The position numbers and the translations under genes are program-made. Positions 1 through 64,000 of a stretch of 64,000 nucleotides of DNA are shown piece after piece. The notes beneath the pieces were generated by a model. That model saw only the letters and a list, made by a program, of their open reading frames with translations, was not told the origin of the DNA and made no database searches. Each line of letters opens with the position of its first letter. Position 1 is the stretch's first letter. The stretch is from Lactiplantibacillus songbeiensis (GTDB lineage: Bacteria > Bacillota > Bacilli > Lactobacillales > Lactobacillaceae): the NCBI RefSeq assembly GCF_005405125.1, contig NZ_BJDL01000024.1:1-64000 (forward strand). The letters run 5' to 3'.

Positions 1-57
1 TCATTTTATCCATTATCAGAACACCTCAGATTGTGTTCCAACTTTTGGGGTACACCT

Positions 58-109
58 CAGCTTTGGCTTCAAAATGGCCCATGGCGTTCCAGCGTTTTAG
101 GAACCAACC
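58..109. repeat. Truncated copy of the 138-bp fold-back repeat (family R1)
   Basis: The stretch matches the right half of the full element at 7897-8034 almost base for base and ends in the same TTTTAGGAACCAACC terminus. The left half is missing and is replaced by unrelated sequence at 1-57. No coding potential is seen here. Confidence 0.75.
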
Positions 110-177
110 GGCAGGCGGCAATTTTAACTATCACCAAGCGTAATCTACTACATAAAGTTCAACAATGTAAAGAAAGA

Positions 178-211
178 CCCGGATTAACAAGTTAATGTTA
201 ATCCGGGCTTT
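178..211. terminator. Rho-independent terminator after the VOC gene
   Basis: A perfect 12-bp stem (CCCGGATTAACA with TGTTAATCCGGG) and short T-rich tails on both sides lie just beyond the stop codon of the minus-strand VOC gene. Confidence 0.7.
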
Positions 212-214
212 TAC

Positions 215-595
215 TTACTTGTAATTACTAATCTCAATCAAATTATTATCAGGGTCACGTACATATAAGGAAGTTAACTGGCCGTGCGCCCCAGTTCGTT
301 CAACTGGACCTGCCACGACGTCTACAAAGTAACTCTTTAAATGATGTTGAATCACTTCAATATCATCACGCGCAATCAAGCATAAGTCAGCGCTACCAGG
401 CGTTGGCTTAGCTGCAATTGGCGTATGTGGTTCATCGATGGTTTGAAAATTAATTTTTTGTTTGCCGACGAGGACTGCTTTACGGTCACCATCAAAAGTA
501 ATGATGGGTAAATCAAAGACTTCATGGTAGAACCGGAGTGACCGGGCGATGTCGGTGACGGTTAGAACGATATGATCAATGTCGCGAATATTCAC
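215..595 (-). CDS. VOC (glyoxalase/bleomycin-resistance fold) family protein
   Basis: This is a 127-residue single-domain protein of the vicinal oxygen chelate superfamily. It begins with the typical strand IDHIVLTVTD, followed by ARSLRFYHEVFDLP, and ends with the metal-side motif VRDPDNNLIEI. Its length suits a single VOC module that dimerises. The open frame extends to a TTG at 613, but AAAGGA sits 9 nt upstream of the GTG at 595, so GTG is the preferred start. Family members are metal-dependent lyases, dioxygenases or antibiotic-binding proteins; the substrate cannot be read from sequence. It is monocistronic and ends at its own terminator. Confidence 0.85.
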   Translation of the reverse strand: MNIRDIDHIVLTVTDIARSLRFYHEVFDLPIITFDGDRKAVLVGKQKINFQTIDEPHTPIAAKPTPGSADLCLIARDDIEVIQHHLKSYFVDVVAGPVERTGAHGQLTSLYVRDPDNNLIEISNYK

Positions 596-710
596 AGACT
601 CAAATCCTTTCAAAATGAATTCGGTTACTAGTATACCACGGGGTTCGTGAATTTTGACATCGTCGACGATTCATAGTAAGGTATTAATTACTAAGATAGG
701 AGGACTATTT

Positions 711-1298
711 GTGATAACGATTCGACCAGCTGATCAGGATGACGCGGGCCAGATAGCACCGCTAATTAATATGATCTTTGATGAAATGCAACTTGAGGAA
801 CTAGACGACATTCCAGAACCTGACTTAGAGCAGGCCATTACTGCCGCGTACCGGACACCAGCTTATTTGTCCGATATGGCAACGACGGTAGTGGCCGAGG
901 CCGATGGTCAAGTGGTCGGGGTGGCATTTGGTTACCCTGACAAAAATGAAGATGCCGTTGATGACGTGTTAGCGCAGGTCACGGCGGATAACGATGCGTT
1001 TGGTTCAGCGTTTGAAGCTGAAGCAGAAAGTTATGAGCACGAATGGTACTTGGATTCGATTGCGGTTGATCCCAATTATCAAGGCCACGGGATTGGGGGG
1101 CGCTTATTAGCGGCTTTACCAAAATATGCACGCCAAGCCGGACAAAAGCGGATTGGGTTGAATGTGGATATGGCTAATCCTGGTGCTAAGAAGTTATACG
1201 ACCGTCACGATTACGAAACGGTCGGGATCAAGCCAATTGGTGATCATATGTATTTCCATATGCAGTATGAGTTAGATAAAGAATTAGTCATGGCATAG
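711..1298 (+). CDS. GNAT family N-acetyltransferase
   Basis: This cytoplasmic acetyl-CoA-dependent acyltransferase has 195 residues. The core GNAT signature is visible in the C-terminal half: the strand WYLDSIAVDPNYQGHGIGGRLL contains the acetyl-CoA pyrophosphate loop (QGHGIGG), followed by IGLNVDMANPGAKKLYDRHDYE, the usual NPxAxxLYxxxGF-type motif. The frame opens at 654, but a clean AGGAGG seven bases before the GTG at 711 fixes the start. The acceptor substrate is unknown. A terminator follows and the next gene has its own ribosome binding site. Confidence 0.85.
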   Translation: MITIRPADQDDAGQIAPLINMIFDEMQLEELDDIPEPDLEQAITAAYRTPAYLSDMATTVVAEADGQVVGVAFGYPDKNEDAVDDVLAQVTADNDAFGSAFEAEAESYEHEWYLDSIAVDPNYQGHGIGGRLLAALPKYARQAGQKRIGLNVDMANPGAKKLYDRHDYETVGIKPIGDHMYFHMQYELDKELVMA

Positions 1299-1319
1299 CG
1301 TCACCTAAGTCTTTAATTG

Positions 1320-1353
1320 ACAGGCCTCGTTGGAATCGACGGGGCCTGTTTTG
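1320..1353 (+). terminator. Terminator after the acetyltransferase
   Basis: A GC-rich stem (ACAGGCC paired with GGCCTGT) followed by TTTTG lies about 20 bases after the stop codon. Confidence 0.7.
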
Positions 1354-1387
1354 CAGAGTTAATTAATGAAAGTAGGATGAAAACAAG

Positions 1388-2941
1388 ATGGCTTTACTAG
1401 AAGTAACCGACCTCTCGCAAAGTTTCGCTGATCGTAAACTTTACGAAGACGCAAACTTTACGTTAGAACGGGCCGATCACATGGGCATTGTCGGTCAGAA
1501 CGGGGCTGGCAAGAGTACCTTAATCAAGATTTTAACGGGTCAGATCTTACCCTTAGAAGGTCAAATTAAATGGCAACATCATATTCGGACGGGGTATTTA
1601 GACCAATATGCCGACATTCCAGCCGGGATGACCTTGTATAATTTTCTGAAAACTGCCTTTCAACGATTGTATGATTTGGATGCTAAAATGCAAAAATACT
1701 ACGCCGATTATGCTGAATCAATGGACGACACGTTATTAGAAAAGGCCGGCCGGATTCAAGAAACATTGGAAGCCAATGACTTTTACGATATCGAAACGGC
1801 GATGGAACGGGTCATTACTGGGCTAGGCTTGGATGAAATCGGGCGTGACCATGTTATTAGTGAAATGTCTGGTGGCCAACGGTCGAAGATCATTTTGGCA
1901 AAGCTATTGCTGGAAGACCCGGATGTGATTATCCTGGATGAACCAACTAACTATTTGGATACGGCGCACATCGCGTGGTTAGTTGATTATCTGAATGGGT
2001 TTGAAGGGGCGGTCATGGTTATTTCCCATGATTATGACTTCTTGCAACAAGTCACGAACTGTATTTGTGACGTGGCTTTTGGCAAGATTATCAAGTATCG
2101 TGGCGACTTTAAGTCTGCGATGCGCCAAAAAGAAGCCCGTAAGGAAGCCCAATTAAAAGCTTTCGAAAAGCAACAAGTTGTGATTGATAAGGCTGAAAAA
2201 TTTATTCGGAAGAACAAGGCTGGGTCGAAGTCAACGATGGCCAAGTCACGGGAAAAGATGCTGTCGCATTTGGATCGGGTCGATCCACCGAGTGAAAATG
2301 CCCATGCCAAGTTCTCGTTCCCATACTTAGACACGGGATCACAGAACGCCTTGACAGTGAAGCATTTATCAGTTGGTTACGGCAAGCCATTATTAGCCCC
2401 GGTCACCTTTACGATGACTGGTGGCGAAAAGTTAGCCTTTAAAGGGTTTAATGGGGTTGGTAAATCAACCTTGATTAAGTCAATTTTAGGTGTGATTCCG
2501 TCACTGGGCGGGACTTCAAACTTCTCACCATCGGCTAAGATTAACTATTTCAACCAAGACTTGGAATGGGATAATCCACAATTAACGCCATTGGATACGA
2601 TTCAAGAAATGTATCCAACGATGCTACCAAAGACGATTCGGACGAAGTTAGCCAAGTGTGGGATTAACGCCGCTAACGCCATGAAGCCGATGCATCTATT
2701 GAGTGGTGGGGAACAGACTAAGGTTAAGTTGGCACTATTGGAACTGGTGCCTAGCAACTTCTTAATCATGGACGAACCAACCAATCACTTGGATGATGAA
2801 ACCAAGGAAGGTTTGAAGAAAGCCTTACAAGAATTCCCTGGTAACTTGATTCTAGTTAGCCATGAAAGTAGCTTTGTGGACGGCTGGATTAATAAACAAT
2901 TGAACGTTGAAAAGTTGAGCTTGAAAGATCGGCAAGACTAG
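1388..2941 (+). CDS. ABC-F family ATPase (ribosome-associated type)
   Basis: The 517-residue protein carries two ABC ATPase domains on one chain and no membrane segment, the ABC-F architecture. First domain: Walker A GQNGAGKST (36-44), signature MSGGQ (about 158-163), Walker B VIILDEPTNYLD (about 180). A lysine/glutamate-rich linker spans about 230-305. Second domain: Walker A GFNGVGKST (about 354), signature LSGGEQ (about 437), Walker B FLIMDEPTNHLD (about 458). ABC-F proteins bind the ribosomal E site and act as translation factors or antibiotic-resistance factors; which applies here is not decidable. It is a single-gene unit ending at the terminator at 2952. Confidence 0.92.
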   Translation: MALLEVTDLSQSFADRKLYEDANFTLERADHMGIVGQNGAGKSTLIKILTGQILPLEGQIKWQHHIRTGYLDQYADIPAGMTLYNFLKTAFQRLYDLDAKMQKYYADYAESMDDTLLEKAGRIQETLEANDFYDIETAMERVITGLGLDEIGRDHVISEMSGGQRSKIILAKLLLEDPDVIILDEPTNYLDTAHIAWLVDYLNGFEGAVMVISHDYDFLQQVTNCICDVAFGKIIKYRGDFKSAMRQKEARKEAQLKAFEKQQVVIDKAEKFIRKNKAGSKSTMAKSREKMLSHLDRVDPPSENAHAKFSFPYLDTGSQNALTVKHLSVGYGKPLLAPVTFTMTGGEKLAFKGFNGVGKSTLIKSILGVIPSLGGTSNFSPSAKINYFNQDLEWDNPQLTPLDTIQEMYPTMLPKTIRTKLAKCGINAANAMKPMHLLSGGEQTKVKLALLELVPSNFLIMDEPTNHLDDETKEGLKKALQEFPGNLILVSHESSFVDGWINKQLNVEKLSLKDRQD

Positions 2942-2949
2942 TTAACTGA

Positions 2950-2995
2950 TAAACCACCTATGATGCGATTTGTAGGTGGTTTTTATTTGGCCTAA
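2950..2995 (+). repeat. 46-bp terminator repeat, copy 1
   Basis: This Rho-independent terminator (AACCACCTA stem with TAGGTGGTT, then a T run) follows the ABC-F gene. All 46 bases recur without change at 5541-5586, on the far side of the TetR/efflux cassette. Confidence 0.9.
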
Positions 2996-3020
2996 CGTTG
3001 ACGAAGTGTAGTTAGTGAAT

Positions 3021-3617
3021 CTAGTAGGATTCTCTAGCTGCATTTTTTTTAAATTCGACAACTTTTAAGTCTGTCTTTTTTAAGGTGAGTAATAGGTTGT
3101 TGGCGATTTCTTCCGGTGGGACCGGGTCAGCGTGTGCTAACCAGTCATTGATAACGCTCCAATAGCCGCCCAGCATAAAGGTCATTAAAAGGTTGATCTG
3201 CTCAGTACTATCCGAATGGTGCCATGGCGCATCGAATTCTTGATATAACTGAGGAGCTTGTGCCATCACTAGCGGTAATCTAGGCATAAAAAGATTCTGT
3301 TTGATGAGTAGTTGCAGTCGCTCTCGGTGTTGCCACATGAAACGGAAAAAGAGGACCACAATGTCATCAAAGGTCACCATTTTAGGATTAAGTTCCTGAA
3401 GTGCCTTAGCATAACTCGTTAAAAATTGTTGACTCAAATCATTTAAAATGGCAGCTTTATCTTTAAAAAAACGATAAAAAGTTCGACGAGAAAGCTGGGC
3501 TTGATCAGTAATTGCCTTAACCGTCAGCGTTTCGTAGTCTTGTTGTGCTAATAAATCGAAGAAAGCATCAATAATCCAAGTCCGTGATTGTTGAGCAAGT
3601 TTAGCGTGACCATCCAT
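3021..3617 (-). CDS. TetR/AcrR family transcriptional regulator
   Basis: The 198-residue protein has an N-terminal TetR helix-turn-helix (ETLTVKAITDQAQLSRRTFYRFF at about 29-51) and a helical ligand-binding C-terminal domain ending in LLLTLKKTDLK. The open frame reaches 3722, but AGGAGG stands nine bases before the ATG at 3617, which begins MDGHAKLAQQSR. It is transcribed divergently from the efflux gene at 3781. A perfect palindrome in the shared promoter (3719-3730) is the likely operator. The expected role is repression of the neighbouring pump. Confidence 0.9.
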   Translation of the reverse strand: MDGHAKLAQQSRTWIIDAFFDLLAQQDYETLTVKAITDQAQLSRRTFYRFFKDKAAILNDLSQQFLTSYAKALQELNPKMVTFDDIVVLFFRFMWQHRERLQLLIKQNLFMPRLPLVMAQAPQLYQEFDAPWHHSDSTEQINLLMTFMLGGYWSVINDWLAHADPVPPEEIANNLLLTLKKTDLKVVEFKKNAARESY

Positions 3618-3718
3618 ATTTATGAAACCTCCTGTCACATTTTTGACCATCTGTAGCACTTGTTGATAATGACTCGACATTTTGATGACTGTAAGTATAC
3701 TAGGTTTTGAAAGAAATA

Positions 3719-3730
3719 TCACAGCTGTGA
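3719..3730. promoter_or_regulatory. Candidate TetR operator
   Basis: The perfect 12-bp palindrome TCACAGCTGTGA lies in the divergent promoter region between the TetR gene and the efflux gene, about 50 bases before the efflux start. Assignment to the adjacent TetR protein is inference from position. Confidence 0.5.
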
Positions 3731-3780
3731 CAATCGAGATTTGCGCAAATCATCGACTTTCAATCTGACTGGGGGTCATT

Positions 3781-5508
3781 GTGATGAACAAACTGAAGAC
3801 CGTTTTACCCGTACTATTGATTGGTAACTTGCTTTGTATGATGGATGTCTCAATCATGACGATTGTTTTACCGAGGATTCAAAGTGCATTCAATGTAAGT
3901 CTGAATGATTTATCTTGGGCATTAAATATTTATACGATTTTATTTGCAACGATGATTATTCCATTAGGCCGCTTGGCAGTACGCTTTGGACGTAATCGGA
4001 TGGTTCTTCTTGGCTTGGTTATCTTTGGTTTAGGATCATGGATGACCGGCAATGCCGTTAATTTACCATGGATGCTGGTGGGGCGAGCAATTCAGAGTAT
4101 TGGTGCAGCTAGCATTATTCCGACGAGTATGGTAATTGGTTTAGAATTGAGCACTCAGGAAAATCGGAATAAGGTCGTGGCTATGTTAGCTGGTGTGCAA
4201 GGCTTAGCGGTGGCGCTTGGACCGAGCATAGGTGGGTTTGTTGCACAGTATTTTGGTTGGCGATGGGTTTTCTTAATGAATGTGCCACTGATTATCCTTG
4301 ATATTATTATTTTTGTGATTGTCTTACCATTGAGGCATGAAGCCACTCAGCCGACTAAAATTGATTGGTTGGGAGCTGGATTAATTATGGCAACATTATT
4401 TTGTTTATCGATGGCGTTGATTAAAGGCTATACTTGGGGGTGGACTTCATTGGCAATCTTAGGATTAGCGGGGAGCTCGCTTCTTAGTTTCGTAGGGTTT
4501 ATGATACGTGAACGGCGGACGGCTACACCAATGATTGACTTGTCGTTGTTTAAAAGTCGTAATTTTGATGGTTCAGGTTTAGCATTGGTTTTATGCAACT
4601 TCTTCTTGGGGGCATTTGCAGCATTAATGCCGACATTATTAACCAAAGTGCATGGTGAAAGCGAACTTGATGCTGCTTTAAAAATTACGCCATATTCTTT
4701 AGCGGTTATGTTATCGGTAATCTTAACATCCTTGTTGGTCAAGCGATTGAATAATAAATTGTTGGTAGGGGCTGGTTTCGCGATGATTGCGGGAAGTTAT
4801 TGGTTGATCACGCAATTACCGGTCGCTAATCAGTATACGTCATTAATTATTGGTGAAATTTTTCTTGGGATTGGTTATGGGTTAGTTGCGGCAACTGTGA
4901 ATATTTTAGTGGTGGCAGATTTTCATGGCATCAAATTGACTGACTCACAAAGTGTTGCAAATGTTTTACGGCAAGTTGGCATGATTTTATCAATTGCGGT
5001 TTTTATGTCGATATTGAGCAATAATGTTCAAACCGCTAAAAATCACACACTAATGTATAGTCGGCAAGTTGTTTCCCGGTTAAATGTTGCCCAAGTAGTT
5101 AAAAATAAAGCTAATCGGAAACTAGCTCGCAAATTTAAACAGGCAACTAATAGTAATAGCCAAGTCAATCAGCGTGTGACTTTCGAAGGGGTGACTGTTT
5201 CAAAGGCACAGCGTCAACAACTAGTTCAAAAGGCAACCCGCGCCGAATTGGATAAGGTTGCCATGTTACATCAAGTTCCGGTAACTATGATTCCAGCAGT
5301 GCAACGGCGTCAAGTGCAAGCAGCGATGACAGCTGTAATTAACCGAACTGTTGATCATCGTGTACGGGTCACTAATCAACAATTAAGATTAGGAATCAAG
5401 CAAATTCGGCGGCGACTAACATGGAACTTAAATGATGCTTTCCTAAAAACGTTCCAGATCATTATTCCATTGGCCTTGTTATCAATTCTTGTTGTTATTA
5501 CTTTCTAG
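3781..5508 (+). CDS. MFS drug efflux transporter, DHA2 (14-TM) type
   Basis: This is a 575-residue proton-driven efflux pump of the major facilitator superfamily. The N-terminus (LPVLLIGNLLCMMDVSIMTI) and motif A (GRLAVRFGRNRM, about 62-73) are typical, as is the motif C-like stretch ALGPSIGGFV. About 14 hydrophobic segments can be counted. Residues about 420-555 form a long basic, glutamine-rich loop before the last membrane helix; comparable inserts occur in other lactobacillus DHA2 pumps. The start is GTG at 3781 or ATG at 3784, both behind GGGGG. The divergent TetR gene probably controls it. The substrate is unknown. Confidence 0.9.
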   Translation: MMNKLKTVLPVLLIGNLLCMMDVSIMTIVLPRIQSAFNVSLNDLSWALNIYTILFATMIIPLGRLAVRFGRNRMVLLGLVIFGLGSWMTGNAVNLPWMLVGRAIQSIGAASIIPTSMVIGLELSTQENRNKVVAMLAGVQGLAVALGPSIGGFVAQYFGWRWVFLMNVPLIILDIIIFVIVLPLRHEATQPTKIDWLGAGLIMATLFCLSMALIKGYTWGWTSLAILGLAGSSLLSFVGFMIRERRTATPMIDLSLFKSRNFDGSGLALVLCNFFLGAFAALMPTLLTKVHGESELDAALKITPYSLAVMLSVILTSLLVKRLNNKLLVGAGFAMIAGSYWLITQLPVANQYTSLIIGEIFLGIGYGLVAATVNILVVADFHGIKLTDSQSVANVLRQVGMILSIAVFMSILSNNVQTAKNHTLMYSRQVVSRLNVAQVVKNKANRKLARKFKQATNSNSQVNQRVTFEGVTVSKAQRQQLVQKATRAELDKVAMLHQVPVTMIPAVQRRQVQAAMTAVINRTVDHRVRVTNQQLRLGIKQIRRRLTWNLNDAFLKTFQIIIPLALLSILVVITF

Positions 5509-5540
5509 TTTCACGATCGAACTACAAAAAGATTGCTTAG

Positions 5541-5586
5541 TAAACCACCTATGATGCGATTTGTAGGTGGTTTTTATTTGGCCTAA
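5541..5586 (+). repeat. 46-bp terminator repeat, copy 2
   Basis: Identical over 46 bases to 2950-2995. It serves as terminator for the efflux gene, and with copy 1 it brackets the TetR/efflux cassette as a direct repeat. Confidence 0.9.
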
Positions 5587-5647
5587 TACTAACGAGTGGT
5601 ATATTTAATTTAATTAATCAGATTACTGAACTAAGGGGTTGGCGAGA

Positions 5648-6244
5648 ATGAATAAAGGACGGGTTGAGGCGTTTACTGACGCTGTGGTAGCCATTGTATT
5701 GACGATTATGGTGTTAGAGTTTGATGTGCCGAGTGAGCCGACATTTGCGGCGTTAGCGGAGAATGCGAGTTATTTAATTGCGTATTTGATCAGTTTCTTG
5801 TTTATTGGGGTGGCGTGGTATAACCATCATTATATGTTGACGTTAACGAAGCATATCACGAAACGAATTTATTGGTTGAATAATATTTGGATTTTGACGA
5901 TGTCGTTATTACCCGTGTCGACGGCTTGGGCTGGAAAGTTTATTGATCAGCCACAACCAGAATTGTTTTATTTTATTATTTTTCTGTTATGGGCCATCGC
6001 CTACGCGGTACTTTCACATGCCATCGCTCAGGCCAATGTGAGTGATCATCCTAAAATTGCGGCGAAGATTCAAGCAATGCCCGCGTATCGCATTCATGCC
6101 AATGCTTTTTTCTGGGTGGTTGCGGTAGTTGTGTTTTTCCTGATTATATTTGTCTGGCCACCATTATCAATGGTATTTACGGTGATTGAACTGATTTTGA
6201 TGGCGATTCGCACACCGGCTGATAGTGATAAGATCGCTGAATAG
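5648..6244 (+). CDS. TMEM175/DUF1211 family membrane protein, putative K+ channel
   Basis: The 198-residue polytopic membrane protein starts with the family signature: basic residue, then FTDAVVAIVLTIMVLE, which contains the pore-forming FSD-like motif (here FTD). About six hydrophobic segments follow, consistent with one TMEM175 repeat; bacterial members assemble as tetrameric potassium-selective channels. The frame opens at a TTG at 5639, but AAGGGG nine bases before the ATG at 5648 favours that start. It is monocistronic with a terminator directly after. Selectivity is inferred from the family. Confidence 0.85.
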   Translation: MNKGRVEAFTDAVVAIVLTIMVLEFDVPSEPTFAALAENASYLIAYLISFLFIGVAWYNHHYMLTLTKHITKRIYWLNNIWILTMSLLPVSTAWAGKFIDQPQPELFYFIIFLLWAIAYAVLSHAIAQANVSDHPKIAAKIQAMPAYRIHANAFFWVVAVVVFFLIIFVWPPLSMVFTVIELILMAIRTPADSDKIAE

Positions 6245-6246
6245 TC

Positions 6247-6285
6247 TAAAAAAGACGTCTGGATTAAGTTCCAGGCGTCTTTTTG
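6247..6285. terminator. Bidirectional terminator
   Basis: A stem AAAGACGTCTGG/CCAGGCGTCTTT with A and T runs lies between convergent genes (channel on plus, dehydrogenase on minus). Confidence 0.8.
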
Positions 6286-6289
6286 AATT

Positions 6290-7492
6290 TTAATGATAAA
6301 GGTCAAAGCGCCCCTTGTGGAAGACGGTACTCAAATGGGCGCTCTCAAGCAAGGAACGGTCGGTGATCACTTTCTTCAGCGCAGAAGCGGGATAACCATG
6401 GACTGGCCGGTGTTTGCTGAAGATTTCGCCAATACCATCGCGGTCGCTAAGGGAAGCCACCGTACCAACGGATTGATAATGGAAGGCGTCAGTAGGCTGG
6501 CCGCGGCGTAACGCACCGATATTCTTGGCAGCTTGTTCACCCGCAGCGAGGGCAATCTGAGCGGTTGTTGGATAGGGCCGTTTACCGGTGGCGTCCATCA
6601 CAGCTGCCACGTCGCCGACAATGAAGACTTCGGGATGGTCGGCTAATGATAGGTCGGGTTGCACGACGACGCGATTACGGCGTTGATCAAAGCCTGAATC
6701 GGCGATGACGTGCGAGCCACTAACGCCAACCGTCCAAATAATCGTATTGGCATCGAACTGATGGACTTGCTTGTCGGCATCTTCGTAAATGACGGCAGTT
6801 GGTGTGACTTCAGTAATGCTGGCACCTAAGCGCATCTCAATGTCGTGCTTTGCCATGAAGTTCAGCGCATAATCGCGTAATGATTGGCCGAACATTGGCA
6901 AGATCGATGGCATGCGTTCTAGACAGACAACTTTAACGGCGGGTGTCTGGTACTTGGCCTGTAGCTTGGGTAAGGATTGGGTCAGTTCGCCCAAGAGTTC
7001 GATACCCGTAAAGCCAGCCCCGCAAACGGCAATTTTTAAATCATTGCGGTCTTTAGTTTCAGCGTAGTATTTTAACTTGGATTCAATATGATGATAGACC
7101 GTCTTGGACGTCGCTAAGTCATCCATCGGTAAGGCGTTATCATCAACCCCTTTGATGCCGAAACTTTCGGATTGAAAGCCTAATGCGAGTACTAAATAAT
7201 CATAGGTCAGTGGTGCATGCTCAGCTAGTGTCACTTGCTGGTCATCCACACTAACATTAGTGACGCGATCTTGAATAAAGGTGACCCGCTTGCCAAGCAC
7301 ACTAGGAATATCATAAGTGATTTTGGCGGGGTCAATCGTTCCAGCCGCAACTTCGTGCAAGTTAGTCTTTTCCGTGTGGAGACTGGATTGGTCCACTAAG
7401 ATTAAGTGATCTTCGGCCAGAGCCGTTTTCTGTAAGAATTTGATAGCGCGCATCCCCGCGTAGCCGCCACCGAGTACCAAAATTGTTGCCAT
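6290..7492 (-). CDS. Type II NADH dehydrogenase-like FAD/NAD(P) oxidoreductase
   Basis: The 400-residue flavoprotein has the NDH-2 arrangement: FAD-binding Rossmann motif VLGGGYAGM at 6-14, second Rossmann motif AVCGAGFTGIE for NAD(P)H at about 155-165, and the conserved C-terminal FAD contact VFIVGDVAA. NDH-2 enzymes oxidise NADH and reduce quinone at the membrane surface without pumping protons. The C-terminus here is short and lacks an obvious long amphipathic anchor, so quinone reduction is likely but not proven. ATG is at 7492. It is a single gene, convergent with the upstream channel gene. Confidence 0.85.
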   Translation of the reverse strand: MATILVLGGGYAGMRAIKFLQKTALAEDHLILVDQSSLHTEKTNLHEVAAGTIDPAKITYDIPSVLGKRVTFIQDRVTNVSVDDQQVTLAEHAPLTYDYLVLALGFQSESFGIKGVDDNALPMDDLATSKTVYHHIESKLKYYAETKDRNDLKIAVCGAGFTGIELLGELTQSLPKLQAKYQTPAVKVVCLERMPSILPMFGQSLRDYALNFMAKHDIEMRLGASITEVTPTAVIYEDADKQVHQFDANTIIWTVGVSGSHVIADSGFDQRRNRVVVQPDLSLADHPEVFIVGDVAAVMDATGKRPYPTTAQIALAAGEQAAKNIGALRRGQPTDAFHYQSVGTVASLSDRDGIGEIFSKHRPVHGYPASALKKVITDRSLLESAHLSTVFHKGRFDLYH

Positions 7493-7724
7493 AAAGCTTA
7501 CCCCATTTCTATATTTAAGCTAGTTTTAAATGAATTGACGTAATCCGGGATTATACATGCCCAGTTTAGCAATCATTAACTGGCTATATCGTACACTGTT
7601 TAGCTGAAGAATGCAGGTAAAACGGCATTAAAATTATGGATATAAACAAACGGTCAACCGCTTAAGTGCTGGTTGACCGTTATTTATAAGGTAAATTGTT
7701 TAATTGTTTGTTGCCACTTTGGTT

Positions 7725-7825
7725 GGCCCAGAATCGGTTGGAACTTTGAAGCCAAAGTGCGGGCTTTTATCTAAATCAGAAAAACACCGACCAAGATAAA
7801 CGACACCACTGAGCCAATTCTGGCC
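7725..7825. repeat. Family R2 fold-back repeat
   Basis: The outer arms are GGCCCAGAATCGG and CCAATTCTGGCC, which pair with each other, about 100 bp apart. The interior contains a second pair (ACTTTGAAGCCAAAGT). It is related to 48456-48565, where the arms differ but still pair. Confidence 0.75.
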
Positions 7826-7896
7826 TGCTCAGCGTTAACTAACGGCTATTAAAAAATTAACGATTGATTATTTTCAATTCAGTCATTTAGCCGAGA

Positions 7897-8034
7897 GGTT
7901 GGTTCCTAAAATGCTCAGCCGTGTCGTTGGCCTTAGTGCGAGTGGTCTGCTCGGACTTAGGCCAAGGCCAGTTTTTAAGACCGTCCTTTGGCTTCAAAAT
8001 GGCCCATGGCGTTCCAGCGTTTTAGGAACCAACC
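7897..8034. repeat. Full-length 138-bp fold-back repeat (family R1)
   Basis: The ends are a perfect 15-bp terminal inverted repeat (GGTTGGTTCCTAAAA and TTTTAGGAACCAACC). The element is about the reverse complement of the 138-bp copy at 62218-62355. It has no open frame, so it is a non-autonomous, MITE-like or structured intergenic element. Confidence 0.85.
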
Positions 8035-8087
8035 GGTAGGCGGCAATTTAAACTAACACCAAGCGGAGCCGGCCAGTAATAGCCAAA

Positions 8088-8552
8088 TTATTCCACGATA
8101 TTACTGATATCGTGATCGTCTGGTAAGACCATGCCACGACTAGAGACGCTGGTTGAGAAGACAATCTGGGTGCTGGTCTTGCCAAAAGTCTGAATCTTGT
8201 TGACGAATTCATCGAGGGCTTGCGTCGACTCGAAGACGACTTTCATAATCTGGGAATATTCCCCGGTGACGCAATCACACTCCAAGACGTTTGGAATGCT
8301 GGCAACATATGGATAGAACCGTTCCTTTTGCGTAGGTTCTAGTTGGAGCTGAATGTAAGCTTTGATGTGATAATTGAGTTTTTCATAATTGAGATTAGCC
8401 TGATAGTCGCGGATAATGCCGGCTGTTTTAAGCCGCGCAATCCGGGCTGAAATTGCGGGTGAGGAGATAAAACACTGATCCGCCAAAGCTTTGAGCGAAA
8501 TCCGCGCATCCGCTTGTAAGGCGTTCAGAATCTTCAAATCGGTTTTGTCCAT
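8088..8552 (-). CDS. Lrp/AsnC family transcriptional regulator
   Basis: The 154-residue protein has the standard two-domain layout: an N-terminal winged helix (DLKILNALQADARISLKALA, recognition helix around SSPAISARIARL) and a C-terminal RAM effector domain (IQLQLEPTQ..., VLECDCVTGEYSQIMKVVFES). GGGAGG precedes the ATG at 8552. Family members sense amino acids and control their metabolism or transport; the ligand is unknown. It is divergent from the NlpC/P60 gene at 8720, so it may regulate that promoter as well as its own. Confidence 0.9.
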   Translation of the reverse strand: MDKTDLKILNALQADARISLKALADQCFISSPAISARIARLKTAGIIRDYQANLNYEKLNYHIKAYIQLQLEPTQKERFYPYVASIPNVLECDCVTGEYSQIMKVVFESTQALDEFVNKIQTFGKTSTQIVFSTSVSSRGMVLPDDHDISNIVE

Positions 8553-8719
8553 TGTAAAAACGCCTCCCTGAGTAATTATTAGTATGATAGCATACTTTCA
8601 CAGTAATTTTTAATTTTACAGTTAAGTTTATCAAGAAAAGATAACAACTTAACTGGCAACCTTAAGTTCAGCTGAAAAAAGGGTATGATAGAATTGACTT
8701 AAAAAGATGAGGGGGCTTT

Positions 8720-9622
8720 ATGATGCAAACAGCACGAGTACGCGCCGCCGTGGCTACGGTCTGGCAGCGACCACAAGTACGTTCAATTGATCAAGCAGCG
8801 TTATCGAATCAAGGGTTACAAACTTGGCTGGCCCAGATGACAGATGCGGATTCAGTTGGCCTGGAACAACGTAATATGATTGGAACGCAAGCATTATTTA
8901 ATGATCCAGTCTTGATCGACCGTATTGTGGATGGCTGGGCTTACGTCTATGTGACGACCCAGCGTGATTCAGTCCATCCGCAGGGGTATCCTGGCTGGGT
9001 ATGGGCACCGCAACTCTCGACCGCTGAACTACCCGTACAGACCGGGCCAACGGTGACAATTCGCCAAGGCTTCACACCGTTATTGCGGGCCGATGGTAGT
9101 ACGATCTTACCATTAAGTATTGGAACGCAACTACCAGTCGTTTCGACTAAAGATAGTTTGTATGACCTAGTTCAGACGCCACTAGGAATTGGCAAAGTGG
9201 CCAAACGGGCGACTCAATTTGATTTTAAGACGACCGATTTAACGGCTGGTCAAACGATGGTCCAGTTAGGCAAACGTTTCTTGGACTTACGGTATCTCTG
9301 GGGTGGTTTGAGCGGTTATGGTTTTGACTGCTCTGGCTTTGTCTACACGCTGCACCGCTGTATCGGCGTCACGTTACCGCGCGATGTCAGTGAACAAGTC
9401 TTAGGTGGTCGAACGGTGACCTTAGCTGAGGCTCAACCAGGGGACTTGTGTTTCTTTGCCCATCACCAGGGTCGCGGTGCCTTACATCATGTGGCGATGT
9501 ATGCTGGTGATGGTTGGCTATTGCATTCCCCGACACCGGGTAAACACGTGACGTATTTGCAGTTGTCGGCTACTTATTTAAAAGATGAATTGGTTCAAAT
9601 TAAACGTTATTGGCGTGAATGA
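8720..9622 (+). CDS. NlpC/P60 family peptidoglycan-peptide hydrolase with SH3-type domains
   Basis: The 300-residue protein has N-terminal SH3-like segments (VGLEQRNMIGTQALFNDPV..., PGWVWAPQL) and a C-terminal NlpC/P60 domain. The catalytic residues are visible: Cys in YGFDCSGF (about 204), His in LHHVAMYAGD (about 257) and a further His in LLHSP (about 269). No signal peptide is present. This matches YkfC-type gamma-D-glutamyl dipeptidyl peptidases that recycle murein peptides in the cytoplasm, rather than secreted autolysins. The stop overlaps the next gene's ATG (ATGA), so the two are co-translated. ATG at 8720 or 8723 is preceded by GAGGGGG. Confidence 0.85.
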   Translation: MMQTARVRAAVATVWQRPQVRSIDQAALSNQGLQTWLAQMTDADSVGLEQRNMIGTQALFNDPVLIDRIVDGWAYVYVTTQRDSVHPQGYPGWVWAPQLSTAELPVQTGPTVTIRQGFTPLLRADGSTILPLSIGTQLPVVSTKDSLYDLVQTPLGIGKVAKRATQFDFKTTDLTAGQTMVQLGKRFLDLRYLWGGLSGYGFDCSGFVYTLHRCIGVTLPRDVSEQVLGGRTVTLAEAQPGDLCFFAHHQGRGALHHVAMYAGDGWLLHSPTPGKHVTYLQLSATYLKDELVQIKRYWRE

Positions 9623-10497
9623 GGCGAAAGTTAGTGAGAATGAGACGTTGGTTAGGGTTAGTGTTGGTATTAGTTGCCATTTTAGGTGGCTGCGCCAAGG
9701 GTAATCAGCAGAGTAGTAAGCAAAAAAGTAGTCAGAGTAGTCAACCACAAGCCGCGTATGTGACCAGTCAGCGGCCAACCTTTTATCTGCATGGGTTTCA
9801 AGGCAGTGCGAAGTCGACGAACACGTTGATTAGGCATGCTGAAAAGACCGCTCATGCGCATAAGGTGCTAGTGGCAACGGTTAGTGCGGGTGGTACAGTG
9901 ACGTTAAGTGGGCATTGGGCGGATCAGACGCGGAATCCGATTATTCAGGTTGTCTTTAAGAATAACCTGGCGCAATATAACCAGCAAAGCACGTGGTTAG
10001 CCCATGTGATCACGACAGTACAACAAGTACATGCGTTTAAGTCCTATAATCTAGTTGCCCATTCGGCAGGGTGCGTGGCGAGTGTCAACATGTTGATGAC
10101 GCCGCAAGTGAGTGGCTTTCCGACAGTCAATAAATTGGTGACAATCGCCGGTCCGTTTGATGGGGTCGTTGGTGAAGATGATGTTGCCAATCAGAATTCG
10201 TTTTTAGCGTCGGGTGCGCCTAAGTATCAGCACGCTGCCTATCAGTTGCTGGCCGCTAAACGGACAGCTTTCCCAACTGGCGTGAAGTTGTTGAATATTG
10301 TCGGTAATTTAGACGATGGTAGCAACTCCGATAGTTTGGTAACGAATGTGTCTGCACGGTCGATTAAATATTTATTACGTGATCGTGAAGTGACTTACAC
10401 AGAAAAAGACTTCTATGGTAAACACGCGCAACATAGTCAGTTACATGAAAATGCCAAAGTGGCGTTAGCGGTTGATCGTTATTTGTGGCATCGTTAA
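9619..10497 (+). CDS. Alpha/beta hydrolase lipoprotein (DUF915-like)
   Basis: The 292-residue protein begins with a lipoprotein signal peptide (RRWLGLVLVLVAILGGC, lipobox LGGC with Cys 25) and a serine/glutamine linker. The hydrolase domain starts at TFYLHGFQGS and has the nucleophile elbow NLVAHSAGC (Ser about 149), then LVTIAGPFDG and a late Asp/His region (GNLDDGSNSD, HSQLHEN). It should sit on the outer face of the membrane. The family is annotated as esterase/cutinase-like, substrate unknown. It overlaps the upstream NlpC gene by four bases, so a shared role in envelope-peptide handling is plausible but inferred. Confidence 0.85.
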   Translation: MRRKLVRMRRWLGLVLVLVAILGGCAKGNQQSSKQKSSQSSQPQAAYVTSQRPTFYLHGFQGSAKSTNTLIRHAEKTAHAHKVLVATVSAGGTVTLSGHWADQTRNPIIQVVFKNNLAQYNQQSTWLAHVITTVQQVHAFKSYNLVAHSAGCVASVNMLMTPQVSGFPTVNKLVTIAGPFDGVVGEDDVANQNSFLASGAPKYQHAAYQLLAAKRTAFPTGVKLLNIVGNLDDGSNSDSLVTNVSARSIKYLLRDREVTYTEKDFYGKHAQHSQLHENAKVALAVDRYLWHR

Positions 10498-10503
10498 AAT
10501 GAA

Positions 10504-10547
10504 CGATAAAAAAAGCAGTTCGGCAAAGCTTACCGAACTGCTTTTAG
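10504..10547. terminator. Bidirectional terminator
   Basis: The stem AGCAGTTCGG/CCGAACTGCT has an A run on the left and a T run on the right. It lies between the lipoprotein gene and the small minus-strand gene at 10557. Confidence 0.8.
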
Positions 10548-10556
10548 TTACCGGAC

Positions 10557-10667
10557 TTACATTAGGAATAAGACGTAAGCTAACCGTAATAAATGATAGA
10601 GGGCATAAAGTGCCACTAAATAAACGGCCGTAATGCCCCCATAGGTTAAATATTTATAGCTATGCAT
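10557..10667 (-). CDS. Small membrane protein, 36 residues
   Basis: The frame reads MHSYKYLTYGGITAVYLV, then ALYALYHLLRLAYVLFLM: one hydrophobic helix with tyrosine-rich ends. It is preceded by AGGAGG nine bases before the ATG, the strongest class of ribosome binding site in this window, and followed by a bidirectional terminator. No family is recognised. It could be a small regulatory membrane peptide. The ribosome binding site and terminator are the reasons for calling it a gene. Confidence 0.6.
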   Translation of the reverse strand: MHSYKYLTYGGITAVYLVALYALYHLLRLAYVLFLM

Positions 10668-10966
10668 CCGGAACCGCCTCCTAACTTGATTACCTTAAGT
10701 GTACGGCGGCGATGCTAAAATCACAACGGTAACCGCTTGCTATTTTATTAAAAACCTTAATAATAAGGAAAAAAGGGTCAAAGCATTAGCTTAAAGTGGT
10801 GGGATGTGTTAAAGTTAGTACTTGGTTTGGGAGCTGTGGATAGTCCAAACCCAATTAAGCATCTCAGATTTTGAATAAATAAATTGAAGACTCAAATACT
10901 TGACCCAGTATGAGTACCCAGAATTATTTGCAAAATTTCCTGAGCGTTAGGAAAGGACGTAATTAA
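10668..10966 (+). other. Leader region, no gene seen
   Basis: It is AT-rich with a hairpin GGTTTGG/CCAAACC near 10826-10855 and a promoter-like TTGACC at about 10909. No frame with a ribosome binding site was found until the small gene at 10967. Confidence 0.4.
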
Positions 10967-11128
10967 ATGCGAGTAACGATTAATAAAGGTCATGAGGTTT
11001 ATCAGAACATTCCTTTAATGACAGCTAGACAACGCTATATCAAGGCGGATGTCTGGGAAATCAAGAAAGCGATTATCGAAAAGTCAGCGATTAACGGCTG
11101 GACGGTACAAGCTTTACAACAACTTTAA
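10967..11128 (+). CDS. Hypothetical 53-residue protein
   Basis: The frame starts MRVTINKGHEVYQNIPLM and ends AINGWTVQALQQL. It is preceded by GAAAGGA nine bases before the ATG and followed within ten bases by a strong terminator. It is basic, soluble and mostly helical in appearance, with no recognised motif. Ribosome binding site, codon use and terminator support a real gene; function is unknown. Confidence 0.65.
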   Translation: MRVTINKGHEVYQNIPLMTARQRYIKADVWEIKKAIIEKSAINGWTVQALQQL

Positions 11129-11137
11129 AATCGACTA

Positions 11138-11172
11138 TTTCGGCCACGACGCAAACTGTCGTGGCCTTTTTG
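11138..11172 (+). terminator. Terminator after the 53-residue gene
   Basis: The stem GGCCACGAC/GTCGTGGCC is followed by TTTTT. Confidence 0.85.
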
Positions 11173-11188
11173 TAAGGAGGCGGTTAGG

Positions 11189-11956
11189 ATGACGATAGCA
11201 CCCGTAGTCAACCGACCATTAATCAGTATTACGAATATTATTTGGAGCTTTGATCAAGCCACGCAACAGTTGCAGCTTTTGTTGTTGCAACGTTCCGAAG
11301 CCCCATTTCAATCAACGTGGGGCTTGCCGACCACGTATTTACGCGCCGATGAAAGTGCCGACGACGCCTCGCTACGTTTAGTCCGGGAGAAACTCGGCGT
11401 GACATTACCGACCGTCCACACTGAACAACTAGGCACGTTCTCAGATCCACACCGTGGTCCCGGAGAGCGCGAACTGGCCTTAGCATACATGGTTTATTTA
11501 CCAGTCAAACCAACCTTAGTGCCCGGTTATGGCGCCAAAGCAGTCCAGTGGTTTGCGGTCACACCGACTAAAGCGGCTTATCAATTAGCCGCCGGTAAGT
11601 TAGTCTTTCAAACGTTGCCAGCTACCGTTAGTGCAAAAAAGTATTACCAAGATCAAACCCCGTATGTGACGGCCAGTGGTCTAACCGCTGATCATACGTT
11701 AATCTTGCGGACGGCATTCACCCGACTACGAAATCGGCTCGACTATGCGCCCACAATTTTACTCGTGTTAGGGACTGGTTTTACACTAAAACAAGCGCGT
11801 GAATTGTATGCGACGTTGTTACGTAAGCCCAGCAGTTTAATCGACAATTCGAACTTCCGTAAAACACACGGTCATTTATTTACCGAAACTGGTCTAGCCC
11901 ACAAATCAGGTTCTGGCCGCCCAGCCAAAGTCTATCGGTTGAAAACGGTGGGTTGA
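11189..11956 (+). CDS. NrtR-like Nudix-domain transcriptional regulator
   Basis: The 255-residue protein has an N-terminal Nudix fold (TNIIWSFDQATQQLQLLLLQR, then WGLPTTYLRADESADDASLRL) and a C-terminal winged helix (about 180-250, ending GSGRPAKVYRLK). The catalytic Nudix box is eroded: where active enzymes have REXXEEXG, this protein reads RLVREKLG, so metal-dependent hydrolysis is unlikely. This combination is the NrtR pattern, where the dead Nudix domain senses ADP-ribose and represses NAD-salvage genes. AAGGAGG precedes the ATG. The next gene is a NiaP-like transporter, which fits a niacin-uptake regulator. Regulation of that gene is inferred. Confidence 0.8.
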   Translation: MTIAPVVNRPLISITNIIWSFDQATQQLQLLLLQRSEAPFQSTWGLPTTYLRADESADDASLRLVREKLGVTLPTVHTEQLGTFSDPHRGPGERELALAYMVYLPVKPTLVPGYGAKAVQWFAVTPTKAAYQLAAGKLVFQTLPATVSAKKYYQDQTPYVTASGLTADHTLILRTAFTRLRNRLDYAPTILLVLGTGFTLKQARELYATLLRKPSSLIDNSNFRKTHGHLFTETGLAHKSGSGRPAKVYRLKTVG

Positions 11957-12008
11957 CACGTTTTAGCCCCCATGGTAATCTTGTAACACCTTTTAAAGGT
12001 AAAAAAGA

Positions 12009-12034
12009 CCTAAACCACTGAGTTAGGATTTAGG
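12009..12034. promoter_or_regulatory. Possible operator upstream of the NiaP-like gene
   Basis: The imperfect inverted repeat CCTAAACC and GGATTTAGG flanks nine bases, directly before the transporter gene. Position suggests a regulator site, possibly for the adjacent Nudix regulator. The evidence is one imperfect palindrome. Confidence 0.3.
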
Positions 12035-12055
12035 ACGCATGGGGGAAACGTTATT

Positions 12056-13240
12056 TTGGGAACAACAGAAGTAAAGGGCAACAAGCTCTTACTGTTAATC
12101 GGGACGGCGTGGCTGTTTGATGCCTTAGACGTCGCGTTATTGTCATTTATCATGCCAGCGATTAAGACGAGTTGGCACTTATCGGCGAGCACCTTGGGGG
12201 TTGTGAGTTCGGTAACATCGCTCGGAATGTTTTTCGGGGCGATTATCTTTGGTCACTTAGCGGATAAGATTGGCCGTAAGCCAATTATGCTGGTGACCCT
12301 GCTATTATTTTCCGGTGGTAACATACTGTTAGCGTTAACGCCGAATGTTGAATTATTCATCTTGGTGCGCTTTATTACCGGGTTAGGACTCGGGGGCGAA
12401 CTCCCAGTGGCAACGACAATTATTGCCGATCATTTTAAAGGCAAAGAACGCTCACGGATGCTGGTCTTAGTAGACAGCTTCTGGGCGTTTGGCTGGATCT
12501 TAGCTGCCGTCTTGGCCTTTTCGGTGATGACGTATATCGGCTGGCGGGTCACCGTGTTGATTACGGCCTTAATGGGTCTCTATGTCATCTTGATTCGACG
12601 GCATTTGCCAGAAACCCATACCGCCGAAGCAGCGAAGTATAGCTTTAAAGAAGCTTGGACGCAAGTCTGGTCGTCACAATATTGGCGGACAACCTTAGCG
12701 TTAGGGATTCTCTGGTTTGTAATTATGTTCGTCTATTATGGGATGTTCTTATGGCTGCCGACCGTTCTTGCGACACGTGGCTTTCCGCTTGTTAAGAGCT
12801 ACGGTTACACGGTGTTAATGAGTCTTGCACAGTTGCCAGGTTATTACTTGGCCGCTTGGTTAGTGGGGCGGGTCTCGCGCAAGTTGGTCTTATCGATCTA
12901 CTTGTTAGGGACGATGGCCAGTGCAGCGGTCTTTGGTCTCGCAACGTCGAATACGATGATTTTAGTGAGTGGGGCTTGGCTGTCCTTCTTCACGCTGGGC
13001 GCATGGGGAATTATGATTGCCTTTACGCCGAGTCATTATTCATTGGCCGTTCGCGGGATGGGAATTGGTGTGACCCAGTCAATTGGCCGAGTGGGCGCAA
13101 TTGGTGGACCTTATCTAGTGGGGATGCTGATTAGTATTGGCTTCTCGATTCCCGCCGTGTTCGGGGTCTTTGTTGGCGCCTTGGTCTTAGGCATTTTAGT
13201 GTTATTATTTGGATTAAAAGATCACGTTGATCGTGACTAA
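12056..13240 (+). CDS. MFS transporter, NiaP-like (putative nicotinate uptake)
   Basis: This 394-residue, 12-helix major facilitator protein has motif A at GHLADKIGRKPIM (about 76-88) and LDALDV-type start WLFDALDVALLSFIMPAI, as in the aromatic-acid/NiaP group of symporters. RFITGLGLGGELPVATTII resembles the substrate-path motif of that group. The start is TTG at 12056 behind GGGGG; no closer ATG or GTG exists in frame. Position after a NrtR-like regulator supports niacin as substrate, but other aromatic or organic acids are possible. A terminator follows. Confidence 0.75.
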   Translation: MGTTEVKGNKLLLLIGTAWLFDALDVALLSFIMPAIKTSWHLSASTLGVVSSVTSLGMFFGAIIFGHLADKIGRKPIMLVTLLLFSGGNILLALTPNVELFILVRFITGLGLGGELPVATTIIADHFKGKERSRMLVLVDSFWAFGWILAAVLAFSVMTYIGWRVTVLITALMGLYVILIRRHLPETHTAEAAKYSFKEAWTQVWSSQYWRTTLALGILWFVIMFVYYGMFLWLPTVLATRGFPLVKSYGYTVLMSLAQLPGYYLAAWLVGRVSRKLVLSIYLLGTMASAAVFGLATSNTMILVSGAWLSFFTLGAWGIMIAFTPSHYSLAVRGMGIGVTQSIGRVGAIGGPYLVGMLISIGFSIPAVFGVFVGALVLGILVLLFGLKDHVDRD

Positions 13241-13251
13241 TGATTAGTTGA

Positions 13252-13288
13252 AGCGTCATCAGCTGTTAGTGCTGGTGGCGTTTTTTTA
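13252..13288 (+). terminator. Terminator after the NiaP-like gene
   Basis: The stem GCGTCATCAGC/GCTGGTGGCG is followed by a seven-base T run. Confidence 0.8.
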
Positions 13289-13357
13289 TGATGATTTTTA
13301 AAATTGGTCTAAGTTGATGATAGCTTAGTTAAATCACCGAACAAAAAACTTTTCGGC

Positions 13358-13380
13358 CAGTATTAATGATCGTAATACTG
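13358..13380. promoter_or_regulatory. Conserved palindrome upstream of surface-protein gene 1
   Basis: CAGTATTA and TAATACTG flank seven bases. The same site occurs at the same distance (246 bases from the last base to the start codon) before the second paralogue, and degenerately before the third. Likely a protein-binding site. Confidence 0.65.
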
Positions 13381-13527
13381 ACAGTGGTAAGGCTTGTTTT
13401 TAATTAAAACTGGTTATCAGTAGTGATGCAATGGCCTTTAGTCGATTTAAACTGAAGGTTAAAGTAGTTGATCAATTTGGACTGATATTAGTATTGATTA
13501 TAGTTAATAATCACAATAGTTTCCTTA

Positions 13528-13556
13528 TTGAATTAACCCCATTCTGGATTTATGAT
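13528..13556 (+). promoter_or_regulatory. Promoter of surface-protein gene 1
   Basis: TTGAAT, 17 bases, TATGAT, about 70 bases before the start codon. Both hexamers and the spacing recur before all three paralogues. An AT-rich block conserved in copies 1 and 2 (about 13485-13527, containing ATTATAGTTAATAAT) lies immediately upstream. Confidence 0.8.
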
Positions 13557-13625
13557 GACTATATAAATAAAACGATTATTCAATTAATAATAAAAGGTGT
13601 CTGCGTTATCAAGGGGGAACCAAAG

Positions 13626-16610
13626 ATGACTAATCCAGAATCGAATAAAACGCGTTTTAAATTGTATAAGCATAAGAAACTTTGGCTGGTAATGGGGATG
13701 ACAACGACGATGCTGGCATTAGGGACTTTGCCAGCAACAATGGCGCAAGCGGATACTGCAATAACGACCGGTGAAATGACTACGCTTACGCCGACGAGCA
13801 CTAGTCCGTCAGCGACATCCGTAACCTTAAACGGTGAGACGAAGACTAGTACTGTTACATCGTTGGCATCAGTGGCAACCAATGGTGATCGTACAGCTAA
13901 CTCTGATCAAAGTGCCGCTAGCGGCGCGACTAATTCGACCGTCGACAATAATGGGAGCGCGAGTGGTTCTGAAAGCAGTCAAGTGAATTCAAGTACTGGT
14001 AGTACCGCACCGAGTGCCGCTAGTGCGGGGACTGAATCGGGGATGGCTAAGTCGGTTACTAGTCAAGCGTCATCCGCCGCTACTTCAACGAGTACTAGCG
14101 TGGCGTCAACAGCGGTCCGTCAAAGTAGCGAACCGCGAATGATGCGAGTTGCGTCGCCAGCTGCTTTAATTAAAACGGCCGCTACCGCTATGCCTAGTGA
14201 TAATACCGTCGTCACGATTGCGGATACCAATCTAAGCAACGCGGTTAAACAAGGACTTAATTTGGCAACGACTGATCAGATTACGATTGGTCAAATTAAA
14301 AATTATCCTGGTAATGCCTTTGAGATTACGACGGGTGTGGATACGCCAATCAAAACGTTGGCCGGTATTGAAAATCTTGAATATCTGCCGGTCGGGGTAC
14401 TAATTTATGCGGATCTTCAAATTGACAATGCCGCGGTAGATATTGATTTCACTCCGCTGGCACCGTTAAGATTTATCAGCTTAAGAATTTTATCAGACCA
14501 TACTAGTCAGATGAACTTATTACCATTGATGGCTATTGACCCAAGTCACTTTACGGTAATGGGGATTGAACCTAATGGGGGTTCCTTTCAAGGCAATCAG
14601 TATGCGATGACTAACGAACAATTAGTGCAGCTAGCCCCTTGGCTGACCAAAATAGCTAATAATACTTATTCACGCGAATCCGGTCTTGAACTCAATAACA
14701 ATTGTATTACGGACTTTTCGCCATTAGCGGGGATTACCAAAAAGGGTGCTTATGTCTCTGCGATGGGGCAAGTGGCGATTGTGACTAATAATCCAATTAA
14801 TTTGGTTATTGGCCAACCCGTGACTTTTACCGGTGTCACGTTAACCGGTTTGGATGGTGAACCTATTTCCGATTCATACGGTTATTCTTGGAACACCGGT
14901 GTAGCGGGTAAGCACCCCATCAGTTCATTAGGTCAAAATCAATATTATATTGATGATGTTCAGCAACTAACACCAGGTTATCCATTTTTAACATATGGTC
15001 ATTTGGGAATGCCCTACTCAGCTAGTTGGCAGCCAGGTCGATATGTTAACAAGACGTATGTTAATGGTGTTTTATTGCAGATGGATATCATGGTTTATCA
15101 GGTCGCTAACTGGCAAGCTCATCCTAATGTGACCGTTAAGTACGTCGATGCCAATGTCCAACCAATCGCTGGCTTGGCTGATCAAGTCGTAAATGGTGTC
15201 AATATTGGCGATAGCTTTGATTTGAGTCCCTATTTACAAGTGGCTGGTTATCGGGCAGTTGCGACTAGTGGCCCCGTTACTGGGACATTTGGCCAAGATC
15301 CGCAAACGCTGTACATTAAACTGATGCCAACGACGCCAGCTGGTCAAGTAACTGTTAACTATGTCGACACGGATGGTCATGTTTTAGCGACAGCCGGGGC
15401 CACGTATCCAGATGGTCAGATTGTGGACTTAAGCTATACCACTGTCCAAAAAGCATTCGCTGGGTATACCTTTAAGACGATGGCACTAGATAGTTTGGCA
15501 GCTACTGGGACGCTAACGGCAACTGGTGGTACGGTAACTTACGTTTATACTAAAAATGTCGCTTTAACTGGTAATGCCACTGTTACTTATTATGATGATA
15601 CAACCGGTCAGATTTTGACGAATGACAGTTTAACCGGTGATCAAGGGGGGACGGCTGACTATACCACCACAGCCAAAATTGCCAATTACTTGCAGGCAGG
15701 GTATAAGCTGGTTAATGATGACGTACCAGCAAGTGGAATTGTTTATGGGGCAACTCCAGTAAGGTATGCGGTTCACTTGAGTCATAAACTAACGACCATT
15801 ACGGCTAGTGAGGCGTTACAAAAACAAGTTATGCAAACGATTCAGTATCGCTATGCGGACGGGACGACGGCCGCGCCTGATAAAGTGACTGCTATTCGAT
15901 TTACTCGTACTGGTATGCGTGATGCCGTGACCGGCAAAGCGGTTTACACGGATTGGCAGAACAGCAATCACCAGACGAGCTTTATAGCTCAGGTTTCACC
16001 AGTGATTGTCAATTATACAGCCGATCAATTAGTGATTGCTGCAGTTCCGGTTACGGCTTTGAGTACCGATATGATGACGACGGTTACTTATACGGCTAAT
16101 CCAGTTAAACCAGTTGATCCGGATACCGGAAATACTGAAACACCGACAAGTCCAGATACTGATGACGCTAATCATGCTGATGAGATTGTAGTGCCAACTA
16201 TTCCGAATACAGATAGTCAAAATGATGGGATTGCAGCTGCCGATACCAATGAAGCTGATGCTGGCGATACAATTAAGAGTACGACACCACCAGTTATTGA
16301 TGGACCAATTGATGTTGATAGTGGTCAGGCAGATATGATTCATAAAAGTGACACAAGGGTACTAGCCACTGACCCCCAGCAAGCTACTGGTGAGAGGATG
16401 ACTGCTAAAGCCCAATTGGTTAAGTTAGCCACTGATAAGTCGGTTACTCAACCGACCTCAGATTTAAAGCCGGTTTCAAGTCCTAAATTGGATAAATCAG
16501 CATTACCACAAACCAATGATAGCCAGCAGCGAGCAATGGGCTGGTTAGGATTAGGAACATTAATCATGACTTTATTAACAGCAGTTGGGTTTAAACAACG
16601 GAAAAATTAA
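13626..16610 (+). CDS. Sortase-anchored surface adhesin with MucBP domains (paralogue 1)
   Basis: This 994-residue secreted, wall-anchored protein has a signal peptide with YKHKKLWLVMG followed by a hydrophobic core, probable cleavage after AQA (42). A Ser/Thr/Ala-rich stalk follows to about 195. A leucine-rich-repeat-like N-terminal domain (about 205-480; AGIENLEYLP, DFSPLAGI) leads to MucBP modules near 501-570, 573-645 and 649-725, and a further mucin-binding-type domain to about 820. A Pro/Asp/Thr-rich spacer precedes LPQTN (about 960), a hydrophobic helix and KQRKN. The frame runs upstream to 13431, but AAGGGGG before the ATG at 13626 fixes the start. Adhesion to mucin-like glycans is inferred from the domains. 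Confidence 0.9.
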   Translation: MTNPESNKTRFKLYKHKKLWLVMGMTTTMLALGTLPATMAQADTAITTGEMTTLTPTSTSPSATSVTLNGETKTSTVTSLASVATNGDRTANSDQSAASGATNSTVDNNGSASGSESSQVNSSTGSTAPSAASAGTESGMAKSVTSQASSAATSTSTSVASTAVRQSSEPRMMRVASPAALIKTAATAMPSDNTVVTIADTNLSNAVKQGLNLATTDQITIGQIKNYPGNAFEITTGVDTPIKTLAGIENLEYLPVGVLIYADLQIDNAAVDIDFTPLAPLRFISLRILSDHTSQMNLLPLMAIDPSHFTVMGIEPNGGSFQGNQYAMTNEQLVQLAPWLTKIANNTYSRESGLELNNNCITDFSPLAGITKKGAYVSAMGQVAIVTNNPINLVIGQPVTFTGVTLTGLDGEPISDSYGYSWNTGVAGKHPISSLGQNQYYIDDVQQLTPGYPFLTYGHLGMPYSASWQPGRYVNKTYVNGVLLQMDIMVYQVANWQAHPNVTVKYVDANVQPIAGLADQVVNGVNIGDSFDLSPYLQVAGYRAVATSGPVTGTFGQDPQTLYIKLMPTTPAGQVTVNYVDTDGHVLATAGATYPDGQIVDLSYTTVQKAFAGYTFKTMALDSLAATGTLTATGGTVTYVYTKNVALTGNATVTYYDDTTGQILTNDSLTGDQGGTADYTTTAKIANYLQAGYKLVNDDVPASGIVYGATPVRYAVHLSHKLTTITASEALQKQVMQTIQYRYADGTTAAPDKVTAIRFTRTGMRDAVTGKAVYTDWQNSNHQTSFIAQVSPVIVNYTADQLVIAAVPVTALSTDMMTTVTYTANPVKPVDPDTGNTETPTSPDTDDANHADEIVVPTIPNTDSQNDGIAAADTNEADAGDTIKSTTPPVIDGPIDVDSGQADMIHKSDTRVLATDPQQATGERMTAKAQLVKLATDKSVTQPTSDLKPVSSPKLDKSALPQTNDSQQRAMGWLGLGTLIMTLLTAVGFKQRKN

Positions 16611-16625
16611 GTTTTAGATTGGAAG

Positions 16626-16660
16626 CCTCAAACTTGGATTGGTTTGAGGCTTTTTTCGTA
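16626..16660 (+). terminator. Terminator after surface-protein gene 1
   Basis: The stem AGCCTCAAAC/GTTTGAGGCT (one wobble) is followed by TTTTTT. Confidence 0.8.
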
Positions 16661-16724
16661 TTAATTTAAAATTGGTCTAGGTAGATTGGCAAGTGAGGTA
16701 AAGGTTGAGGAAAAAAGTTTTAAC

Positions 16725-16749
16725 CCAGTATTAGCGATTGTAATACTGG
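16725..16749. promoter_or_regulatory. Conserved palindrome upstream of surface-protein gene 2
   Basis: The perfect 9-bp arms CCAGTATTA and TAATACTGG flank seven bases, ending 246 bases before the start codon as in paralogue 1. Confidence 0.7.
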
Positions 16750-16895
16750 TAGTGGTTCGGCACTATTTGGACGAAAATGGTCGACAGGTAGTGATGCTAA
16801 GGCTTTTAAACGATTTATCCAAAAAGTTAAAGTGGTCAATGAATTTAAACCGATATTAGTATTAATTATAGTTAATAATTGCAATAGTTTCCTTA

Positions 16896-16924
16896 TTGAA
16901 TTAATTTATTTTTGGATTTATGAT
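16896..16924 (+). promoter_or_regulatory. Promoter of surface-protein gene 2
   Basis: TTGAAT, 17 bases, TATGAT. The surrounding 100 bases are near-identical to the promoter of paralogue 1. Confidence 0.8.
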
Positions 16925-16994
16925 AAGAGTATAAATAAAAAGATAATTAATTTTGATGATAAAGATCGTCGGGATCACCAAGGGGGATACTAAA

Positions 16995-19900
16995 ATGGCT
17001 AATCAAGGATTAACAAAAACGCGGGTTAAAATGTATAAGCACAAGAAGCTATGGATGGTCATGGGTGTCACCTCGACGATGTTAGCACTTGGAACCATCG
17101 CAGCAACGCCAGCACAAGCGGCAACTGACGATGCGGGTCAAAACAGTGTCACAACGTCCACTAGTGCAGGGACGTCGGCCGGTTCGGCGGCTTTAAGTAA
17201 CGCCAAAGTTACACCGGCTAGTGCTGAACCAGCCACGTCAGCAACCAGCGGCGACGGATCGACTAATTCTGGTCAAAGCGCAACCAGTGGTGAACCAGCA
17301 TCCGCAACTAGTGAAGCTGGTTCTGAAGGCAGTCAAGCCGCATCGAGTGTCGGTAGTACTGCTACTTCAGCCGCTAGTGACGGGGCAACCTCAACGACTT
17401 CTGCTAGTGACGCCAAATCAGTGGCTAGTCAGGCAACGACAAGTACCGCACCAACTAACACCAATCCGGCGCCAGCCAACCAAGTCAAAAGTTCACGGAT
17501 GGCAGCACCAGCAGTGCCGACTAAAGCCACTGATACGACCACGCCAGATGATACGGTCGTGACGATTGCAGATGCCGACTTGAGTAATGCGATTAAAAAA
17601 GCTTTATTTGTAGATACTAGTAAAACATTGACGGTTGGTGATATTCGACATTACAATAGCACTCAGCACGGGCGGTTAACTGTTAATACTGATGCGACAC
17701 CGGTGACTACGCTAGCCGGGATTGAAAATCTTAATTATCTGACAAGCGGGCCAATTAGTTTGACGATTCGAATCAAAGATAGTGCAACTGTAAGTATGGA
17801 TTTAAGTCCGTTAGCAACTTTGAGTTTGTACCAATTAACCATTGAATCGACTTATCTAGGTTACGTTAATCTCAAGCCATTAACCGCGATTAATACGGAT
17901 AACCTGTGGTATGTCGATATCAATCCTAATGAGTCACCTTATCAAGGACATCAATATGGGATGACGAATGCCCAATTAAAAGAATTGAGTGGCTGGTTAA
18001 CTGCTATGGGAAATAATAAATTATCGGGTAACTATATTGGCTTAACCGGCAACTGCTTGACGGACTTTTCATCGTTAGCAGGCATTCATAAGTCTGGGGT
18101 CTTTATTGCGGCTGGCGGTCAAGTCGTCATGAAAACCAATGAGACACCGGTTAATGTGGTCACTGGTCAATCGGCAGTCTTTACCGGCATGACGATTACT
18201 GGTGTTCAGGGTGAAACGATTAACGATGCGTTTGGCTATACGTTCAATACAGCTGATGGCACAGAACAACGGTTAACTAATTTAGGCAATAATCAGTATC
18301 AGATTGATGATATTCAACCAATTAGTGGGTTTGATGGTTATATCGTTTATGGTAACTTAGGTATTCCATACTCTGATAAATGGGAACCTGGTCGCTATGT
18401 AAATGTCACTTATAGCAATGGGGTATCATTCCGGACCGATATGCGGATTTTCCAACCGGCTAATTTTCAGTCTGTATCAACGGTTACCGTTAAGTATGTG
18501 GATACTAAAGGGCGGTCAATTACTGGCTTGCCTGATCAAGTTGTGAGCGGAACCAAAATCGGTGATAGTTTTGATTTAAGTCAATACATGCACGTTGCAA
18601 ATTATGTGGCCTTAGCGACTAATGGCCCAATTAAAGGAACGTTCAGTCAAAATCCACAAATCTTGTATATCATGATGATTCCGAATACGCCTGCTGGCCA
18701 AGTTAACGTCGCTTATGTTGATGATGCCGGTAACGTCTTAGCTACGGATACGGCAACTTATCCAAATGGTCAAATCGTGGACTTAACTTACCAGACGACG
18801 CAAAAGGCGTTTGATGGCTATACGTTTAAAGGCATGGCTGAGGGCAGCTTGGCAGCTAATGGGAACTTAACTGCGGCTGGCGGTACCGTGACTTATGTTT
18901 ATACGAAGAATGTTGTGTTGACTGGCGATGCAACGGTGACTTACGTTGATGATACGACCGGTCAGACTTTGGCAACGGATGTCTTAACTGGTGACCAAGG
19001 CACGACTGCGGACTATACAACGGCTAATAAAGTGGCTAGTTATTTGAAAGCTGGTTATGAACTAGTTAATGATGAGGTACCAACCGATGGGATTGTTTAT
19101 GGCGAAGAACCTGCAAGCTATGTCGTTCATTTGACGCATCAAGTGACTGCAATTACTGATACTGAGGCGTTACAAAAGACGATTACGCAAACCATTCACT
19201 ATGTTTATAGCGATGGGCCGACCGCGGCCGCTGATAAAGTGGCGACGATTCAGTTCACACGGACCGGCACAACGGATGCTGTTACCGGGGTAAGCACGTA
19301 TACCGATTGGGTCACTGAACAACCTACTGGCTTTGCCGCTCAAGATTCACCAGTGATTGCGGATTACACGGCTGATCAATTAGTCGTTGCCGCAGTGCCA
19401 GTAACGGCGGCTAGTTCCGACATGGTGATGACCGTGACTTATATGGCTAACCCTGTTAAGCCAACTGATCCCGATACTGGTGATAATGGTGGTGGAACGA
19501 CGACACCAACTGATCCAGATACCGGCGATAATGGTAGTGGAACGACGACACCGACTGATCCAGATACCGGCGATAACGGTGGTGGAACGACAACGCCAAC
19601 CAATCCGGATCCCGATAATAACGGTGGCAGTACCACGACGCCAACCACACCCGATACTGATGATAATGGTGTGGGCGACGCGATTAATGTGGCCACTCCT
19701 GAGGTTACGACACCAACCGATGTTGATAGTGGTCAAGCTGACCATATTCAAGTGGCACCAGTTAAAAAAGCAACATTGCCAGCTAAGACAACTGAAACAA
19801 AGCTGGCACCAGCTGGTGATACTATAAATGCTGCACCACAAGCATTAGGGACAACCAAAGCTGCCGTCAAGACACAAGTTGTCAAAACAGCGACTCATGT

Positions 19901-20063
19901 TAAGACCACGACCGATTCAAAGCCAGCTGCTAGTGCTTCTGCGGCCAAGACCGGATTACCGCAAACCGATGAGGCGCAACGTCCGACCACCGCTTGGTTA
20001 GGATTAGGGCTTTTGTTTAGCTCGTTGTTAACGGCTGCTGGTTTTAAGTCTCGTCAACATTAA
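16995..20063 (+). CDS. Sortase-anchored surface adhesin with MucBP domains (paralogue 2)
   Basis: The 1022-residue protein is built like paralogue 1: signal peptide with MYKHKKLWMVMG, Ser/Thr/Ala stalk, leucine-rich-like N-terminal domain (about 190-470), MucBP modules near 497, 568 and 643, a mucin-binding-type domain near 717-815, and LPQTD (about 987) before the anchor helix and KSRQH. It differs by a spacer of tandem 15-residue units (DPDTGDNGGGTTTPT type, about 825-888), absent from the other two. The start is the ATG at 16995 behind AAGGGGG; the upstream frame extension to 16953 lacks a ribosome binding site. It should be displayed on the cell wall by sortase A. Confidence 0.9.
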   Translation: MANQGLTKTRVKMYKHKKLWMVMGVTSTMLALGTIAATPAQAATDDAGQNSVTTSTSAGTSAGSAALSNAKVTPASAEPATSATSGDGSTNSGQSATSGEPASATSEAGSEGSQAASSVGSTATSAASDGATSTTSASDAKSVASQATTSTAPTNTNPAPANQVKSSRMAAPAVPTKATDTTTPDDTVVTIADADLSNAIKKALFVDTSKTLTVGDIRHYNSTQHGRLTVNTDATPVTTLAGIENLNYLTSGPISLTIRIKDSATVSMDLSPLATLSLYQLTIESTYLGYVNLKPLTAINTDNLWYVDINPNESPYQGHQYGMTNAQLKELSGWLTAMGNNKLSGNYIGLTGNCLTDFSSLAGIHKSGVFIAAGGQVVMKTNETPVNVVTGQSAVFTGMTITGVQGETINDAFGYTFNTADGTEQRLTNLGNNQYQIDDIQPISGFDGYIVYGNLGIPYSDKWEPGRYVNVTYSNGVSFRTDMRIFQPANFQSVSTVTVKYVDTKGRSITGLPDQVVSGTKIGDSFDLSQYMHVANYVALATNGPIKGTFSQNPQILYIMMIPNTPAGQVNVAYVDDAGNVLATDTATYPNGQIVDLTYQTTQKAFDGYTFKGMAEGSLAANGNLTAAGGTVTYVYTKNVVLTGDATVTYVDDTTGQTLATDVLTGDQGTTADYTTANKVASYLKAGYELVNDEVPTDGIVYGEEPASYVVHLTHQVTAITDTEALQKTITQTIHYVYSDGPTAAADKVATIQFTRTGTTDAVTGVSTYTDWVTEQPTGFAAQDSPVIADYTADQLVVAAVPVTAASSDMVMTVTYMANPVKPTDPDTGDNGGGTTTPTDPDTGDNGSGTTTPTDPDTGDNGGGTTTPTNPDPDNNGGSTTTPTTPDTDDNGVGDAINVATPEVTTPTDVDSGQADHIQVAPVKKATLPAKTTETKLAPAGDTINAAPQALGTTKAAVKTQVVKTATHVKTTTDSKPAASASAAKTGLPQTDEAQRPTTAWLGLGLLFSSLLTAAGFKSRQH
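19467..19679 (+). repeat. 45-bp in-frame tandem repeat in surface-protein gene 2
   Basis: Units begin at 19467, 19512, 19557 and 19602 with a degenerate fifth at 19647. Each encodes a 15-residue Asp/Gly/Thr/Pro spacer. Copy number is likely to vary between strains by slippage. Confidence 0.85.
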
Positions 20064-20072
20064 GATATAATC

Positions 20073-20121
20073 GAAAAAACGCTGATTTAGTGCGAGAAAT
20101 TGCATTGAATCAGCGTTTTTT
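20073..20121 (+). terminator. Terminator after surface-protein gene 2
   Basis: The stem AAAACGCTGATT/AATCAGCGTTTT is followed by T residues. Confidence 0.8.
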
Positions 20122-20147
20122 ATGTGAGTGAACAAATTAATTTACGG

Positions 20148-20171
20148 CCGGTATTAAGTTTGCTAATAATG
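20148..20171. promoter_or_regulatory. Degenerate copy of the conserved palindrome before surface-protein gene 3
   Basis: CCGGTATTA, seven bases, TAATAATG, ending about 257 bases before the start codon and 147 bases before the -35 box. The TATTA/TAATA core is kept; the outer bases differ. Confidence 0.5.
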
Positions 20172-20318
20172 ACGGCAAAATTGGTTTGTGAGGGGCTTAC
20201 CTACGCTATTCAGTGTGACGAAAACGATTACAGGCATAATTGAAATTAGTTAAGCGGGGCAATCTATTTGAACTGACATTACTATAATTTATGGTTGAGT
20301 TTAAGCATTGTTAGCCTA

Positions 20319-20347
20319 TTGAACTATCAGTGAAACGGCTCTATGAT
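20319..20347 (+). promoter_or_regulatory. Promoter of surface-protein gene 3
   Basis: TTGAAC, 17 bases, TATGAT, conserved with paralogues 1 and 2 although the flanking sequence has diverged. Confidence 0.75.
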
Positions 20348-20428
20348 AATAGTATAAAGTTAATTATTAAAAGTGATTTAATTATTCATAAGGACGGCTA
20401 GCAACCATCAGCTTAGGGGGATACACTA

Positions 20429-23400
20429 ATGTTAACAACTCAAAGAACTAAAGAACACGTTAAGATGTATAAGCATAAGAAGCTATGGATGGTTATGGGG
20501 ATCACAACGGCAGTGATGGCGATGTCTACCACGCGACTAACGGTGGCCAATGCAGATACGAACCAACAGACTCCAACGACGACTCAAGTCAGCAGTGCTG
20601 CCAGCTCGTCGACTAGTCAGGCCTCGAATAGTACCGCACCTAGCGCTACTAGCAGTGTGACGAGTGAAAGTAAAGTTAGTGGTCAATCAGCAGCGAGTGC
20701 GCCAGCCAGTGCCACATCTTCAGCCAATTCGAGTGTGAGTCAAGCACCAGTCAGTGCGACTAGTGGCAATTCAGCGGGAAGCGAAGTTGCTAATAGCGCA
20801 ACGAGTGCCGGCAATTCAGCTGCTAGCAATGCCAGTGCGGGTTCTGCAAGCTCACAAGGGTCGCAAGTCAGTGAACAGGGCCCGGTTCAGTCAGTTGCCA
20901 GCCAAGCTCGCGGTAGAATGGCGCGCAGTGTGGTCAGCACGGGAACAACGACCACGACGACCACAACTACGGATAAGACGGATTCAGACACGAAGACGCC
21001 TGATCCAGCAACCGTAGTGACGATTCCTGATGCTAATTTAAGAGCTGCAGTTAAAAAGGGCCTTGGTATTGCAGACGATAATGATATTACAATTGGCAAA
21101 ATTGCGAATTATCGTGGTTATTTAGATATTTCAACTGCGGGTTTAATGCTCAATGATGTTCAAGTGTCTGATGAGATACCAGTTGAAAGTCTGGCAGGTA
21201 TTGAAGCGTTGCAATATTTACCAAGTTCAGTGCCACTGAGTTTGACGATTGTTGCTGCTAATACTGAAGCGGGGATTAGTATTGATCTAACACCATTACA
21301 GGCATTACATTTAACACGATTATATTTATACTTACCGTTTCCGGCTAAAACTGACTTAACACCATTAACAAGCATTGATCCTAGCAATTTTATTACGATT
21401 GACATTTCACCAAGTATTGGCCAGTATCAGGGTCATCAATATGGGATGACTAACGCCCAATTGGCATCATTGGGTCCCTGGTTAACCGCCATTGGGAATA
21501 ATGGTCATGCCCCTTATATTGGAATCGATAATAATTCCTTGTCCGACTTTTCACCATTAGCCGGAATCACTGGCAATGCTTTTATTGCGGCGGAAGGTCA
21601 AATGATTATTAACTGGAACAACACTTTGAATTTGGTAAAGGGTCAACCAGTAACGTTTACGGGGATCACGTTAACTGGACTTAAAGGTGAAACGATTAAT
21701 AATGCGTTTGGGTGGAGCTTTAATACGAATGTTGCTGGTCAACAAAGAATCACGTCTTTAGGCAATAATCAGTATCAAATTGACAATGTCCAACAATATC
21801 CGACCGTTAAAACATTCTTGATTTATGGCAATATTGGCTATGTTTATTCGGACTACTATTATCCGACCCCACATGGTGATTTTGTGGAAGTAAAATATCC
21901 TGATGGGACAACTTTGATTACCGACATGCAAGTCTACCAAAGTGCCCATTTCCAAGATCATCCCAACGTGACTGTCAAATATGTTGATCAAAATGTCAAG
22001 CCGATTGCGGCATTGCCTGATCAGGTTGTGAATGGTGTTGATGTCGGTGATAGCTATGATTTAAGCAGCTACATGAACGTACCTGGTTACAAGGTCGTTG
22101 CTCGGACCGCGCCGTTGACGGGGACTTATACATTGGACCCACAATATCTATATTTGATGGCCGTACCGGATGTGCCAGCTGGTACTGTGACTGTCAATTA
22201 TGTGGATACGGACGGTCAAGTCTTGGCAACGACAGAAGCCACTTATCCACGGGGGCAATTAGTAGATTTGACGTATACCACGACGCAAAAAGCGTTCGAT
22301 GGTTACACCTTTAGTCAACTTGGCACTGACAGCTTAGCGGCTAATGGCACTTTGACCGTGGCTGGCGGGACAGTTACTTATGTCTATACGAAGAATCCAG
22401 TCTTGATGGGCCAAGTTACCGTTAATTATGTCGATGATACCACCGCAACAACGTTAAAAACGGCGACTTTAACTGGAGAACAGGGAAGCGCCGTGATCGA
22501 TGATACCGCAACAACTATCGCGGACTACCTGGCAGCAGGTTACGAGTTAGGCCAAAATGACTTGCCAACGACTAGCTTCAATTATACCGATACCGCTCAA
22601 ACGTACACGGTCCATTTCAAACATCAATTGACCGCACTGACGACGGCTAGTGACTTGCAAAAAGCCGTCACTCGGACGATTCATTACGTTTATGCAAACG
22701 GCAAAACAGCAGCTACCGACCAAGTGGCAACAGTTAACTTTACGCGGACTGGTCAAGTGGATTTGGTGACCGGCGTCAAGACCTATACTAATTGGGTTGC
22801 TGAAAATGGCGCAGCGAGCTTTGCTGCCCAAGTCTCGCCAACAATTGCTGACTATACCGCTGACCATTTGACGGTCGCGGCCGTGCCAGTTACGGCTGCC
22901 AGTGCTGATCTAGAGACAACGGTGACTTATACTGCTAATCCAGTTCAACCGACCAAACCAGCTACCAATCCTAACCAGGGGGTCACACCACCAACGAAGC
23001 CGGCGACTGATCATAATACTGGCGTGACGACGCCAACTGAACCGAATCCGGATCAGGCTGGTGCGACGATCAATCCAACTAGTCCTGATACTGGCGCTGC
23101 GGATGAGGTCACGGTGACGACTGACACCAAGCAACCAGTTACGACCACAGCGCCAACGGTTGTAGATGATGGTGTTGGCGACACGATTGCGCCGACACCA
23201 ACCAATGTCGATACTGGTCAACCGGTTAAATCAGCTAGTGCTAAAACGGTTGAGTTAGCTCCGGATGGTGATGCCTTGAATGCGGGTGTTAGCCGGACGA
23301 CAGCTCAGGTATCGCAACCAACGACTAAATCAGTGGTTAAGACGGCATCCGTTGTCCCAGTCAAAGCAGCGTTTAAACCGGTCACTAGTTCAAAGCTGGC

Positions 23401-23521
23401 GACCTCGGCGTTACCACAAACTAGTGATGCCAATCAACCGGCGACGGCTTGGTTGGGTCTCGGCGTCTTGCTAACTAGTCTATTAACGGCACTAGGATTT
23501 AAAGCTCGGAAACAAGATTAG
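20429..23521 (+). CDS. Sortase-anchored surface adhesin with MucBP domains (paralogue 3)
   Basis: This 1030-residue member is the third of the tandem family. It has a signal peptide (MYKHKKLWMVMGITTAV), a long Ser/Ala stalk to about 190, a leucine-rich-like domain (about 195-480), MucBP modules near 514, 585 and 661, a mucin-binding-type domain near 734-830, a Pro/Thr/Asp spacer, and LPQTS (about 994) with anchor helix and KARKQD. AGGGGG precedes the ATG. It is more diverged from 1 and 2 than they are from each other, also in its promoter, which suggests 1 and 2 are the younger duplication. It is presumed to bind host or mucus glycans. Confidence 0.9.
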   Translation: MLTTQRTKEHVKMYKHKKLWMVMGITTAVMAMSTTRLTVANADTNQQTPTTTQVSSAASSSTSQASNSTAPSATSSVTSESKVSGQSAASAPASATSSANSSVSQAPVSATSGNSAGSEVANSATSAGNSAASNASAGSASSQGSQVSEQGPVQSVASQARGRMARSVVSTGTTTTTTTTTDKTDSDTKTPDPATVVTIPDANLRAAVKKGLGIADDNDITIGKIANYRGYLDISTAGLMLNDVQVSDEIPVESLAGIEALQYLPSSVPLSLTIVAANTEAGISIDLTPLQALHLTRLYLYLPFPAKTDLTPLTSIDPSNFITIDISPSIGQYQGHQYGMTNAQLASLGPWLTAIGNNGHAPYIGIDNNSLSDFSPLAGITGNAFIAAEGQMIINWNNTLNLVKGQPVTFTGITLTGLKGETINNAFGWSFNTNVAGQQRITSLGNNQYQIDNVQQYPTVKTFLIYGNIGYVYSDYYYPTPHGDFVEVKYPDGTTLITDMQVYQSAHFQDHPNVTVKYVDQNVKPIAALPDQVVNGVDVGDSYDLSSYMNVPGYKVVARTAPLTGTYTLDPQYLYLMAVPDVPAGTVTVNYVDTDGQVLATTEATYPRGQLVDLTYTTTQKAFDGYTFSQLGTDSLAANGTLTVAGGTVTYVYTKNPVLMGQVTVNYVDDTTATTLKTATLTGEQGSAVIDDTATTIADYLAAGYELGQNDLPTTSFNYTDTAQTYTVHFKHQLTALTTASDLQKAVTRTIHYVYANGKTAATDQVATVNFTRTGQVDLVTGVKTYTNWVAENGAASFAAQVSPTIADYTADHLTVAAVPVTAASADLETTVTYTANPVQPTKPATNPNQGVTPPTKPATDHNTGVTTPTEPNPDQAGATINPTSPDTGAADEVTVTTDTKQPVTTTAPTVVDDGVGDTIAPTPTNVDTGQPVKSASAKTVELAPDGDALNAGVSRTTAQVSQPTTKSVVKTASVVPVKAAFKPVTSSKLATSALPQTSDANQPATAWLGLGVLLTSLLTALGFKARKQD

Positions 23522-23527
23522 TGATTA

Positions 23528-23575
23528 AAAAATCCCCAAGGTAGATGTGTACGTCACATCCACCTTGGGGATTTT
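23528..23575. terminator. Bidirectional terminator
   Basis: A long stem AATCCCCAAGG/CCTTGGGGATT with inner pairing GATGTG/CACATC lies between convergent genes. Confidence 0.85.
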
Positions 23576-23587
23576 AGTCGGCTAGTT

Positions 23588-24709
23588 TTAGAAACTACCG
23601 TTAGTCTTTAAAATTTCAGCGCCTTTGTTGACCATTAAGTAACCGGCACCGCTTTGATCGAATTGTAAGCCTTCGAATTCACGTTGACCAGATAACTTAA
23701 CGGCTTTAACATCCTTAGCTTTCAACTTACCTAACTTGCTAACAGGGACAGATGAAATGCTGGAGTTAGAAACGAAGTACAAGCGATTGTTCTTCTTATT
23801 ATAAGCAATCGATTGTGACTTCCAACCAGGATTATGACGTAAACCTTGCATGATTAAGTGGAACTTGACAGACTTCTTATTGATCTTACCTTTGTAAATC
23901 TTGAGACTGTCTTTAGGTGCCCAGCCGCCGTATGAGTAAGTGTAGAAGTAGGCGTTCCCGTTCTTATCAAAGGTCAAGTTTTCACCCATTGCCACAGTCG
24001 ACTTCAAGGTGAAGTTGATCCGTTTGTTAGGCTTCAATGTCTTGGTGCTAACGCGTTGAACGTTAGCTTTGACATTGGCACTACCGACAAACCAAAGTTC
24101 GCCGTTCTTAGGGTTCATGGCTAATGATTGCCCATGCCCCGCGTTAAAGGTTGGGCCAACTTGCATACAGTTTAAAATGGCCTTATCGTTAGCGGTTAGC
24201 TGATTGACACTCTTATCGTAGGTAGCACGCCGTAATGCAGTCATGTTGGTTGTTGAGACGTGGTACTTGTTGCGCAAGGTTGCCAAGTCATACTTAACCA
24301 CGCGACCAGTTTGGCTAGCTTTGTTGAGCATGACTAAGGTGTATAACGTATTCCTGTTTTTAGATAAGACTTCACTTTGTGGATTGCCCCAATCGCCAGA
24401 AGTGGCGTAAGTGACAGGCAAGTACAGGTTCGTCTTGAACGTTAGCTTTTTAACGGTCCCAGCTGTCCGGGTAATGGTGCCAGGCGTCGTTTGATACAAG
24501 CCGCCGCGGTCATAACCGGGGGCTGATTGATAACTATAAGCGCCTTGGTAATAATTTTTATTATTAACCGTTTTATATTTTTTAACATTATAGTTCGCTA
24601 GGGCATTGCCCTTTTGATTGTACGTTGCCGCAGAGACCGCGGTGACTGCACTTAACCCTAAAACTGTTGCAAAAATGGCAGTACCCAACTGCCGAGACCA
24701 ATTTTTCAT
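23588..24709 (-). CDS. Secreted protein, predicted beta-propeller-like
   Basis: The 373-residue exported protein has a signal peptide (MKNWSRQLGTAIFATVLG..., cleavage near VSA|A, about 28). The mature part consists of short repeated strands such as GHGQSLAMNPKNGELWFVGS, ENLTFDKNGNAYFYTY and QSIAYNKKNNRLYFVS, the pattern of a propeller with Asn/Asp turns. No enzyme motif is recognised. GGAGG stands ten bases before the ATG at 24709; the ATG at 24718 is only one base from it and is rejected. It is released to the medium or weakly wall-bound, since no anchor is present. Function unknown. Confidence 0.75.
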   Translation of the reverse strand: MKNWSRQLGTAIFATVLGLSAVTAVSAATYNQKGNALANYNVKKYKTVNNKNYYQGAYSYQSAPGYDRGGLYQTTPGTITRTAGTVKKLTFKTNLYLPVTYATSGDWGNPQSEVLSKNRNTLYTLVMLNKASQTGRVVKYDLATLRNKYHVSTTNMTALRRATYDKSVNQLTANDKAILNCMQVGPTFNAGHGQSLAMNPKNGELWFVGSANVKANVQRVSTKTLKPNKRINFTLKSTVAMGENLTFDKNGNAYFYTYSYGGWAPKDSLKIYKGKINKKSVKFHLIMQGLRHNPGWKSQSIAYNKKNNRLYFVSNSSISSVPVSKLGKLKAKDVKAVKLSGQREFEGLQFDQSGAGYLMVNKGAEILKTNGSF

Positions 24710-24787
24710 AACTAACATTCCTCCAAAAATTTTATCTTACGATATTAAATATACCACTAACAACGACTAAGAAAAATAGTTGCTGGT

Positions 24788-26116
24788 TTAAATCGTTAAC
24801 AATGGCTTGAATTTAAATTGATAGATGGCTAGGCCGATGATGAAGGTGATTAAGTCGGCAATTGGCTGCGACCAGACCACGCCTAGATAACCAAACCAGT
24901 TGTCGGCTAAAACAATCACGATTAGGAAAACTAAGCCCTGACGTGAAATTGACATAATGAAGGCGCCCAGCGCTTGACCAGTCGATTGAAAGACGGTTGT
25001 AAAGACGAGAATGGCCCCGATAAATGGGGTTGTACTGAGCAAGCTACGCAATAAGAGACTGCCCGCTTTAATAATCGCAGGTTGCGGCATGAACCAACTG
25101 ACTAAGGTGGGGGCGACTAACATCAGTAGACTGGCGAGAATTAAGGCCAAGCCGGCTTCAATAAATAAATCAAACGCAATGATTTTCTTCAAGCGTGGGA
25201 ATTGTTTGGCACCAAAATTATAGCCGACGAGTGGCTGGACACCAAACGCAAACCCAACCATCAATAGCATGACGACCATATAGATTTTATTGGCAATTCC
25301 AACGGCGGCGACTTGGGTCGTGCCAAAATGAGCCAAATAGTTATTTAATAAGGCTGTCCCAAAGCTTTGCATAAGATTAGTAATGGAAGCTGGAATCCCA
25401 ATGACGAGAATGGCACGAATTAAGTGACCACTGATGCGCATTTGATGCCAATCGACGGTATTGACTTGGCATTGTTTTAAAACAAAGTAGATCAAAACAA
25501 TATCGGTCAACGCGTAGCCGGTAACCGTCGCTAACGCTGCCCCGGCTGCCCCGCCATGTAATGGGAAGATAAAGATAGGGTCGAGGATAATCGTTAAGAC
25601 GGTGCCGACGACTGTCGCAATCATGGATTGTTTAGCCAAGCCTTCCGTCCGAATTAAATTACTGGGTACCAAAGAGAAAATAATAAAAATTGCCCCCCAG
25701 GCCATGATGTGATAAAACTGGGCCGCATAGGGATAAGTGGCGGTGGTTGCCCCGAACAAATTCAGAATTGGTGTCTCAAAGCTTAATAAGAGCGCAGTGA
25801 CAACTAGTCCAGTAGCCAGAGCAACATAAGCACAAAAACTACTGACCCGGCGGCTGGTAGCAGTGTTCTTTTGACCCAACAACCGCGACATTAAGGCACT
25901 GCCGCCCAAGCCGAAAATATCACCCACGGCCAGCATGAACGAGAATAGCGGGGTACATAACGCGACTCCGGCGACCAGACTCGTATTTTGAGTTTGCGAG
26001 ACAAAAAAGGTGTCAGCCAAGTTATAGATCATACTGGCTAACATCCCAAAGACAACGGGTAATGCTAATTGAAAATAAGCCTGTGGAGTCGGCTTTTTGA
26101 CGAATAATTCTTCCAT
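24788..26116 (-). CDS. MATE family efflux transporter
   Basis: The 442-residue protein has 12 predicted helices in two pseudo-repeats. The MatE signatures are visible: LPVVFGMLASMIYNLADTFF in helix 1, GLGGSALMSRLLGQ after helix 2, IGIPASITNLMQSF in helix 7 and GVQPLVGYNFGA in the second half. The pattern is closest to the MepA-like/DinF branch, which exports cationic drugs with Na+ or H+. GGGAG lies ten bases before the ATG. It is monocistronic; the substrate is unknown. Confidence 0.88.
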   Translation of the reverse strand: MEELFVKKPTPQAYFQLALPVVFGMLASMIYNLADTFFVSQTQNTSLVAGVALCTPLFSFMLAVGDIFGLGGSALMSRLLGQKNTATSRRVSSFCAYVALATGLVVTALLLSFETPILNLFGATTATYPYAAQFYHIMAWGAIFIIFSLVPSNLIRTEGLAKQSMIATVVGTVLTIILDPIFIFPLHGGAAGAALATVTGYALTDIVLIYFVLKQCQVNTVDWHQMRISGHLIRAILVIGIPASITNLMQSFGTALLNNYLAHFGTTQVAAVGIANKIYMVVMLLMVGFAFGVQPLVGYNFGAKQFPRLKKIIAFDLFIEAGLALILASLLMLVAPTLVSWFMPQPAIIKAGSLLLRSLLSTTPFIGAILVFTTVFQSTGQALGAFIMSISRQGLVFLIVIVLADNWFGYLGVVWSQPIADLITFIIGLAIYQFKFKPLLTI

Positions 26117-26200
26117 AATACTTGAACTCCCAACTAAAAAAGATAACTGTCTTTAAAGTTAAGCTTATCGCAACGACTTTGCAAGGGGCAGGATTAGATG

Positions 26201-26242
26201 CCACTCTGGTTGGTTGCTAAAACACTGGCCCAACCAGAGTGA
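26201..26242. repeat. Intergenic inverted repeat
   Basis: The perfect 12-bp arms CACTCTGGTTGG and CCAACCAGAGTG flank 16 bases. The left arm shares GCCACTYTGGTTGG with the edges of family R2 copies. It could act as terminator-like structure between divergent genes. The rest of 26117-26408 is AT-rich and gene-free. Confidence 0.6.
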
Positions 26243-26408
26243 AAATTATCATCACTTTAATATTAATGAAGCGTTAATATTTGTACCTATTTAAATTTCA
26301 AAACCTTTAATTAAGTTTGGGAAGGCCTAAAAAATTACTGACTACTGTGTCAATTCGTGTTAGGCTAATATGAAGAAAATTATATGCTTAAGAGCGTGGG
26401 GCTAAAAT

Positions 26409-27275
26409 ATGAAGTTAAAAACAATGGATAACATCGTCTTTGTGGGGATGCTGTTAGTTCTGATCTATCAGTATACGTTACTTTATTTGAGTGTGATCAA
26501 TGGGTCGTGGCTGAACTTTGTCTTGGTCGCGGGGGCTTTTGGGCTGGGTTTGTTGCTAGGGCGGACGACTTATATCTTATTAGGAGCGGTCCTGTCACTA
26601 GTCATGATGAGTGTCGGGTCAATGATGTTGATTTTTCCATATACGCGGGTCCTGTACTTTTGGTCGGCAATTGCCTTTATCACGATTACGCCACTGACGA
26701 CCTATATGATGTATTTGCTGGATCATCAATTATTAAAACGAAAAGCTTTGGCCCAAGAATTAGCCTTTCTCAATCAAGCTAAGCCGGACTTGGAAGTCGT
26801 GACCGGTGCCTTAAATGAAACGGCGTTGGAACAAGCGGTGCAACGTGAATTAAAACTCGTTTATTATCATGAACAAGATTATCGGTTTACATTGACAATG
26901 GTCAAGCTGGATTTCTTAGAAAACTTAATTAACTTTCTAGGTAATGATCGGTTTAATGAGTTGTTGCGGACAACGGCGCGTCATTTAGAAGGCATGCTGT
27001 TTACTGTCGACCATTTGTATTACGTGGGCGCGGGCAAATTCGTGGTGCTATCACCGATGTTAGGCGCTGACAATGCGCCAATTATGAAGCAAAAGATTAA
27101 GGCGCGGGTTGAAGAAATCGCTAGTGAATTTGGTTTGGCGACCCATGCGCTCGTGTTGCGTATGGGTCAAGTCTCATATTCGACCCAAGATAAAGTGCTG
27201 GATCATAACGTCTTGGATACGTTGCAGGACTTAGATCGCAATGCTGAGACCGATATTGTTAAAGAGTATTTATAG
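26409..27275 (+). CDS. Membrane protein with degenerate GGDEF domain
   Basis: The 288-residue protein has four N-terminal membrane helices (about 8-110) and a C-terminal GGDEF-fold domain (about 130-288). The active-site loop that should read GG(D/E)EF reads GAGKF (about 207-211), so cyclic-di-GMP synthesis is not expected. The inhibitory RxxD site keeps only its Asp (FTVD). In Listeria and other Firmicutes, catalytically dead GGDEF membrane proteins sit beside exopolysaccharide glycosyltransferases and control them. This gene starts the same kind of operon. Whether it still binds a nucleotide is open. Confidence 0.75.
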   Translation: MKLKTMDNIVFVGMLLVLIYQYTLLYLSVINGSWLNFVLVAGAFGLGLLLGRTTYILLGAVLSLVMMSVGSMMLIFPYTRVLYFWSAIAFITITPLTTYMMYLLDHQLLKRKALAQELAFLNQAKPDLEVVTGALNETALEQAVQRELKLVYYHEQDYRFTLTMVKLDFLENLINFLGNDRFNELLRTTARHLEGMLFTVDHLYYVGAGKFVVLSPMLGADNAPIMKQKIKARVEEIASEFGLATHALVLRMGQVSYSTQDKVLDHNVLDTLQDLDRNAETDIVKEYL

Positions 27276-27287
27276 GGGGCGGTTACC

Positions 27288-27440
27288 GTGGGACTAGTGA
27301 GTTGGTTATTACCTTTAAGTTTAGTTGTGACGATTTCGTTTGGCATTGTCGTGGCGATCTTAGCAGTCTGTTGGTGGCTGATCTTTCGGCGCACAATTCG
27401 GACATTCAATACGGAAGGGAAGTCGAAGCCTCGTGATTGA
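27288..27440 (+). CDS. Small single-pass membrane protein in the polysaccharide operon, 50 residues
   Basis: The start is GTG behind TAGGGGG with eight bases spacing. The sequence opens MGLVSWLLPLSLVVTISF, continues through one membrane helix and ends in a basic tail (FRRTIRTFNTEGKSKPRD). It overlaps the first eight bases of the glycosyltransferase gene, so the two are translationally coupled. Position suggests a small accessory subunit of the synthase, comparable in role, not in sequence, to IcaD/PgaD. No family is recognised. Confidence 0.7.
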   Translation: MGLVSWLLPLSLVVTISFGIVVAILAVCWWLIFRRTIRTFNTEGKSKPRD

Positions 27441-28731
27441 TTTCTTCTATGTCGCGGCCATCGTGACGATTTGGCTGTCGATTATCATGACAATCGTGAC
27501 CCTTACCGGTGGTGTGATTTTTATCTTCCGACACATGCAACACACCGATGCCGAGCATTTACCAGCGTTAAGTCGCTATCCCAAGGTGACGATTGTGGTT
27601 CCCGCGCATAACGAGGCGTTGGTGATTCAAGATACGGTGCAGTCAATTCTGCGGCTACATTATCCACATGACCGCGTTGAGTTATTAGTCTATGCCGATA
27701 ATTGTGAAGACGCCACTGCCGATCAAGTGCGAGCCTTAATGGCGATCACTGAGTTTAAGGACCGCAACTTTCGCGTGATTGAACGGACAGGGAGTGGTGG
27801 TAAAGCGGGGGTTTTAAACGATGCCTTGAAGATTGCGACTGGTGAATACATTGGGGTTTATGATGCGGATGCGGCGCCCGAGACAAATGCGTTGTATTTC
27901 CTGATTCAAAAAGTCTTGGAGAATCCAGAACGGTATGCGGCGGCATTCGGTCGAAACAAAACGCGCAATTATCAGCAGAACTTTTTAACCCGGTGTATCA
28001 ACCTGGAAATTGTCAATACGCAGCGGATTCAACATACCGGACTCTGGCAATTATTTAAGATCGGTCGGATTCCGGGGACAAACTTTATTATTAACAAAGC
28101 CGTCGTACAAGCATTGGGTGGCTGGAATAATGGCGCGTTAACGGAAGACACGGCCATTTCTTTCAGTTTGATGCGAGAAGGCAAGCTGATTGCGCTTGCC
28201 CATCGAGCCGAAGCTTTCCAACAAGAACCAGAAACGTTATTTGCCTATTATAATCAGCGTAAACGGTGGGCACGTGGCAACTATGAAGTGATTATGGAGA
28301 ATTTGAAACACCTTTTTGATGGATCAGCATGGCGAATTAAGTTGGAAGTCTTTTACTATGTCTGTACGTTTTTCTGGTTTAATGCTGCGATTACGATTTC
28401 TAATGGGATTTTCGTGGTGAATATCTTTTTGGGGTTATTACAATTGGGTATCCCACAAATTCATGAACTAGTGACGTTAGGTGGGCCGTTATCCATCTTA
28501 TTTTTAGTGAATTGGTTGTTGATGTTCTATTTGTATTTATTGCAAATCAATATCGCTTTAGCGAGTGATTATGGGCAAGCAACGATTACAAACTTCTTAT
28601 ACTCGATTATCTCGTATTTTACTTACGCCCAGTTATTTATCGTAGTCTCATTGGCTGCGGTGGGGGCCATTATTCGCGATAAGATCACTGGTACCCGGCA
28701 TACGAAATGGTATAAGACGCAACGGTTTTAA
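27433..28731 (+). CDS. Family 2 processive glycosyltransferase (polysaccharide synthase type)
   Basis: The 432-residue membrane enzyme has one N-terminal helix, a cytoplasmic GT-A domain and about four C-terminal helices. The conserved acidic residues of processive GT2 synthases are visible: YADNCED (about 87-93), YDADAAP (about 143), ALTEDTAIS (about 236) and QRKRWARG (about 274, the QxxRW motif). These enzymes polymerise a sugar from UDP-sugar and thread it across the membrane, as in cellulose, poly-GlcNAc or Listeria Pss polymers. The start is GTG at 27433, overlapping the small upstream gene. The polymer is unknown. Confidence 0.88.
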   Translation: MIDFFYVAAIVTIWLSIIMTIVTLTGGVIFIFRHMQHTDAEHLPALSRYPKVTIVVPAHNEALVIQDTVQSILRLHYPHDRVELLVYADNCEDATADQVRALMAITEFKDRNFRVIERTGSGGKAGVLNDALKIATGEYIGVYDADAAPETNALYFLIQKVLENPERYAAAFGRNKTRNYQQNFLTRCINLEIVNTQRIQHTGLWQLFKIGRIPGTNFIINKAVVQALGGWNNGALTEDTAISFSLMREGKLIALAHRAEAFQQEPETLFAYYNQRKRWARGNYEVIMENLKHLFDGSAWRIKLEVFYYVCTFFWFNAAITISNGIFVVNIFLGLLQLGIPQIHELVTLGGPLSILFLVNWLLMFYLYLLQINIALASDYGQATITNFLYSIISYFTYAQLFIVVSLAAVGAIIRDKITGTRHTKWYKTQRF

Positions 28732-28748
28732 AGAGAGTGGGGAATTAA

Positions 28749-29912
28749 ATGAAACATCGACGAATTTGGTGGTTAATTGGGGCATTGGTAGTGCTGGTTA
28801 TCGGCAGTCTGGGGACGGCAATTTGGGTCACGGTGCAATCACAGTCAGTGACCGCAACGACGCCAGCAACGACCGTTACCCAGCATTATCGCAGCTGGCA
28901 GACGGCTTATTTAGCTGATACCGGTACGCAAAAATTTGTGAAAACGAATAACGGTAACGGTCATTTACAAACCTTGTCAGAAGCGCAAGGTTACGGCATG
29001 TTGATTACAGTGATGGCGGCCCAACAAGGAGTTCGCACGCAAAATACGTTTAAGCAACTAACACATTATTATCTGGCGCATCGGTTGAGTAAGGCATTGC
29101 CCTTAATGGCTTGGCGGCAGACACAAACGCGGGGTAAGATGCGTAGTACTGCTGCTGAAAAGACGAGCGCGACTGATGGTGATTTGGACATTGCCTATGC
29201 ATTGATTTTGGCGGACCAACAATGGGGCAGCCGTGGAGACGTTAATTATCGGCAATTAGCGCAACGCTTGATCAAAGCAATTAAACGGACTGAACTGAAT
29301 CCGACGACTAAGCTACCACGGGTCGGCAATTGGGCGACGACCGGTACTGATGCGAATCTGGTCCGGACATCGGATTTGATGACGGTTGATTTTCGTAAAT
29401 TTGCCAGTTATACCCGGGATGGTAGTTGGACGCGGGTAGCTCAAAATAGTCAATCGCTCTTGCAACGGCTTAGTCAAAAGCAGGCGACCGGCTTGATGGC
29501 TGATTTTGTGACGGTTACCGGAGCTAAAGCGACGATTGGTGCGGTCAAACCGAACCAAGTAGCGACAAGTCATGATGCGCAGTACGGCTATAACGCGTGT
29601 CGGGTGCCATGGCGGGTTGCGGTTGATTATCAGACCACGCACAGTCAGGTCAGTCGACAAGTCTTACAAAAGATGTTGACGTTTTTTGCTAAGCAGCATC
29701 AGCTGACTGCCATCTATCGTTTGAATGGGCAAGCAGTGACGAGTTATGCGAACCAGGCGTTTACAACTCCCATAGCCTATGCGGCACAAGTTATGGATCA
29801 ATCAGCGTTAACTAAACGGTACGGTGATAGTTTGACCCATCATATCAGTGGGAATAATTATTATCCGGAAACCATTCAAATGTTGATGTTGTTACAAAGT
29901 CAATCAAAATAA
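28749..29912 (+). CDS. Glycoside hydrolase family 8 protein
   Basis: The 387-residue protein is anchored by one N-terminal helix (about 5-28) with the enzyme outside. GH8 hallmarks: the general acid in LSEAQGYGMLI (Glu about 78), then ATDGDLDIAYAL (about 141) with the conserved Asp pair, and a late AxxP region (TTPIAYAAQVM). GH8 members cleave beta-1,4-glucans, chitosan or the polymer made by their own operon (BcsZ; Listeria PssZ). It lies 17 bases after the synthase with GAGAGTGGGG as ribosome binding site, so it probably trims or releases that polysaccharide. Confidence 0.87.
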   Translation: MKHRRIWWLIGALVVLVIGSLGTAIWVTVQSQSVTATTPATTVTQHYRSWQTAYLADTGTQKFVKTNNGNGHLQTLSEAQGYGMLITVMAAQQGVRTQNTFKQLTHYYLAHRLSKALPLMAWRQTQTRGKMRSTAAEKTSATDGDLDIAYALILADQQWGSRGDVNYRQLAQRLIKAIKRTELNPTTKLPRVGNWATTGTDANLVRTSDLMTVDFRKFASYTRDGSWTRVAQNSQSLLQRLSQKQATGLMADFVTVTGAKATIGAVKPNQVATSHDAQYGYNACRVPWRVAVDYQTTHSQVSRQVLQKMLTFFAKQHQLTAIYRLNGQAVTSYANQAFTTPIAYAAQVMDQSALTKRYGDSLTHHISGNNYYPETIQMLMLLQSQSK

Positions 29913-30256
29913 AATGGGTTAATGATTTTGACCTTTTGACGACAAAAATGACGTTCAGGTAGTGAAATCTGCGTTTTATGTGTCTGGCTGGCCTAAAAAT
30001 CATCAAGGTGCTAAAATAAATAAAATCATTAAAACAGTCCAATTAAACAGGCTTTTTTTGACGCTTAGCTGTAAGTTCAAAAAGGTGTTAGGACGGCGAA
30101 ACGATGCGATGCAGGTCATTTTTTTAAAATGGCGGTCGCAGTTTCGTCGTCTTTTTGCTATATTTCCATAATAAATTATTCAATAAAATTTCATAGTTAG
30201 TTAATAGAATTAACCGTGAGACATGATTGTCATTATTTTTAAGGAGATGGATTATA
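29913..30256 (+). other. 344-bp gap with no gene seen
   Basis: The sequence is AT-rich. No frame with a ribosome binding site and no clear hairpin terminator was found. It presumably holds the end of the polysaccharide transcript and the promoter of the sulfotransferase-like gene. Confidence 0.4.
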
Positions 30257-31990
30257 GTGAAACAACAACACCGCCGTGCCATAGTGATCACTGCTGTGGC
30301 CGCGCTAGCTTTGGTGATTGCTGGCTGTTCAACGAAATCAGCAACGAATTCGACAACCAGTAGCGCCAATCGTCAGTCTAGTAGCAGCGTTCCGTTGTCA
30401 ACTAGTCAAATTAAGAAAAACTTGGATAGTCGGCTGATCAGTACCCGTGAGGATCGGCAGGCCAGCTTAACGAAGACGTATCGCGCTGCTGCTAAAAGTA
30501 GCCAGTATACGTTAAGTAATCCATATATTAAGGTCAACCCGTATAAAACGTCGCCATTGTCTGCCTTGGTCACATTTAAGACTAAGACGGCGGCGAAAGT
30601 CTCTTATACTGTCGTTGGGAAGACCAGCGGCACGTCATTAACGAATACGGTACACGGTGGTTATACCAAAACGCATCAAGTGCCGGTCGTCGGCTTGTAT
30701 GCCAATTACAATAATACGGTTAAGCTTAAGGTCACCACGAAAAATGGCCAAACAACGACCCAACAGGTGACCCTGAAAACCGGTGCCTTACCAAAATATG
30801 TGAAGAATGCAACGGTGACGGTTAAGAACGTTGATAAGTCCAAGATGTCGATTGGCAGTAATAAGTTAACGTTGCTTAATCGAACGACCAAAGAACCGAT
30901 GGCGGTCGATGCTGATGGTGCCGTGCGGTGGTATTCAACCAATTATTCGCAGCATATCTTTGAACAGTGGTCAAACGGGCATATTATGACGTTGACGAAG
31001 AAAAATAATAGTTCACAAGTCTACAATGATCTAACTGAAATTGATTTGTTGGGCCGTGTTTATCATGAATATAGCTTCTCCAGCAAGACCGGGTCGTCAG
31101 ATTCGTCAACTGGCTCGGCAGCGGTGGCGAATAAGAAGAACACGGTCAGTTACTCAACATTGATTCATCATGACATTATCGAATTACCAAACCATAATTT
31201 GTTAGCGACGGTTTCGGATGGGTCAAAGTACAAAGAAGATACAATGGTAGAGATTTCACATCAGACTGGGAAGATCGTTAAAGTTATCGACTTGAAGAAG
31301 TTACTACCGAAGTCGATGTGGCGTCACTACAAGAAGGGTGCCGATGGGAAGATTGATTGGTTCCATCAAAATGCCATTGATTACGATAAGAATGATGATA
31401 GTATCCTGATTTCAGGTCGGAATCAAGATATGATCATGAAGCTGGATTACAAGACGAACAAGATCAAGTGGATCTACAGTGGTAAGAAGAAGTCAACTTG
31501 GCCTAAAGCTTATCGTGGCTTGATCTTAACGCCAACGAAGGGGACCACGATTACGGGTGGTCAGCATGCCTTGTACTTGTTAAAGGATACGGCTAATAAT
31601 TCAACCAGTGAAGATGTCATCTTGTATGACAATAATACTAACGTCACTAATGGTAACAAGGCGACTTCTGGCAAGTATTCACAGGCTGTTCAGTATCATA
31701 TCGATACGAAGAAAATGACGATTGATCAGACTTGGGCCTGGGGTAAATCATTAGGTAAAGCCAACTTTACGGATGTGATTGGTTATGCCGAACGTCAGTC
31801 AAATGGGAATACGTTAGTTGATTTCGGGTTTAAAGATACCGGGAAACAAAGTAATGTGGTTGAAGTCACAAAGAGCGGTCAGCAAGTTTGGAACATGACG
31901 ATTAAAAACGCCGCCTCCAAAGCATATGTTTATCGTGCTTATCGGATGCCGTTCTATGATTCGGCTTACGTTTTTGACGCGACAAAATAA
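30257..31990 (+). CDS. Arylsulfotransferase (ASST)-family lipoprotein
   Basis: The protein has 577 residues from the GTG at 30257, which follows AAGGAGATGG. A lipoprotein signal (LALVIAGC, Cys 24) and Ser/Thr linker lead to an N-terminal beta domain and a six-bladed propeller. The propeller shows ASST features: THHDIIELPNHN-type strand (IHHDIIELPNHNLLATV), and FHQNAIDYDKNDDSILIS followed by GRNQDMIMKLDYKTNKIKWI, which holds the region of the catalytic His. PAPS-independent ASST enzymes move sulfate between phenols outside the cell. It is located after the polysaccharide operon but probably separately transcribed. Substrate unknown. Confidence 0.85.
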   Translation: MKQQHRRAIVITAVAALALVIAGCSTKSATNSTTSSANRQSSSSVPLSTSQIKKNLDSRLISTREDRQASLTKTYRAAAKSSQYTLSNPYIKVNPYKTSPLSALVTFKTKTAAKVSYTVVGKTSGTSLTNTVHGGYTKTHQVPVVGLYANYNNTVKLKVTTKNGQTTTQQVTLKTGALPKYVKNATVTVKNVDKSKMSIGSNKLTLLNRTTKEPMAVDADGAVRWYSTNYSQHIFEQWSNGHIMTLTKKNNSSQVYNDLTEIDLLGRVYHEYSFSSKTGSSDSSTGSAAVANKKNTVSYSTLIHHDIIELPNHNLLATVSDGSKYKEDTMVEISHQTGKIVKVIDLKKLLPKSMWRHYKKGADGKIDWFHQNAIDYDKNDDSILISGRNQDMIMKLDYKTNKIKWIYSGKKKSTWPKAYRGLILTPTKGTTITGGQHALYLLKDTANNSTSEDVILYDNNTNVTNGNKATSGKYSQAVQYHIDTKKMTIDQTWAWGKSLGKANFTDVIGYAERQSNGNTLVDFGFKDTGKQSNVVEVTKSGQQVWNMTIKNAASKAYVYRAYRMPFYDSAYVFDATK

Positions 31991-31996
31991 GAAATG

Positions 31997-32036
31997 AGTG
32001 CCAGCTTGAAAGCTAATTTCGAGCTGGCTTTTTATT
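31997..32036 (+). terminator. Terminator after the sulfotransferase-like gene
   Basis: The stem GCCAGCTTGA/TCGAGCTGGC (one mismatch) is followed by TTTTTA. From here to 32332 the sequence is AT-rich with no gene seen. Confidence 0.8.
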
Positions 32037-32332
32037 TGAGCTGACACTTGCCGTCTAACTAGAGTAGCCAGTTTAATCTAGCTAACATTGAGTGTCATAA
32101 TATAAATTTTTGCATTTAAAATAACTAGGAAGATGACGGACGCCTGCAATAACCTGCTACAATCAGCTTAGAATAACGGTCGGCAAATCGTTCATTCATT
32201 TAGCTGTTGATAAATAAAATTGTAATTGTATTTAACGCCGGTGTGACGGGGATTTAATGAGGTGCATTAGGTTGATAATCTAAGATGGTTCTTCTATGAT
32301 AAGGCCGATTAGATAGATAGGGGTTGAGTAAA

Positions 32333-32653
32333 ATGACGACGAAACGGCTAGCTTTTAAGCAACGACAACGGGCCCAGTTACAAGAGCAATTGATGTTAGC
32401 AGCGGCCAATCCGGCCATTCAAGCCGATGGGCGGCTTAGCCGGTTAGTGCGCCGGGCAAGGTTACAATTGCATCGCAGTGATGATGTCGATGTTGTGGCT
32501 TATCAGATTGCAGTTGATCTGGGCTACTATTTGTTCTGCCATCAATATGAATTGCCACGTGCGGGCTATGATTTATTAGCCGTGGTCCAATCGATTCATG
32601 CCCATCGGTTACAGCCGGGCTCGTTGGTGGGGCTACCCGTTTCTGAATCTTAA
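32333..32653 (+). CDS. Hypothetical small helical protein (bacteriocin-immunity-like size)
   Basis: The 106-residue protein has no signal or membrane helix. It is rich in Arg/Gln/Leu helices (KRLAFKQRQRAQLQEQLM..., SRLVRRARLQLHR), then VVAYQIAVDLGYYLFCHQYELP. Length and four-helix look resemble EntA-immunity-type proteins, but no bacteriocin precursor lies nearby, so this is only a guess. TAGGGG nine bases before the ATG at 32333 is preferred over the TTG at 32324. Confidence 0.6.
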   Translation: MTTKRLAFKQRQRAQLQEQLMLAAANPAIQADGRLSRLVRRARLQLHRSDDVDVVAYQIAVDLGYYLFCHQYELPRAGYDLLAVVQSIHAHRLQPGSLVGLPVSES

Positions 32654-32654
32654 C

Positions 32655-32785
32655 AAAACGAGCGTGGGACAAAAGGCGGGTTGCTACCGAGCATAGCCTG
32701 GGCAATCGAATGATTGGGACTTTCAATCGTTTGATTGTCGTAGCTAAGCGGCGGTCGCAGCCTTTTGTCGCACGTTTTGGCTATA
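32655..32785. repeat. Imperfect palindromic intergenic repeat (GTGGGAC type)
   Basis: The left arm AAAACGAGCGTGGGACAAAA pairs imperfectly with the right arm near 32756-32778 (TTTTGTCGCACGTTTT). An inner pair CAATCGAATGATTG/CAATCGTTTGATTG lies at the centre. No gene is present. Confidence 0.6.
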
Positions 32786-32801
32786 AATATTCGAAGTCTC
32801 A

Positions 32802-32832
32802 AAAAAGTCTGGGAGGTGTCCCAGACTTTTTA
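32802..32832. terminator. Bidirectional terminator
   Basis: AAAAAGTCTGGGA and TCCCAGACTTTTT form a 13-bp stem between the small plus-strand gene and the minus-strand MFS gene. Confidence 0.85.
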
Positions 32833-34026
32833 GTTAGTGGTGAAGCGGCGCGTCATGATTAGGAGTAGCCCGAATGCGATTAACGTTAATAGGCCGAAAA
32901 CGCTAAATGATAATTGTTTGAAGACGGGAATGAGATAGCCAAAAATTAGGCTACCAAAGGGTTGGACACCATCAAATGCTAAGAACGATAGGCCAAAGAC
33001 ACTCCCAAGATAGTTAATGGCCGTTTCAGCTTGAATCAGCGTACTTGTGTTGACGGAAAAGCGAGCTTGAATAATGCCATACAATAAGCTGCCAGCTAGC
33101 CAAGTGAACTTAGTCAACCACAGTCCCATGAACGTCAGGATAGCGCCACTAATCAGTAGCTCGAAAATCAATTGCTGAATGGTCACTTGGCGACGTTGCC
33201 AAGCCATTGAAACACCGCCGAGTACGCCACCAATGGCAATTAATGTTAGGAGTAGGCTATAGTTGCTGGCCTGACCACCAAAATAATGAGTGCCGATATA
33301 CGGTTGGACTAAGTTAATATCAGCGTAGAGAAAGTTGAAGATTGCCATGGCAATAATTAAGCTGACCAAGTCCGGGTGCGCCCAAACGTATTTGAGGCCG
33401 CCGATGATTCCAGCCCACCAATGAGTCGGTTGTGTTTGTGGTTGATGATGATAAGTCATTAAGGCATTTAAAATAACGCCTAAGATAAACGATAGCGAGT
33501 TAATGAAAAGAAACGTCTGAAAGGTGATGCCGTGCAGGCCTAGTAGCAAGCCGCCAACGAGCGGTGCTAAGACATTGGCTAAGTTGAACGTTGTGTTGGC
33601 AAGCGCGTTAAATCGCTGGCGACTATCACGGGTAATGATTTCTGGAATGATAGCCTTCGCCGCCGGGTAATTGATGGCATTCATCATATCGAGCACGCTG
33701 GTGACTAGCATTAATAGCCAAGTTTGCGGGTGATGCGGCGTAACCAATAAGGCGCCAGCCAGGCAAGCTAGGGCGGCGAATAAATCAGTCCCAATCAGCA
33801 CCTTTTTCCGATTACCATTATCAACTAACACGCCGACGAGCAAGTCACCAGCGAGAAAGGCAATCCCACCGATCCCTTCGATCGTCCCTAACAAGGCGGT
33901 CGATCCGGTTGCTTTGACTAAAATCCAGTTGAGACCGAGTAAGTAGACCATTGAGCCAAGTTGAGAGACGAATGGGCTGGTGAGTAAGGGCCAACTGAAG
34001 TGGATTTTGGGTTGTGACTGGGACAT
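32830..34026 (-). CDS. MFS transporter, DHA3-like
   Basis: The 398-residue, 12-helix transporter starts MSQSQPKIHFSWPLLTSPFVSQ and contains the macrolide-exporter-like segments ATGSTALLGTIEGIGGIAFL, LLVGVLVDNGNRKKVLIGTD (motif A) and VLDMMNAINYPAAKAIIPEI. AGGAAG precedes the ATG at 34026; the longer frame to 34062 overlaps the upstream stop and is not preferred. It lies 19 bases after the LysR-type gene on the same strand and is probably co-transcribed. Substrate unknown. Confidence 0.85.
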   Translation of the reverse strand: MSQSQPKIHFSWPLLTSPFVSQLGSMVYLLGLNWILVKATGSTALLGTIEGIGGIAFLAGDLLVGVLVDNGNRKKVLIGTDLFAALACLAGALLVTPHHPQTWLLMLVTSVLDMMNAINYPAAKAIIPEIITRDSRQRFNALANTTFNLANVLAPLVGGLLLGLHGITFQTFLFINSLSFILGVILNALMTYHHQPQTQPTHWWAGIIGGLKYVWAHPDLVSLIIAMAIFNFLYADINLVQPYIGTHYFGGQASNYSLLLTLIAIGGVLGGVSMAWQRRQVTIQQLIFELLISGAILTFMGLWLTKFTWLAGSLLYGIIQARFSVNTSTLIQAETAINYLGSVFGLSFLAFDGVQPFGSLIFGYLIPVFKQLSFSVFGLLTLIAFGLLLIMTRRFTTN

Positions 34027-34045
34027 GTGACGACACTTCCTGATA

Positions 34046-34939
34046 TTATTTTGACCAACCATCGAAAGCCGCTAGTTGTTTAATGAAACGTGCAGTTGTA
34101 GTGGTTGGCGTTGGGATTAAGGTAGCAGTTCCGTAAGCTAAAGTAGCATGATAGTCTAACGGGATAGCCGTAAACAGATTCTTGCTAGAGCAATTGATAA
34201 AGTTGGGCATGACTGTAATTCCTAAACCTGCCTCGACCATCGTATTTGCAACCGCGACATTATCAACATAGGTTGTTTCTAGCGTCGTGCAGGTTGCTTT
34301 GATGGTGGTTTGTAGTTTCAGCTGTTGTGGTGGGCACCAATCATCATTTAATAAGATTAAGTTTTGGTGTCCAAAGTCCGATAAAGTTAAGCGTGGCTGG
34401 CGACTTAAAGGATTCGTCTTCGGGACTAAAGCGCAAAAGTAGCCGGTGACCAATGGGGTGAAATTAAATGCTTTTTCAGCTTGGATATCATCAATAGTTG
34501 TGAAGATAAGATCACACTCTTGATTAAGTAAATGCTGTTTAAGTTGGTTGTGACTGAAGTATTCAAGATAGATTTTGACATCTGGATAGTTTAGCCGAAA
34601 GTCTTTAATGATTAGTGGTAGTAAATGGGCTTCAAAAGTTGTTCCAGTTGTCCCAATTGTCAGGGCGCTACGTTCGCGTTGTGAAATTTCGCGACTATCA
34701 ATCACCGCCTTATCAAAGTTAGAGAGCATGATCGTCATTCGTTTGCTGAAGGCTTCACCGCCTTTAGTTAAATTCACCTGGCGCTTAGTACGCTTAAATA
34801 AATCAAAGCCAAGTTCATTTTCAATGGATTTGATGGCTTGTGAAACGGCGGATTGGGAAATGTTCATCGTTTTAGCGGTTTGTGAGAAGTTAAGGGTCTC
34901 AGTTAAGTTAATAAAAATCTTTAAATGATCGATATTCAT
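34046..34939 (-). CDS. LysR-type transcriptional regulator
   Basis: The 297-residue protein has an N-terminal winged helix (FSQTAKTMNISQSAVSQAIKSIENELGFDLFKR, about 18-50) and a periplasmic-binding-protein-like effector domain beginning near LTIGTTGTTFEAHLLPLI. It is divergent from the flavoprotein gene at 35144 with an 11-bp-arm palindrome between them, the classical LTTR arrangement. GAGGCG precedes the ATG. The likely target is the flavoprotein gene, with the downstream MFS gene in the regulator's own operon. The effector is unknown; HcrR-like regulators of hydroxycinnamate reductases are one comparison. Confidence 0.9.
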   Translation of the reverse strand: MNIDHLKIFINLTETLNFSQTAKTMNISQSAVSQAIKSIENELGFDLFKRTKRQVNLTKGGEAFSKRMTIMLSNFDKAVIDSREISQRERSALTIGTTGTTFEAHLLPLIIKDFRLNYPDVKIYLEYFSHNQLKQHLLNQECDLIFTTIDDIQAEKAFNFTPLVTGYFCALVPKTNPLSRQPRLTLSDFGHQNLILLNDDWCPPQQLKLQTTIKATCTTLETTYVDNVAVANTMVEAGLGITVMPNFINCSSKNLFTAIPLDYHATLAYGTATLIPTPTTTTARFIKQLAAFDGWSK

Positions 34940-34952
34940 AAAATTCGCCTCG

Positions 34953-34981
34953 ATTATTAATAAGGATTACTTATTAATAAT
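34953..34981. promoter_or_regulatory. Candidate LysR operator
   Basis: ATTATTAATAA, seven bases, TTATTAATAAT: perfect 11-bp arms just upstream of the LysR start in the divergent promoter. It fits the T-N11-A type of site bound by LysR regulators. Confidence 0.6.
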
Positions 34982-35143
34982 AACATTTTTGTGTTTCACT
35001 GGTCATAAATATCGTGATAATATGAACAATGTAAGCGATAACAGTGAAAATGATAACTGTCAATAACTGTTATTGAGGCATTAGGATTAAATTCAAGTTA
35101 GTTGCAATGTTAGTTGTATATTCACAAGATGGAGGCAATTGAA

Positions 35144-36679
35144 ATGAAAAATCAATGGAACGTTGACCATAATGAGTTTACCAAAGCAGATATTAAAAAA
35201 GTGATTAATACAGATGTCCTAGTTGTTGGTGCAGGCAATGCTGGGATGATGGCTGCCGCTGCCGCAGCTGAAAAGCATGCCAAAGTTATGATTGTTGAAA
35301 AAGAAGCTAGCATTAATTTACTAAGGTTAGGATTAGGTGGCGTTGGCACTAATGCTCAAAAGCGGGCCGGCTTAACGATTAATAAATATGACCTAGTTGA
35401 ATACTTGGCTGCTTTTGCACAACATAATGTTGATGAAGGCTTAATTTATCATTGGGCTAATCATAGTGCCGAAGCGGTTAACTGGGTTGAAGATAATATT
35501 TTAAAGCCACATAGTGCGCATCTACGTTCAGAACCTGATGCGATGGTGACGAGTAGTGCTTATGAAGGTTTTGCAACCGAAAATGACCCTACGATTGATG
35601 ATCAAACTTTCACCTCTTATGGGGATTGGTTCCAAGAAAAGATTGCTGAATTAGGTGTTGATTTGCAATTCAACACAGCATTAGTTGAGCTAACAAAAAC
35701 TAATGAAATGGTAACTGGGGCCGTTGTTAAAGATGTTAAAACTGGTGAGTATTTCCAAGTTAATGCACCTAAAGGGGTTATCCTTTGTACAGGTGGTTAT
35801 TCGGCCAATAAAGACTTATTAAAACAATGGAATCCGTTAGCTTTAAAGAAGAATGTTTATAATGATAGCCCACGAAATAATGGGGCAGGGATTACATCGG
35901 CTTTGAATGTCGGGGCAATCAAAGATGAAGAACCGGCAGAATGTATTTTTGATCGTGGTTTGGTTCCAGTTGGAACTAAAACTGATGACATGTATGTCCA
36001 AACCGCAACTTATAAAGACTGGTTATGGCTGGGCAGTCACCCATTATTAAAGGTCAACTTGCGTGGCGAGCGTTTTGCCAATGAATCAGTACCTTATCAG
36101 TTTATTGTAAATGCTGCCAGCAAACAGCCTGGTTATCAGTATGCAATGATTTGGGATGATAATTATGGTGAATATGCTAAGCAATTCCATACGCTTGGCT
36201 GTGCTCGAGTTGGGTTTCCAGGATATATGGCAAGTGCTGAAAAGCTAGAGGCCGATACGCAACAATACGTTGATAAGGGTTTAGTCGTTAAAGCAGATAC
36301 GATTGAAGAACTTGCTGAAAAATTACACTTACCAATTGATGCGTTGAAGAAAACAGTTGCCCGTAACAACGAGTTAGTTAAAGATAATATTGATAAAGAT
36401 TTCGGTAAAGAAGCCTATCGTTTAACGCCAGTTGACAAGAAACCGTACTATGGCTGCATTTTGGGTGGCCGTATCTTATGTACTTCAGATGGTTTACGTG
36501 TCAATAAAAAGATGGAAGTTATGAATGCAGCTTATGAACCAATTAAGCATTTATATGCTGCAGGAAATGATAGTGGTGGTTTCTTCTTTGGTAGTTATCC
36601 AGATCGGGTACCTGGGTTGGCTGCAAGTCATGCGCAGACCTTTGGACGGTTAGCCGGTCAACAGGCTGCTGAAAATTAA
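35144..36679 (+). CDS. FAD-dependent fumarate-reductase-type flavoprotein
   Basis: The 511-residue soluble flavoprotein has the Rossmann motif DVLVVGAGNAGMMAAAAA (about 24-41), a conserved GVILCTGGYSANKDLL segment and the C-terminal FAD motif HLYAAGNDSGGFFFGSYPDR. It belongs to the FAD_binding_2 group that reduces C=C bonds in fumarate, urocanate or hydroxycinnamates. It lacks an N-terminal FMN-binding domain and any signal peptide, so electrons must come from a separate donor. GGAGG eight bases before the ATG at 35144 sets the start. The substrate is not known; control by the divergent LysR protein is likely. Confidence 0.85.
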   Translation: MKNQWNVDHNEFTKADIKKVINTDVLVVGAGNAGMMAAAAAAEKHAKVMIVEKEASINLLRLGLGGVGTNAQKRAGLTINKYDLVEYLAAFAQHNVDEGLIYHWANHSAEAVNWVEDNILKPHSAHLRSEPDAMVTSSAYEGFATENDPTIDDQTFTSYGDWFQEKIAELGVDLQFNTALVELTKTNEMVTGAVVKDVKTGEYFQVNAPKGVILCTGGYSANKDLLKQWNPLALKKNVYNDSPRNNGAGITSALNVGAIKDEEPAECIFDRGLVPVGTKTDDMYVQTATYKDWLWLGSHPLLKVNLRGERFANESVPYQFIVNAASKQPGYQYAMIWDDNYGEYAKQFHTLGCARVGFPGYMASAEKLEADTQQYVDKGLVVKADTIEELAEKLHLPIDALKKTVARNNELVKDNIDKDFGKEAYRLTPVDKKPYYGCILGGRILCTSDGLRVNKKMEVMNAAYEPIKHLYAAGNDSGGFFFGSYPDRVPGLAASHAQTFGRLAGQQAAEN

Positions 36680-36686
36680 ATAAATA

Positions 36687-36733
36687 GCTAAGTTATGATT
36701 CGTTAAATTGATGATGAATCATAACTTTTTTTG
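36687..36733 (+). terminator. Terminator after the flavoprotein gene
   Basis: The stem AAGTTATGATTC/GAATCATAACTT is followed by TTTTTT. Confidence 0.85.
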
Positions 36734-36847
36734 TACGTAATTTTAGTAGTCGAAAGTGTCCGTTAAATGGTACCATATTAGTCAACGGGGATTGACGATG
36801 AAGTTGGGGTGTCATGATTTTTATCAAAAAGGAAAGTGGTGCACACT

Positions 36848-37405
36848 ATGGGGAAGAATTATCAGTTACGTAAGTTAGTCTTTGCAGGCCTATTTGCAGC
36901 AATTATTTTTGTGGGAATCAGCGTGTTGCGGATTCCGTTGCCAGCGGTGGTTGGACGACCGTTTATTCATTTTGGCAATACCTTGACGATCTTAGCCGTT
37001 ATGTACTTAGGCTTCGGTTACGGTGCCGCGGCTGGGGCGATTGGTTTGGGGCTATTTGATATTTTAAACGGCTATGCCGCAACAGCGTGGTTAACGGTGA
37101 TTGAAGCCATTATTTTAGCCGCGGTTGTCAGTGTGGTCTTTCGGATGCTGGATTATGATGAAGACCATTTAACGACCCTATTCATCGTGTCATTGGCGGC
37201 TGGTATCATCAAGCTGATCACGTCTTGGGGGACGGGGATTATCGAGGCTTTGATGGTAGGGACAACGTTAAAAGTGGCAGTGATTGGGGCCTTTACGAGC
37301 TTATTAGCCGCGTTAATCAATGCGGTGGCCAGCTTTTTAATCGTACCGATTGTGTATATGTTGTTAGTGAAGTTAGGCTTTAGCCGGCAACGTTTTAACC
37401 CGTAA
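36848..37405 (+). CDS. ECF transporter S component
   Basis: The 185-residue protein has about six membrane helices and the features of a substrate-capture subunit: a basic start (KNYQLRKLVFAGLFAAIIFVG), then PAVVGRPFIHFGNTLTILAVM and GAAAGAIGLGLFDILNGYA. S components bind a vitamin or cofactor precursor and share the EcfAA'T energising module, which is encoded elsewhere. The ligand cannot be read from sequence; the PF07155-like pattern is compatible with several vitamins. Start choice is uncertain: GTG codons at 36836 and 36839 lie closer to AAGGA, and the ATG at 36848 was taken. Confidence 0.8.
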   Translation: MGKNYQLRKLVFAGLFAAIIFVGISVLRIPLPAVVGRPFIHFGNTLTILAVMYLGFGYGAAAGAIGLGLFDILNGYAATAWLTVIEAIILAAVVSVVFRMLDYDEDHLTTLFIVSLAAGIIKLITSWGTGIIEALMVGTTLKVAVIGAFTSLLAALINAVASFLIVPIVYMLLVKLGFSRQRFNP

Positions 37406-37440
37406 GCCTAAATCTAAATTTACAATCAAGGCATATAGAT

Positions 37441-37472
37441 TGCGTTAGTCTTCGTGGCTAACGCTTTTTTTG
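37441..37472 (+). terminator. Terminator after the ECF S component
   Basis: The stem GCGTTAG/CTAACGC is followed by seven T residues. Confidence 0.85.
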
Positions 37473-37479
37473 CAAAAAA

Positions 37480-37511
37480 AAAACGACCACCTCTGGTAAG
37501 TGGTCGTTGTG
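37480..37511 (-). terminator. Terminator of ssrA
   Basis: Read on the minus strand, ACGACCACTT/GAGGTGGTCGT is followed by a ten-base T run, directly after the tmRNA 3' end. Confidence 0.85.
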
Positions 37512-37519
37512 GTAACTGA

Positions 37520-37885
37520 TGGAGATGGCGAGAGTCGAACTCGCGTCCAAGCATATTGCCCTTCGGATATCTACGTTCATATTCATACTATTTGAAGTTC
37601 GCCATTACAAACGCCGTATGTCAGGGCACCCAGCAATGACTAACCTGATTAGTCTCTTCTCGTTGCTCCAGGTGGAAGCATTGAGCGTAAGTCCACTAAA
37701 TTTAGGACCCAGATCTAAGACATGGACGATCTCAGGAGGATCTACGTTAAGCGCTTTTTAGGCAGCTAAAGCGTAAGAATTGTTATTATTTTTTGCAGTT
37801 ATAAATAAACTGAGCGGTTTTACGTGGCGCAACCACGAAGCGCAATCCGAACTCAAACTATACCTGTCGAATCCAGAACATCCCC
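37520..37885 (-). ncRNA. ssrA: tmRNA
   Basis: The 366-nt transfer-messenger RNA rescues stalled ribosomes. On the minus strand it starts GGGGATGTTCTGGATTCGAC and ends in a tRNA-like T arm (GAGTTCGACTC) and CATCTCCA with encoded CCA. The 5' GGGGATG pairs with the 3' CATCTCC. The tag reading frame encodes AKNNNNSYALAA followed by TAA (about 37760-37795); the resume alanine GCA follows the usual single-stranded stretch. The tag matches that expected for the L. plantarum group. Plus-strand reading frames over this interval are not genes. Confidence 0.97.
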
Positions 37886-37902
37886 AAATTCGATACAGAT
37901 AT

Positions 37903-37931
37903 AGTTTAGCATAGCGTTATCATTCTGCCAA
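37903..37931 (-). promoter_or_regulatory. Promoter of ssrA
   Basis: On the minus strand TTGGCA, 17 bases, TAAACT lies just upstream of the mature tmRNA 5' end, leaving about ten bases for processing. Confidence 0.6.
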
Positions 37932-37955
37932 CTAATATGTTTATGGACCCAGCTT

Positions 37956-38885
37956 TTAGTCAGTCCGACGACGATGCAATAACCCCATCATCTTGCGAAC
38001 ATTTAGTGATAAGGCCATGACGGCTAGAATAATCAAGCTGCCACCGAATAAATCGAAACCGGTCAGTTGCACATTTAAAAAGGCAATTGAAAAGATGGTC
38101 GCAGCTAGTGGTTCAAAGGCATCGAGCAAGCTGGCAGTTGTTGGTAAAATGTAGCTCAAACTGTTGGCAAACATTAAGAATGGGATGACGGTTCCTAGAA
38201 TAATGATCACCAATAACAGGCTAATTTCCGTCCCGGTTAACTGTACGTGAACTTGCCAGAGTGGTTTGAAAATATTTAAGCAAATGCCAGCTACCAATAG
38301 TCCCCAGCCAGTAACCGTAATCGAACCGTACTTTTGTAATAACGGACGTGGAATCAACGTATTGGTTGCAACGCCAATCGCTGATAAGCCGCCCCAAAAG
38401 AGGACGACTGGCGAAATTGCCAAGCTAGTTAAATGGCCGTGCGTCACGATAAGCAACGTGCCAATGAAGGCCATAATCATCCCAATGGCTTCGGAACGTT
38501 GTGGTGTGACGTGCTTAAATAAGAAGAAATAAATGCTAATAATAAATGGTCCGAGAAATTGAATAATGGTCGCAATTGGTGCGTTGCCGTATTTAACGGC
38601 TTCAAAGTAGCAGAGTTGGACTGGTACGAGTCCAAGCAGACCATAACTGACTAAGCGCAGACTATCTTGGCGGTTGCGCCAAATCTTAATGGGTTTGACG
38701 CCCATCACTTGGCCCATGATTAAGAGGATTAACCCCGCACTAATCATTCGTACTTGGGTTAACCAAAGTGCGGTGATTTGGCTATTTAGTTGAAAGACGG
38801 TACTACCGGCGACCCCGGAGATGCCCCACAGAATACAAGCGATACTTGCAAGTAAAACGCCTTTTAAATGGTGTTGACGCGTCAT
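37956..38885 (-). CDS. EamA/DMT family transporter
   Basis: The 309-residue integral membrane protein has ten helices in two EamA repeats (about 10-145 and 155-295). Typical segments are LASIACILWGISGVAGSTVF at the start and EAVKYGNAPIATIIQFLGPF in the first repeat, mirrored by LSYILPTTASLLDAFEPLAA in the second. Drug/metabolite transporters of this group export amino acids, nucleobases or related metabolites; the substrate is unknown. The frame opens at a GTG at 38894, but GGGAC is nine bases before the ATG at 38885, so that start is preferred. Gap 38895-39157 holds no further gene. Confidence 0.85.
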   Translation of the reverse strand: MTRQHHLKGVLLASIACILWGISGVAGSTVFQLNSQITALWLTQVRMISAGLILLIMGQVMGVKPIKIWRNRQDSLRLVSYGLLGLVPVQLCYFEAVKYGNAPIATIIQFLGPFIISIYFFLFKHVTPQRSEAIGMIMAFIGTLLIVTHGHLTSLAISPVVLFWGGLSAIGVATNTLIPRPLLQKYGSITVTGWGLLVAGICLNIFKPLWQVHVQLTGTEISLLLVIIILGTVIPFLMFANSLSYILPTTASLLDAFEPLAATIFSIAFLNVQLTGFDLFGGSLIILAVMALSLNVRKMMGLLHRRRTD

Positions 38886-39157
38886 TTTTGCCACGTCCCA
38901 TTAGTTATAAAATTCATTTTTAAACCCAACCCCTTATGTCGAACGAAATTAATGCAGCGAGGCTTATTATAGCAAAAGCCGACCATTGACCGCGGTGATT
39001 TCAGTGATTATTCATGGGATTATAATTGTAAGCGGTTTAGACAGCTGATGATTCGGACAATTAAACTGGGATTTGAAAATAGTGTACTTTCCACTAACCA
39101 ACATGCTATGATTAGCAAAACAAGCTTCTTATTAAATTTTAATCTGGAGGGTTCCTG

Positions 39158-39427
39158 ATGAAAGCAATTATTACGGTCGTTGGTCAAGATCAAGTCGGGA
39201 TTGTCGCAACAGTCGCTACTAAACTAGCCGCGTTAAAAATCAATATTGTCGACATCTCGCAAACGTTGATGGCACATAACTTTACGATGATGTTATCTGG
39301 TGAGTGGGACGCAGAACAATTAAGCTTTGCAGCGGCTAAAACCGCGCTGGACCAGTTAGGACAACAGACTGGATTGACGATTCATATTCAGCGTCAGGAA
39401 CTTTTTGACGCGATTCAAAAGTTGTAG
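39158..39427 (+). CDS. ACT domain protein (UPF0237 type)
   Basis: The 89-residue protein is a single ACT domain: [26 protein letters not shown] gives the first strand and helix, and [21 protein letters not shown] the central strands. ACT domains bind small metabolites, usually amino acids, as regulatory modules. GGAGGG precedes the ATG. It sits eight bases before the PFL-like gene, the same pair found together in many Firmicutes, so both probably act in one complex or pathway. The ligand is unknown. Confidence 0.9.
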
Positions 39428-39435
39428 GTGACGGC

Positions 39436-40779
39436 ATGGAAGCAAAAGCAATTTTAGAAACGATTCAAATGGTAGCTGAAGAAAATCTGGATATTCGAAC
39501 GATTACGATGGGCATCTCATTATTTGATTGTATCGACAGTGATGGGGGCAAAGCCCGGCAGAAAATCTATGACAAGATCACAACGAGTGCGCAAGATTTG
39601 GTGACCGTTGCTGATCAGATTCAAACGGAATACGGTGTGCCGATTATTAATAAACGGATTGCAGTCACCCCAATTGCCTTAATTGCAGCGGCCAGTGGTG
39701 ATCAAGACTATGTGGCCTATGCTCAGACGATGGAACGGGCGGCTGAAGCGCTGGGGGTAGATTTAATTGGTGGTTTTTCAGCGTTAGTGCAAAAGGGCTA
39801 CCAAAGTGGTGACCGCAAGTTGATTGCCTCGATTCCCCAAGCTTTAGCGGAGACCAAGCGTGTCTGCAGTTCGGTCAATATCGGTTCGACGCGGGCCGGG
39901 ATTAACTTAGATGCGGTTGGCGAGATGGGCCGTATCATTAAGCAGATTGCGGCGAACGATCCCGTCAACTGTATGAGCTTGGTCGTCTTCGCGAATGCTG
40001 TGGATGACAATCCGTTTATGGCTGGGGCCTTTCATGGGGTCGGTGAAGCTGATCGAGTGATTAATGTCGGCATTAGTGGTCCGGGAGTCGTGAAGCGGGC
40101 CCTTGAACAAGTTCGCGGTCAGTCAATTGATATCGTTTCGGAACAGATTAAAAAGACCGCTTTTAAAGTGACACGGATGGGTCAATTGGTTGGTTCAATT
40201 GCAGCTGAACGATTAGATGTACCCTTTGGCATTGTTGACTTATCATTGGCGCCAACTCCCAATGAAGGTGATTCGGTGGCGGAAATTTTAGAAGAGATTG
40301 GCTTAGAAAGTGTGGGTGCGCCCGGAACGACGGCTGCGTTAGCTTTACTCAATGATGCCGTTAAAAAAGGCGGCGTGATGGCCTGCGAACACGTTGGTGG
40401 GTTATCGGGCGCCTTTATTCCAGTTTCTGAAGATGCCGAAATGATTCGTGCGGTCGAAGCGGGTCGACTGGGGGTTGAAAAGCTAGAAGCGATGACGGCG
40501 GTCTGTTCCGTGGGATTGGATATGATTGCGGTGCCCGGTGATACGACGGCGGCATCGATTAGCGGGATGATCGCTGATGAAGCTGCGATTGGGATGATCA
40601 ACAATAAGACGACCGCGGTCCGGGTGATTCCGGCAACGGGAAAACAAGTAGGGGACAGTGTGGCCTTCGGTGGCTTATTCGGGCGAGCACCAGTGATGGC
40701 CGTTAATCCTAGTCAACCACAAGCGTTTATCCAGCGAGGTGGGCATATTCCAGCTCCAATTCATTCGTTTAAAAATTAA
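39436..40779 (+). CDS. PFL-like/UPF0210 family protein
   Basis: The 447-residue cytoplasmic protein contains the conserved blocks of this family: [19 protein letters not shown] near the start, [35 protein letters not shown] and [20 protein letters not shown]. Structural relatives look like the glycyl-radical pyruvate-formate-lyase barrel, but the glycyl loop is absent and no activity is established. It follows the ACT protein in an evident two-gene operon and is closed by a terminator at 40803. Function is unknown. Confidence 0.88.
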
Positions 40780-40802
40780 GCCTGTATTCAGAAATTCGAC
40801 AA

Positions 40803-40838
40803 CCTAAAAAGCCGCCCGACCAACAGTCGAGTGGCTTT
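40803..40838. terminator. Bidirectional terminator
   Basis: The stem AAAAGCCGCCCGAC/GTCGAGTGGCTTTT (with mismatches) lies between convergent genes. Confidence 0.75.
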
Positions 40839-41470
40839 TAATCAATTCGTAGTTCTAAAAATTGATTTGCAAAGTAGAGCGCTTGCTCCGCATTCACATG
40901 ACAGCCCCGAATATCAAATGGTTGTACCCGTAGTGCCCTGAATTGGCAAGTTGATAAATCTAGTTGGCGTAAATTGGTATTGGTAAAGTCGGCGTTATTG
41001 AGATCGGATTGCGTGAATTTGACTTGTTTTAACGCTGTTTCCATACAGTTGATTTCGGTTAAGCGACTGGCTTGAAAGGTGACCTTGGTGAGCTTAGCTT
41101 CATTGAGATTTGCTAAGTTCAGATTGCACTGGTCAAATTGGACTTCTTTAATGAAGGCTTTATCAAAAGTCGTGCCCACGAGTTTACAGTTAATCAGTTG
41201 TACTCGGTAGAAACCGGCTTTTTCGAACTGACAGTTAGAGAGGTCACAATTTTTAAAAATCACATCACTGACTTCGGCCCGATAGAAGTTGTTGTCAGTC
41301 AACATCATATTTTCAAAGATACATTGTTCAAAAATCGGATGTTCTAATGTTTGGTTGGTAATCGTTTCGCCGCTGAGATGGCCTTGCAATAGCAGCTGAT
41401 CGTCATCGGTGTAAATGGTTTGAAAAGCCAGCGGTGATAAATTGGTTTGGTCAAGTTGTGGTGTTTGCAT
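40838..41470 (-). CDS. Pentapeptide-repeat protein
   Basis: In this 210-residue protein nearly the whole length follows A(D/N)LXX periodicity (for example DLSNCQFEKAGFYRVQLINCKLVG and LNLANLNEAKLTKVTFQASRL), which forms a right-handed quadrilateral beta helix. Some family members mimic DNA and protect gyrase (Qnr, MfpA), others have no known role. No membrane or signal segment is present. AGGAGG precedes the ATG. It is a single gene convergent with the PFL-like operon. A quinolone-protection role cannot be claimed from sequence alone. Confidence 0.85.
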   Translation of the reverse strand: MQTPQLDQTNLSPLAFQTIYTDDDQLLLQGHLSGETITNQTLEHPIFEQCIFENMMLTDNNFYRAEVSDVIFKNCDLSNCQFEKAGFYRVQLINCKLVGTTFDKAFIKEVQFDQCNLNLANLNEAKLTKVTFQASRLTEINCMETALKQVKFTQSDLNNADFTNTNLRQLDLSTCQFRALRVQPFDIRGCHVNAEQALYFANQFLELRID

Positions 41471-41544
41471 GAAATACCTCCTATTAGTAATGGTTTAAGA
41501 TTAACACGATTACACTTGGAGCTAGTCGAAAATTGACGCCTGCC

Positions 41545-41655
41545 GGTTGGTTCCTAAAACGCTCATTTTGAAGCCTCAAACGCGGCCACCACGTTCCAGC
41601 CGATTCTGGGCCAATCAGAGTGGCAATTTAAGCCAACTAGCACCAAGCGTTAACA
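41545..41655. repeat. Chimeric intergenic repeat: R1 left end fused to inverted R2 part
   Basis: The sequence begins with the exact R1 terminus GGTTGGTTCCTAAAACGCT and passes at about 41563 into sequence that is the reverse complement of the R2 outer arm (CCGATTCTGGGCCAATCAGA). The 398-bp gap 41471-41868 otherwise holds only the promoter region of the two-component system, with an extended -10 TATGAT near 41774. Confidence 0.65.
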
Positions 41656-41868
41656 CGATTATTTAAAAGTGCTGCTTTTTCGCACATTGTCGCCATACTT
41701 TTTTCACAAATCAGCCACGTCATGTTACCAAATTGTTGATATACTAGGACTGATAATTAGCCTGAAGTGGGGTATGATTAGACTTAGATTAACTGACAAT
41801 TTGTGAATTGGCAAACTGTCCAGACAGATTTATCAATATTAAACGATAAACTTGGAGGAATTTTATAA

Positions 41869-42597
41869 ATGAAATTACTAATGATTGAAGATAATAAATC
41901 CGTCTCAGAAATGATGGCGATGTTTTTTAAAAAAGAAAAATGGGACGCTCATTTTGCCTATGATGGTAATGAAGCGGTCACGATGTTCAATGAAGATGTT
42001 GATGGCTGGGATATGGTCACGTTGGACTTGAACTTGCCAGGTAAAGATGGCATGCAAGTTAGTGCAGATATTCGCAAAGCATCACCAACTGTACCAATTA
42101 TTATGTTGACGGCGCGCGACTCAGAAAGTGATCAAGTCTTAGGCTTAGAAATGGGTGCGGATGACTATGTCACGAAGCCGTTTTCACCGATTACTTTGAT
42201 TGCCCGGATCAAAGCGTTACATCGTCGCGCCGACTTAAGTAAAGTTGCGCCCGCCGAACCGGCTACTGATGCGGTCAGTGATTTCGATGTTCAGACGGAT
42301 CACTTTAAGTTAAACACCAAGACGCGTGAAGCTTATCTAGGTGGCAAACAAATTGAAGATTTAACGCCAAAAGAATTTGATCTATTGAAGACGCTGGCTC
42401 AAAAACCGCGCCAAGTCTTCTCTCGTGAGCAGCTGTTACAACTGGTTTGGGATTATGAATACTATGGTGATGAACGAACCGTCGATGCCCATATTAAGAA
42501 GTTGCGGCAAAAGATTGAAAAAGTGGGCCCACAAATTATTCAAACGGTTTGGGGGGTCGGCTACAAGTTTGATGACAGTGGAGTGGACGCTCAATGA
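41869..42597 (+). CDS. OmpR-family response regulator
   Basis: The 242-residue protein has a receiver domain (about 1-115; phosphoacceptor Asp in TLDLNLPGKDG, about 53; switch Thr in MLTARDS; Lys in DDYVTKPFSP) and an OmpR/PhoB winged helix (about 145-238; LTPKEFDLLKTLAQKPRQVFS, then VWGVGYKF). The four-base overlap ATGA with the next gene shows coupling to its sensor kinase. GGAGG precedes the ATG. The regulon is unknown. Confidence 0.93.
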   Translation: MKLLMIEDNKSVSEMMAMFFKKEKWDAHFAYDGNEAVTMFNEDVDGWDMVTLDLNLPGKDGMQVSADIRKASPTVPIIMLTARDSESDQVLGLEMGADDYVTKPFSPITLIARIKALHRRADLSKVAPAEPATDAVSDFDVQTDHFKLNTKTREAYLGGKQIEDLTPKEFDLLKTLAQKPRQVFSREQLLQLVWDYEYYGDERTVDAHIKKLRQKIEKVGPQIIQTVWGVGYKFDDSGVDAQ

Positions 42598-44111
42598 AAC
42601 TGATCTATCAGCAGATGCTGTCGTTTTTTGCGGTCATTATTACGGTGATTGTGGTGCTGGGCTTTGCCTTTATTCGCACGACCAAGACGATGATCTATCA
42701 AAATTCGTGGCAACAATTACAGCAGTATGCGACGAGTATTGAAAAAGAAGCGATTCGCTATAATACCCGCACCCACAAAGTCGTGGGTTTTAATCAGCAG
42801 TTCTTAAATGATGGCACGGCAATCTTACGAGATCAACATATTCATTTTTCAGTGTATGATGCCAACAAGAAAGTTGTTTACCCGAATAGCTTAGGCTTAA
42901 GCAATATGCCCACTGGTTCGTTTTATGCGCCGAGTATCTCCGCGGGTGATTGGAAAAAGCTGAAGCAAAATAAGACGATTACTAAGTCGCCACACGTGAC
43001 GTTTAAGTCGCGTAATCATGATCGGCCGGTTAACAAACCGTCATTGCGGACGATTGATGTGTTAGTCCCGTTGTTTTATAAGAGTGGTAGCACGAAGAAG
43101 TTTGTCGGCGCAATTTCGATTGGGTCATTTGAGCAGACCTTGCAAGCTAATGAACAACAGATTGAAAATAATTTGTTTATCGCTTTGCTAGTCTCGGGGA
43201 TTGCGGCGCTCTTGTTAAGTTTTATTCTGGCGCGTTATTCAGTTCGCCGAATTAATCGTCTGCGGTATGCCACGCATTCGGTTGCTAGTGGGGACTTTGA
43301 CATTCAAGTTGAGAGTAATCATAAAGATGAAATCGATGATTTGGCCGATGACTTTAACGGCATGGTCAGTTCATTGCGGGCGTCGGATGATGAGATCAAG
43401 CGGCAAGAAAAACGTCGCCGTGAATTCATGGCTGACGCTGCCCATGAGATGCGGACGCCATTAACGACTATCAATGGGATTTTGGAAGGCTTGGCTTACG
43501 ATGCGATTCCTGAAGAGGATAAGGCGCATTCGATTGAATTGATGCAAAATGAAACAAAGCGTTTGATTCGACTGGTCAATGAGAATCTAGACTATGAAAA
43601 GATTCGGACGGGGCAAATTGCTTTGAACAAGACCAATTTTGATGGCGCTGAGGTGTTGCATAACTTAGTTGAACAACTCACAAAGAAAGCGACTGCTGCT
43701 GGTGATCACTTTGAGCTGACAGCACCAGATGATTTACCGGTCTGGGCGGACTATGACCGCTTTGTGCAAGTCTTATTCAACATTATGCAAAATGCGATTC
43801 AGTTCTCACAAAAAGGCACGATTGAAGTTACGGCTAGTCGTAGCGAACACGCCGCAGTTATTTCGGTTCAAGATCATGGAATCGGCATGACGCCTGATCA
43901 AGTGAAGAATATTTGGGAACGTTATTACAAAGCTGATCCATCACGGAAGAACACAAAGTATGGTGAATCTGGGTTAGGCTTAGCGATTTCCCATCAATTG
44001 GTCCAACAACATGGTGGTTCAATTGAAGTTGAGAGTGAACCGAACCAAGGTACGCGCTTTACGGTCACTTTCCCGGATAAAGACTTTGATAAACCAATTA
44101 TTGAAGATTAG
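42594..44111 (+). CDS. Sensor histidine kinase
   Basis: The 505-residue membrane kinase has helix 1 at about 7-27, an extracytoplasmic sensor domain to about 195, helix 2 (FIALLVSGIAALLLSFILA), a HAMP domain, and the H box MADAAHEMRTPLTTINGILEG with His near 283. The ATPase domain follows: N box NIMQNAIQFS, G1 DHGIGM, and G2 GESGLGLAIS. It is co-translated with the response regulator at 41869. The external signal is not recognisable; the sensor domain is of mixed alpha/beta (Cache-like) appearance. Confidence 0.92.
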   Translation: MKLIYQQMLSFFAVIITVIVVLGFAFIRTTKTMIYQNSWQQLQQYATSIEKEAIRYNTRTHKVVGFNQQFLNDGTAILRDQHIHFSVYDANKKVVYPNSLGLSNMPTGSFYAPSISAGDWKKLKQNKTITKSPHVTFKSRNHDRPVNKPSLRTIDVLVPLFYKSGSTKKFVGAISIGSFEQTLQANEQQIENNLFIALLVSGIAALLLSFILARYSVRRINRLRYATHSVASGDFDIQVESNHKDEIDDLADDFNGMVSSLRASDDEIKRQEKRRREFMADAAHEMRTPLTTINGILEGLAYDAIPEEDKAHSIELMQNETKRLIRLVNENLDYEKIRTGQIALNKTNFDGAEVLHNLVEQLTKKATAAGDHFELTAPDDLPVWADYDRFVQVLFNIMQNAIQFSQKGTIEVTASRSEHAAVISVQDHGIGMTPDQVKNIWERYYKADPSRKNTKYGESGLGLAISHQLVQQHGGSIEVESEPNQGTRFTVTFPDKDFDKPIIED

Positions 44112-44480
44112 GCTTAATTTGGAATGCTGTTCTTTACTAAGGTAGTTAGATTTAGGTAGACCGTTTATTTAAAGGTTGGTTGCTTTTTAGGTGAGCGAGT
44201 TTTAGATCAACGGCAAAGTTAGCTGTTATTTAATGAAGAGAGTTGTCGTCAAGGCAGCTCTCTTTTAGATTGGTCTAGTGGATGGACGTGGCATTTTGCC
44301 GGCTACCGGTTCTGGTTCAACTAGAAGGGCAAAGCTAATTTAACCAGCCCGGAGTGACCAGCAAAGTCCGTCAGTAATAACTAACGGTCAACCAGCGAGA
44401 TATGTTACACTTAGAACGGCTGTGAACAGCGATTTACCGCTACTTTAGATAAGAACTGAACGAATAGGAGAAACAAATCT
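44112..44480. other. 369-bp gap: terminator and repeat debris
   Basis: A terminator (GAGAGTTGTC/GGCAGCTCTC then TTTT, 44236-44272) is followed by GC-richer sequence at about 44290-44400 that resembles fragments of the intergenic repeat families (TTCTGGTTCAACTAGAAGG, CTAACGGTCAACCAGCG). No gene seen. Confidence 0.5.
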
Positions 44481-45662
44481 ATGCAAAGAGTACAAATTAC
44501 TGGTAATTCCCAACGGAAAGTTAAAGACGGCTATCCGTTATTAGTCCAAGATGACTTAAAAGAACCCAACATGAAGCTAACGGATGGCTCATTTGTGGCG
44601 TTAATGGCGAGTTCCCAATTTATGGGATACGCTTTAATTGCCAAGCACCGCCGGCAACTAGGCTGGGTGTTAAGCTTAGACGAAACCCAAACACCAACAA
44701 CTGATTATTTCCGTAAATTATTCAAGCAAGCCTTAATTCGGCGTGAAACGACCATGAATCCTAGCATGCCACAACGAGTTTTCAACGCGGCTGGTGATGG
44801 CTTAGGTGGGGTCACGATTGATCGTTATGACGATTATTATGTCTTTACTTGGTATGCTGAAGGCGTCTATCAACAACGAGAAATGATCTACGCGGCGTTT
44901 GAAACGGCCACTGATCATCAATTTAAAGGCATCTATGCCAAGTTACGTTTCAATGTTGAAGAAGCGAACCTAAAGAGTCAACTTGTGACTGGGACTGAAG
45001 CGCCAGAACCACTATTGGTGACTGAAGGCGATGTGACATATCCGGTTCACTTGCAAGATGACTTGACGACTGGACTACTACTCGATATGCGACCAATCCG
45101 TCAATGGTTGGCGAGTGCCGAATTACAAGGAAAGACCGTTTTGAACTTGTTCAGTCAAGAAAACGGGATTACCGCCGCTGCGGCCGTTGCTGGTGCTGCG
45201 AAGACGATTTCAATCGAAACCAATAAAAAGGGTGCTGCTGCTACTGCTGATCAATTAGCGATGAACAACATTGATCCGGATAAGCACGAAATTCGGGCAA
45301 TTGAGGTCACCAACTATTTGGACTATACGGCTAAGCATCATTTGAGCTATGACGTGGTTGTCGTGACGGCACCAACGTTTGCCCGGGTCAAGAAGCAAAA
45401 GTTCCAAGTGGCGACTGACTTAACCGACTTATTGGCCCAAGCTTTGCCAACTGTTCGGCGGGAAGGTCAATTAGTCGTTGCAACGACAGCGAACAACTTC
45501 TCATTGAAGAAGTTCCATGAAGCCGTTGATGATGCCTTCATCGGTAGTGATCGGACGTATACGGTGACAGAAACCTTCCGTTTGCCAACGGATTTTGTCA
45601 CCCGTAAGGCTTATGTTGCTAGCAACTATCTGAAAGTTTTAGTCTTGGACTTAGACAAATAA
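44481..45662 (+). CDS. RlmI-like class I SAM-dependent methyltransferase with altered active-site motif
   Basis: The 393-residue protein has an N-terminal PUA-like domain (about 1-75), an RlmI-type middle domain (GDGLGGVTIDRYDDYYVFTWYAEG) and a Rossmann methyltransferase domain (GLLLDMRPIR about 198, VLNLFSQENGITAAAA). RlmI enzymes make 5-methylcytosine in 23S rRNA. Where the family has a DPP(A/S)F catalytic motif, this protein reads VTAPTFARVKK (about 294). The GGFS part of the SAM-binding loop is also changed to ENGIT. Activity may be lost or altered. AGGAG precedes the ATG. A hairpin (45718-45748) follows. Confidence 0.8.
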   Translation: MQRVQITGNSQRKVKDGYPLLVQDDLKEPNMKLTDGSFVALMASSQFMGYALIAKHRRQLGWVLSLDETQTPTTDYFRKLFKQALIRRETTMNPSMPQRVFNAAGDGLGGVTIDRYDDYYVFTWYAEGVYQQREMIYAAFETATDHQFKGIYAKLRFNVEEANLKSQLVTGTEAPEPLLVTEGDVTYPVHLQDDLTTGLLLDMRPIRQWLASAELQGKTVLNLFSQENGITAAAAVAGAAKTISIETNKKGAAATADQLAMNNIDPDKHEIRAIEVTNYLDYTAKHHLSYDVVVVTAPTFARVKKQKFQVATDLTDLLAQALPTVRREGQLVVATTANNFSLKKFHEAVDDAFIGSDRTYTVTETFRLPTDFVTRKAYVASNYLKVLVLDLDK

Positions 45663-45898
45663 AGCTAGTTTTTAGCCATAAAAGTTTAAATTAAAAAAAT
45701 TTTTACGCTTCATTCAGGGACCGTTTTCATAAATTGGAAACGGTCCCTATCACTAAGAAAACGGATTCATGAAAATACAAGTATCTTAATATCACGCTGG
45801 TAACCGCAGTTTAGTGCTGGTAAAACGTTTACTTTCCTGTTAAAATTGTTTTTTGTCATTAGGCAGACAGAGAAAATAGAGAAATGAGGATTATTTTA

Positions 45899-46756
45899 AT
45901 GGGAATTCTAATTGCACTGATTCCGGCAATTGCATGGGGCAGTATCGGCTTAATTAGTGGTAAGATGGGCGGGACCGCTCGCCAACAAACCCTGGGAATG
46001 ACCATGGGTGCGCTATTATTTGGGATTGTCTTATGGTTGTTCGAACAACCAGCTTTAACCGCCGCCGTTTGGATGACCGGGATTATTTCCGGGTTATTCT
46101 GGAGTGTTGGTCAAGGGCAACAATTCACGTCGATGAAGGCCGTTGGAATTTCGCGGACAACACCGATTTCCACCGGGATGCAACTGGTCGCTAACGCGTT
46201 AGCCGGGGTGTTACTCTTTAATGAATGGCACGGCCGGATGTATTGGATTGGTTCCATTGCCGTCATCGTTTTGATTGGTGGGGCCGTCTTAACGTCATTG
46301 ACTGATCGGACTGATCCGAATCGTCGGACCTCTGAAAACTGGGGTGTCGGGATTCGGGCGTTGATCTTATCAACGATTGGTTACGCTGGCTACACGATCG
46401 TGGTACATTATGGGAACGTCAATGCCCAAGCAGTGGTGATGCCCCAAGCGGTGGGGATGTTAATCGGGGCGCTGATCTGGTCATTTAAGGACAAGCCTTG
46501 GACCGAAAAAGCGACTTATCGTAACTTGGTCACTGGGGTTGTCTGGGGTGTCGGGAACTTATTCATGTTCATGGCGATGGCTCAGATTGGTCAAGCGATT
46601 GCCTACTCTTTATCACAGATGGGAATCGTCATCTCAACTTTCGGGAGCATCTACTTATTAGGTGAGCATAAGACCAAACGCGAGATGGTGTATGTCGTCA
46701 TTGGCTCGATCTTAGTGATCGTCGGCGGGGTCGCCTTATCCTTGATGAAGGCTTAG
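45899..46756 (+). CDS. GRP/GlcU-family sugar permease
   Basis: The 285-residue protein has ten helices in two repeats, with the glucose/ribose porter pattern: IALIPAIAWGSIGLISGKMGG at the start, FWSVGQGQQFTSMKAVGISRTTPISTGMQL in the middle, and MAQIGQAIAYSLSQMGIVIST. These proteins take up glucose or ribose with H+ independently of the PTS. TGAGGA eight bases before the ATG at 45899 is the best start, rather than 45884. pgi follows 220 bases downstream after a terminator, so the two are adjacent in sugar metabolism but separately transcribed. Confidence 0.87.
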   Translation: MGILIALIPAIAWGSIGLISGKMGGTARQQTLGMTMGALLFGIVLWLFEQPALTAAVWMTGIISGLFWSVGQGQQFTSMKAVGISRTTPISTGMQLVANALAGVLLFNEWHGRMYWIGSIAVIVLIGGAVLTSLTDRTDPNRRTSENWGVGIRALILSTIGYAGYTIVVHYGNVNAQAVVMPQAVGMLIGALIWSFKDKPWTEKATYRNLVTGVVWGVGNLFMFMAMAQIGQAIAYSLSQMGIVISTFGSIYLLGEHKTKREMVYVVIGSILVIVGGVALSLMKA

Positions 46757-46811
46757 TAAAAGGTTTACTAGTAAATTAGTTAAATTATATGAGAATGACT
46801 TAAAAGTAGTC

Positions 46812-46853
46812 ATGACGCTGATAGCTAACGGTTATCAACGTCTTTTTTTATAT
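46812..46853 (+). terminator. Terminator after the sugar permease
   Basis: GACGCTGATA and TTATCAACGTC form the stem, followed by a seven-base T run. Confidence 0.8.
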
Positions 46854-46979
46854 AAATTTGCTTGTTTTTTACATAAATTACGAAAATTTACGAAAAAGGC
46901 GGGGGTAGCGCTTTTCATTCCGTTCGTTCGTATTGTATAATGTGAGTTGTTAAATATGTATAGAAAGAGGTAATAGTAA

Positions 46980-48329
46980 ATGGCACACATTTCATTTGAC
47001 AGCTCTAATTTAACTAAGTTCGTTCACGATAACGAACTTGGCGAAATGCAAGCTATGGTCACAGCTGCTGACAAGGAGCTGCGTGAAGGTACTGGCGCCG
47101 GAAATGATTTCCGCGGCTGGTTAAACTTACCAACAGATTACGACAAGGAAGAATTTGCCCGCATCAAAGCGGCTGCAAAGAAGATTCAATCAGACTCAGA
47201 TGTCTTGGTGGTAATCGGGATCGGTGGTTCATACCTCGGCGCTCGGGCAGCCATTGAATTCTTACATGAAACATTCTGGTCATCACTTTCACGTGAAGAC
47301 CGTAAATTCCCACAAGTTGTCTTTGCTGGGAACTCAATCTCATCTTCATACGTCAATGATTTAATTCATTTAATCGGCGACCGTGACTTCTCAGTTAACA
47401 TTATTTCAAAATCTGGGACGACGACTGAACCATCAATCGCTTTCCGGGTCTTCAAAGAAAAGTTAATTGCTAAGTATGGTGAAGAAGCAGCTAAGGGTCG
47501 GATCTTCGCTACAACTGATCGCAAGCGCGGTGCGTTGAAGCAAGAAGCTGACGCTGAAGGCTACGAATCATTCGTTATTCCTGATGACGTTGGTGGTCGT
47601 TTCACTGTCTTAACCCCAGTTGGTTTATTACCAATTGCTGTTTCAGGTGGCGACATCGATTCATTAATGAAGGGTGCTGCGGATGCTCAAGGTCAATACT
47701 CAGATGATGACTTGACCAAGAACGAAGCTTACCAATATGCTGCTTTCCGGAACATTTTATACCGGAAAGGTTACACCACTGAAATTCTTGAAAACTACGA
47801 ACCAAATATGGCGATGTTCTCAGAATGGTGGAAACAATTAATGGGCGAATCCGAAGGGAAAGACCAAAAGGGGATCTACCCATCATCAGCTAACTTCACG
47901 ACTGACTTACATTCATTGGGTCAATACATCCAAGAAGGTCGTCGTAACTTGATGGAAACTGTTGTTAAAGTTGACAACGCCACTAGTGACGTTGACATTC
48001 CTAAAGAAACCGAAAACCTTGATGGCTTGAAGTATCTTGAAGGTAAGACAATGGCTCAAGTTAACACCAAAGCCTTTGAAGGGGTTATTATGGCCCACGT
48101 TGATGGCGGTGTGCCTAACATGGTCATTAACATCCCTGGTCAAGATGCCTATACTTTAGGCTACATGATCTACTTCTTCGAAGCTGCAGTTGCTATTTCT
48201 GGTTATTTGAACGGGATCAACCCATTCAACCAACCAGGTGTTGAAGCTTACAAGAACAATATGTTTGCTTTACTTGGCAAGCCTGGCTATGAAGATTTAA
48301 CTAAGGAATTAACTTCCCGTCTTAAATAA
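46980..48329 (+). CDS. pgi: Glucose-6-phosphate isomerase
   Basis: This 449-residue cytoplasmic enzyme interconverts glucose 6-phosphate and fructose 6-phosphate. The SIS-fold phosphate-binding segments are visible ([37 protein letters not shown]), together with the PGI signature [21 protein letters not shown] and the C-terminal [17 protein letters not shown], which contains a catalytic Lys. Codon use is strongly optimised (TTC, GAA, AAG, GGT), as for highly expressed glycolytic genes. AAGAGG precedes the ATG. It is monocistronic, ending at a terminator. Confidence 0.97.
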
Positions 48330-48347
48330 TAAATTAGCAAATTAATT

Positions 48348-48397
48348 AAAACGTTCCTAGAATTGGGCATTAAGCCGATTTTAGGAGCGTTTTTTTG
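48348..48397 (+). terminator. Terminator of pgi
   Basis: ACGTTCCTAGAATTGG pairs with CCGATTTTAGGAGCGT (imperfect), followed by seven T residues. Confidence 0.8.
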
Positions 48398-48455
48398 TTT
48401 GAACGGTATAATAGAGCATGATATCATTGTGAATTGGTATCTTGCCACTTTGGTT

Positions 48456-48565
48456 GGACCATAATCGGCTGGAACGTGGTGGTCGCGTTTTTGAGCCAAA
48501 AGGCGGTCTCAAAAGCCAGGCCCCCATCGACTAAGTGAAACGACACCACTAAGCCAATTATGGTC
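48456..48565. repeat. Family R2 fold-back repeat
   Basis: The arms GGACCATAATCGGCT and AGCCAATTATGGTCC pair over 15 bp with one mismatch. Compared with the copy at 7725-7825, both arms changed together (CAGAAT/ATTCTG there, CATAAT/ATTATG here). The rest of 48330-48724 contains no other gene. Confidence 0.8.
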
Positions 48566-48724
48566 CGCCCGACGTTAACTAACGGGTGACCATAAATAGC
48601 GATTGTTTATTTCAAAAGGGAGCATCGGGTTCTAGTGATGTAGAAGTTAATCAGCATGTGGATTGGTCATTAGCATTGTTGAAATATGAAAATTAAAAAA
48701 TAGTTTTTAAGGGGTGTTGAGTCA

Positions 48725-48916
48725 TTGAAAACATTGAATTTAGTTGAAAGCTTATTGATTGTGGCTGGCCTGATTGTGTTTGCGATTGGGAGTAAAGTGC
48801 CTAGTATCGATCAAGCTTGGCCGTGGTTGAAGTTTGTGGGGTTGATTTTGGTCTTTATTGTTGGACTAAGTGATGCTATTTATCGCTTGGTAACGCGGAA
48901 GTCGTTTTTAAAGTGA
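48725..48916 (+). CDS. Small two-helix membrane protein, 63 residues
   Basis: Two hydrophobic segments (LLIVAGLIVFAIGSKVP and LKFVGLILVFIVGLSDAIY) are joined by a short polar loop, with a basic end RKSFLK. AAGGGG lies ten bases before the TTG start. A bidirectional terminator follows. No family recognised. The reading frame, ribosome binding site and terminator support a real gene. Confidence 0.65.
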   Translation: MKTLNLVESLLIVAGLIVFAIGSKVPSIDQAWPWLKFVGLILVFIVGLSDAIYRLVTRKSFLK

Positions 48917-48958
48917 CTTAACGGTGACCTGGACCAGTACCAGTGCAGGTCACTAAAA

Positions 48959-49008
48959 AAATTCCAAGCATGATGAGCTAAACAGCTGATTATGCTTGGA
49001 ACTTCTTT
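48959..49008. terminator. Bidirectional terminator
   Basis: TTCCAAGCAT and ATGCTTGGAA pair perfectly around an inner AGCT stem, with A and T runs at the ends. It lies between convergent small genes. Confidence 0.85.
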
Positions 49009-49013
49009 TTTAG

Positions 49014-49286
49014 TTAAAGATTGAGTGCCAACGAATAGACGATAAAGCCCCCAACTAGCATCACAACAATGGCAATGACGATCCATAAAATGGTTAACGC
49101 GATTCGGCTGACCCGCTTTTGAATGTGCGAGTTGGCCGGTGAATGTTCGTGTTGTGCATTATAAAGGGAGGCATTCCCATTTTTGACCCAATCGGCACCA
49201 TGCTGGCCGTAAAAGGGGTTGATGTGGCGATCACCATGGCGGTAAGCGCGGCCATCGTGATTGGCTAACGGTTTGTAAAGTCGCAT
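49014..49286 (-). CDS. Hypothetical tail-anchored membrane protein, 90 residues
   Basis: A polar N-terminus rich in His/Arg/Gly/Asn (GRAYRHGDRHINPFYGQHGADW) is followed by one long hydrophobic segment near the C-terminus (about 62-85). GAGGA precedes the ATG by five bases. It lies 23 bases downstream of the 77-residue gene on the same strand and is probably co-transcribed. Function unknown. Confidence 0.65.
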   Translation of the reverse strand: MRLYKPLANHDGRAYRHGDRHINPFYGQHGADWVKNGNASLYNAQHEHSPANSHIQKRVSRIALTILWIVIAIVVMLVGGFIVYSLALNL

Positions 49287-49309
49287 CTTAGTCCTCTTTC
49301 TAGCGATTT

Positions 49310-49543
49310 TTAGCCCTTTTGAGCTTTGTAAGGAACCGCGTAGTTTTTAGGCGCGTCACTGGCTTTAGCATACTTCCAATGTCCAGACATTTTCTTTTCT
49401 AGCGGCGCATCCTTTTTGATACAAGTGAATCGGGATCCAACGGCATTTTCGATGATAAAGATACGGTTGAATTCATGCCGTGTTTGAACGATGTGGCAGT
49501 CTTCGTGATCAATCCCAAATACATCTTTGTAAACCAAATACAA
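49310..49543 (-). CDS. Hypothetical protein, about 77 residues
   Basis: The soluble basic protein contains VFGIDHEDCHIVQTRHEFNRIFIIENAVGSRFTCIKKDAPL. AAAGGAG lies three bases before the TTG at 49543 and nine bases before the TTG at 49537; the latter spacing is better, so the true protein may be two residues shorter. No family recognised. It precedes the tail-anchored protein gene in a likely two-gene unit. Confidence 0.6.
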   Translation of the reverse strand: MYLVYKDVFGIDHEDCHIVQTRHEFNRIFIIENAVGSRFTCIKKDAPLEKKMSGHWKYAKASDAPKNYAVPYKAQKG

Positions 49544-49692
49544 GATCTCCTTTGTTTTGACGTTTGAAACGGTTTAATAATTCTGATTCGCTAAGTTAAC
49601 TTAACGTTGTTAAACAATCTACACTACTATTATAAACCCGGAATGCCAAGCGTAAACCCTAATTTGTTCGGTAACTGTTGATTCAGATAACT

Positions 49693-49741
49693 GAAGAGCG
49701 TGGCAAAAGACTGGTTAGCCGGTCTTTTGCCACGCTCTTAG
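49693..49741. terminator. Terminator of the purine operon
   Basis: A perfect 17-bp stem, AGAGCGTGGCAAAAGAC with its complement, follows the phosphoribosyltransferase gene on the minus strand. The T-rich tail is short. Confidence 0.7.
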
Positions 49742-49753
49742 TGTTGAAAATAA

Positions 49754-50308
49754 TTATTTCTTGGTCGTAAATAACGGTAAGGGTGCCAGAAAGTCAATAT
49801 CGGTGCGTTTGGCCGCGTCGCCTTCTGCCAAGATAGCGATTTGACGGACAACGTTGGCACCAGCTTCCATGAGTAGCGTCTGGGCAGTCGCTAGGGAACC
49901 GCCACTACTAATGACATCGTCAACAATCACAACGCGTTTACCGTGAATTAAGGCCGCGTCAGTGCCGTCGAGGACCAATTCTTGGTCAGCACTGGTCGTA
50001 ATTGATTGTACTGGCGTGATTAATGGCATGCGCATATAGTCTTTGACGCTTTTACGGAGGACGATGAAGCGCGGGTGATGGGTCAGCTGGCTGAGGGCCT
50101 GAGCTAACGGAATGCCTTTGCTTTCCATCGTCACGAGGTAGTCAAAGTCGATGTTAGCGAGGTGCTGATTGAGTTGGTCAGCGGCGTAGGCGGTCAATTC
50201 GGCGTCACCAAGCAAGACAAAGGAAGCAATTGTGGTGGTGGCATTTAAGCTGATTAATGGTAATTGTCGGGTCAATGGGCCTAACGTTAAGGTATAAGTG
50301 GTCGACAT
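49754..50308 (-). CDS. Purine phosphoribosyltransferase (Apt/Xpt-like)
   Basis: The 184-residue type I phosphoribosyltransferase has the PRPP-binding loop VVIVDDVISSGGSLATA (about 126-142) and the upstream substrate segment DYLVTMESKGIPLAQALSQ, as in adenine and xanthine phosphoribosyltransferases. It converts a purine base and PRPP to a nucleotide. It is encoded two bases after a nucleobase permease on the same strand, so uptake and salvage of one base are coupled. Which purine is used is not clear from sequence. ATG at 50308. Confidence 0.85.
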   Translation of the reverse strand: MSTTYTLTLGPLTRQLPLISLNATTTIASFVLLGDAELTAYAADQLNQHLANIDFDYLVTMESKGIPLAQALSQLTHHPRFIVLRKSVKDYMRMPLITPVQSITTSADQELVLDGTDAALIHGKRVVIVDDVISSGGSLATAQTLLMEAGANVVRQIAILAEGDAAKRTDIDFLAPLPLFTTKK

Positions 50309-50310
50309 GA

Positions 50311-51387
50311 TTAAACTCCTAACCCCAATAATGGGAGAACAAATTTTAGCAGCGTCCCAGTTAATAGGCCGGTAAACGGATCAACAATGGCTGTCACAAC
50401 TAAGGTGATGCCAGCGATCGTACTGAGTGACCCATGCATCGCGGCGGTCGCATTTTCAGGAAATATGACGACTGCGCCAAGGATGAACAAAAAGCCAGCG
50501 ATTGAGGTACTCGGGACATATTGACCGACTTTAGGCAACCAGCCGAGTAAGAGGATAATTGCCATGATGACCATCATCAAAATACCGGCGATGACGGGTT
50601 CCGGCGCGCTAGCCGTGGCTGAGATAATCGTTTCGACTGGAGCGCCACCTAATAGACTGGTCCCAAAGTCGGCGAGGGCTTGGGTACTGGTCAAAAGATT
50701 TAAGTTAACCGGATTGGGCTTAAGGCCAGTCATTTGACCGGTGATCAAGCCGTAAGAAATGTTAGCGCCGATGTTCAGACAGGCCAAGCTGAGCGCGCCA
50801 CGTAAAATTTTAAGATTGAATTGTGGTTTGACGAGTTGAAGCTTTCGCGCCGTCACGTGAGCAGGTAATTGTTCATGGTAATGTTCAACCAAGACCGCGT
50901 ATAAACTAGTGCCAATCACGGAAATCGCAATGGTCCAAACGAGGTCCTTGGTTAAAACGTAGGTGATGACGGCCAAAGTAATCGAGAGCCAACCGCAGTG
51001 GCGGTTTTGCTTGGTCATCTGTAACGCCAGCTTGGCGAGCATAATACCAACGCCCGCCATCATGCCCCCCATAATCTGTGAGCCTAATAAGCTAACAATC
51101 TTGCTCAACGTGCCGGTCAGACCGATGACTAGCATGATGCTGGCACCAAATAAAATAATCGATGACCGTTCGCGGAGATTGTGACCTAGATGTCCGGTCA
51201 AGGCTAATGATTCAGCTTGAAATGAAATTGGTGCGACGGAACCGGTCATGCCGTTCACAATTGCGGCTAAGCCAAATGAAAAGCTAGTTGGAAAAACGGC
51301 GAACCCTAACGCCATGGCCATAATACCTTGAGGGATGCCGTTCAAGACGACTCCCACTGCTGCGAGTAAATCTGCTATCCAATGCAC
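50311..51387 (-). CDS. NCS2-family nucleobase permease
   Basis: The 358-residue protein has about 12 hydrophobic segments. Features of the xanthine/uracil/guanine permease family are GFAVFPTSFSFGLAAIVNGMTGSVAPISFQAESLALTG and a C-terminal TSLLGGAPVETIISATASAPEPVIAG, the site of substrate contact. It is shorter than the usual 420-450 residues but has no frameshift. The frame opens at 51426; the GTG at 51387 has GGGG eight bases upstream and is preferred. The operon with the phosphoribosyltransferase supports purine uptake. Two PurBox-like sites lie upstream. Confidence 0.8.
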   Translation of the reverse strand: MHWIADLLAAVGVVLNGIPQGIMAMALGFAVFPTSFSFGLAAIVNGMTGSVAPISFQAESLALTGHLGHNLRERSSIILFGASIMLVIGLTGTLSKIVSLLGSQIMGGMMAGVGIMLAKLALQMTKQNRHCGWLSITLAVITYVLTKDLVWTIAISVIGTSLYAVLVEHYHEQLPAHVTARKLQLVKPQFNLKILRGALSLACLNIGANISYGLITGQMTGLKPNPVNLNLLTSTQALADFGTSLLGGAPVETIISATASAPEPVIAGILMMVIMAIILLLGWLPKVGQYVPSTSIAGFLFILGAVVIFPENATAAMHGSLSTIAGITLVVTAIVDPFTGLLTGTLLKFVLPLLGLGV

Positions 51388-51462
51388 TATCTTCACCCCA
51401 TCATTCGTGATAATGCTAATATACAACTAATAGAATGATTTTAAAAGAAAAAATAGCGATAA

Positions 51463-51490
51463 AATACGAACTTATTAGTTTACGAACGAA
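51463..51490. promoter_or_regulatory. Candidate pair of PurR boxes
   Basis: AATACGAACTTATT and TTTACGAACGAAA lie on the plus strand with the CGAAC cores 16 bases apart, about 80 bases before the permease gene. PurBoxes of Bacillus and Lactococcus have the core CCGAAC; these keep CGAAC. Regulation by PurR is inferred from match, pairing and the operon's function. Confidence 0.4.
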
Positions 51491-51610
51491 AAAATGTTAA
51501 GAAATAAGACGTGAACATTTAGTGAAGTGGCTTTAAACAACTTAAATTATCAGATTTAGCAAGATTCATTATTAAAACGGTTGAAATGAGGTCATTGGGG
51601 TGATTGAAAC

Positions 51611-51664
51611 AACAAAAAAAGCTTTAACAAACACCGTCATAACGGTCTTTATCAAAGCTTTTTA
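51611..51664. terminator. Terminator downstream of tRNA-Glu
   Basis: AAAAAGCTTT and AAAGCTTTTT form the outer stem and ACCGT/ACGGT an inner one. It lies just beyond the tRNA gene on the minus strand. Confidence 0.8.
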
Positions 51665-51685
51665 AGTTCCCAAAATTTATCAGTA

Positions 51686-51758
51686 TCGCCCGCACGGGGA
51701 TCGAACCCGTAACTCCGCCTTGAGAGGGCGACGTCTTAACCAATTTGACCAGCGGGCA
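51686..51758 (-). tRNA. tRNA-Glu (anticodon CUC)
   Basis: The 73-base cloverleaf reads from TGCCCGC on the minus strand: D arm GTCAAATTGGTTAAGAC, anticodon stem TCGCC/GGCGG with loop CTCTCAA (anticodon CTC), variable AGTTA, and T arm with TTCGATC. The pattern is that of Firmicute tRNA-Glu. CCA is not encoded. The first acceptor pair is U1-G72 instead of G-C, which is unusual. It lies after the small membrane protein gene on the same strand. Confidence 0.9.
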
Positions 51759-51803
51759 AATTCAAATACCATCTTACCGAAAGATAGGACGCTTGTCAAT
51801 CGT

Positions 51804-52010
51804 TCATTTAGAATGCAGACGCATAATAGTGACGACACATAGGGCGATAAATAGAAATAGGCAATAGATAACACTACACCAAAAGACAAAGGTCAGCAGT
51901 TGCGGCAACAAAAAAGTCCGCATAACGGCAAGGCCAACTGCGGTAACGGCCCAGACGATTAATTGTTGTCGCAAGTGGTTGAACCACCGCGTTAATTCAT
52001 TTTGAGTCAT
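51804..52010 (-). CDS. Small membrane protein, 68 residues
   Basis: Two adjacent hydrophobic segments (IVWAVTAVGLAVMRTFLLPQLLTFVFW and CLFLFIALCVVTIM) follow a short polar start MTQNELTRWFNHLRQQ. AGGAAG lies nine bases before the ATG. It is located between tRNA-Glu and the island's tRNA-Gln insertion site. No family recognised; function unknown. Confidence 0.7.
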   Translation of the reverse strand: MTQNELTRWFNHLRQQLIVWAVTAVGLAVMRTFLLPQLLTFVFWCSVIYCLFLFIALCVVTIMRLHSK

Positions 52011-52125
52011 GATTCGTCACTTCCTCATAACTGTAGTTTGACGGTCTTAGCGACAAAATTCAAGTAATTTTCTGGTAATCCTTGACATGATTTCATCTTA
52101 AAGTTAAGATTGAATAGTTGTTTAT

Positions 52126-52198
52126 TGGGTATTCGCCAAATTGGTAAGGCAGCGGACTCTGAATCCGTAATTTACTGGTTCGAGCCCAGTATACCCAA
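52126..52198 (+). tRNA. tRNA-Gln (anticodon CUG), island integration site
   Basis: The 73-base cloverleaf has acceptor TGGGTAT/ATACCCA, anticodon loop CTCTGAA (CTG), and T arm ACTGG TTCGAGC CCAGT. CCA is not encoded. The 3' part of the gene is duplicated at 62101-62123 at the other end of the island, and the integrase gene starts its minus-strand end 155 bases away, so this is attL inside a regenerated tRNA. Confidence 0.95.
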
Positions 52199-52199
52199 T
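52177..52199. other. attL
   Basis: GGTTCGAGCCCAGTATACCC plus AAT, within tRNA-Gln. It matches attR at 21 of 23 positions, with the last 15 bases (CCCAGTATACCCAAT) identical. Confidence 0.9.
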
Positions 52200-52285
52200 T
52201 TTATAGTTTTCTAAGTCGTCAATGAGGTGCCTAATACCTCGTATGACGGCTTTTTTATTTCTTTAAAATTCAACAGCGTGTACCG

Positions 52286-52317
52286 TGGTGCAAACTTTTT
52301 GCACCATTTTTGCACCA
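52286..52317. other. Integrase arm-type sites, left end
   Basis: TGGTGCAAA at 52286 (inverted), and TTTGCACCA at 52298 and 52309. The same 9-mer occurs twice near the right end (62015 and 62027). Their position between att and the integrase gene at one end and beside attR at the other fits binding sites for the integrase N-terminal domain. Confidence 0.7.
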
Positions 52318-52352
52318 CGGGAACGTTAAAAGCTGGAATGTTACAAAAACAG

Positions 52353-53498
52353 TTAGATACTCATGAATTGGTCTAATTTCTCTGCAACATCGGCTTTCTG
52401 CTGCTTAGTAACGTGCAAGTAGACTTGTTGGGTAATATTAAGATTAGCGTGCCCCAGCATTTTAGACACAGCCACCAATTCAGCACCACCAGCAAACGCC
52501 AGCGAGCAAAATGTATGCCGGAAAGCATGTATCTTAATACGTCGCAGGCCGTACGCCTTGCAGATACTCCGATTCCAATGGTCAGGAACACTTGGCTGTA
52601 ATAATTGATTGTACTCGTTCGAAAAAACGAGTTGCTTAGCACCGTGAACGTTATAGCCTTGCTCAAGATAAAAAGTAGCTTGGCTCACTTTCCACTTTCG
52701 TAACCAGTGCATCGTTTTCTTATCAACCACAATCGTTCTACGGCTAGTCTTAGTTTTAGGCGTTTGGATGAGTAAGCGACCGTCCTTACCTTTGGATTCA
52801 GTCCGGCTAATGCTGATCTCATTAGTATCAAAGTTTAGATCAGACCAACGGAGTGCTAGTGCTTCGCCTTTCCGCATGCCAGTGTATGACAGTAGTCGAA
52901 AGAAAGTAAATGGCTCCATATCATCATACAAGTAGGCACTATTAAGGAACTTAGTTAATTCGGCCTTTTCGTAGAAGTCGAACGCCGGTGCATCGTCTAT
53001 ATCTTTCCGCTTAGGTATGCTAGTTTTAGCCATCGGATTGCGTGAGATTAGTTCCATACGGATACCATAATCAAAAACCGTACTGGCGGAGCTTCTAAAA
53101 CGGCGATAATGCTTAAAACCAGCCTTAAACCAGTCGTGAACGACTTTCTGACACTGTGGTACTGTTAGTCTCTTAATCTTTTTGGAACCCAATACGGGGA
53201 TAATATGGAGCCTAAAAATATCCTCTGTCTTTGCCCACGTTGATTCTTTCACACCTTGCTTATAATCCTCGAACCAACGATTATATAGTTCTTCAAAAGT
53301 AACATCATTAGTTGCTACGAATCCTTGTTTATCAAGGCTAACTTGTAAATTGGAAGTCCATAATTGGGCTTCCTTTTTCGTTTTAAAGCCTCGTTTGTGC
53401 ATCCGTTTATAGTTACCGTCATCATCCTTACCAGCCATTGAGAAAGCCTCCCAACGAGCCAGACCGGACTTAGTTTTATACTGATTAATTGTTGCCAT
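52353..53498 (-). CDS. Tyrosine recombinase (island integrase)
   Basis: The 381-residue protein has an N-terminal AP2-like arm-binding domain (about 1-60; KTKSGLARWEAFSMAGKDDDG), a SAM-like core-binding domain (about 64-165) and the catalytic domain. Visible catalytic residues are Arg 209 (TGMRKGE), Lys around 248-250 (PKTKTSRRTI), His 324/Arg 327 (HAFRHTF), His 350 (MLGHANLN) and nucleophile Tyr 360 (VYLHVT). All required residues are present. AAGGAAC precedes the ATG. It is located next to attL with its 3' end toward the att site. It is expected to integrate and, with an excisionase, excise the island. Confidence 0.95.
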   Translation of the reverse strand: MATINQYKTKSGLARWEAFSMAGKDDDGNYKRMHKRGFKTKKEAQLWTSNLQVSLDKQGFVATNDVTFEELYNRWFEDYKQGVKESTWAKTEDIFRLHIIPVLGSKKIKRLTVPQCQKVVHDWFKAGFKHYRRFRSSASTVFDYGIRMELISRNPMAKTSIPKRKDIDDAPAFDFYEKAELTKFLNSAYLYDDMEPFTFFRLLSYTGMRKGEALALRWSDLNFDTNEISISRTESKGKDGRLLIQTPKTKTSRRTIVVDKKTMHWLRKWKVSQATFYLEQGYNVHGAKQLVFSNEYNQLLQPSVPDHWNRSICKAYGLRRIKIHAFRHTFCSLAFAGGAELVAVSKMLGHANLNITQQVYLHVTKQQKADVAEKLDQFMSI

Positions 53499-53554
53499 GA
53501 TTGATTGTTCCTTTCATACCGGCCGGCGAGCATGATATGTAGGAAAATTACAAT

Positions 53555-54211
53555 CTATTTGATAAAAGCCAGTTTCTTTGTATCTAATTTTTTTGAATAA
53601 TCCCCCCAAGGAAGTCGTACAAGCACAGATACTTCATTTGGTTTTAAGCTCAATAGATAATCATTTACAGACTTACGTTTTTGTTGATTATTAAAATCTG
53701 CATCCCTTGTGATATAGGTATACTTCTGTAATGCATCAGAAATTTTAGTCAATATTGTATTGGTTACTTCGTTTTTAAATACTACAGGTAGCTCGTTAAA
53801 GATACCTATGAGTTCGTTATCCTTAGAATTTTCTTCTTCTATATCAACGTATAAGTCAAAAGTATCTAGCGGCGCCGATTCATCGAACCAGCGGCTGTCA
53901 ACAATAAATACAAGTTGTAGTTGATACATTTGTTCCGTTCTTCCTTTCGATACATCAAATAGGATCATCTTTTCATCATCATACGATTCTGCAAAACCTA
54001 GTCGGAATTTATAAGGACTGAAAGAAAAGAAATCGGATGGGGTAACTTCGAGATAACGACATAAAGTATCAATGGTTTCTGTTGAAATATTGGCATTAAT
54101 ATTATTAGTGATATTTGAAATAGTATTGCGTGAAATTTTTGTCTCGTCAACGACCTGCTTAATAGTAAGTTGCCTTTCAGCTAGTAAGACGCTAAGTCTA
54201 TTTGCTAACAT
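53555..54211 (-). CDS. Repressor-like helix-turn-helix protein of the island
   Basis: The 218-residue protein has an N-terminal Xre-type helix-turn-helix (LSVLLAERQLTIKQVVDETKISRNTISNI, about 6-34; RYLEVTPSDFF closes the domain at about 60). The C-terminal 150 residues are unlike LexA/CI peptidase domains and contain no Ser/Lys pair that I can see. It is divergent from the Cro-like gene at 54359, the position of the Stl master repressor in satellites. Stl-type proteins are relieved by binding a helper-phage protein rather than by RecA, which would fit the lack of a peptidase domain. This is inference. AGGAGG precedes the ATG. Confidence 0.8.
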   Translation of the reverse strand: MLANRLSVLLAERQLTIKQVVDETKISRNTISNITNNINANISTETIDTLCRYLEVTPSDFFSFSPYKFRLGFAESYDDEKMILFDVSKGRTEQMYQLQLVFIVDSRWFDESAPLDTFDLYVDIEEENSKDNELIGIFNELPVVFKNEVTNTILTKISDALQKYTYITRDADFNNQQKRKSVNDYLLSLKPNEVSVLVRLPWGDYSKKLDTKKLAFIK

Positions 54212-54259
54212 ATAAAATCCTCCTTGATAAATCTGCAGTAATTATATCATTTATCAATT

Positions 54260-54358
54260 ACATTGTGTGTTTAAACATTGAAATAGTTGTACATCCGTGT
54301 TAATCTATATTTGCTCTTGATAATATGAAAGTGCAAATACACATTGTGAGGTGCAAAT
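54260..54358. promoter_or_regulatory. Divergent control region of the island
   Basis: This is the switch region between the repressor and Cro-like genes. GTGCAAATA occurs twice (about 54332 and 54351), and CATTGTG occurs near 54264 and 54343. These short direct repeats are candidate operators for the two helix-turn-helix proteins. Confidence 0.5.
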
Positions 54359-54568
54359 ATGAATAATTTATCAATCATTTTAGGAGAGCGACTTTTAACA
54401 ATTGGCTATGTATCGGAAGAAACGGGCTTGAGTCGTGGCACAATTTCTACTATTTATCACCGCAAGGCTGATTCAGTCCGACTGGATACGTTAAAGAAAA
54501 TTTGTGATTGTTTACAGATTTCGCTAAGTGAACTTATTGAATACACGCCACAAGCGCCAGACAAGTAA
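54359..54568 (+). CDS. Cro-like helix-turn-helix protein
   Basis: The 69-residue protein is essentially one Xre domain: ILGERLLTIGYVSEETGLSRGTISTIYHRKADSVRLDTLKKICDCLQISLSELIEY. It is the first gene of the rightward operon, opposite the repressor, in the Cro/Str position. GTGAGG precedes the ATG. It probably competes with the repressor at the divergent promoter to allow expression of the replication genes. Confidence 0.85.
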   Translation: MNNLSIILGERLLTIGYVSEETGLSRGTISTIYHRKADSVRLDTLKKICDCLQISLSELIEYTPQAPDK

Positions 54569-54580
54569 AGAGGCACGCCG

Positions 54581-55264
54581 ATGGACTTAGTAGTGTTAAC
54601 GTCACAGCGATTAGATGCCGAGCCGTTTACCAGTAGCGACATCATCGCTGAAAATATTGGAATTAAACGCAATTCAATTAAACAAACTATTCAAAATCAC
54701 ATTGCCAGATTAGAACACTTTGGAAAGGTTCCGTTGATAGTGGAACCTTTACCGAGCGGTCAGAGTACTACTTACTATCGTTTGAACGAACAACAGGCGA
54801 TGATGCTGTTTTTCTATTTGAACAACACACCACAGGTTGAGGACTTTCAAGAGCGACTTGTTAAGCAATTCGCCTCAATGAAACAAGCTCTAATTGAACG
54901 GCGGGCTAAGTTTGAGCTAGGCAAGGAATTCTCAAAAGGATTGCAGAGCGCCATTGCAGACAGCCCCGCCCTTGATGAGCATCATCATCTTTATGCCAAC
55001 ATCAACAAGCTTGTCTATAAGAATGCGTTAGGCGTCAACGTGAACGAATTGCGGCGGGCTCGGAGTATTCCTAAGACGGATGCGATTACCAGCTATCTAA
55101 GTGCTGACGAGGCGGACGCCGTGAGGAAAGTTAAGAGCCAGATCACTAATCTGCTTGAAATGAAGATGGACTACCAGCAGATTAAGCAAGCTCTCGCAAT
55201 TCAAGGTGTGATTTATCGCATCCGATTGACCCTACCCGCTAATGCCGTCACTCCTACCAATTAA
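54581..55264 (+). CDS. Rha-like phage regulatory protein
   Basis: The 227-residue protein has an N-terminal domain (LTSQRLDAEPFTSSDIIAENIGIKRNSIKQTIQNHIARLEHFGKV) that resembles the pRha domain: a strand, winged-helix-like segment and the later YRLNEQQAMMLFFYLNNTPQV block. The C-terminal part (about 125-227) is helical and unassigned. Rha proteins are phage-borne regulators or antirepressors. It lies 12 bases after the Cro-like gene in the rightward operon. Moderate certainty for family, low for precise role. Confidence 0.7.
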   Translation: MDLVVLTSQRLDAEPFTSSDIIAENIGIKRNSIKQTIQNHIARLEHFGKVPLIVEPLPSGQSTTYYRLNEQQAMMLFFYLNNTPQVEDFQERLVKQFASMKQALIERRAKFELGKEFSKGLQSAIADSPALDEHHHLYANINKLVYKNALGVNVNELRRARSIPKTDAITSYLSADEADAVRKVKSQITNLLEMKMDYQQIKQALAIQGVIYRIRLTLPANAVTPTN

Positions 55265-55278
55265 GGAGGTGAAATATC

Positions 55279-55569
55279 ATGAGTGAACAGCTACAAGTAA
55301 TCTTACCGGACAAACAGGCCAAGTCATTGCAGAGTTTCGTTTACAATCTGGTCTCTGATTCAGTCGAGACTGCCAAGCGTGATGCTGGTGTTAGTCAGAA
55401 ATGGCTTAGAAAAGGACAAGCAGCCAAGTATTGCGGCGTGAGCTCTAACACGTTTAGTTCTTGGATCAAGGAAGACGGACTACCCGCCCACGTCATTCAC
55501 GGCACGACTTTATTTAACAAGCGCGATCTTGACGCATTTATCTTACACAATGGATCAATAACAAACTAA
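55279..55569 (+). CDS. Excisionase/AlpA-like DNA-binding protein
   Basis: The 96-residue protein has a C-terminal MerR-like winged helix (WLRKGQAAKYCGVSSNTFSSWIKEDGLPAHVIHGTTLFNKRDLDAFIL, about 46-92), the HTH_17 layout used by excisionases and AlpA activators. The N-terminus is helical. AAGGAGG lies eight bases before the ATG. Its place in the early operon of the island suggests a role in excision with the integrase, or in activating the downstream replication genes. Confidence 0.8.
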   Translation: MSEQLQVILPDKQAKSLQSFVYNLVSDSVETAKRDAGVSQKWLRKGQAAKYCGVSSNTFSSWIKEDGLPAHVIHGTTLFNKRDLDAFILHNGSITN

Positions 55570-55635
55570 AATCCGGCTGGCGAGCGGTGTTTGATGATTG
55601 CAACTAATTGGCTTACTGATAATGGAGGCGCACTG

Positions 55636-55938
55636 ATGAGTGTAATTGGTTTTGATGGCGATAAGTTGAACAAGATGTGTGAGGTTCAATCCAAGTTATC
55701 CGAGCAGACGGCTAAAGTAGCTGGCTCAATAGCTGGAATTGAGGTACAACGTGATTTTGTTGAGGAACGGCGGCGCAAGTTGTCACAACTAGTATCGGAT
55801 GATGATTTGCTAGCGACCGAGTTTGATTCTTTCCTATCGTTATTCGATAAGGAACTAAACGAACAGATACAGCAGCTAACAAAGGCATCCGCTGCCATGA
55901 AGAGCGCTAAGACGTTCCTTAATGATTTACTACGGTGA
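55636..55938 (+). CDS. Hypothetical coiled-coil island protein, 100 residues
   Basis: The start MSVIGFDGDKLNKMCEVQSKLSEQT is chosen because TGGAGG lies seven bases before the ATG at 55636; the frame open to 55591 has none. The protein is almost entirely helical with heptad-like spacing (QRDFVEERRRKLSQLV, then LFDKELNEQIQQLTKASAAM). No family recognised. Part of the rightward operon. Confidence 0.7.
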   Translation: MSVIGFDGDKLNKMCEVQSKLSEQTAKVAGSIAGIEVQRDFVEERRRKLSQLVSDDDLLATEFDSFLSLFDKELNEQIQQLTKASAAMKSAKTFLNDLLR

Positions 55939-55967
55939 TATAGGAGTATTGGCCATGATTGAGGGTA

Positions 55968-56080
55968 CAAAAAAATCCGTGCTTTACTTTGGCGAGTAGC
56001 ACGGACTTGGATCGGTTTATCTGAACGGATGAACCTTTTAAGTTGCCCTCATTATATCAAGAAATGAGGAAAAAAGACAA
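55968..56080 (-). ncRNA. Candidate small RNA, antisense to the island operon
   Basis: On the minus strand TTGTCT (56075-56080), 18 bases and TATAAT (56051-56056) form a near-consensus promoter. About 77 bases downstream an intrinsic terminator ends the unit: stem AGCACGGA/TCCGTGCT with seven T residues (55968-56005). Between them is a second hairpin, GGTTCATC/GATAAACC (one mismatch). No open frame is present on that strand. Promoter, two stems and terminator with nothing to terminate otherwise make a short RNA likely. The interval includes the promoter; the transcript should be about 56044 to 55968. Confidence 0.6.
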
Positions 56081-56373
56081 TGGATTTATTAGATGATGCA
56101 CAAGGAGAACTAGCCCAAGTTGATTATATGTTATATGCAGCCGTTGAAATGGTTAACGAGTTACAGAACGTTGCCAACGAGTACCACCACGACAACACAA
56201 CGGCCTTAGAGGTAACTAGCGAGCTTACCCGCATGATTGACTCAATCGCAGGGCTAGGCTGGATGTTACAGGACAAGACGGCCGCAATCGAGAAGATGCT
56301 AGAAAGCATTGAGCAACAACAGATTGATGAGAAATTACCGAAGTTCCACGGTGGTAAACTACGGGAGGCATAA
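56080..56373 (+). CDS. Hypothetical island protein, 97 residues
   Basis: The acidic, fully helical protein runs MDLLDDAQGELAQVDYMLYA to EQQQIDEKLPKFHGGKLREA. GAGG lies ten bases before the ATG, within the antisense RNA promoter. It ends two bases before the primase gene. Comparable short acidic proteins precede the primase in many lactobacillus prophages and satellites; the role is not known. Confidence 0.75.
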   Translation: MDLLDDAQGELAQVDYMLYAAVEMVNELQNVANEYHHDNTTALEVTSELTRMIDSIAGLGWMLQDKTAAIEKMLESIEQQQIDEKLPKFHGGKLREA

Positions 56374-56375
56374 GC

Positions 56376-57146
56376 ATGGATACTAAAGAACGCGCGTTAA
56401 AACTGGCTGGCGCTGGTATTTCAATCTTCCCGCTTGCTTCCAATAGTAAGGCACCATTTAAAGGCAGTCGGGGTTATCTGGATGCCACTACTGATTTACA
56501 GACTATTGGCGGCTGGTTTGAACACGTCCCGAGACTAAACCTAGGGATGCGATTAGATACGGCCGGCTTATTAGTAGTTGATGTAGATAGGCATGGGCAA
56601 ACTGACGGCGTGGCTACGCTTAGAAGGCTCAATCAAGAAGGCAAGCGATTGCCGGGAGATACCTATATTGAACGGACGCCCAATGACGGACTGCATTACT
56701 TTTTTAAGTTGACGGATCCGTTAAGCGTCCGCCGCCGAACTAATCTATATCCGGCCGTTGATGTATTGCATGATTTTGTAATGATTGCACCGAGCCAGAT
56801 AGACGACCATTACTATCAAGCTGTTGATCCGAGCAACTCGATTAGACCGGCGCCACAGTGGTTAATTCGTGACCTGTTGCCCAGTCAAAGGATGAACGAG
56901 GCACCAGAACGTGCCTCTAACATCCACAAGACTTGGACGGGACGGGTACTAGATGAACTAGTAGCTGGTACGAGTGAGGGCAATCGCAATAGTTTTCTAA
57001 CGTCGCTGTTGGGCAAAATCTTTAATACAGGGTGTCAGAGTGTTACGGCCTATGAGTTATTGCAATATGCCAACAGCCAACTAAAGCCACCGTTGCCAGA
57101 TAAAGAGGTTAACACAATTTTTAGATCAATTATTAAGCGTGTTTAG
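56376..57146 (+). CDS. Prim-pol type DNA primase/polymerase
   Basis: The 256-residue protein opens with the bifunctional primase-polymerase N-terminal fold (ALKLAGAGISIFPLASNSKAP), has the catalytic acidic pair in LLVVDVDRHG (Asp 69 and 71) and the nucleotide contact ERTPNDGLHYFFK. It ends with a PriCT-1-like helical domain (SEGNRNSFLTSLLGKIFNTG). It primes replication of the island together with the helicase encoded 11 bases downstream. In satellites this pri-rep pair is characteristic. All key residues seem present. Confidence 0.88.
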   Translation: MDTKERALKLAGAGISIFPLASNSKAPFKGSRGYLDATTDLQTIGGWFEHVPRLNLGMRLDTAGLLVVDVDRHGQTDGVATLRRLNQEGKRLPGDTYIERTPNDGLHYFFKLTDPLSVRRRTNLYPAVDVLHDFVMIAPSQIDDHYYQAVDPSNSIRPAPQWLIRDLLPSQRMNEAPERASNIHKTWTGRVLDELVAGTSEGNRNSFLTSLLGKIFNTGCQSVTAYELLQYANSQLKPPLPDKEVNTIFRSIIKRV

Positions 57147-57157
57147 GAGGTGAGAGT

Positions 57158-58585
57158 GTGGCGCAGGATAGTGATATTAAAGCAGCGATGCAGCAGCGTG
57201 ATAAACGTATTAATAATGTAACGCCGATTAAGGGCGCTGAATGGCAAGAAAGTTTGAGGAAAACCGATAGCGGAGGCATTAAACGAGGGTCATTGTTTAA
57301 CATCCGATTGTATATTGAAAACGACCCTAATTTAAAAGGTGTACTAGCCTATGATGAGTTTTCAGAGAAGGTTGTGAAGCTAAAATCTAATAAGGTTACC
57401 GGGTTGCTGAAAGGCGACTGGCAAGACACGGACGACTCTCTGTTAAGAGCCTACTTTGATGAACGATACAATTTACTTTTTTCAAAAGATAACGTGTTTG
57501 ATGCAATGATACGTGTTGCTAGGCTAAATCCGGTTGATCCAGTTAAAAATCGCATCGAATCTGCAAAGTGGGATGGACATCCCCGAGCAGAAAGCTTTTT
57601 TATTGATTACCTAGGAGCAGAGGATAATCACTATACACGAATGGTTACACGTAAATGGTTAGCTGGTGCAGTAACCAGAGTTTACCGACCGGGGATTAAG
57701 TTTGAAATTATTCCCATGTTAGATGGTGGTCAAGGGCTAGGTAAAAGTACCACAGTTAAAAATTTGTATCCTGATTATTTCAATGACAGTCTAAAGACGA
57801 TGGGAAAACAGAAAGACGACTATCAAAAGTTAACGGGGAGCTGGATCATAGAATTGGCCGAGTTATCAGCCATGCAAAAGACTGATATTGAGACGATGAA
57901 AAACTTTACTAGTGCAACATCCGATTACTACCGGAATAGCTACGGGCGTTATGCTACCCAGCATCCCCGAAAGAGTGTTTTTATTGGTTCGACTAATCAA
58001 CATGACTTTTTAAAAGATATAACCGGGGAGCGGCGATTTTATCCGATTCGGTGCGGTATTAATCCGGCAACAAAGAACCCTCTAAAGTCTGATAAAAACG
58101 ATATTTTGCAGACTTTGGCAGAAGTTAAAGTGTGGGTTGATGCTGGTGAAAAGCTTTATTTTGATCAGCAGACTATTAGGGAAGCTAAGCCATATCAGCA
58201 AGAAGCTCAAGTAATTGATCCGATGAAAGATGCAATTGCTGATTACCTTGAAATGTTAGTGCCGACTAACTGGGAAAAACTAACAACAAGCGTTAAGCAT
58301 TCGTATTTTACTACCATTAATAATGGTGGAGTAATAGAGCCTAATGCTGACAATTGGTTAAATGCAAAGTTAGACCACGATCGGGAACTAATCAAGCAAA
58401 CAACGACCCTTGAAATATTGGCAGTCGTTTTTGACCGGCAAGCAGAAAAGTATCTAGCCGGGCGAACTAATGGCGACGCTAAGAAAATTAAGCTAATCAT
58501 GGATAATATGCAGGGATGGCAGTATAAGACCAATATTGTGATTAATGGTAAACGTGGTCGAGGCTATCAGCGTATTAACAATTAA
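57158..58585 (+). CDS. VapE-like replication helicase (Rep)
   Basis: The 475-residue protein belongs to the virulence-associated-E/superfamily 3-like group. Walker A is DGGQGLGKSTTVKNL (about 189-203), Walker B-like WIIELAELSAMQ and sensor SVFIGSTNQHDFLKDITGERRFYPI follow. The C-terminal about 120 residues would hold the origin-binding function in SaPI-type Rep proteins. The start is GTG behind AGGAGG. It follows the primase, and an iteron-type origin begins 20 bases after its stop. It very likely initiates island replication there. Confidence 0.88.
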   Translation: MAQDSDIKAAMQQRDKRINNVTPIKGAEWQESLRKTDSGGIKRGSLFNIRLYIENDPNLKGVLAYDEFSEKVVKLKSNKVTGLLKGDWQDTDDSLLRAYFDERYNLLFSKDNVFDAMIRVARLNPVDPVKNRIESAKWDGHPRAESFFIDYLGAEDNHYTRMVTRKWLAGAVTRVYRPGIKFEIIPMLDGGQGLGKSTTVKNLYPDYFNDSLKTMGKQKDDYQKLTGSWIIELAELSAMQKTDIETMKNFTSATSDYYRNSYGRYATQHPRKSVFIGSTNQHDFLKDITGERRFYPIRCGINPATKNPLKSDKNDILQTLAEVKVWVDAGEKLYFDQQTIREAKPYQQEAQVIDPMKDAIADYLEMLVPTNWEKLTTSVKHSYFTTINNGGVIEPNADNWLNAKLDHDRELIKQTTTLEILAVVFDRQAEKYLAGRTNGDAKKIKLIMDNMQGWQYKTNIVINGKRGRGYQRINN

Positions 58586-58605
58586 TACTAACTCTTTATT
58601 AAACT

Positions 58606-58793
58606 ACCTGTGTATAGTGTGTAACCTGTGTAAAGGTTGATATATAAGGATTTGTAAAAAGAGGGACGTGTGTATAACCCGTGTAAACCTGTGTGAAAAT
58701 CGATTACACACGTTAGAACGCTATAAACACGGGTATATGTGTGGCGAAACGCTGTTATATCAACGTTTTACACACCTACACAGGTACACGGGT
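58606..58793. other. Iteron-type replication origin of the island
   Basis: ACCYGTGTA-type iterons occur at 58606, 58624, 58677 and 58687 on the plus strand (the last ends in G). In reverse orientation they occur at 58726 (AACACGGGT), 58777 (TACACAGGT) and 58785 (TACACGGGT). AT-rich sequence lies between them (for example TTGATATATAAGGATTTG at 58637). Two opposing iteron sets directly after rep is the design described for SaPI origins. Confidence 0.8.
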
Positions 58794-58835
58794 ATAACGT
58801 GCAACAAAGAGTAAAAAAACTAGGAGGGCAATAAT

Positions 58836-59219
58836 ATGCCGTTATCAATGATTGAATATCAAATTATGACGATGATACCGAGAGGAGCTGCTAACCCGAT
58901 AACTGTGGGTGATCTAAAACGATTGACCCAGATAGATAAGCGAGCCATTAGAGAGATTATCAGCGACTTAATCCGATTGCATGGCGTTCCCATTGTGGCA
59001 ATGCGCTACGGCAAGCGAGGGATGTTTATTGCTACGAATGACGATGAACGCAGTATTGGGATTGCCAGTTATAAGAGTCAAATTGCATCGATGCAGGGAC
59101 GTGCGAGCGCTATAGAGTCAGCAGACCTAAATGGCTGGGAGCTGGCGTTAAGACCTGAAATCAAGCGTCTAACTGGAAAACTAAAACAAGAGGTGGGCAA
59201 TCATGACACTGCAAGCTAG
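58836..59219 (+). CDS. Island protein with winged-helix-like N-terminus, 127 residues
   Basis: Residues 5-65 (IEYQIMTMIPRGAANPITVGDLKRLTQIDKRAIREIISDLIRLHGVPIVAMRYGKRGMFIA) have the look of a winged helix seen in phage replication or regulation proteins; the rest is helical. AGGAGGG lies eight bases before the ATG. It overlaps the next gene by 17 bases. It sits just after the origin. Its function is not established. Confidence 0.7.
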   Translation: MPLSMIEYQIMTMIPRGAANPITVGDLKRLTQIDKRAIREIISDLIRLHGVPIVAMRYGKRGMFIATNDDERSIGIASYKSQIASMQGRASAIESADLNGWELALRPEIKRLTGKLKQEVGNHDTAS

Positions 59220-59583
59220 CTTAAAGAGATATAGGCGCTTAGTTGCTAAGACGATGCGAGCAAACGAGAGAATAAGCCACCGTACTGATAAGATTGAGAG
59301 TCTTTTAGACCGACTGGATGAGTATTTACTGAATAATGATGCCGCCCGTGATCAATATTACAGTGAACGAAGTATTTCACTATTCGTTATTGTTCAATTG
59401 CAATCACTCCGTATCGATGGAACGATTACCAGAGTTAGAGTCATGACTAAATGGAGCCGACTACGAATGCACGCCGCTAACCGTCAAGCCAGACGCATTG
59501 TATTAATGCTAGATAAGATACAACGCAAGTACCCTGATGAGTTTAGCGAGGCTGATAAGCAGTACACGGCCAGCCTACTGTAA
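59203..59583 (+). CDS. Hypothetical island protein, 126 residues
   Basis: The strongly basic helical protein (SLKRYRRLVAKTMRANERISHRTDKIESLLDRL..., TKWSRLRMHAANRQARRIVLMLDKIQRKYP) overlaps the upstream gene, so translation is coupled. No family recognised. It is the last plausible protein gene before a 2.1-kb noncoding tract. A terminator-like hairpin follows at 59650-59683. Confidence 0.65.
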   Translation: MTLQASLKRYRRLVAKTMRANERISHRTDKIESLLDRLDEYLLNNDAARDQYYSERSISLFVIVQLQSLRIDGTITRVRVMTKWSRLRMHAANRQARRIVLMLDKIQRKYPDEFSEADKQYTASLL

Positions 59584-59649
59584 CTAATAGGCCTGAAATC
59601 CTAGGCTAATCAGATTGACCATGAACACTATTTCCTCCCGCCAATTAAG

Positions 59650-59683
59650 CCACTCATGCCGTCATGGTATCGAGTGGTTTTTA
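59650..59683 (+). terminator. Terminator of the island's rightward operon
   Basis: AAGCCACTC and GAGTGGTTTTT form the outer stem, with an inner ATGCCGTCAT palindrome-like segment, about 65 bases after the last stop codon. Confidence 0.7.
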
Positions 59684-59751
59684 TAATTCTGCCAAAAGTG
59701 GCAGAAACATGCACTAGGTGAACAATATTCACGTACTTAATCGATTAATGT

Positions 59752-60240
59752 AAACAGGTTGTTTTGATTAACCTGTTTTAGCCTGATTGATTCCATTACA
59801 TGCAACTTATCATTTAAAAGGATGTGTTTTAAGCATAATCAGTGGGCTAGCAATCTTTACCCATTATCGGGGAAAACTACACGAATGAGTGATAGCTAAC
59901 TGGAGCATAGCCATAGTTACGCCCTAAGTTAAACTTAGGGGGCATCCGAGGGGTAACGATTCGTTCCTCCCTATTATGAAATCCGCTATCGTTCAAAACG
60001 ATGCAGTATAGGTCAGCGCCGTGTTTCCGCACTTATGCGGAAGTCGTTAGAAAGCGAGTCAATCAGATTGACCGACCTAGTCGTTTATGAAAAAAACTAG
60101 GGGGTGTCAATTTAACACCTCCCTAGTTCACGAGGTTAGTATGCCTAACTTCGTTCTTAGTTAACGGGGGACGTGATTCGCGACTCCCTATTTGTTAGAC
60201 CTATTTTAGTCTGACTCGTTAATTTACCGAGTCAGTTCAT
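59752..60240. repeat. Run of distinct perfect hairpins, noncoding
   Basis: Successive inverted repeats with unrelated sequences: AAACAGGTT/AACCTGTTT (59753), CCCTAAGTT/AACTTAGGG (59922), ATCGTT/AACGAT (59988), TTCCGC/GCGGAA (60025), GTCAATC/GATTGAC (60058), AACTAGGGGGTGT/ACACCTCCCTAGTT (60095, one unpaired base), GTTAG/CTAAC within CGA/TCG (60131), and GACTCG/CGAGTC (60213). No frame has a ribosome binding site. The tract may be a structured RNA, a replication or packaging site, or decayed DNA. Confidence 0.7.
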
Positions 60241-60299
60241 CCGTTATGAAGTAGTCTAAAAATATTAACTCGTAATCGGAGCGATAAATGAGATTTTAT

Positions 60300-60396
60300 G
60301 GGTGCAACCTTACTGCAACCTTTTTGGAAAAAGGTTGCACCTATAATTGCTGATGCAGACGTATTAGAAACGTTGAAATGTTAGCGATTGTTAGCC
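60300..60396. repeat. Hairpin plus paired-word array, module 1
   Basis: A hairpin GGTGCAACC/GGTTGCACC (60301-60341) is followed by paired words GTATTAGAA/ACGTTGAA and ATGTTAGCGAT/TGTTAGCC (60361-60396). A homologous hairpin-array module recurs at 60840-60985. Confidence 0.7.
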
Positions 60397-60413
60397 TTAT
60401 TTTGACGCGTGAC

Positions 60414-60456
60414 ACCCTTAGAAAACCTAAGATAAATGTTAGGGTTTGCGAGGGTG
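60414..60456. repeat. Paired-word array, module 2
   Basis: ACCCTTAGAA then AACCTAAGATAAA starting at 60414 and 60424, and TGTTAGGGTTT then GCGAGGGTG starting at 60437 and 60448. Unit spacing is 23 bases with half-unit offsets +10 and +11. Confidence 0.65.
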
Positions 60457-60580
60457 CACGGCGATACAATAAGCTTTTAGGACGCAATCCGTACGCATTC
60501 TCATTCGATTTTGTGTGCACCCTTTTTGAGTTTTGTGTGCGCACAAAAGCGGCCGGCACTATCACGTTTCAATCGTTGGC

Positions 60581-60670
60581 ATGCTAAGAAATACTAAGAT
60601 AAAATGATGGCTAATGATGGCGTAAAATGCTCGGAAATGCTCGGATAAAATACTAGGTTTTACTAGGGTG
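60581..60670. repeat. Paired-word array, module 3 (23-bp period)
   Basis: Units begin at 60581, 60604, 60627 and 60650. Each holds one word twice: ATGCTAAGAA/ATACTAAGATAAA, ATGATGGCTA/ATGATGGCGTAAA, ATGCTCGGAA/ATGCTCGGATAAA, ATACTAGGTTT/TACTAGGGTG. Flanking letters are constant while the word changes from unit to unit in both halves. It is not a CRISPR array and not coding in any supported frame. Confidence 0.8.
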
Positions 60671-60764
60671 TTGGCTCGTTTCAGACTGGCAATCGTAAGC
60701 TAATTTGATGCAACGTGTTGCCACTTTTGGCAACGGTTGCCACAGTCAAGAATGCACCCATAGA

Positions 60765-60807
60765 ATGCTTGCAAATGCTTGCATAAAATGCTGGCGTTTG
60801 CTAGCCC
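60765..60807. repeat. Paired-word array, module 4
   Basis: ATGCTTGCAA/ATGCTTGCATAAA from 60765 and ATGCTGGCGTT/TGCTAGCCC from 60788, again 23 bases apart. A TTGCCACTTTTGGCAA hairpin lies just upstream (60709-60734). Confidence 0.7.
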
Positions 60808-60839
60808 TTTTAATCACTCCATCATTGATTTATGGGCGA

Positions 60840-60985
60840 TTATGGGTGCAATTCTACTGCATCCTTTTTTATTTTTGTGTGCAAAAAAGTTGCACCTATA
60901 AATGCCGGTTTTATAGTATTCCTTAATTTTTAGATGCTGGTAAATGCTGGTATTTGTTGGAGTAAATGTTAAGTTTTGTTAAGGT
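60840..60985. repeat. Hairpin plus paired-word array, module 5
   Basis: The hairpin arms GGGTGCAA (60843) and TTGCACC (60890) flank a segment matching module 1 (TACTGCATCC versus TACTGCAACC; TTGCACCTATAAATGC versus TTGCACCTATAATTGC). Words ATGCTGGTAA (60934), ATGCTGGTAT (60944), TTGTTGGAGTAA (60954), ATGTTAAGTTT (60966) and TGTTAAGGT (60977) follow. Confidence 0.7.
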
Positions 60986-61560
60986 CATTTCAAGGCCTTG
61001 TGCCTATGCCACACTAATTGGTTTCGAACAGAAAAGTACGAAGCAGGAGCGACCTACTAGCTATACACATTAATAGACGTTTTTATGAGATTTGCTCAAC
61101 AATGAGCTGAACCACTTATGTAACTTAGACTTCCACGCCCTAAGTTAAACTTAGGGGAGTAACCGATCCGTACACTGATTTGATGTATTATCATATCTGG
61201 TAATGAGACATTATAGACCCCCTAAAGTGATTGATTACTGATGATTTAATGTTAGTCAAATCGATTGAACTTTTAACTGAACCGCTATTTACTACCTAGT
61301 TACTAACGACCTACTGCTAATTGACTAATTGTGAGTCGATAAGTTCGACTCGCAATATCCGTTCTGGCTAAAAGACACAGCGAACAAGAAACAGCCTACC
61401 TTGTGTACGGTGACATAGGTGACACCCTAAAGTGATTGACGCCAACAATCCAATACCAGTTTAATCAGGCGGTTTTTAACTGGGTCGATATTTTCTACCT
61501 AGTTGTGGAGCTACTCTACAAGGCTTATTCAAGCTCAACAATAAGTCAAAATAAGCTAAA
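60986..61560. other. Noncoding tract between the arrays and the toxin locus
   Basis: It contains a second copy of the palindrome CCCTAAGTTAAACTTAGGG (61138-61156), followed like the first by a related AGTAACCGATCCGT-type sequence. Other features are a hairpin GTGAGTCGA/TCGACTCGC near 61330-61353 and two copies of CCTAAAGTGATTGA (about 61220 and 61426). No gene is supported; short open frames here have no ribosome binding site. Confidence 0.5.
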
Positions 61561-61565
61561 TCATG

Positions 61566-61594
61566 TTGCATTGCTGGTGTCAGTGCTGGATAAT
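61566..61594 (+). promoter_or_regulatory. Promoter of the type I toxin mRNA
   Basis: TTGCAT, 17 bases, GATAAT, about 50 bases before the toxin start. Confidence 0.6.
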
Positions 61595-61633
61595 AAACAA
61601 GTTGCCTACCTACACTGTGTGTAACGGTGGGGA

Positions 61634-61663
61634 GGTGATCACATTGTTGCAGTATTTTTTCGC
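61634..61663 (+). repeat. Direct repeat a (DRa) of the type I toxin locus
   Basis: A 30-base repeat spanning the toxin translation start. It matches DRb at 61817-61846 at 24 of 30 positions. In Fst-type loci the antisense RNA made from DRb pairs with DRa and blocks translation. Confidence 0.8.
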
Positions 61664-61730
61664 CCCGCTTGCGGTTGGCATATTAATTGCCTTGTTTACG
61701 GACTGGTTAGACCGTAGACGCCACAAGTAA
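61644..61730 (+). CDS. Fst/Lpt-family type I toxin
   Basis: The 28-residue peptide MLQYFFAPLAVGILIALF-TDWLDRRRHK has a hydrophobic membrane helix with a conserved Pro near the start (FFAPLAVG) and the charged tail WLDRRRHK typical of Fst, Lpt and related toxins. GGGGAGGTG precedes the TTG start; an upstream in-frame GTG at 61635 is too close to it. Such peptides insert in the membrane and affect nucleoid and cell division when the antisense RNA is lost. It is located near attR, where it would stabilise the island by post-segregational killing. Confidence 0.85.
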   Translation: MLQYFFAPLAVGILIALFTDWLDRRRHK

Positions 61731-61775
61731 AACAGATTAGGCAACAATCTAACCCACCCGTTTATTACATAAGCG

Positions 61776-61846
61776 TAAAAAAAGCCCCTCAACTACTCCA
61801 CATAGTTGGGGGACTTGGTGTTCACATTGAAACAATATTTCTTCGC
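61776..61846 (-). ncRNA. Antitoxin RNA of the Fst/Lpt type I locus
   Basis: On the minus strand an extended -10 (TGGTATAAT, 61853-61861) starts a transcript at about 61846. It runs through DRb (61817-61846) and ends at the hairpin CCCCCAACTA/TAGTTGAGGGG with a seven-base T run (61776-61812). The hairpin is shared, in the opposite sense, by the toxin mRNA. Convergent transcripts with DRa/DRb and a common terminator reproduce the par_pAD1 layout. The RNA is about 71 bases. Confidence 0.8.
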
Positions 61847-61867
61847 ACTGACATTATACCATCTTCG

Positions 61868-61882
61868 TACACGATTCGTGTA
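61868..61882. other. Perfect palindrome upstream of the antitoxin promoter
   Basis: TACACGATTCGTGTA lies about ten bases upstream of the antitoxin extended -10 and covers the -35 position. It could bind a regulator. Sequence 61883-62014 has no gene. Confidence 0.4.
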
Positions 61883-62014
61883 TGTTTTACCGTACAAATT
61901 ATGTAATACTATCCGAGCGAATAAAAAAGCCACCCGTAATGAATGACTTTGGACGCCCGCCGGCTGATTAATTAATTACAGACATTATGTGTTTTTGGCC
62001 GTTTTTAGAGTTGA

Positions 62015-62035
62015 TTTGCACCATTATTTGCACCA
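62015..62035. other. Integrase arm-type sites, right end
   Basis: TTTGCACCA at 62015 and 62027, in the same orientation and close to the same spacing as the pair at 52298/52309 at the left end. Confidence 0.7.
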
Positions 62036-62100
62036 CGAGTATTTTTAAACACTGTAAAGTGCTTGTTAATACCGGTATAACAGCATTCTTGCTTAGGCTT

Positions 62101-62123
62101 GGTTTGAACCCAGTATACCCAAT
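62101..62123. other. attR
   Basis: GGTTTGAACCCAGTATACCC plus AAT repeats the 3' end of tRNA-Gln with two changes. It marks the right boundary of the island. Confidence 0.9.
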
Positions 62124-62127
62124 CAGT

Positions 62128-62180
62128 TAAAAAAACACTGAACGTGCATTGTTAGCGATGCGTGTTCAGTGTTTTTTTAT
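62128..62180. terminator. Terminator originally behind tRNA-Gln
   Basis: AAAAAACACTGAACG and CGTGTTCAGTGTTTTTT form a long stem right after attR, so before integration this was probably the tRNA-Gln terminator. Confidence 0.8.
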
Positions 62181-62217
62181 TGACCGCGCTTGGGGCTAGT
62201 TAAAATTACCGCCTGCC

Positions 62218-62355
62218 GGTTGGGTACTAAAACGCTGGAACGCCATGGGTCATTTTGAAGCTAAAGTCTAGTCTTCAAAACTGACCTTGGCCTAAGTTCG
62301 AGCAGACCACTCGCACCAAAGCCAACGCTACGGCTGAGCATTTTAGAAACCAACC
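62218..62355. repeat. Full-length 138-bp fold-back repeat (family R1)
   Basis: Same length and about the reverse complement of 7897-8034. The terminal repeats are GGTTGGGTACTAAAA and TTTTAGAAACCAACC. The flanks CGCCTGCC and AGCACCAAGC also occur at other copies. It lies outside the island, between its terminator and the deacylase gene. Confidence 0.85.
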
Positions 62356-62473
62356 AGCACCAAGCATATTGACCAAATTAACTAGTGCAATCGCTATCAA
62401 TTAGTTGGACTTAGTGGCATGATAGACTGTGAGTAGCAGTTTATCTAAAAAAACATGATTGAAGGGTTTTCTA

Positions 62474-63700
62474 ATGAAAGATACCGAAAAAATTAGTCTT
62501 TTAAGTCACTTAGTTGCGATGAATACAGTCAACCATAATGAAATCGAACCGGCTGAGTATTTGAAGCAGTTGTTCGATGATGCTGGCATTAAAAATGAAC
62601 TCTTGCCAGTTGGCGACGACCGGGCTAACCTGATTGCTGAAATTGGGAGTGGCTCACCAATTTTAGCGATTTCGGGGCACTTTGATGTTGTGGCGGCTGA
62701 TGCCAAGGAATGGGCGACAGATCCGTTTACCTTAACGGAAAAAGATGGGCAACTGTTTGGTCGTGGCGCTAATGATATGAAGAGTGGGTTAGCCGCGTTG
62801 ACGATTGCCATGTTGGAATTAAAAGAACAGCAAGTGCCAATTAACGGCACAATTCGGTTAATGGTGACTTTCGGTGAAGAAGTCGGTGAACTAGGTGCCA
62901 AGATGCTCTATGATGCTGGTTACATGCAAGGTGTCAACGCGTTGCTGATTGCTGAACCATCCGGCTACCGGATTTGCTATGGCCAAGCAGGAACGATTGA
63001 CATTGACTTGGAATCGATTGGCAAGAACGCCCATAGTTCGATGCCAGCATTAGGTAGTAACGCCGTGGATCATTTGATTCGTATCCTCTATACGATCAAA
63101 GCCAAAGTCATGGCTCGGGCAGCGGGACAACACAATGCCGTGTTAAATACGGATACATTGTTCAATATTGATGTTTTCAATGGTGGCGAGCAAGTCAATA
63201 CGATTCCTAATCATGCCTTGGCCAAGATTAACTTGCGGACGATTCCTGAAGTTAGCAACGCTGAAATTTTGCAGATTTTCCATGACGTGATTGATGCTGA
63301 TGCCGCCAAGTATGGTAGTCAAATCAATATGCACGTTGAGATGGACTTGAATCCGGTCGTTGGTGATCCGAAGTCTAAAATGTTACGGTTGATTCAACGG
63401 GTGGCGAAACCTTACTTGTTGAATGCTAAATTCTCTGCTAGTGATCAGCAACAAAACCAGATTGTGACGAAGATGCTTGGTCGGGAATTGCCAGCGGGTA
63501 CGATTCCGGCTTTAGGGGCTCCTGGTGGGACTGACGCACGGCGGTTATTGGTTGACCAACCATTAGGCTTTGACTACACGGTCTTTGGTCCGGGTAACTT
63601 TACCTCACATCAACCAAACGAATACGTTTCTAAGTCTATGTATCTAGACTTTATCAAGATGTACGAAGAACTCTTCCCAGCTTACTTTAACGAAGCCTAA
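62474..63700 (+). CDS. ArgE/DapE family M20 deacylase
   Basis: The 408-residue cytoplasmic metalloenzyme has the M20 metal-site motifs: ISGHFDVV (His about 70), RGANDMKSG (bridging Asp about 101), FGEEVGELG (catalytic Glu and ligand Glu, about 134-135), AEPSG and a late FTSHQPNEYV with the last His. The dimerisation domain lies between (about 180-295). The family includes succinyl-diaminopimelate desuccinylase and acetylornithine deacetylase; the ArgE/DapE branch is compatible with lysine/cell-wall precursor synthesis, not proven. GAAGGG before the ATG at 62474 is preferred over the TTG at 62459. Confidence 0.88.
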   Translation: MKDTEKISLLSHLVAMNTVNHNEIEPAEYLKQLFDDAGIKNELLPVGDDRANLIAEIGSGSPILAISGHFDVVAADAKEWATDPFTLTEKDGQLFGRGANDMKSGLAALTIAMLELKEQQVPINGTIRLMVTFGEEVGELGAKMLYDAGYMQGVNALLIAEPSGYRICYGQAGTIDIDLESIGKNAHSSMPALGSNAVDHLIRILYTIKAKVMARAAGQHNAVLNTDTLFNIDVFNGGEQVNTIPNHALAKINLRTIPEVSNAEILQIFHDVIDADAAKYGSQINMHVEMDLNPVVGDPKSKMLRLIQRVAKPYLLNAKFSASDQQQNQIVTKMLGRELPAGTIPALGAPGGTDARRLLVDQPLGFDYTVFGPGNFTSHQPNEYVSKSMYLDFIKMYEELFPAYFNEA

Positions 63701-63836
63701 AGTTTAAGAAAACATTGGCTTTATTAGGGATTAACTAACCCGATTAAGAAACCCTTATCCAGCTAGGCAAGGTGGTTGAAGCTTGCTATGATTAAATTTA
63801 TCAACTTTAATCATTACTTGCAGGGGGAATACAAGC

Positions 63837-64000
63837 ATGAAAAAATTGTTAATTGGGTTGTTAGTTCTGATTGGACTCGGGGCAGGGGCGTTGTTCGGGT
63901 CGAGTGTCTTAACTAAAAATAGTGGCTCGGAATTATCAATGGCACTAGATAACGTGAATCCGTTCGTTAAAACCACAACGGTATATGGGTTAACCAATGA
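63837..64000 (+). CDS. Small exported protein, YxeA-like, partial at window end
   Basis: The first 54 residues start MKKLLIGLLVLIGLGAGAL, a membrane or signal segment, then SELSMALDNVNPFVKTTTVYGLTN. The NPFVKTTTVYxLTN segment resembles the start of the mature part of YxeA/DUF1093 proteins of lactobacilli. AGGGGG lies ten bases before the ATG. The frame is open to the end of the window, so the C-terminus is not seen. Confidence 0.65.
   Translation, partial: MKKLLIGLLVLIGLGAGALFGSSVLTKNSGSELSMALDNVNPFVKTTTVYGLTN

Follow-up and report, generated by a model that had tools for sequence, protein, structure and literature searches.

Tandem word pairs in a PICI-like island of Lactiplantibacillus songbeiensis as candidate packaging sites matched to phage small-terminase genes

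The packaging signal of phage P22 lies in or at terS, the gene of the small terminase (PMC9611059), and in SPP1 the pac site, which includes direct repeats, coincides in part with the stretch encoding the DNA-binding domain (PMC6316719, PMC4737164). In TerS rings, adjacent helix-turn-helix (HTH) motifs are about one turn of B-DNA apart, and the SF6 DNA-binding domain has been reported to bind pac non-specifically (PMC4737164). A structural model for the cos phage PaP3, based on lateral interdigitation, has two adjacent HTHs contacting one site of ~20 bp (PMC7672466). SaPIs encode their own TerS with its own pac (PMC6687093). A 2022 review names the way in which TerS recognises DNA as a key question that is still unanswered (PMC9611059). 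These statements, and the comparisons drawn from them here, follow excerpts of the cited papers.

Here, we describe an array of paired short words in a window of 64,000 nucleotides (positions 1 to 64,000 of contig NZ_BJDL01000024.1) from the 3.03-Mb genome of Lactiplantibacillus songbeiensis. Each word occurs twice in direct orientation, and the same kind of pair is embedded in phage terS genes. As in P22 and SPP1/SF6, the candidate signal thus overlaps terS; it differs from those pac sites, SPP1 being compared by description, in the 10-bp offset of the pair, its concerted variation across phages and an association between TerS residues and letters of the word. Moreover, islands hold many different sites in tandem, outside genes. 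The locus resembles SaPIs and other PICIs in having an integrase, regulators, a primase-helicase and no structural genes that could be found, and it would likewise reuse helper packaging; however, SaPIs have their own TerS and pac, whereas this island has no recognisable TerS and many phage-type sites. It shares with the PaP3 model the idea of two adjacent HTHs on one site, but the evidence here is covariation and the TerS family is a different one. In the listed titles and abstract openings of the open-licence literature, we found no report of multi-specific packaging-site arrays or of a TerS residue-base code.

PICI-like satellites are characterized by a tyrosine integrase, flanking att repeats, a length of ~8-20 kb, divergent regulators, a primase/helicase module and the lack of capsid, tail and lysis genes. 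The island that contains the array is 9.9 kb long, is bounded by 15-bp direct repeats at 52185 and 62109 next to a tRNA-Gln gene, and carries an integrase, divergent regulators and a primase/helicase replication module (Table 1). Pfam and PHROGs revealed no capsid, tail or lysis gene among 10 ORFs between the att sites, a set without ORF 56080-56373 and small ORFs. By its gene content the island appears to be a PICI-like phage satellite, for which helper-induced excision and packaging are predicted. A small terminase of its own, as encoded by SaPIs, was not recognised: with TerS profile A2, the best score among 11 island proteins was 4.7 bits (E 0.011), and no TerS of the word-pair family was found in the window's own genome. 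The array occupies the right part of the island, a region without a credible gene. Directly behind vapE, which is the expected place of a SaPI-type replication origin, the short repeats ACCTGTGTA, TGTGTATAACC and TACACAGG (58606-58794) possibly mark an iteron-bearing origin. The PHROG_2113 protein of the island has a relative in viral contig L150 (5329-5688) and is perhaps a packaging helper. Outside the island, a 45-bp tandem repeat at 19461-19671 perhaps lies within a surface-protein gene.

Table 1. Features of the island and its word-pair array, in window positions.
Feature	Position	Strand	Remarks
attL	52185..52199	.	15-bp direct repeat, 3' end of tRNA-Gln(ctg); tRNA by ARAGORN
Tyrosine integrase with arm-binding domain	52353..53498	-	Pfam PF00589, PF14659, PF14657
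CI-like repressor	53555..54211	-	Pfam HTH_26; PHROG repressors
Rha-type regulator	54581..55264	+	Pfam PF09669
Prim-Pol primase	56376..57146	+	Pfam PF09250 and PF08708
VapE-like D5 helicase	57158..58585	+	Pfam PF05272
PHROG_2113 protein	58836..59219	+	function unassigned by PHROG; relative in viral contig L150
TGCAC-type box hairpin 1 (GGGTGCAACC...GGTTGCACC)	60296..60346	+	box class enriched in terS linker DNA
Pair TGTTAGC/TGTTAGC	60378..60395	+	exact; word also in terS L159, L206, L210
Imperfect pair CCCTTAG/ACCTAAG	60414..60431	+	resembles terS L184, L060, L065
Weak imperfect pair TGTTAGG/TGCGAGG	60436..60453	+	weakest of four; word TGTTAGG in terS L117
TGTGCAC / GTGCGCACA box hairpin 2	60506..60551	+	hairpin
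Imperfect pair TGCTAAG/TACTAAG	60581..60598	+	identical imperfect pair in terS (with stops) of same-genus G018; L202, L251
Pair TGATGGC/TGATGGC	60604..60621	+	exact; terS L102, L179
Pair TGCTCGG/TGCTCGG	60627..60644	+	exact; terS of same-genus genomes G015, G001
Pair TACTAGG/TACTAGG	60650..60667	+	exact; spacer TTT
Pair TGCTTGC/TGCTTGC	60765..60782	+	exact; terS L099
Imperfect pair TGCTGGC/TGCTAGC	60788..60805	+	imperfect
TGCAC-type box hairpin 3	60835..60906	+	hairpin
Pair TGCTGGT/TGCTGGT	60934..60951	+	exact; terS L209
Pair TGTTAAG/TGTTAAG	60966..60983	+	exact; spacer TTT; terS L138, L211
attR	62109..62123	.	exact copy of attL 15-bp repeat

Within 60361-60985, eight exact pairs of at least 7 nt are present at offset 10 and none at offsets 6-9, 11 and 12; the few at offsets 13, 19, 22 and 23 reflect the unit period. 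The paired words of the original prediction are confirmed, and chance does not account for them: 2000 dinucleotide shuffles of the interval gave a mean of 0.05 offset-10 pairs (maximum 2), and each of 95 other 625-nt blocks of the window contains at most one. The 23-nt period proposed there is also exact, the units of module 3 starting at 60581, 60604, 60627 and 60650. The spacing, given as 10 or 11, is corrected to 10, and the connecting letters, said to be constant, are AAA or TAA but change to TTT, GTT or GAT in the last unit of a module. With four imperfect pairs included, whose 7-nt words span 60415-60431, 60437-60453, 60582-60598 and 60789-60805, the array contains ~11 pairs; this count leaves out the exact pair TTATGGG at 60830, which coincides with a hairpin of TGCAC boxes and probably does not represent a unit.

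The interval was predicted to lack protein genes, and it does look non-coding: a TerS profile had no match in any frame of 59584-61436 (the three reported scores had E values of 0.52, 1.1 and 1.8). Rfam likewise had no match in the array; in 51500-62500 it recognised two tRNAs, plus a hit below threshold at 61771. Blastn of 60270-61010 against phage records gave no match. A hairpin RNA was rejected as an explanation, given the absence of an Rfam match and the direct rather than inverted pairs; the earlier view of a direct pair that varies in concert within a satellite, and that hairpins do not explain, is upheld.

The pairs alternate with a second signal, boxes of the TGCAC type, of which 60290-60990 contains 14, or 20 per kb; the island genes have 1.1 per kb and window positions 1-50000 have 0.9. 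The linkers of 110 terS genes contain GTGCAC 123 times, against 18.5+-4.0 expected when the same proteins are recoded, although many of these linkers are close relatives and do not make 110 independent cases. The boxes precede the word groups in the island and likewise in terS; it is our guess that the N-terminal HTH of TerS reads them. A tandem TTTTTGCACCA beside the integrase end (52296-52317) resembles these boxes.

A pattern fixing only the constant letters matched four places in 301 genomes of the family, two of them in the window, and in all four (4/4) the free triplet is the same in both copies. Blastn within the genus, with a match in 4 of 21 genomes, pointed to genes called small terminases by Pfam and PHROGs, which stand in front of large-terminase genes. 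The original prediction recognised no named element in the rule, but the terS genes of phages contain the pair as an embedded site. There, its place is fixed, at the end of the codons for an SF6-type HTH, where it covers the codons x-L-x-N-x-x. Finding the region inside an intact coding sequence had been put forward as evidence against the pattern, and in phages it does occur in one; however, the first copy is in frame and the second is shifted, so that the repeat ties amino acids together through the DNA and is still a DNA signal in terS.

A TerS profile gave 183 matches, 153 of which cover the site (123 distinct proteins, 109 distinct 36-mers). The variable triplet is identical in both copies in 62 of the 109 distinct sites, compared with 7.1+-2.4 in 20000 shuffles (maximum 19), and mean copy identity is 0.70 at offset 10 versus 0.17-0.33 at the other offsets from 5 to 19. 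When only synonymous codons were shuffled and amino acid 119 was kept fixed, the first 69 sites still exceeded expectation (37/69 observed; 21.7+-2.8 and a maximum of 33 in 5000 shuffles). Since relatives contribute to both the terS and the linker counts, the shuffle odds overstate independence. The triplet is not identical in the remaining 47/109 sites, and it is identical in one of four named phages and in 3 of 14 pattern matches on viral contigs. Among the best 30 matches of a 30-nt sequence-only profile (R1), the triplet is identical in 25 (18/20 terS-like, 7/10 other), with the mis-extracted L255, at a contig end, scored as non-identical. Identity guided the choice of sites for R1, but a profile cannot itself require it. 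The word pair is also present in the terS-like genes L244, L245, L249, L266 and L269, apparently shorter forms that match the TerS profile only from about position 79. In Latilactobacillus phage TMW 1.1447 P1, a putative HNH gene adjoins terS, a hint that this phage may package by cos and not by pac.

A profile of 69 TerS sequences matches SF6 TerS (3zqp, E 3e-10) and its DNA-binding domain (4zc3, E 6.5e-7). The predicted monomer of the TerS protein L106 consists of an N-terminal HTH, a disordered linker and an SF6-type domain (mean pLDDT 74.8, pTM 0.36). Foldseek with this model had 3zqq as its best match (E 0.002) and none below 0.001; the SF6 domain 2cmp superimposes on it with an rmsd of 1.9 and a target TM of 0.81, though with an E value of 1.8. 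By alignment with SF6, helix 110-121 of the model is the predicted recognition helix. L106 numbering equals that of L008 plus 6, and residues 108, 110 and 112 below are in L008 numbering.

In 78 pairs of closely related TerS, differences per position amount to 0.27-0.54 in the stretch 101-125, and of the remaining positions only 171-175 (0.46) and 56-60 (0.27) approach this level. Relatives such as L169, L170 and L172 differ in their word pairs, although the sequence flanking the stretch is nearly the same in them on either side. With overall similarity controlled, word similarity in 65 rows was related to residues 102-113 (partial r 0.24-0.27) and to residues 105-109 (0.30-0.35; p 0.002, the floor of 500 permutations); linker residues 46-72 showed a weak link by one of two measures only (r 0.105, p 0.014). 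There was no link in these rows with the N-terminal HTH (0.00-0.01), the right flank (0.01-0.04) or any other segment. Reading of the words by the N-terminal HTH or according to TerL type was rejected (partial correlations of -0.04 and -0.03, 62 rows). The site hence covaries with the DNA-binding helix of TerS.

At the level of single residues and letters of the word (w8 being the last), the z scores in 105 rows were 21.7 for residue 108 with w8, 16.0 and 10.8 for residue 110 with w4 and w3, 12.9 for 112 with w7 and 10.9 for 109 with w6. The others were at most about 10 (108-w7, 9.7; 106-w4, 8.2; 93-w8, 7.9), with values of 7-8 for w8 at conserved positions, 91 and 93 among them. Letters were also predicted for held-out sequences. 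Excluding sequences at least 50% identical outside the cassette, w8 was correct in 76/88 (baseline 35), w7 in 78/97 (55), w4 in 75/96 (55) and w3 in 79/96 (63), while residue 109 gave no gain for w6 (69/101, baseline 68) and w5 likewise showed none. Under a stricter rule, which also excluded sequences at least 45% identical inside the cassette, residue 108 predicted w8 in 71/83 (baseline 25), residue 112 predicted w7 in 72/89 (47), and residue 110 predicted w4 in 70/91 (54) and w3 in 73/91 (59); w6 was again without gain (62 versus a baseline of 68). In the matrix of this stricter test, w8 is well predicted by residue 108 only, and w3 and w4 are best predicted by residue 110. Because prediction survives the exclusion of similar cassettes, linkage of whole cassettes is not the explanation.

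Known HTH contacts pair Arg with G and Asn with A, both on the other strand, and Glu with C. The associations fit these contacts: at residue 108, R (15/15), H (7/7) and K (5/7) go with letter C and N goes with T (15/16), and at residue 110, E goes with C (17/19). Taken as a whole, the association looks like a residue-base code by which TerS would read its packaging site, and the predicted recognition of the word pairs by TerS is strongly supported by the covariation.

Similar arrays are present in other islands. R1 was searched in 301 genomes, a noisy search at E <= 1 (268 genomes with a match), and ten regions among the matches listed were read. Eight of them (L273-L280) contain clusters of at least three pairs with different words, and L271 and L272, both of G104, contain no such cluster. 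Together with L043, found by the constant-letter pattern, and viral contig L150, there are at least ten loci besides the window; L198 (G245), with three pairs, all imperfect, is outside this count. Five of the ten have an integrase (L274, L276, L277, L278, L279) and L274, L276 and L278 have a D5- or VapE-type helicase; L275 has five units at exact 23-nt steps, and its three scanned proteins are not satellite genes. Unit orientation is mixed in L043, L274, L276 and L150. SIR2-domain proteins, both of 529 aa, are encoded near arrays in two genera (L043, 7407-8996; L280, 11597-13186) and are possibly defence cargo of packaged islands.

Exact matches among 41 terS words exist for 32 of the 51 array words with identical triplets, compared with a background of 6.1% of 20092 7-mers; at least three of the 51 words come from one place that was read on both strands. 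Identical triplets are found in 51/76 cases inside arrays and 14/234 outside, a biased comparison because the intervals were chosen after the pairs had been seen; the best-30 R1 count and the constant-letter pattern are less biased. The original prediction had asked whether words turn over in pairs between related islands. They do so in L274 and L276, of another genus, whose arrays are 92% identical over 510 aligned positions, with units gained or lost and one pair changed from G to A in both copies, but the window's nearest relatives offer no comparison: no array follows vapE in the three closest sister islands, whose VapE proteins are 82-86% identical. There, G008 has no pair and G009 and G010 have scattered pairs; in G010, a small cluster of 10-bp repeats lies on the opposite flank of vapE (L187, 11648-11700). 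Among 13 other islands, no pair was present over 3.5 kb behind vapE in G008, G010b, G273 and G255, and G280 was readable for 618 nt only. This shows that the arrays are not general among VapE islands.

We consider it probable, at roughly 0.8, that the array consists of TerS-binding packaging sites that imitate the sites of numerous different helpers. Computed directly are the word pairs and their concerted variation, the association of TerS residues with letters, the word matches between array and terS, and the similar arrays in other islands. Against this reading stand the 47/109 non-identical terS sites, three of four named phages without an identical triplet, the reported non-specific binding of pac by the SF6 domain (PMC4737164), the lack of gain for residue 109 and w6, the weak link to linker residues 46-72, the z scores of positions 91 and 93 with w8, the possible cos packaging of TMW 1.1447 P1, the nearest sisters without an array and the window's own genome, in which no TerS of this family was found. 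Alternatively, the array might be a decoy that soaks up helper TerS and blocks helper packaging instead of packaging the island. The mixed orientation in four arrays makes such a role possible, and the concentration of numerous sites with differing specificities and the SIR2-domain genes near two arrays agree with it; a pure decoy is unlikely, though, given that packaging has to start somewhere in a satellite that lacks TerS, and no other candidate for this was noticed. The two roles are mutually compatible, and a packaging role rather than a decoy is what we infer.

Iterons of a replication origin, bound by the island's own replication protein, are very improbable. Plasmid iterons have a tandem period of about 22-23 bp, similar to the 23 nt found here, and the Prim-Pol and VapE genes would suit an origin, but iterons carry one word in all units, whereas each unit of the array has its own, and these words match phage terS genes; moreover, separate short repeats already occupy the expected origin place behind vapE. 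Neutral concerted evolution, by strand slippage or template switching over 10 bp without any reader, would be helped by the ability of tandem 10-bp repeats to slip and by the different words of close relatives. We regard it as having very little chance of being correct, in that the pair persists within coding genes in two frames, the constant letters flanking the words persist and particular helix residues predict letters; the copying mechanism rewriting both halves that was once envisaged is not needed, though conceivable. Finally, two short stretches of the array read like a terS linker (KKVAPIIADADVLETLKC; KKVAPINAGFI), as a decayed terS gene left by a prophage might, yet the TerS profile has no match in any frame and ~11 pairs with different words are present rather than one; this origin is hardly credible.

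Under the packaging-site reading, the site would be a direct pair of ~8-nt words, 10 bp apart, within terS and next to the stretch that encodes the recognition helix. Each copy would be contacted, on one face of the DNA, by one of two adjacent DNA-binding heads in the TerS ring, so that both copies would change together when the recognition helix changes. The original suggestion of a dimeric protein on one DNA face is supported in this broader form, recognition by an oligomeric protein being the best reading, in line with the excerpted description of TerS-ring HTHs about one turn apart (PMC4737164). The satellite, which has no recognisable TerS and bears ~11 pairs of different words together with TGCAC-type boxes, could then be bound at its array by the terminases of several helpers, which would start packaging it into their capsids. 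That TerS contacts the words directly, that packaging results and that each word serves one helper specificity are our inferences.

We lean slightly towards the view that lock and key form one hypervariable cassette of ~45 bp, in which the recognition-helix codons adjoin the word pair, so that a single step could alter or transfer specificity without loss of the match. Phages would diversify this cassette, possibly escaping parasites, and satellites would collect the locks of many phages in tandem arrays and thereby gain many possible helpers. The covariation defines a short site and a residue-letter code specific enough to be tested, and it suggests a route by which a satellite without TerS may use many helpers; the helper range of such an island would become readable from its DNA.
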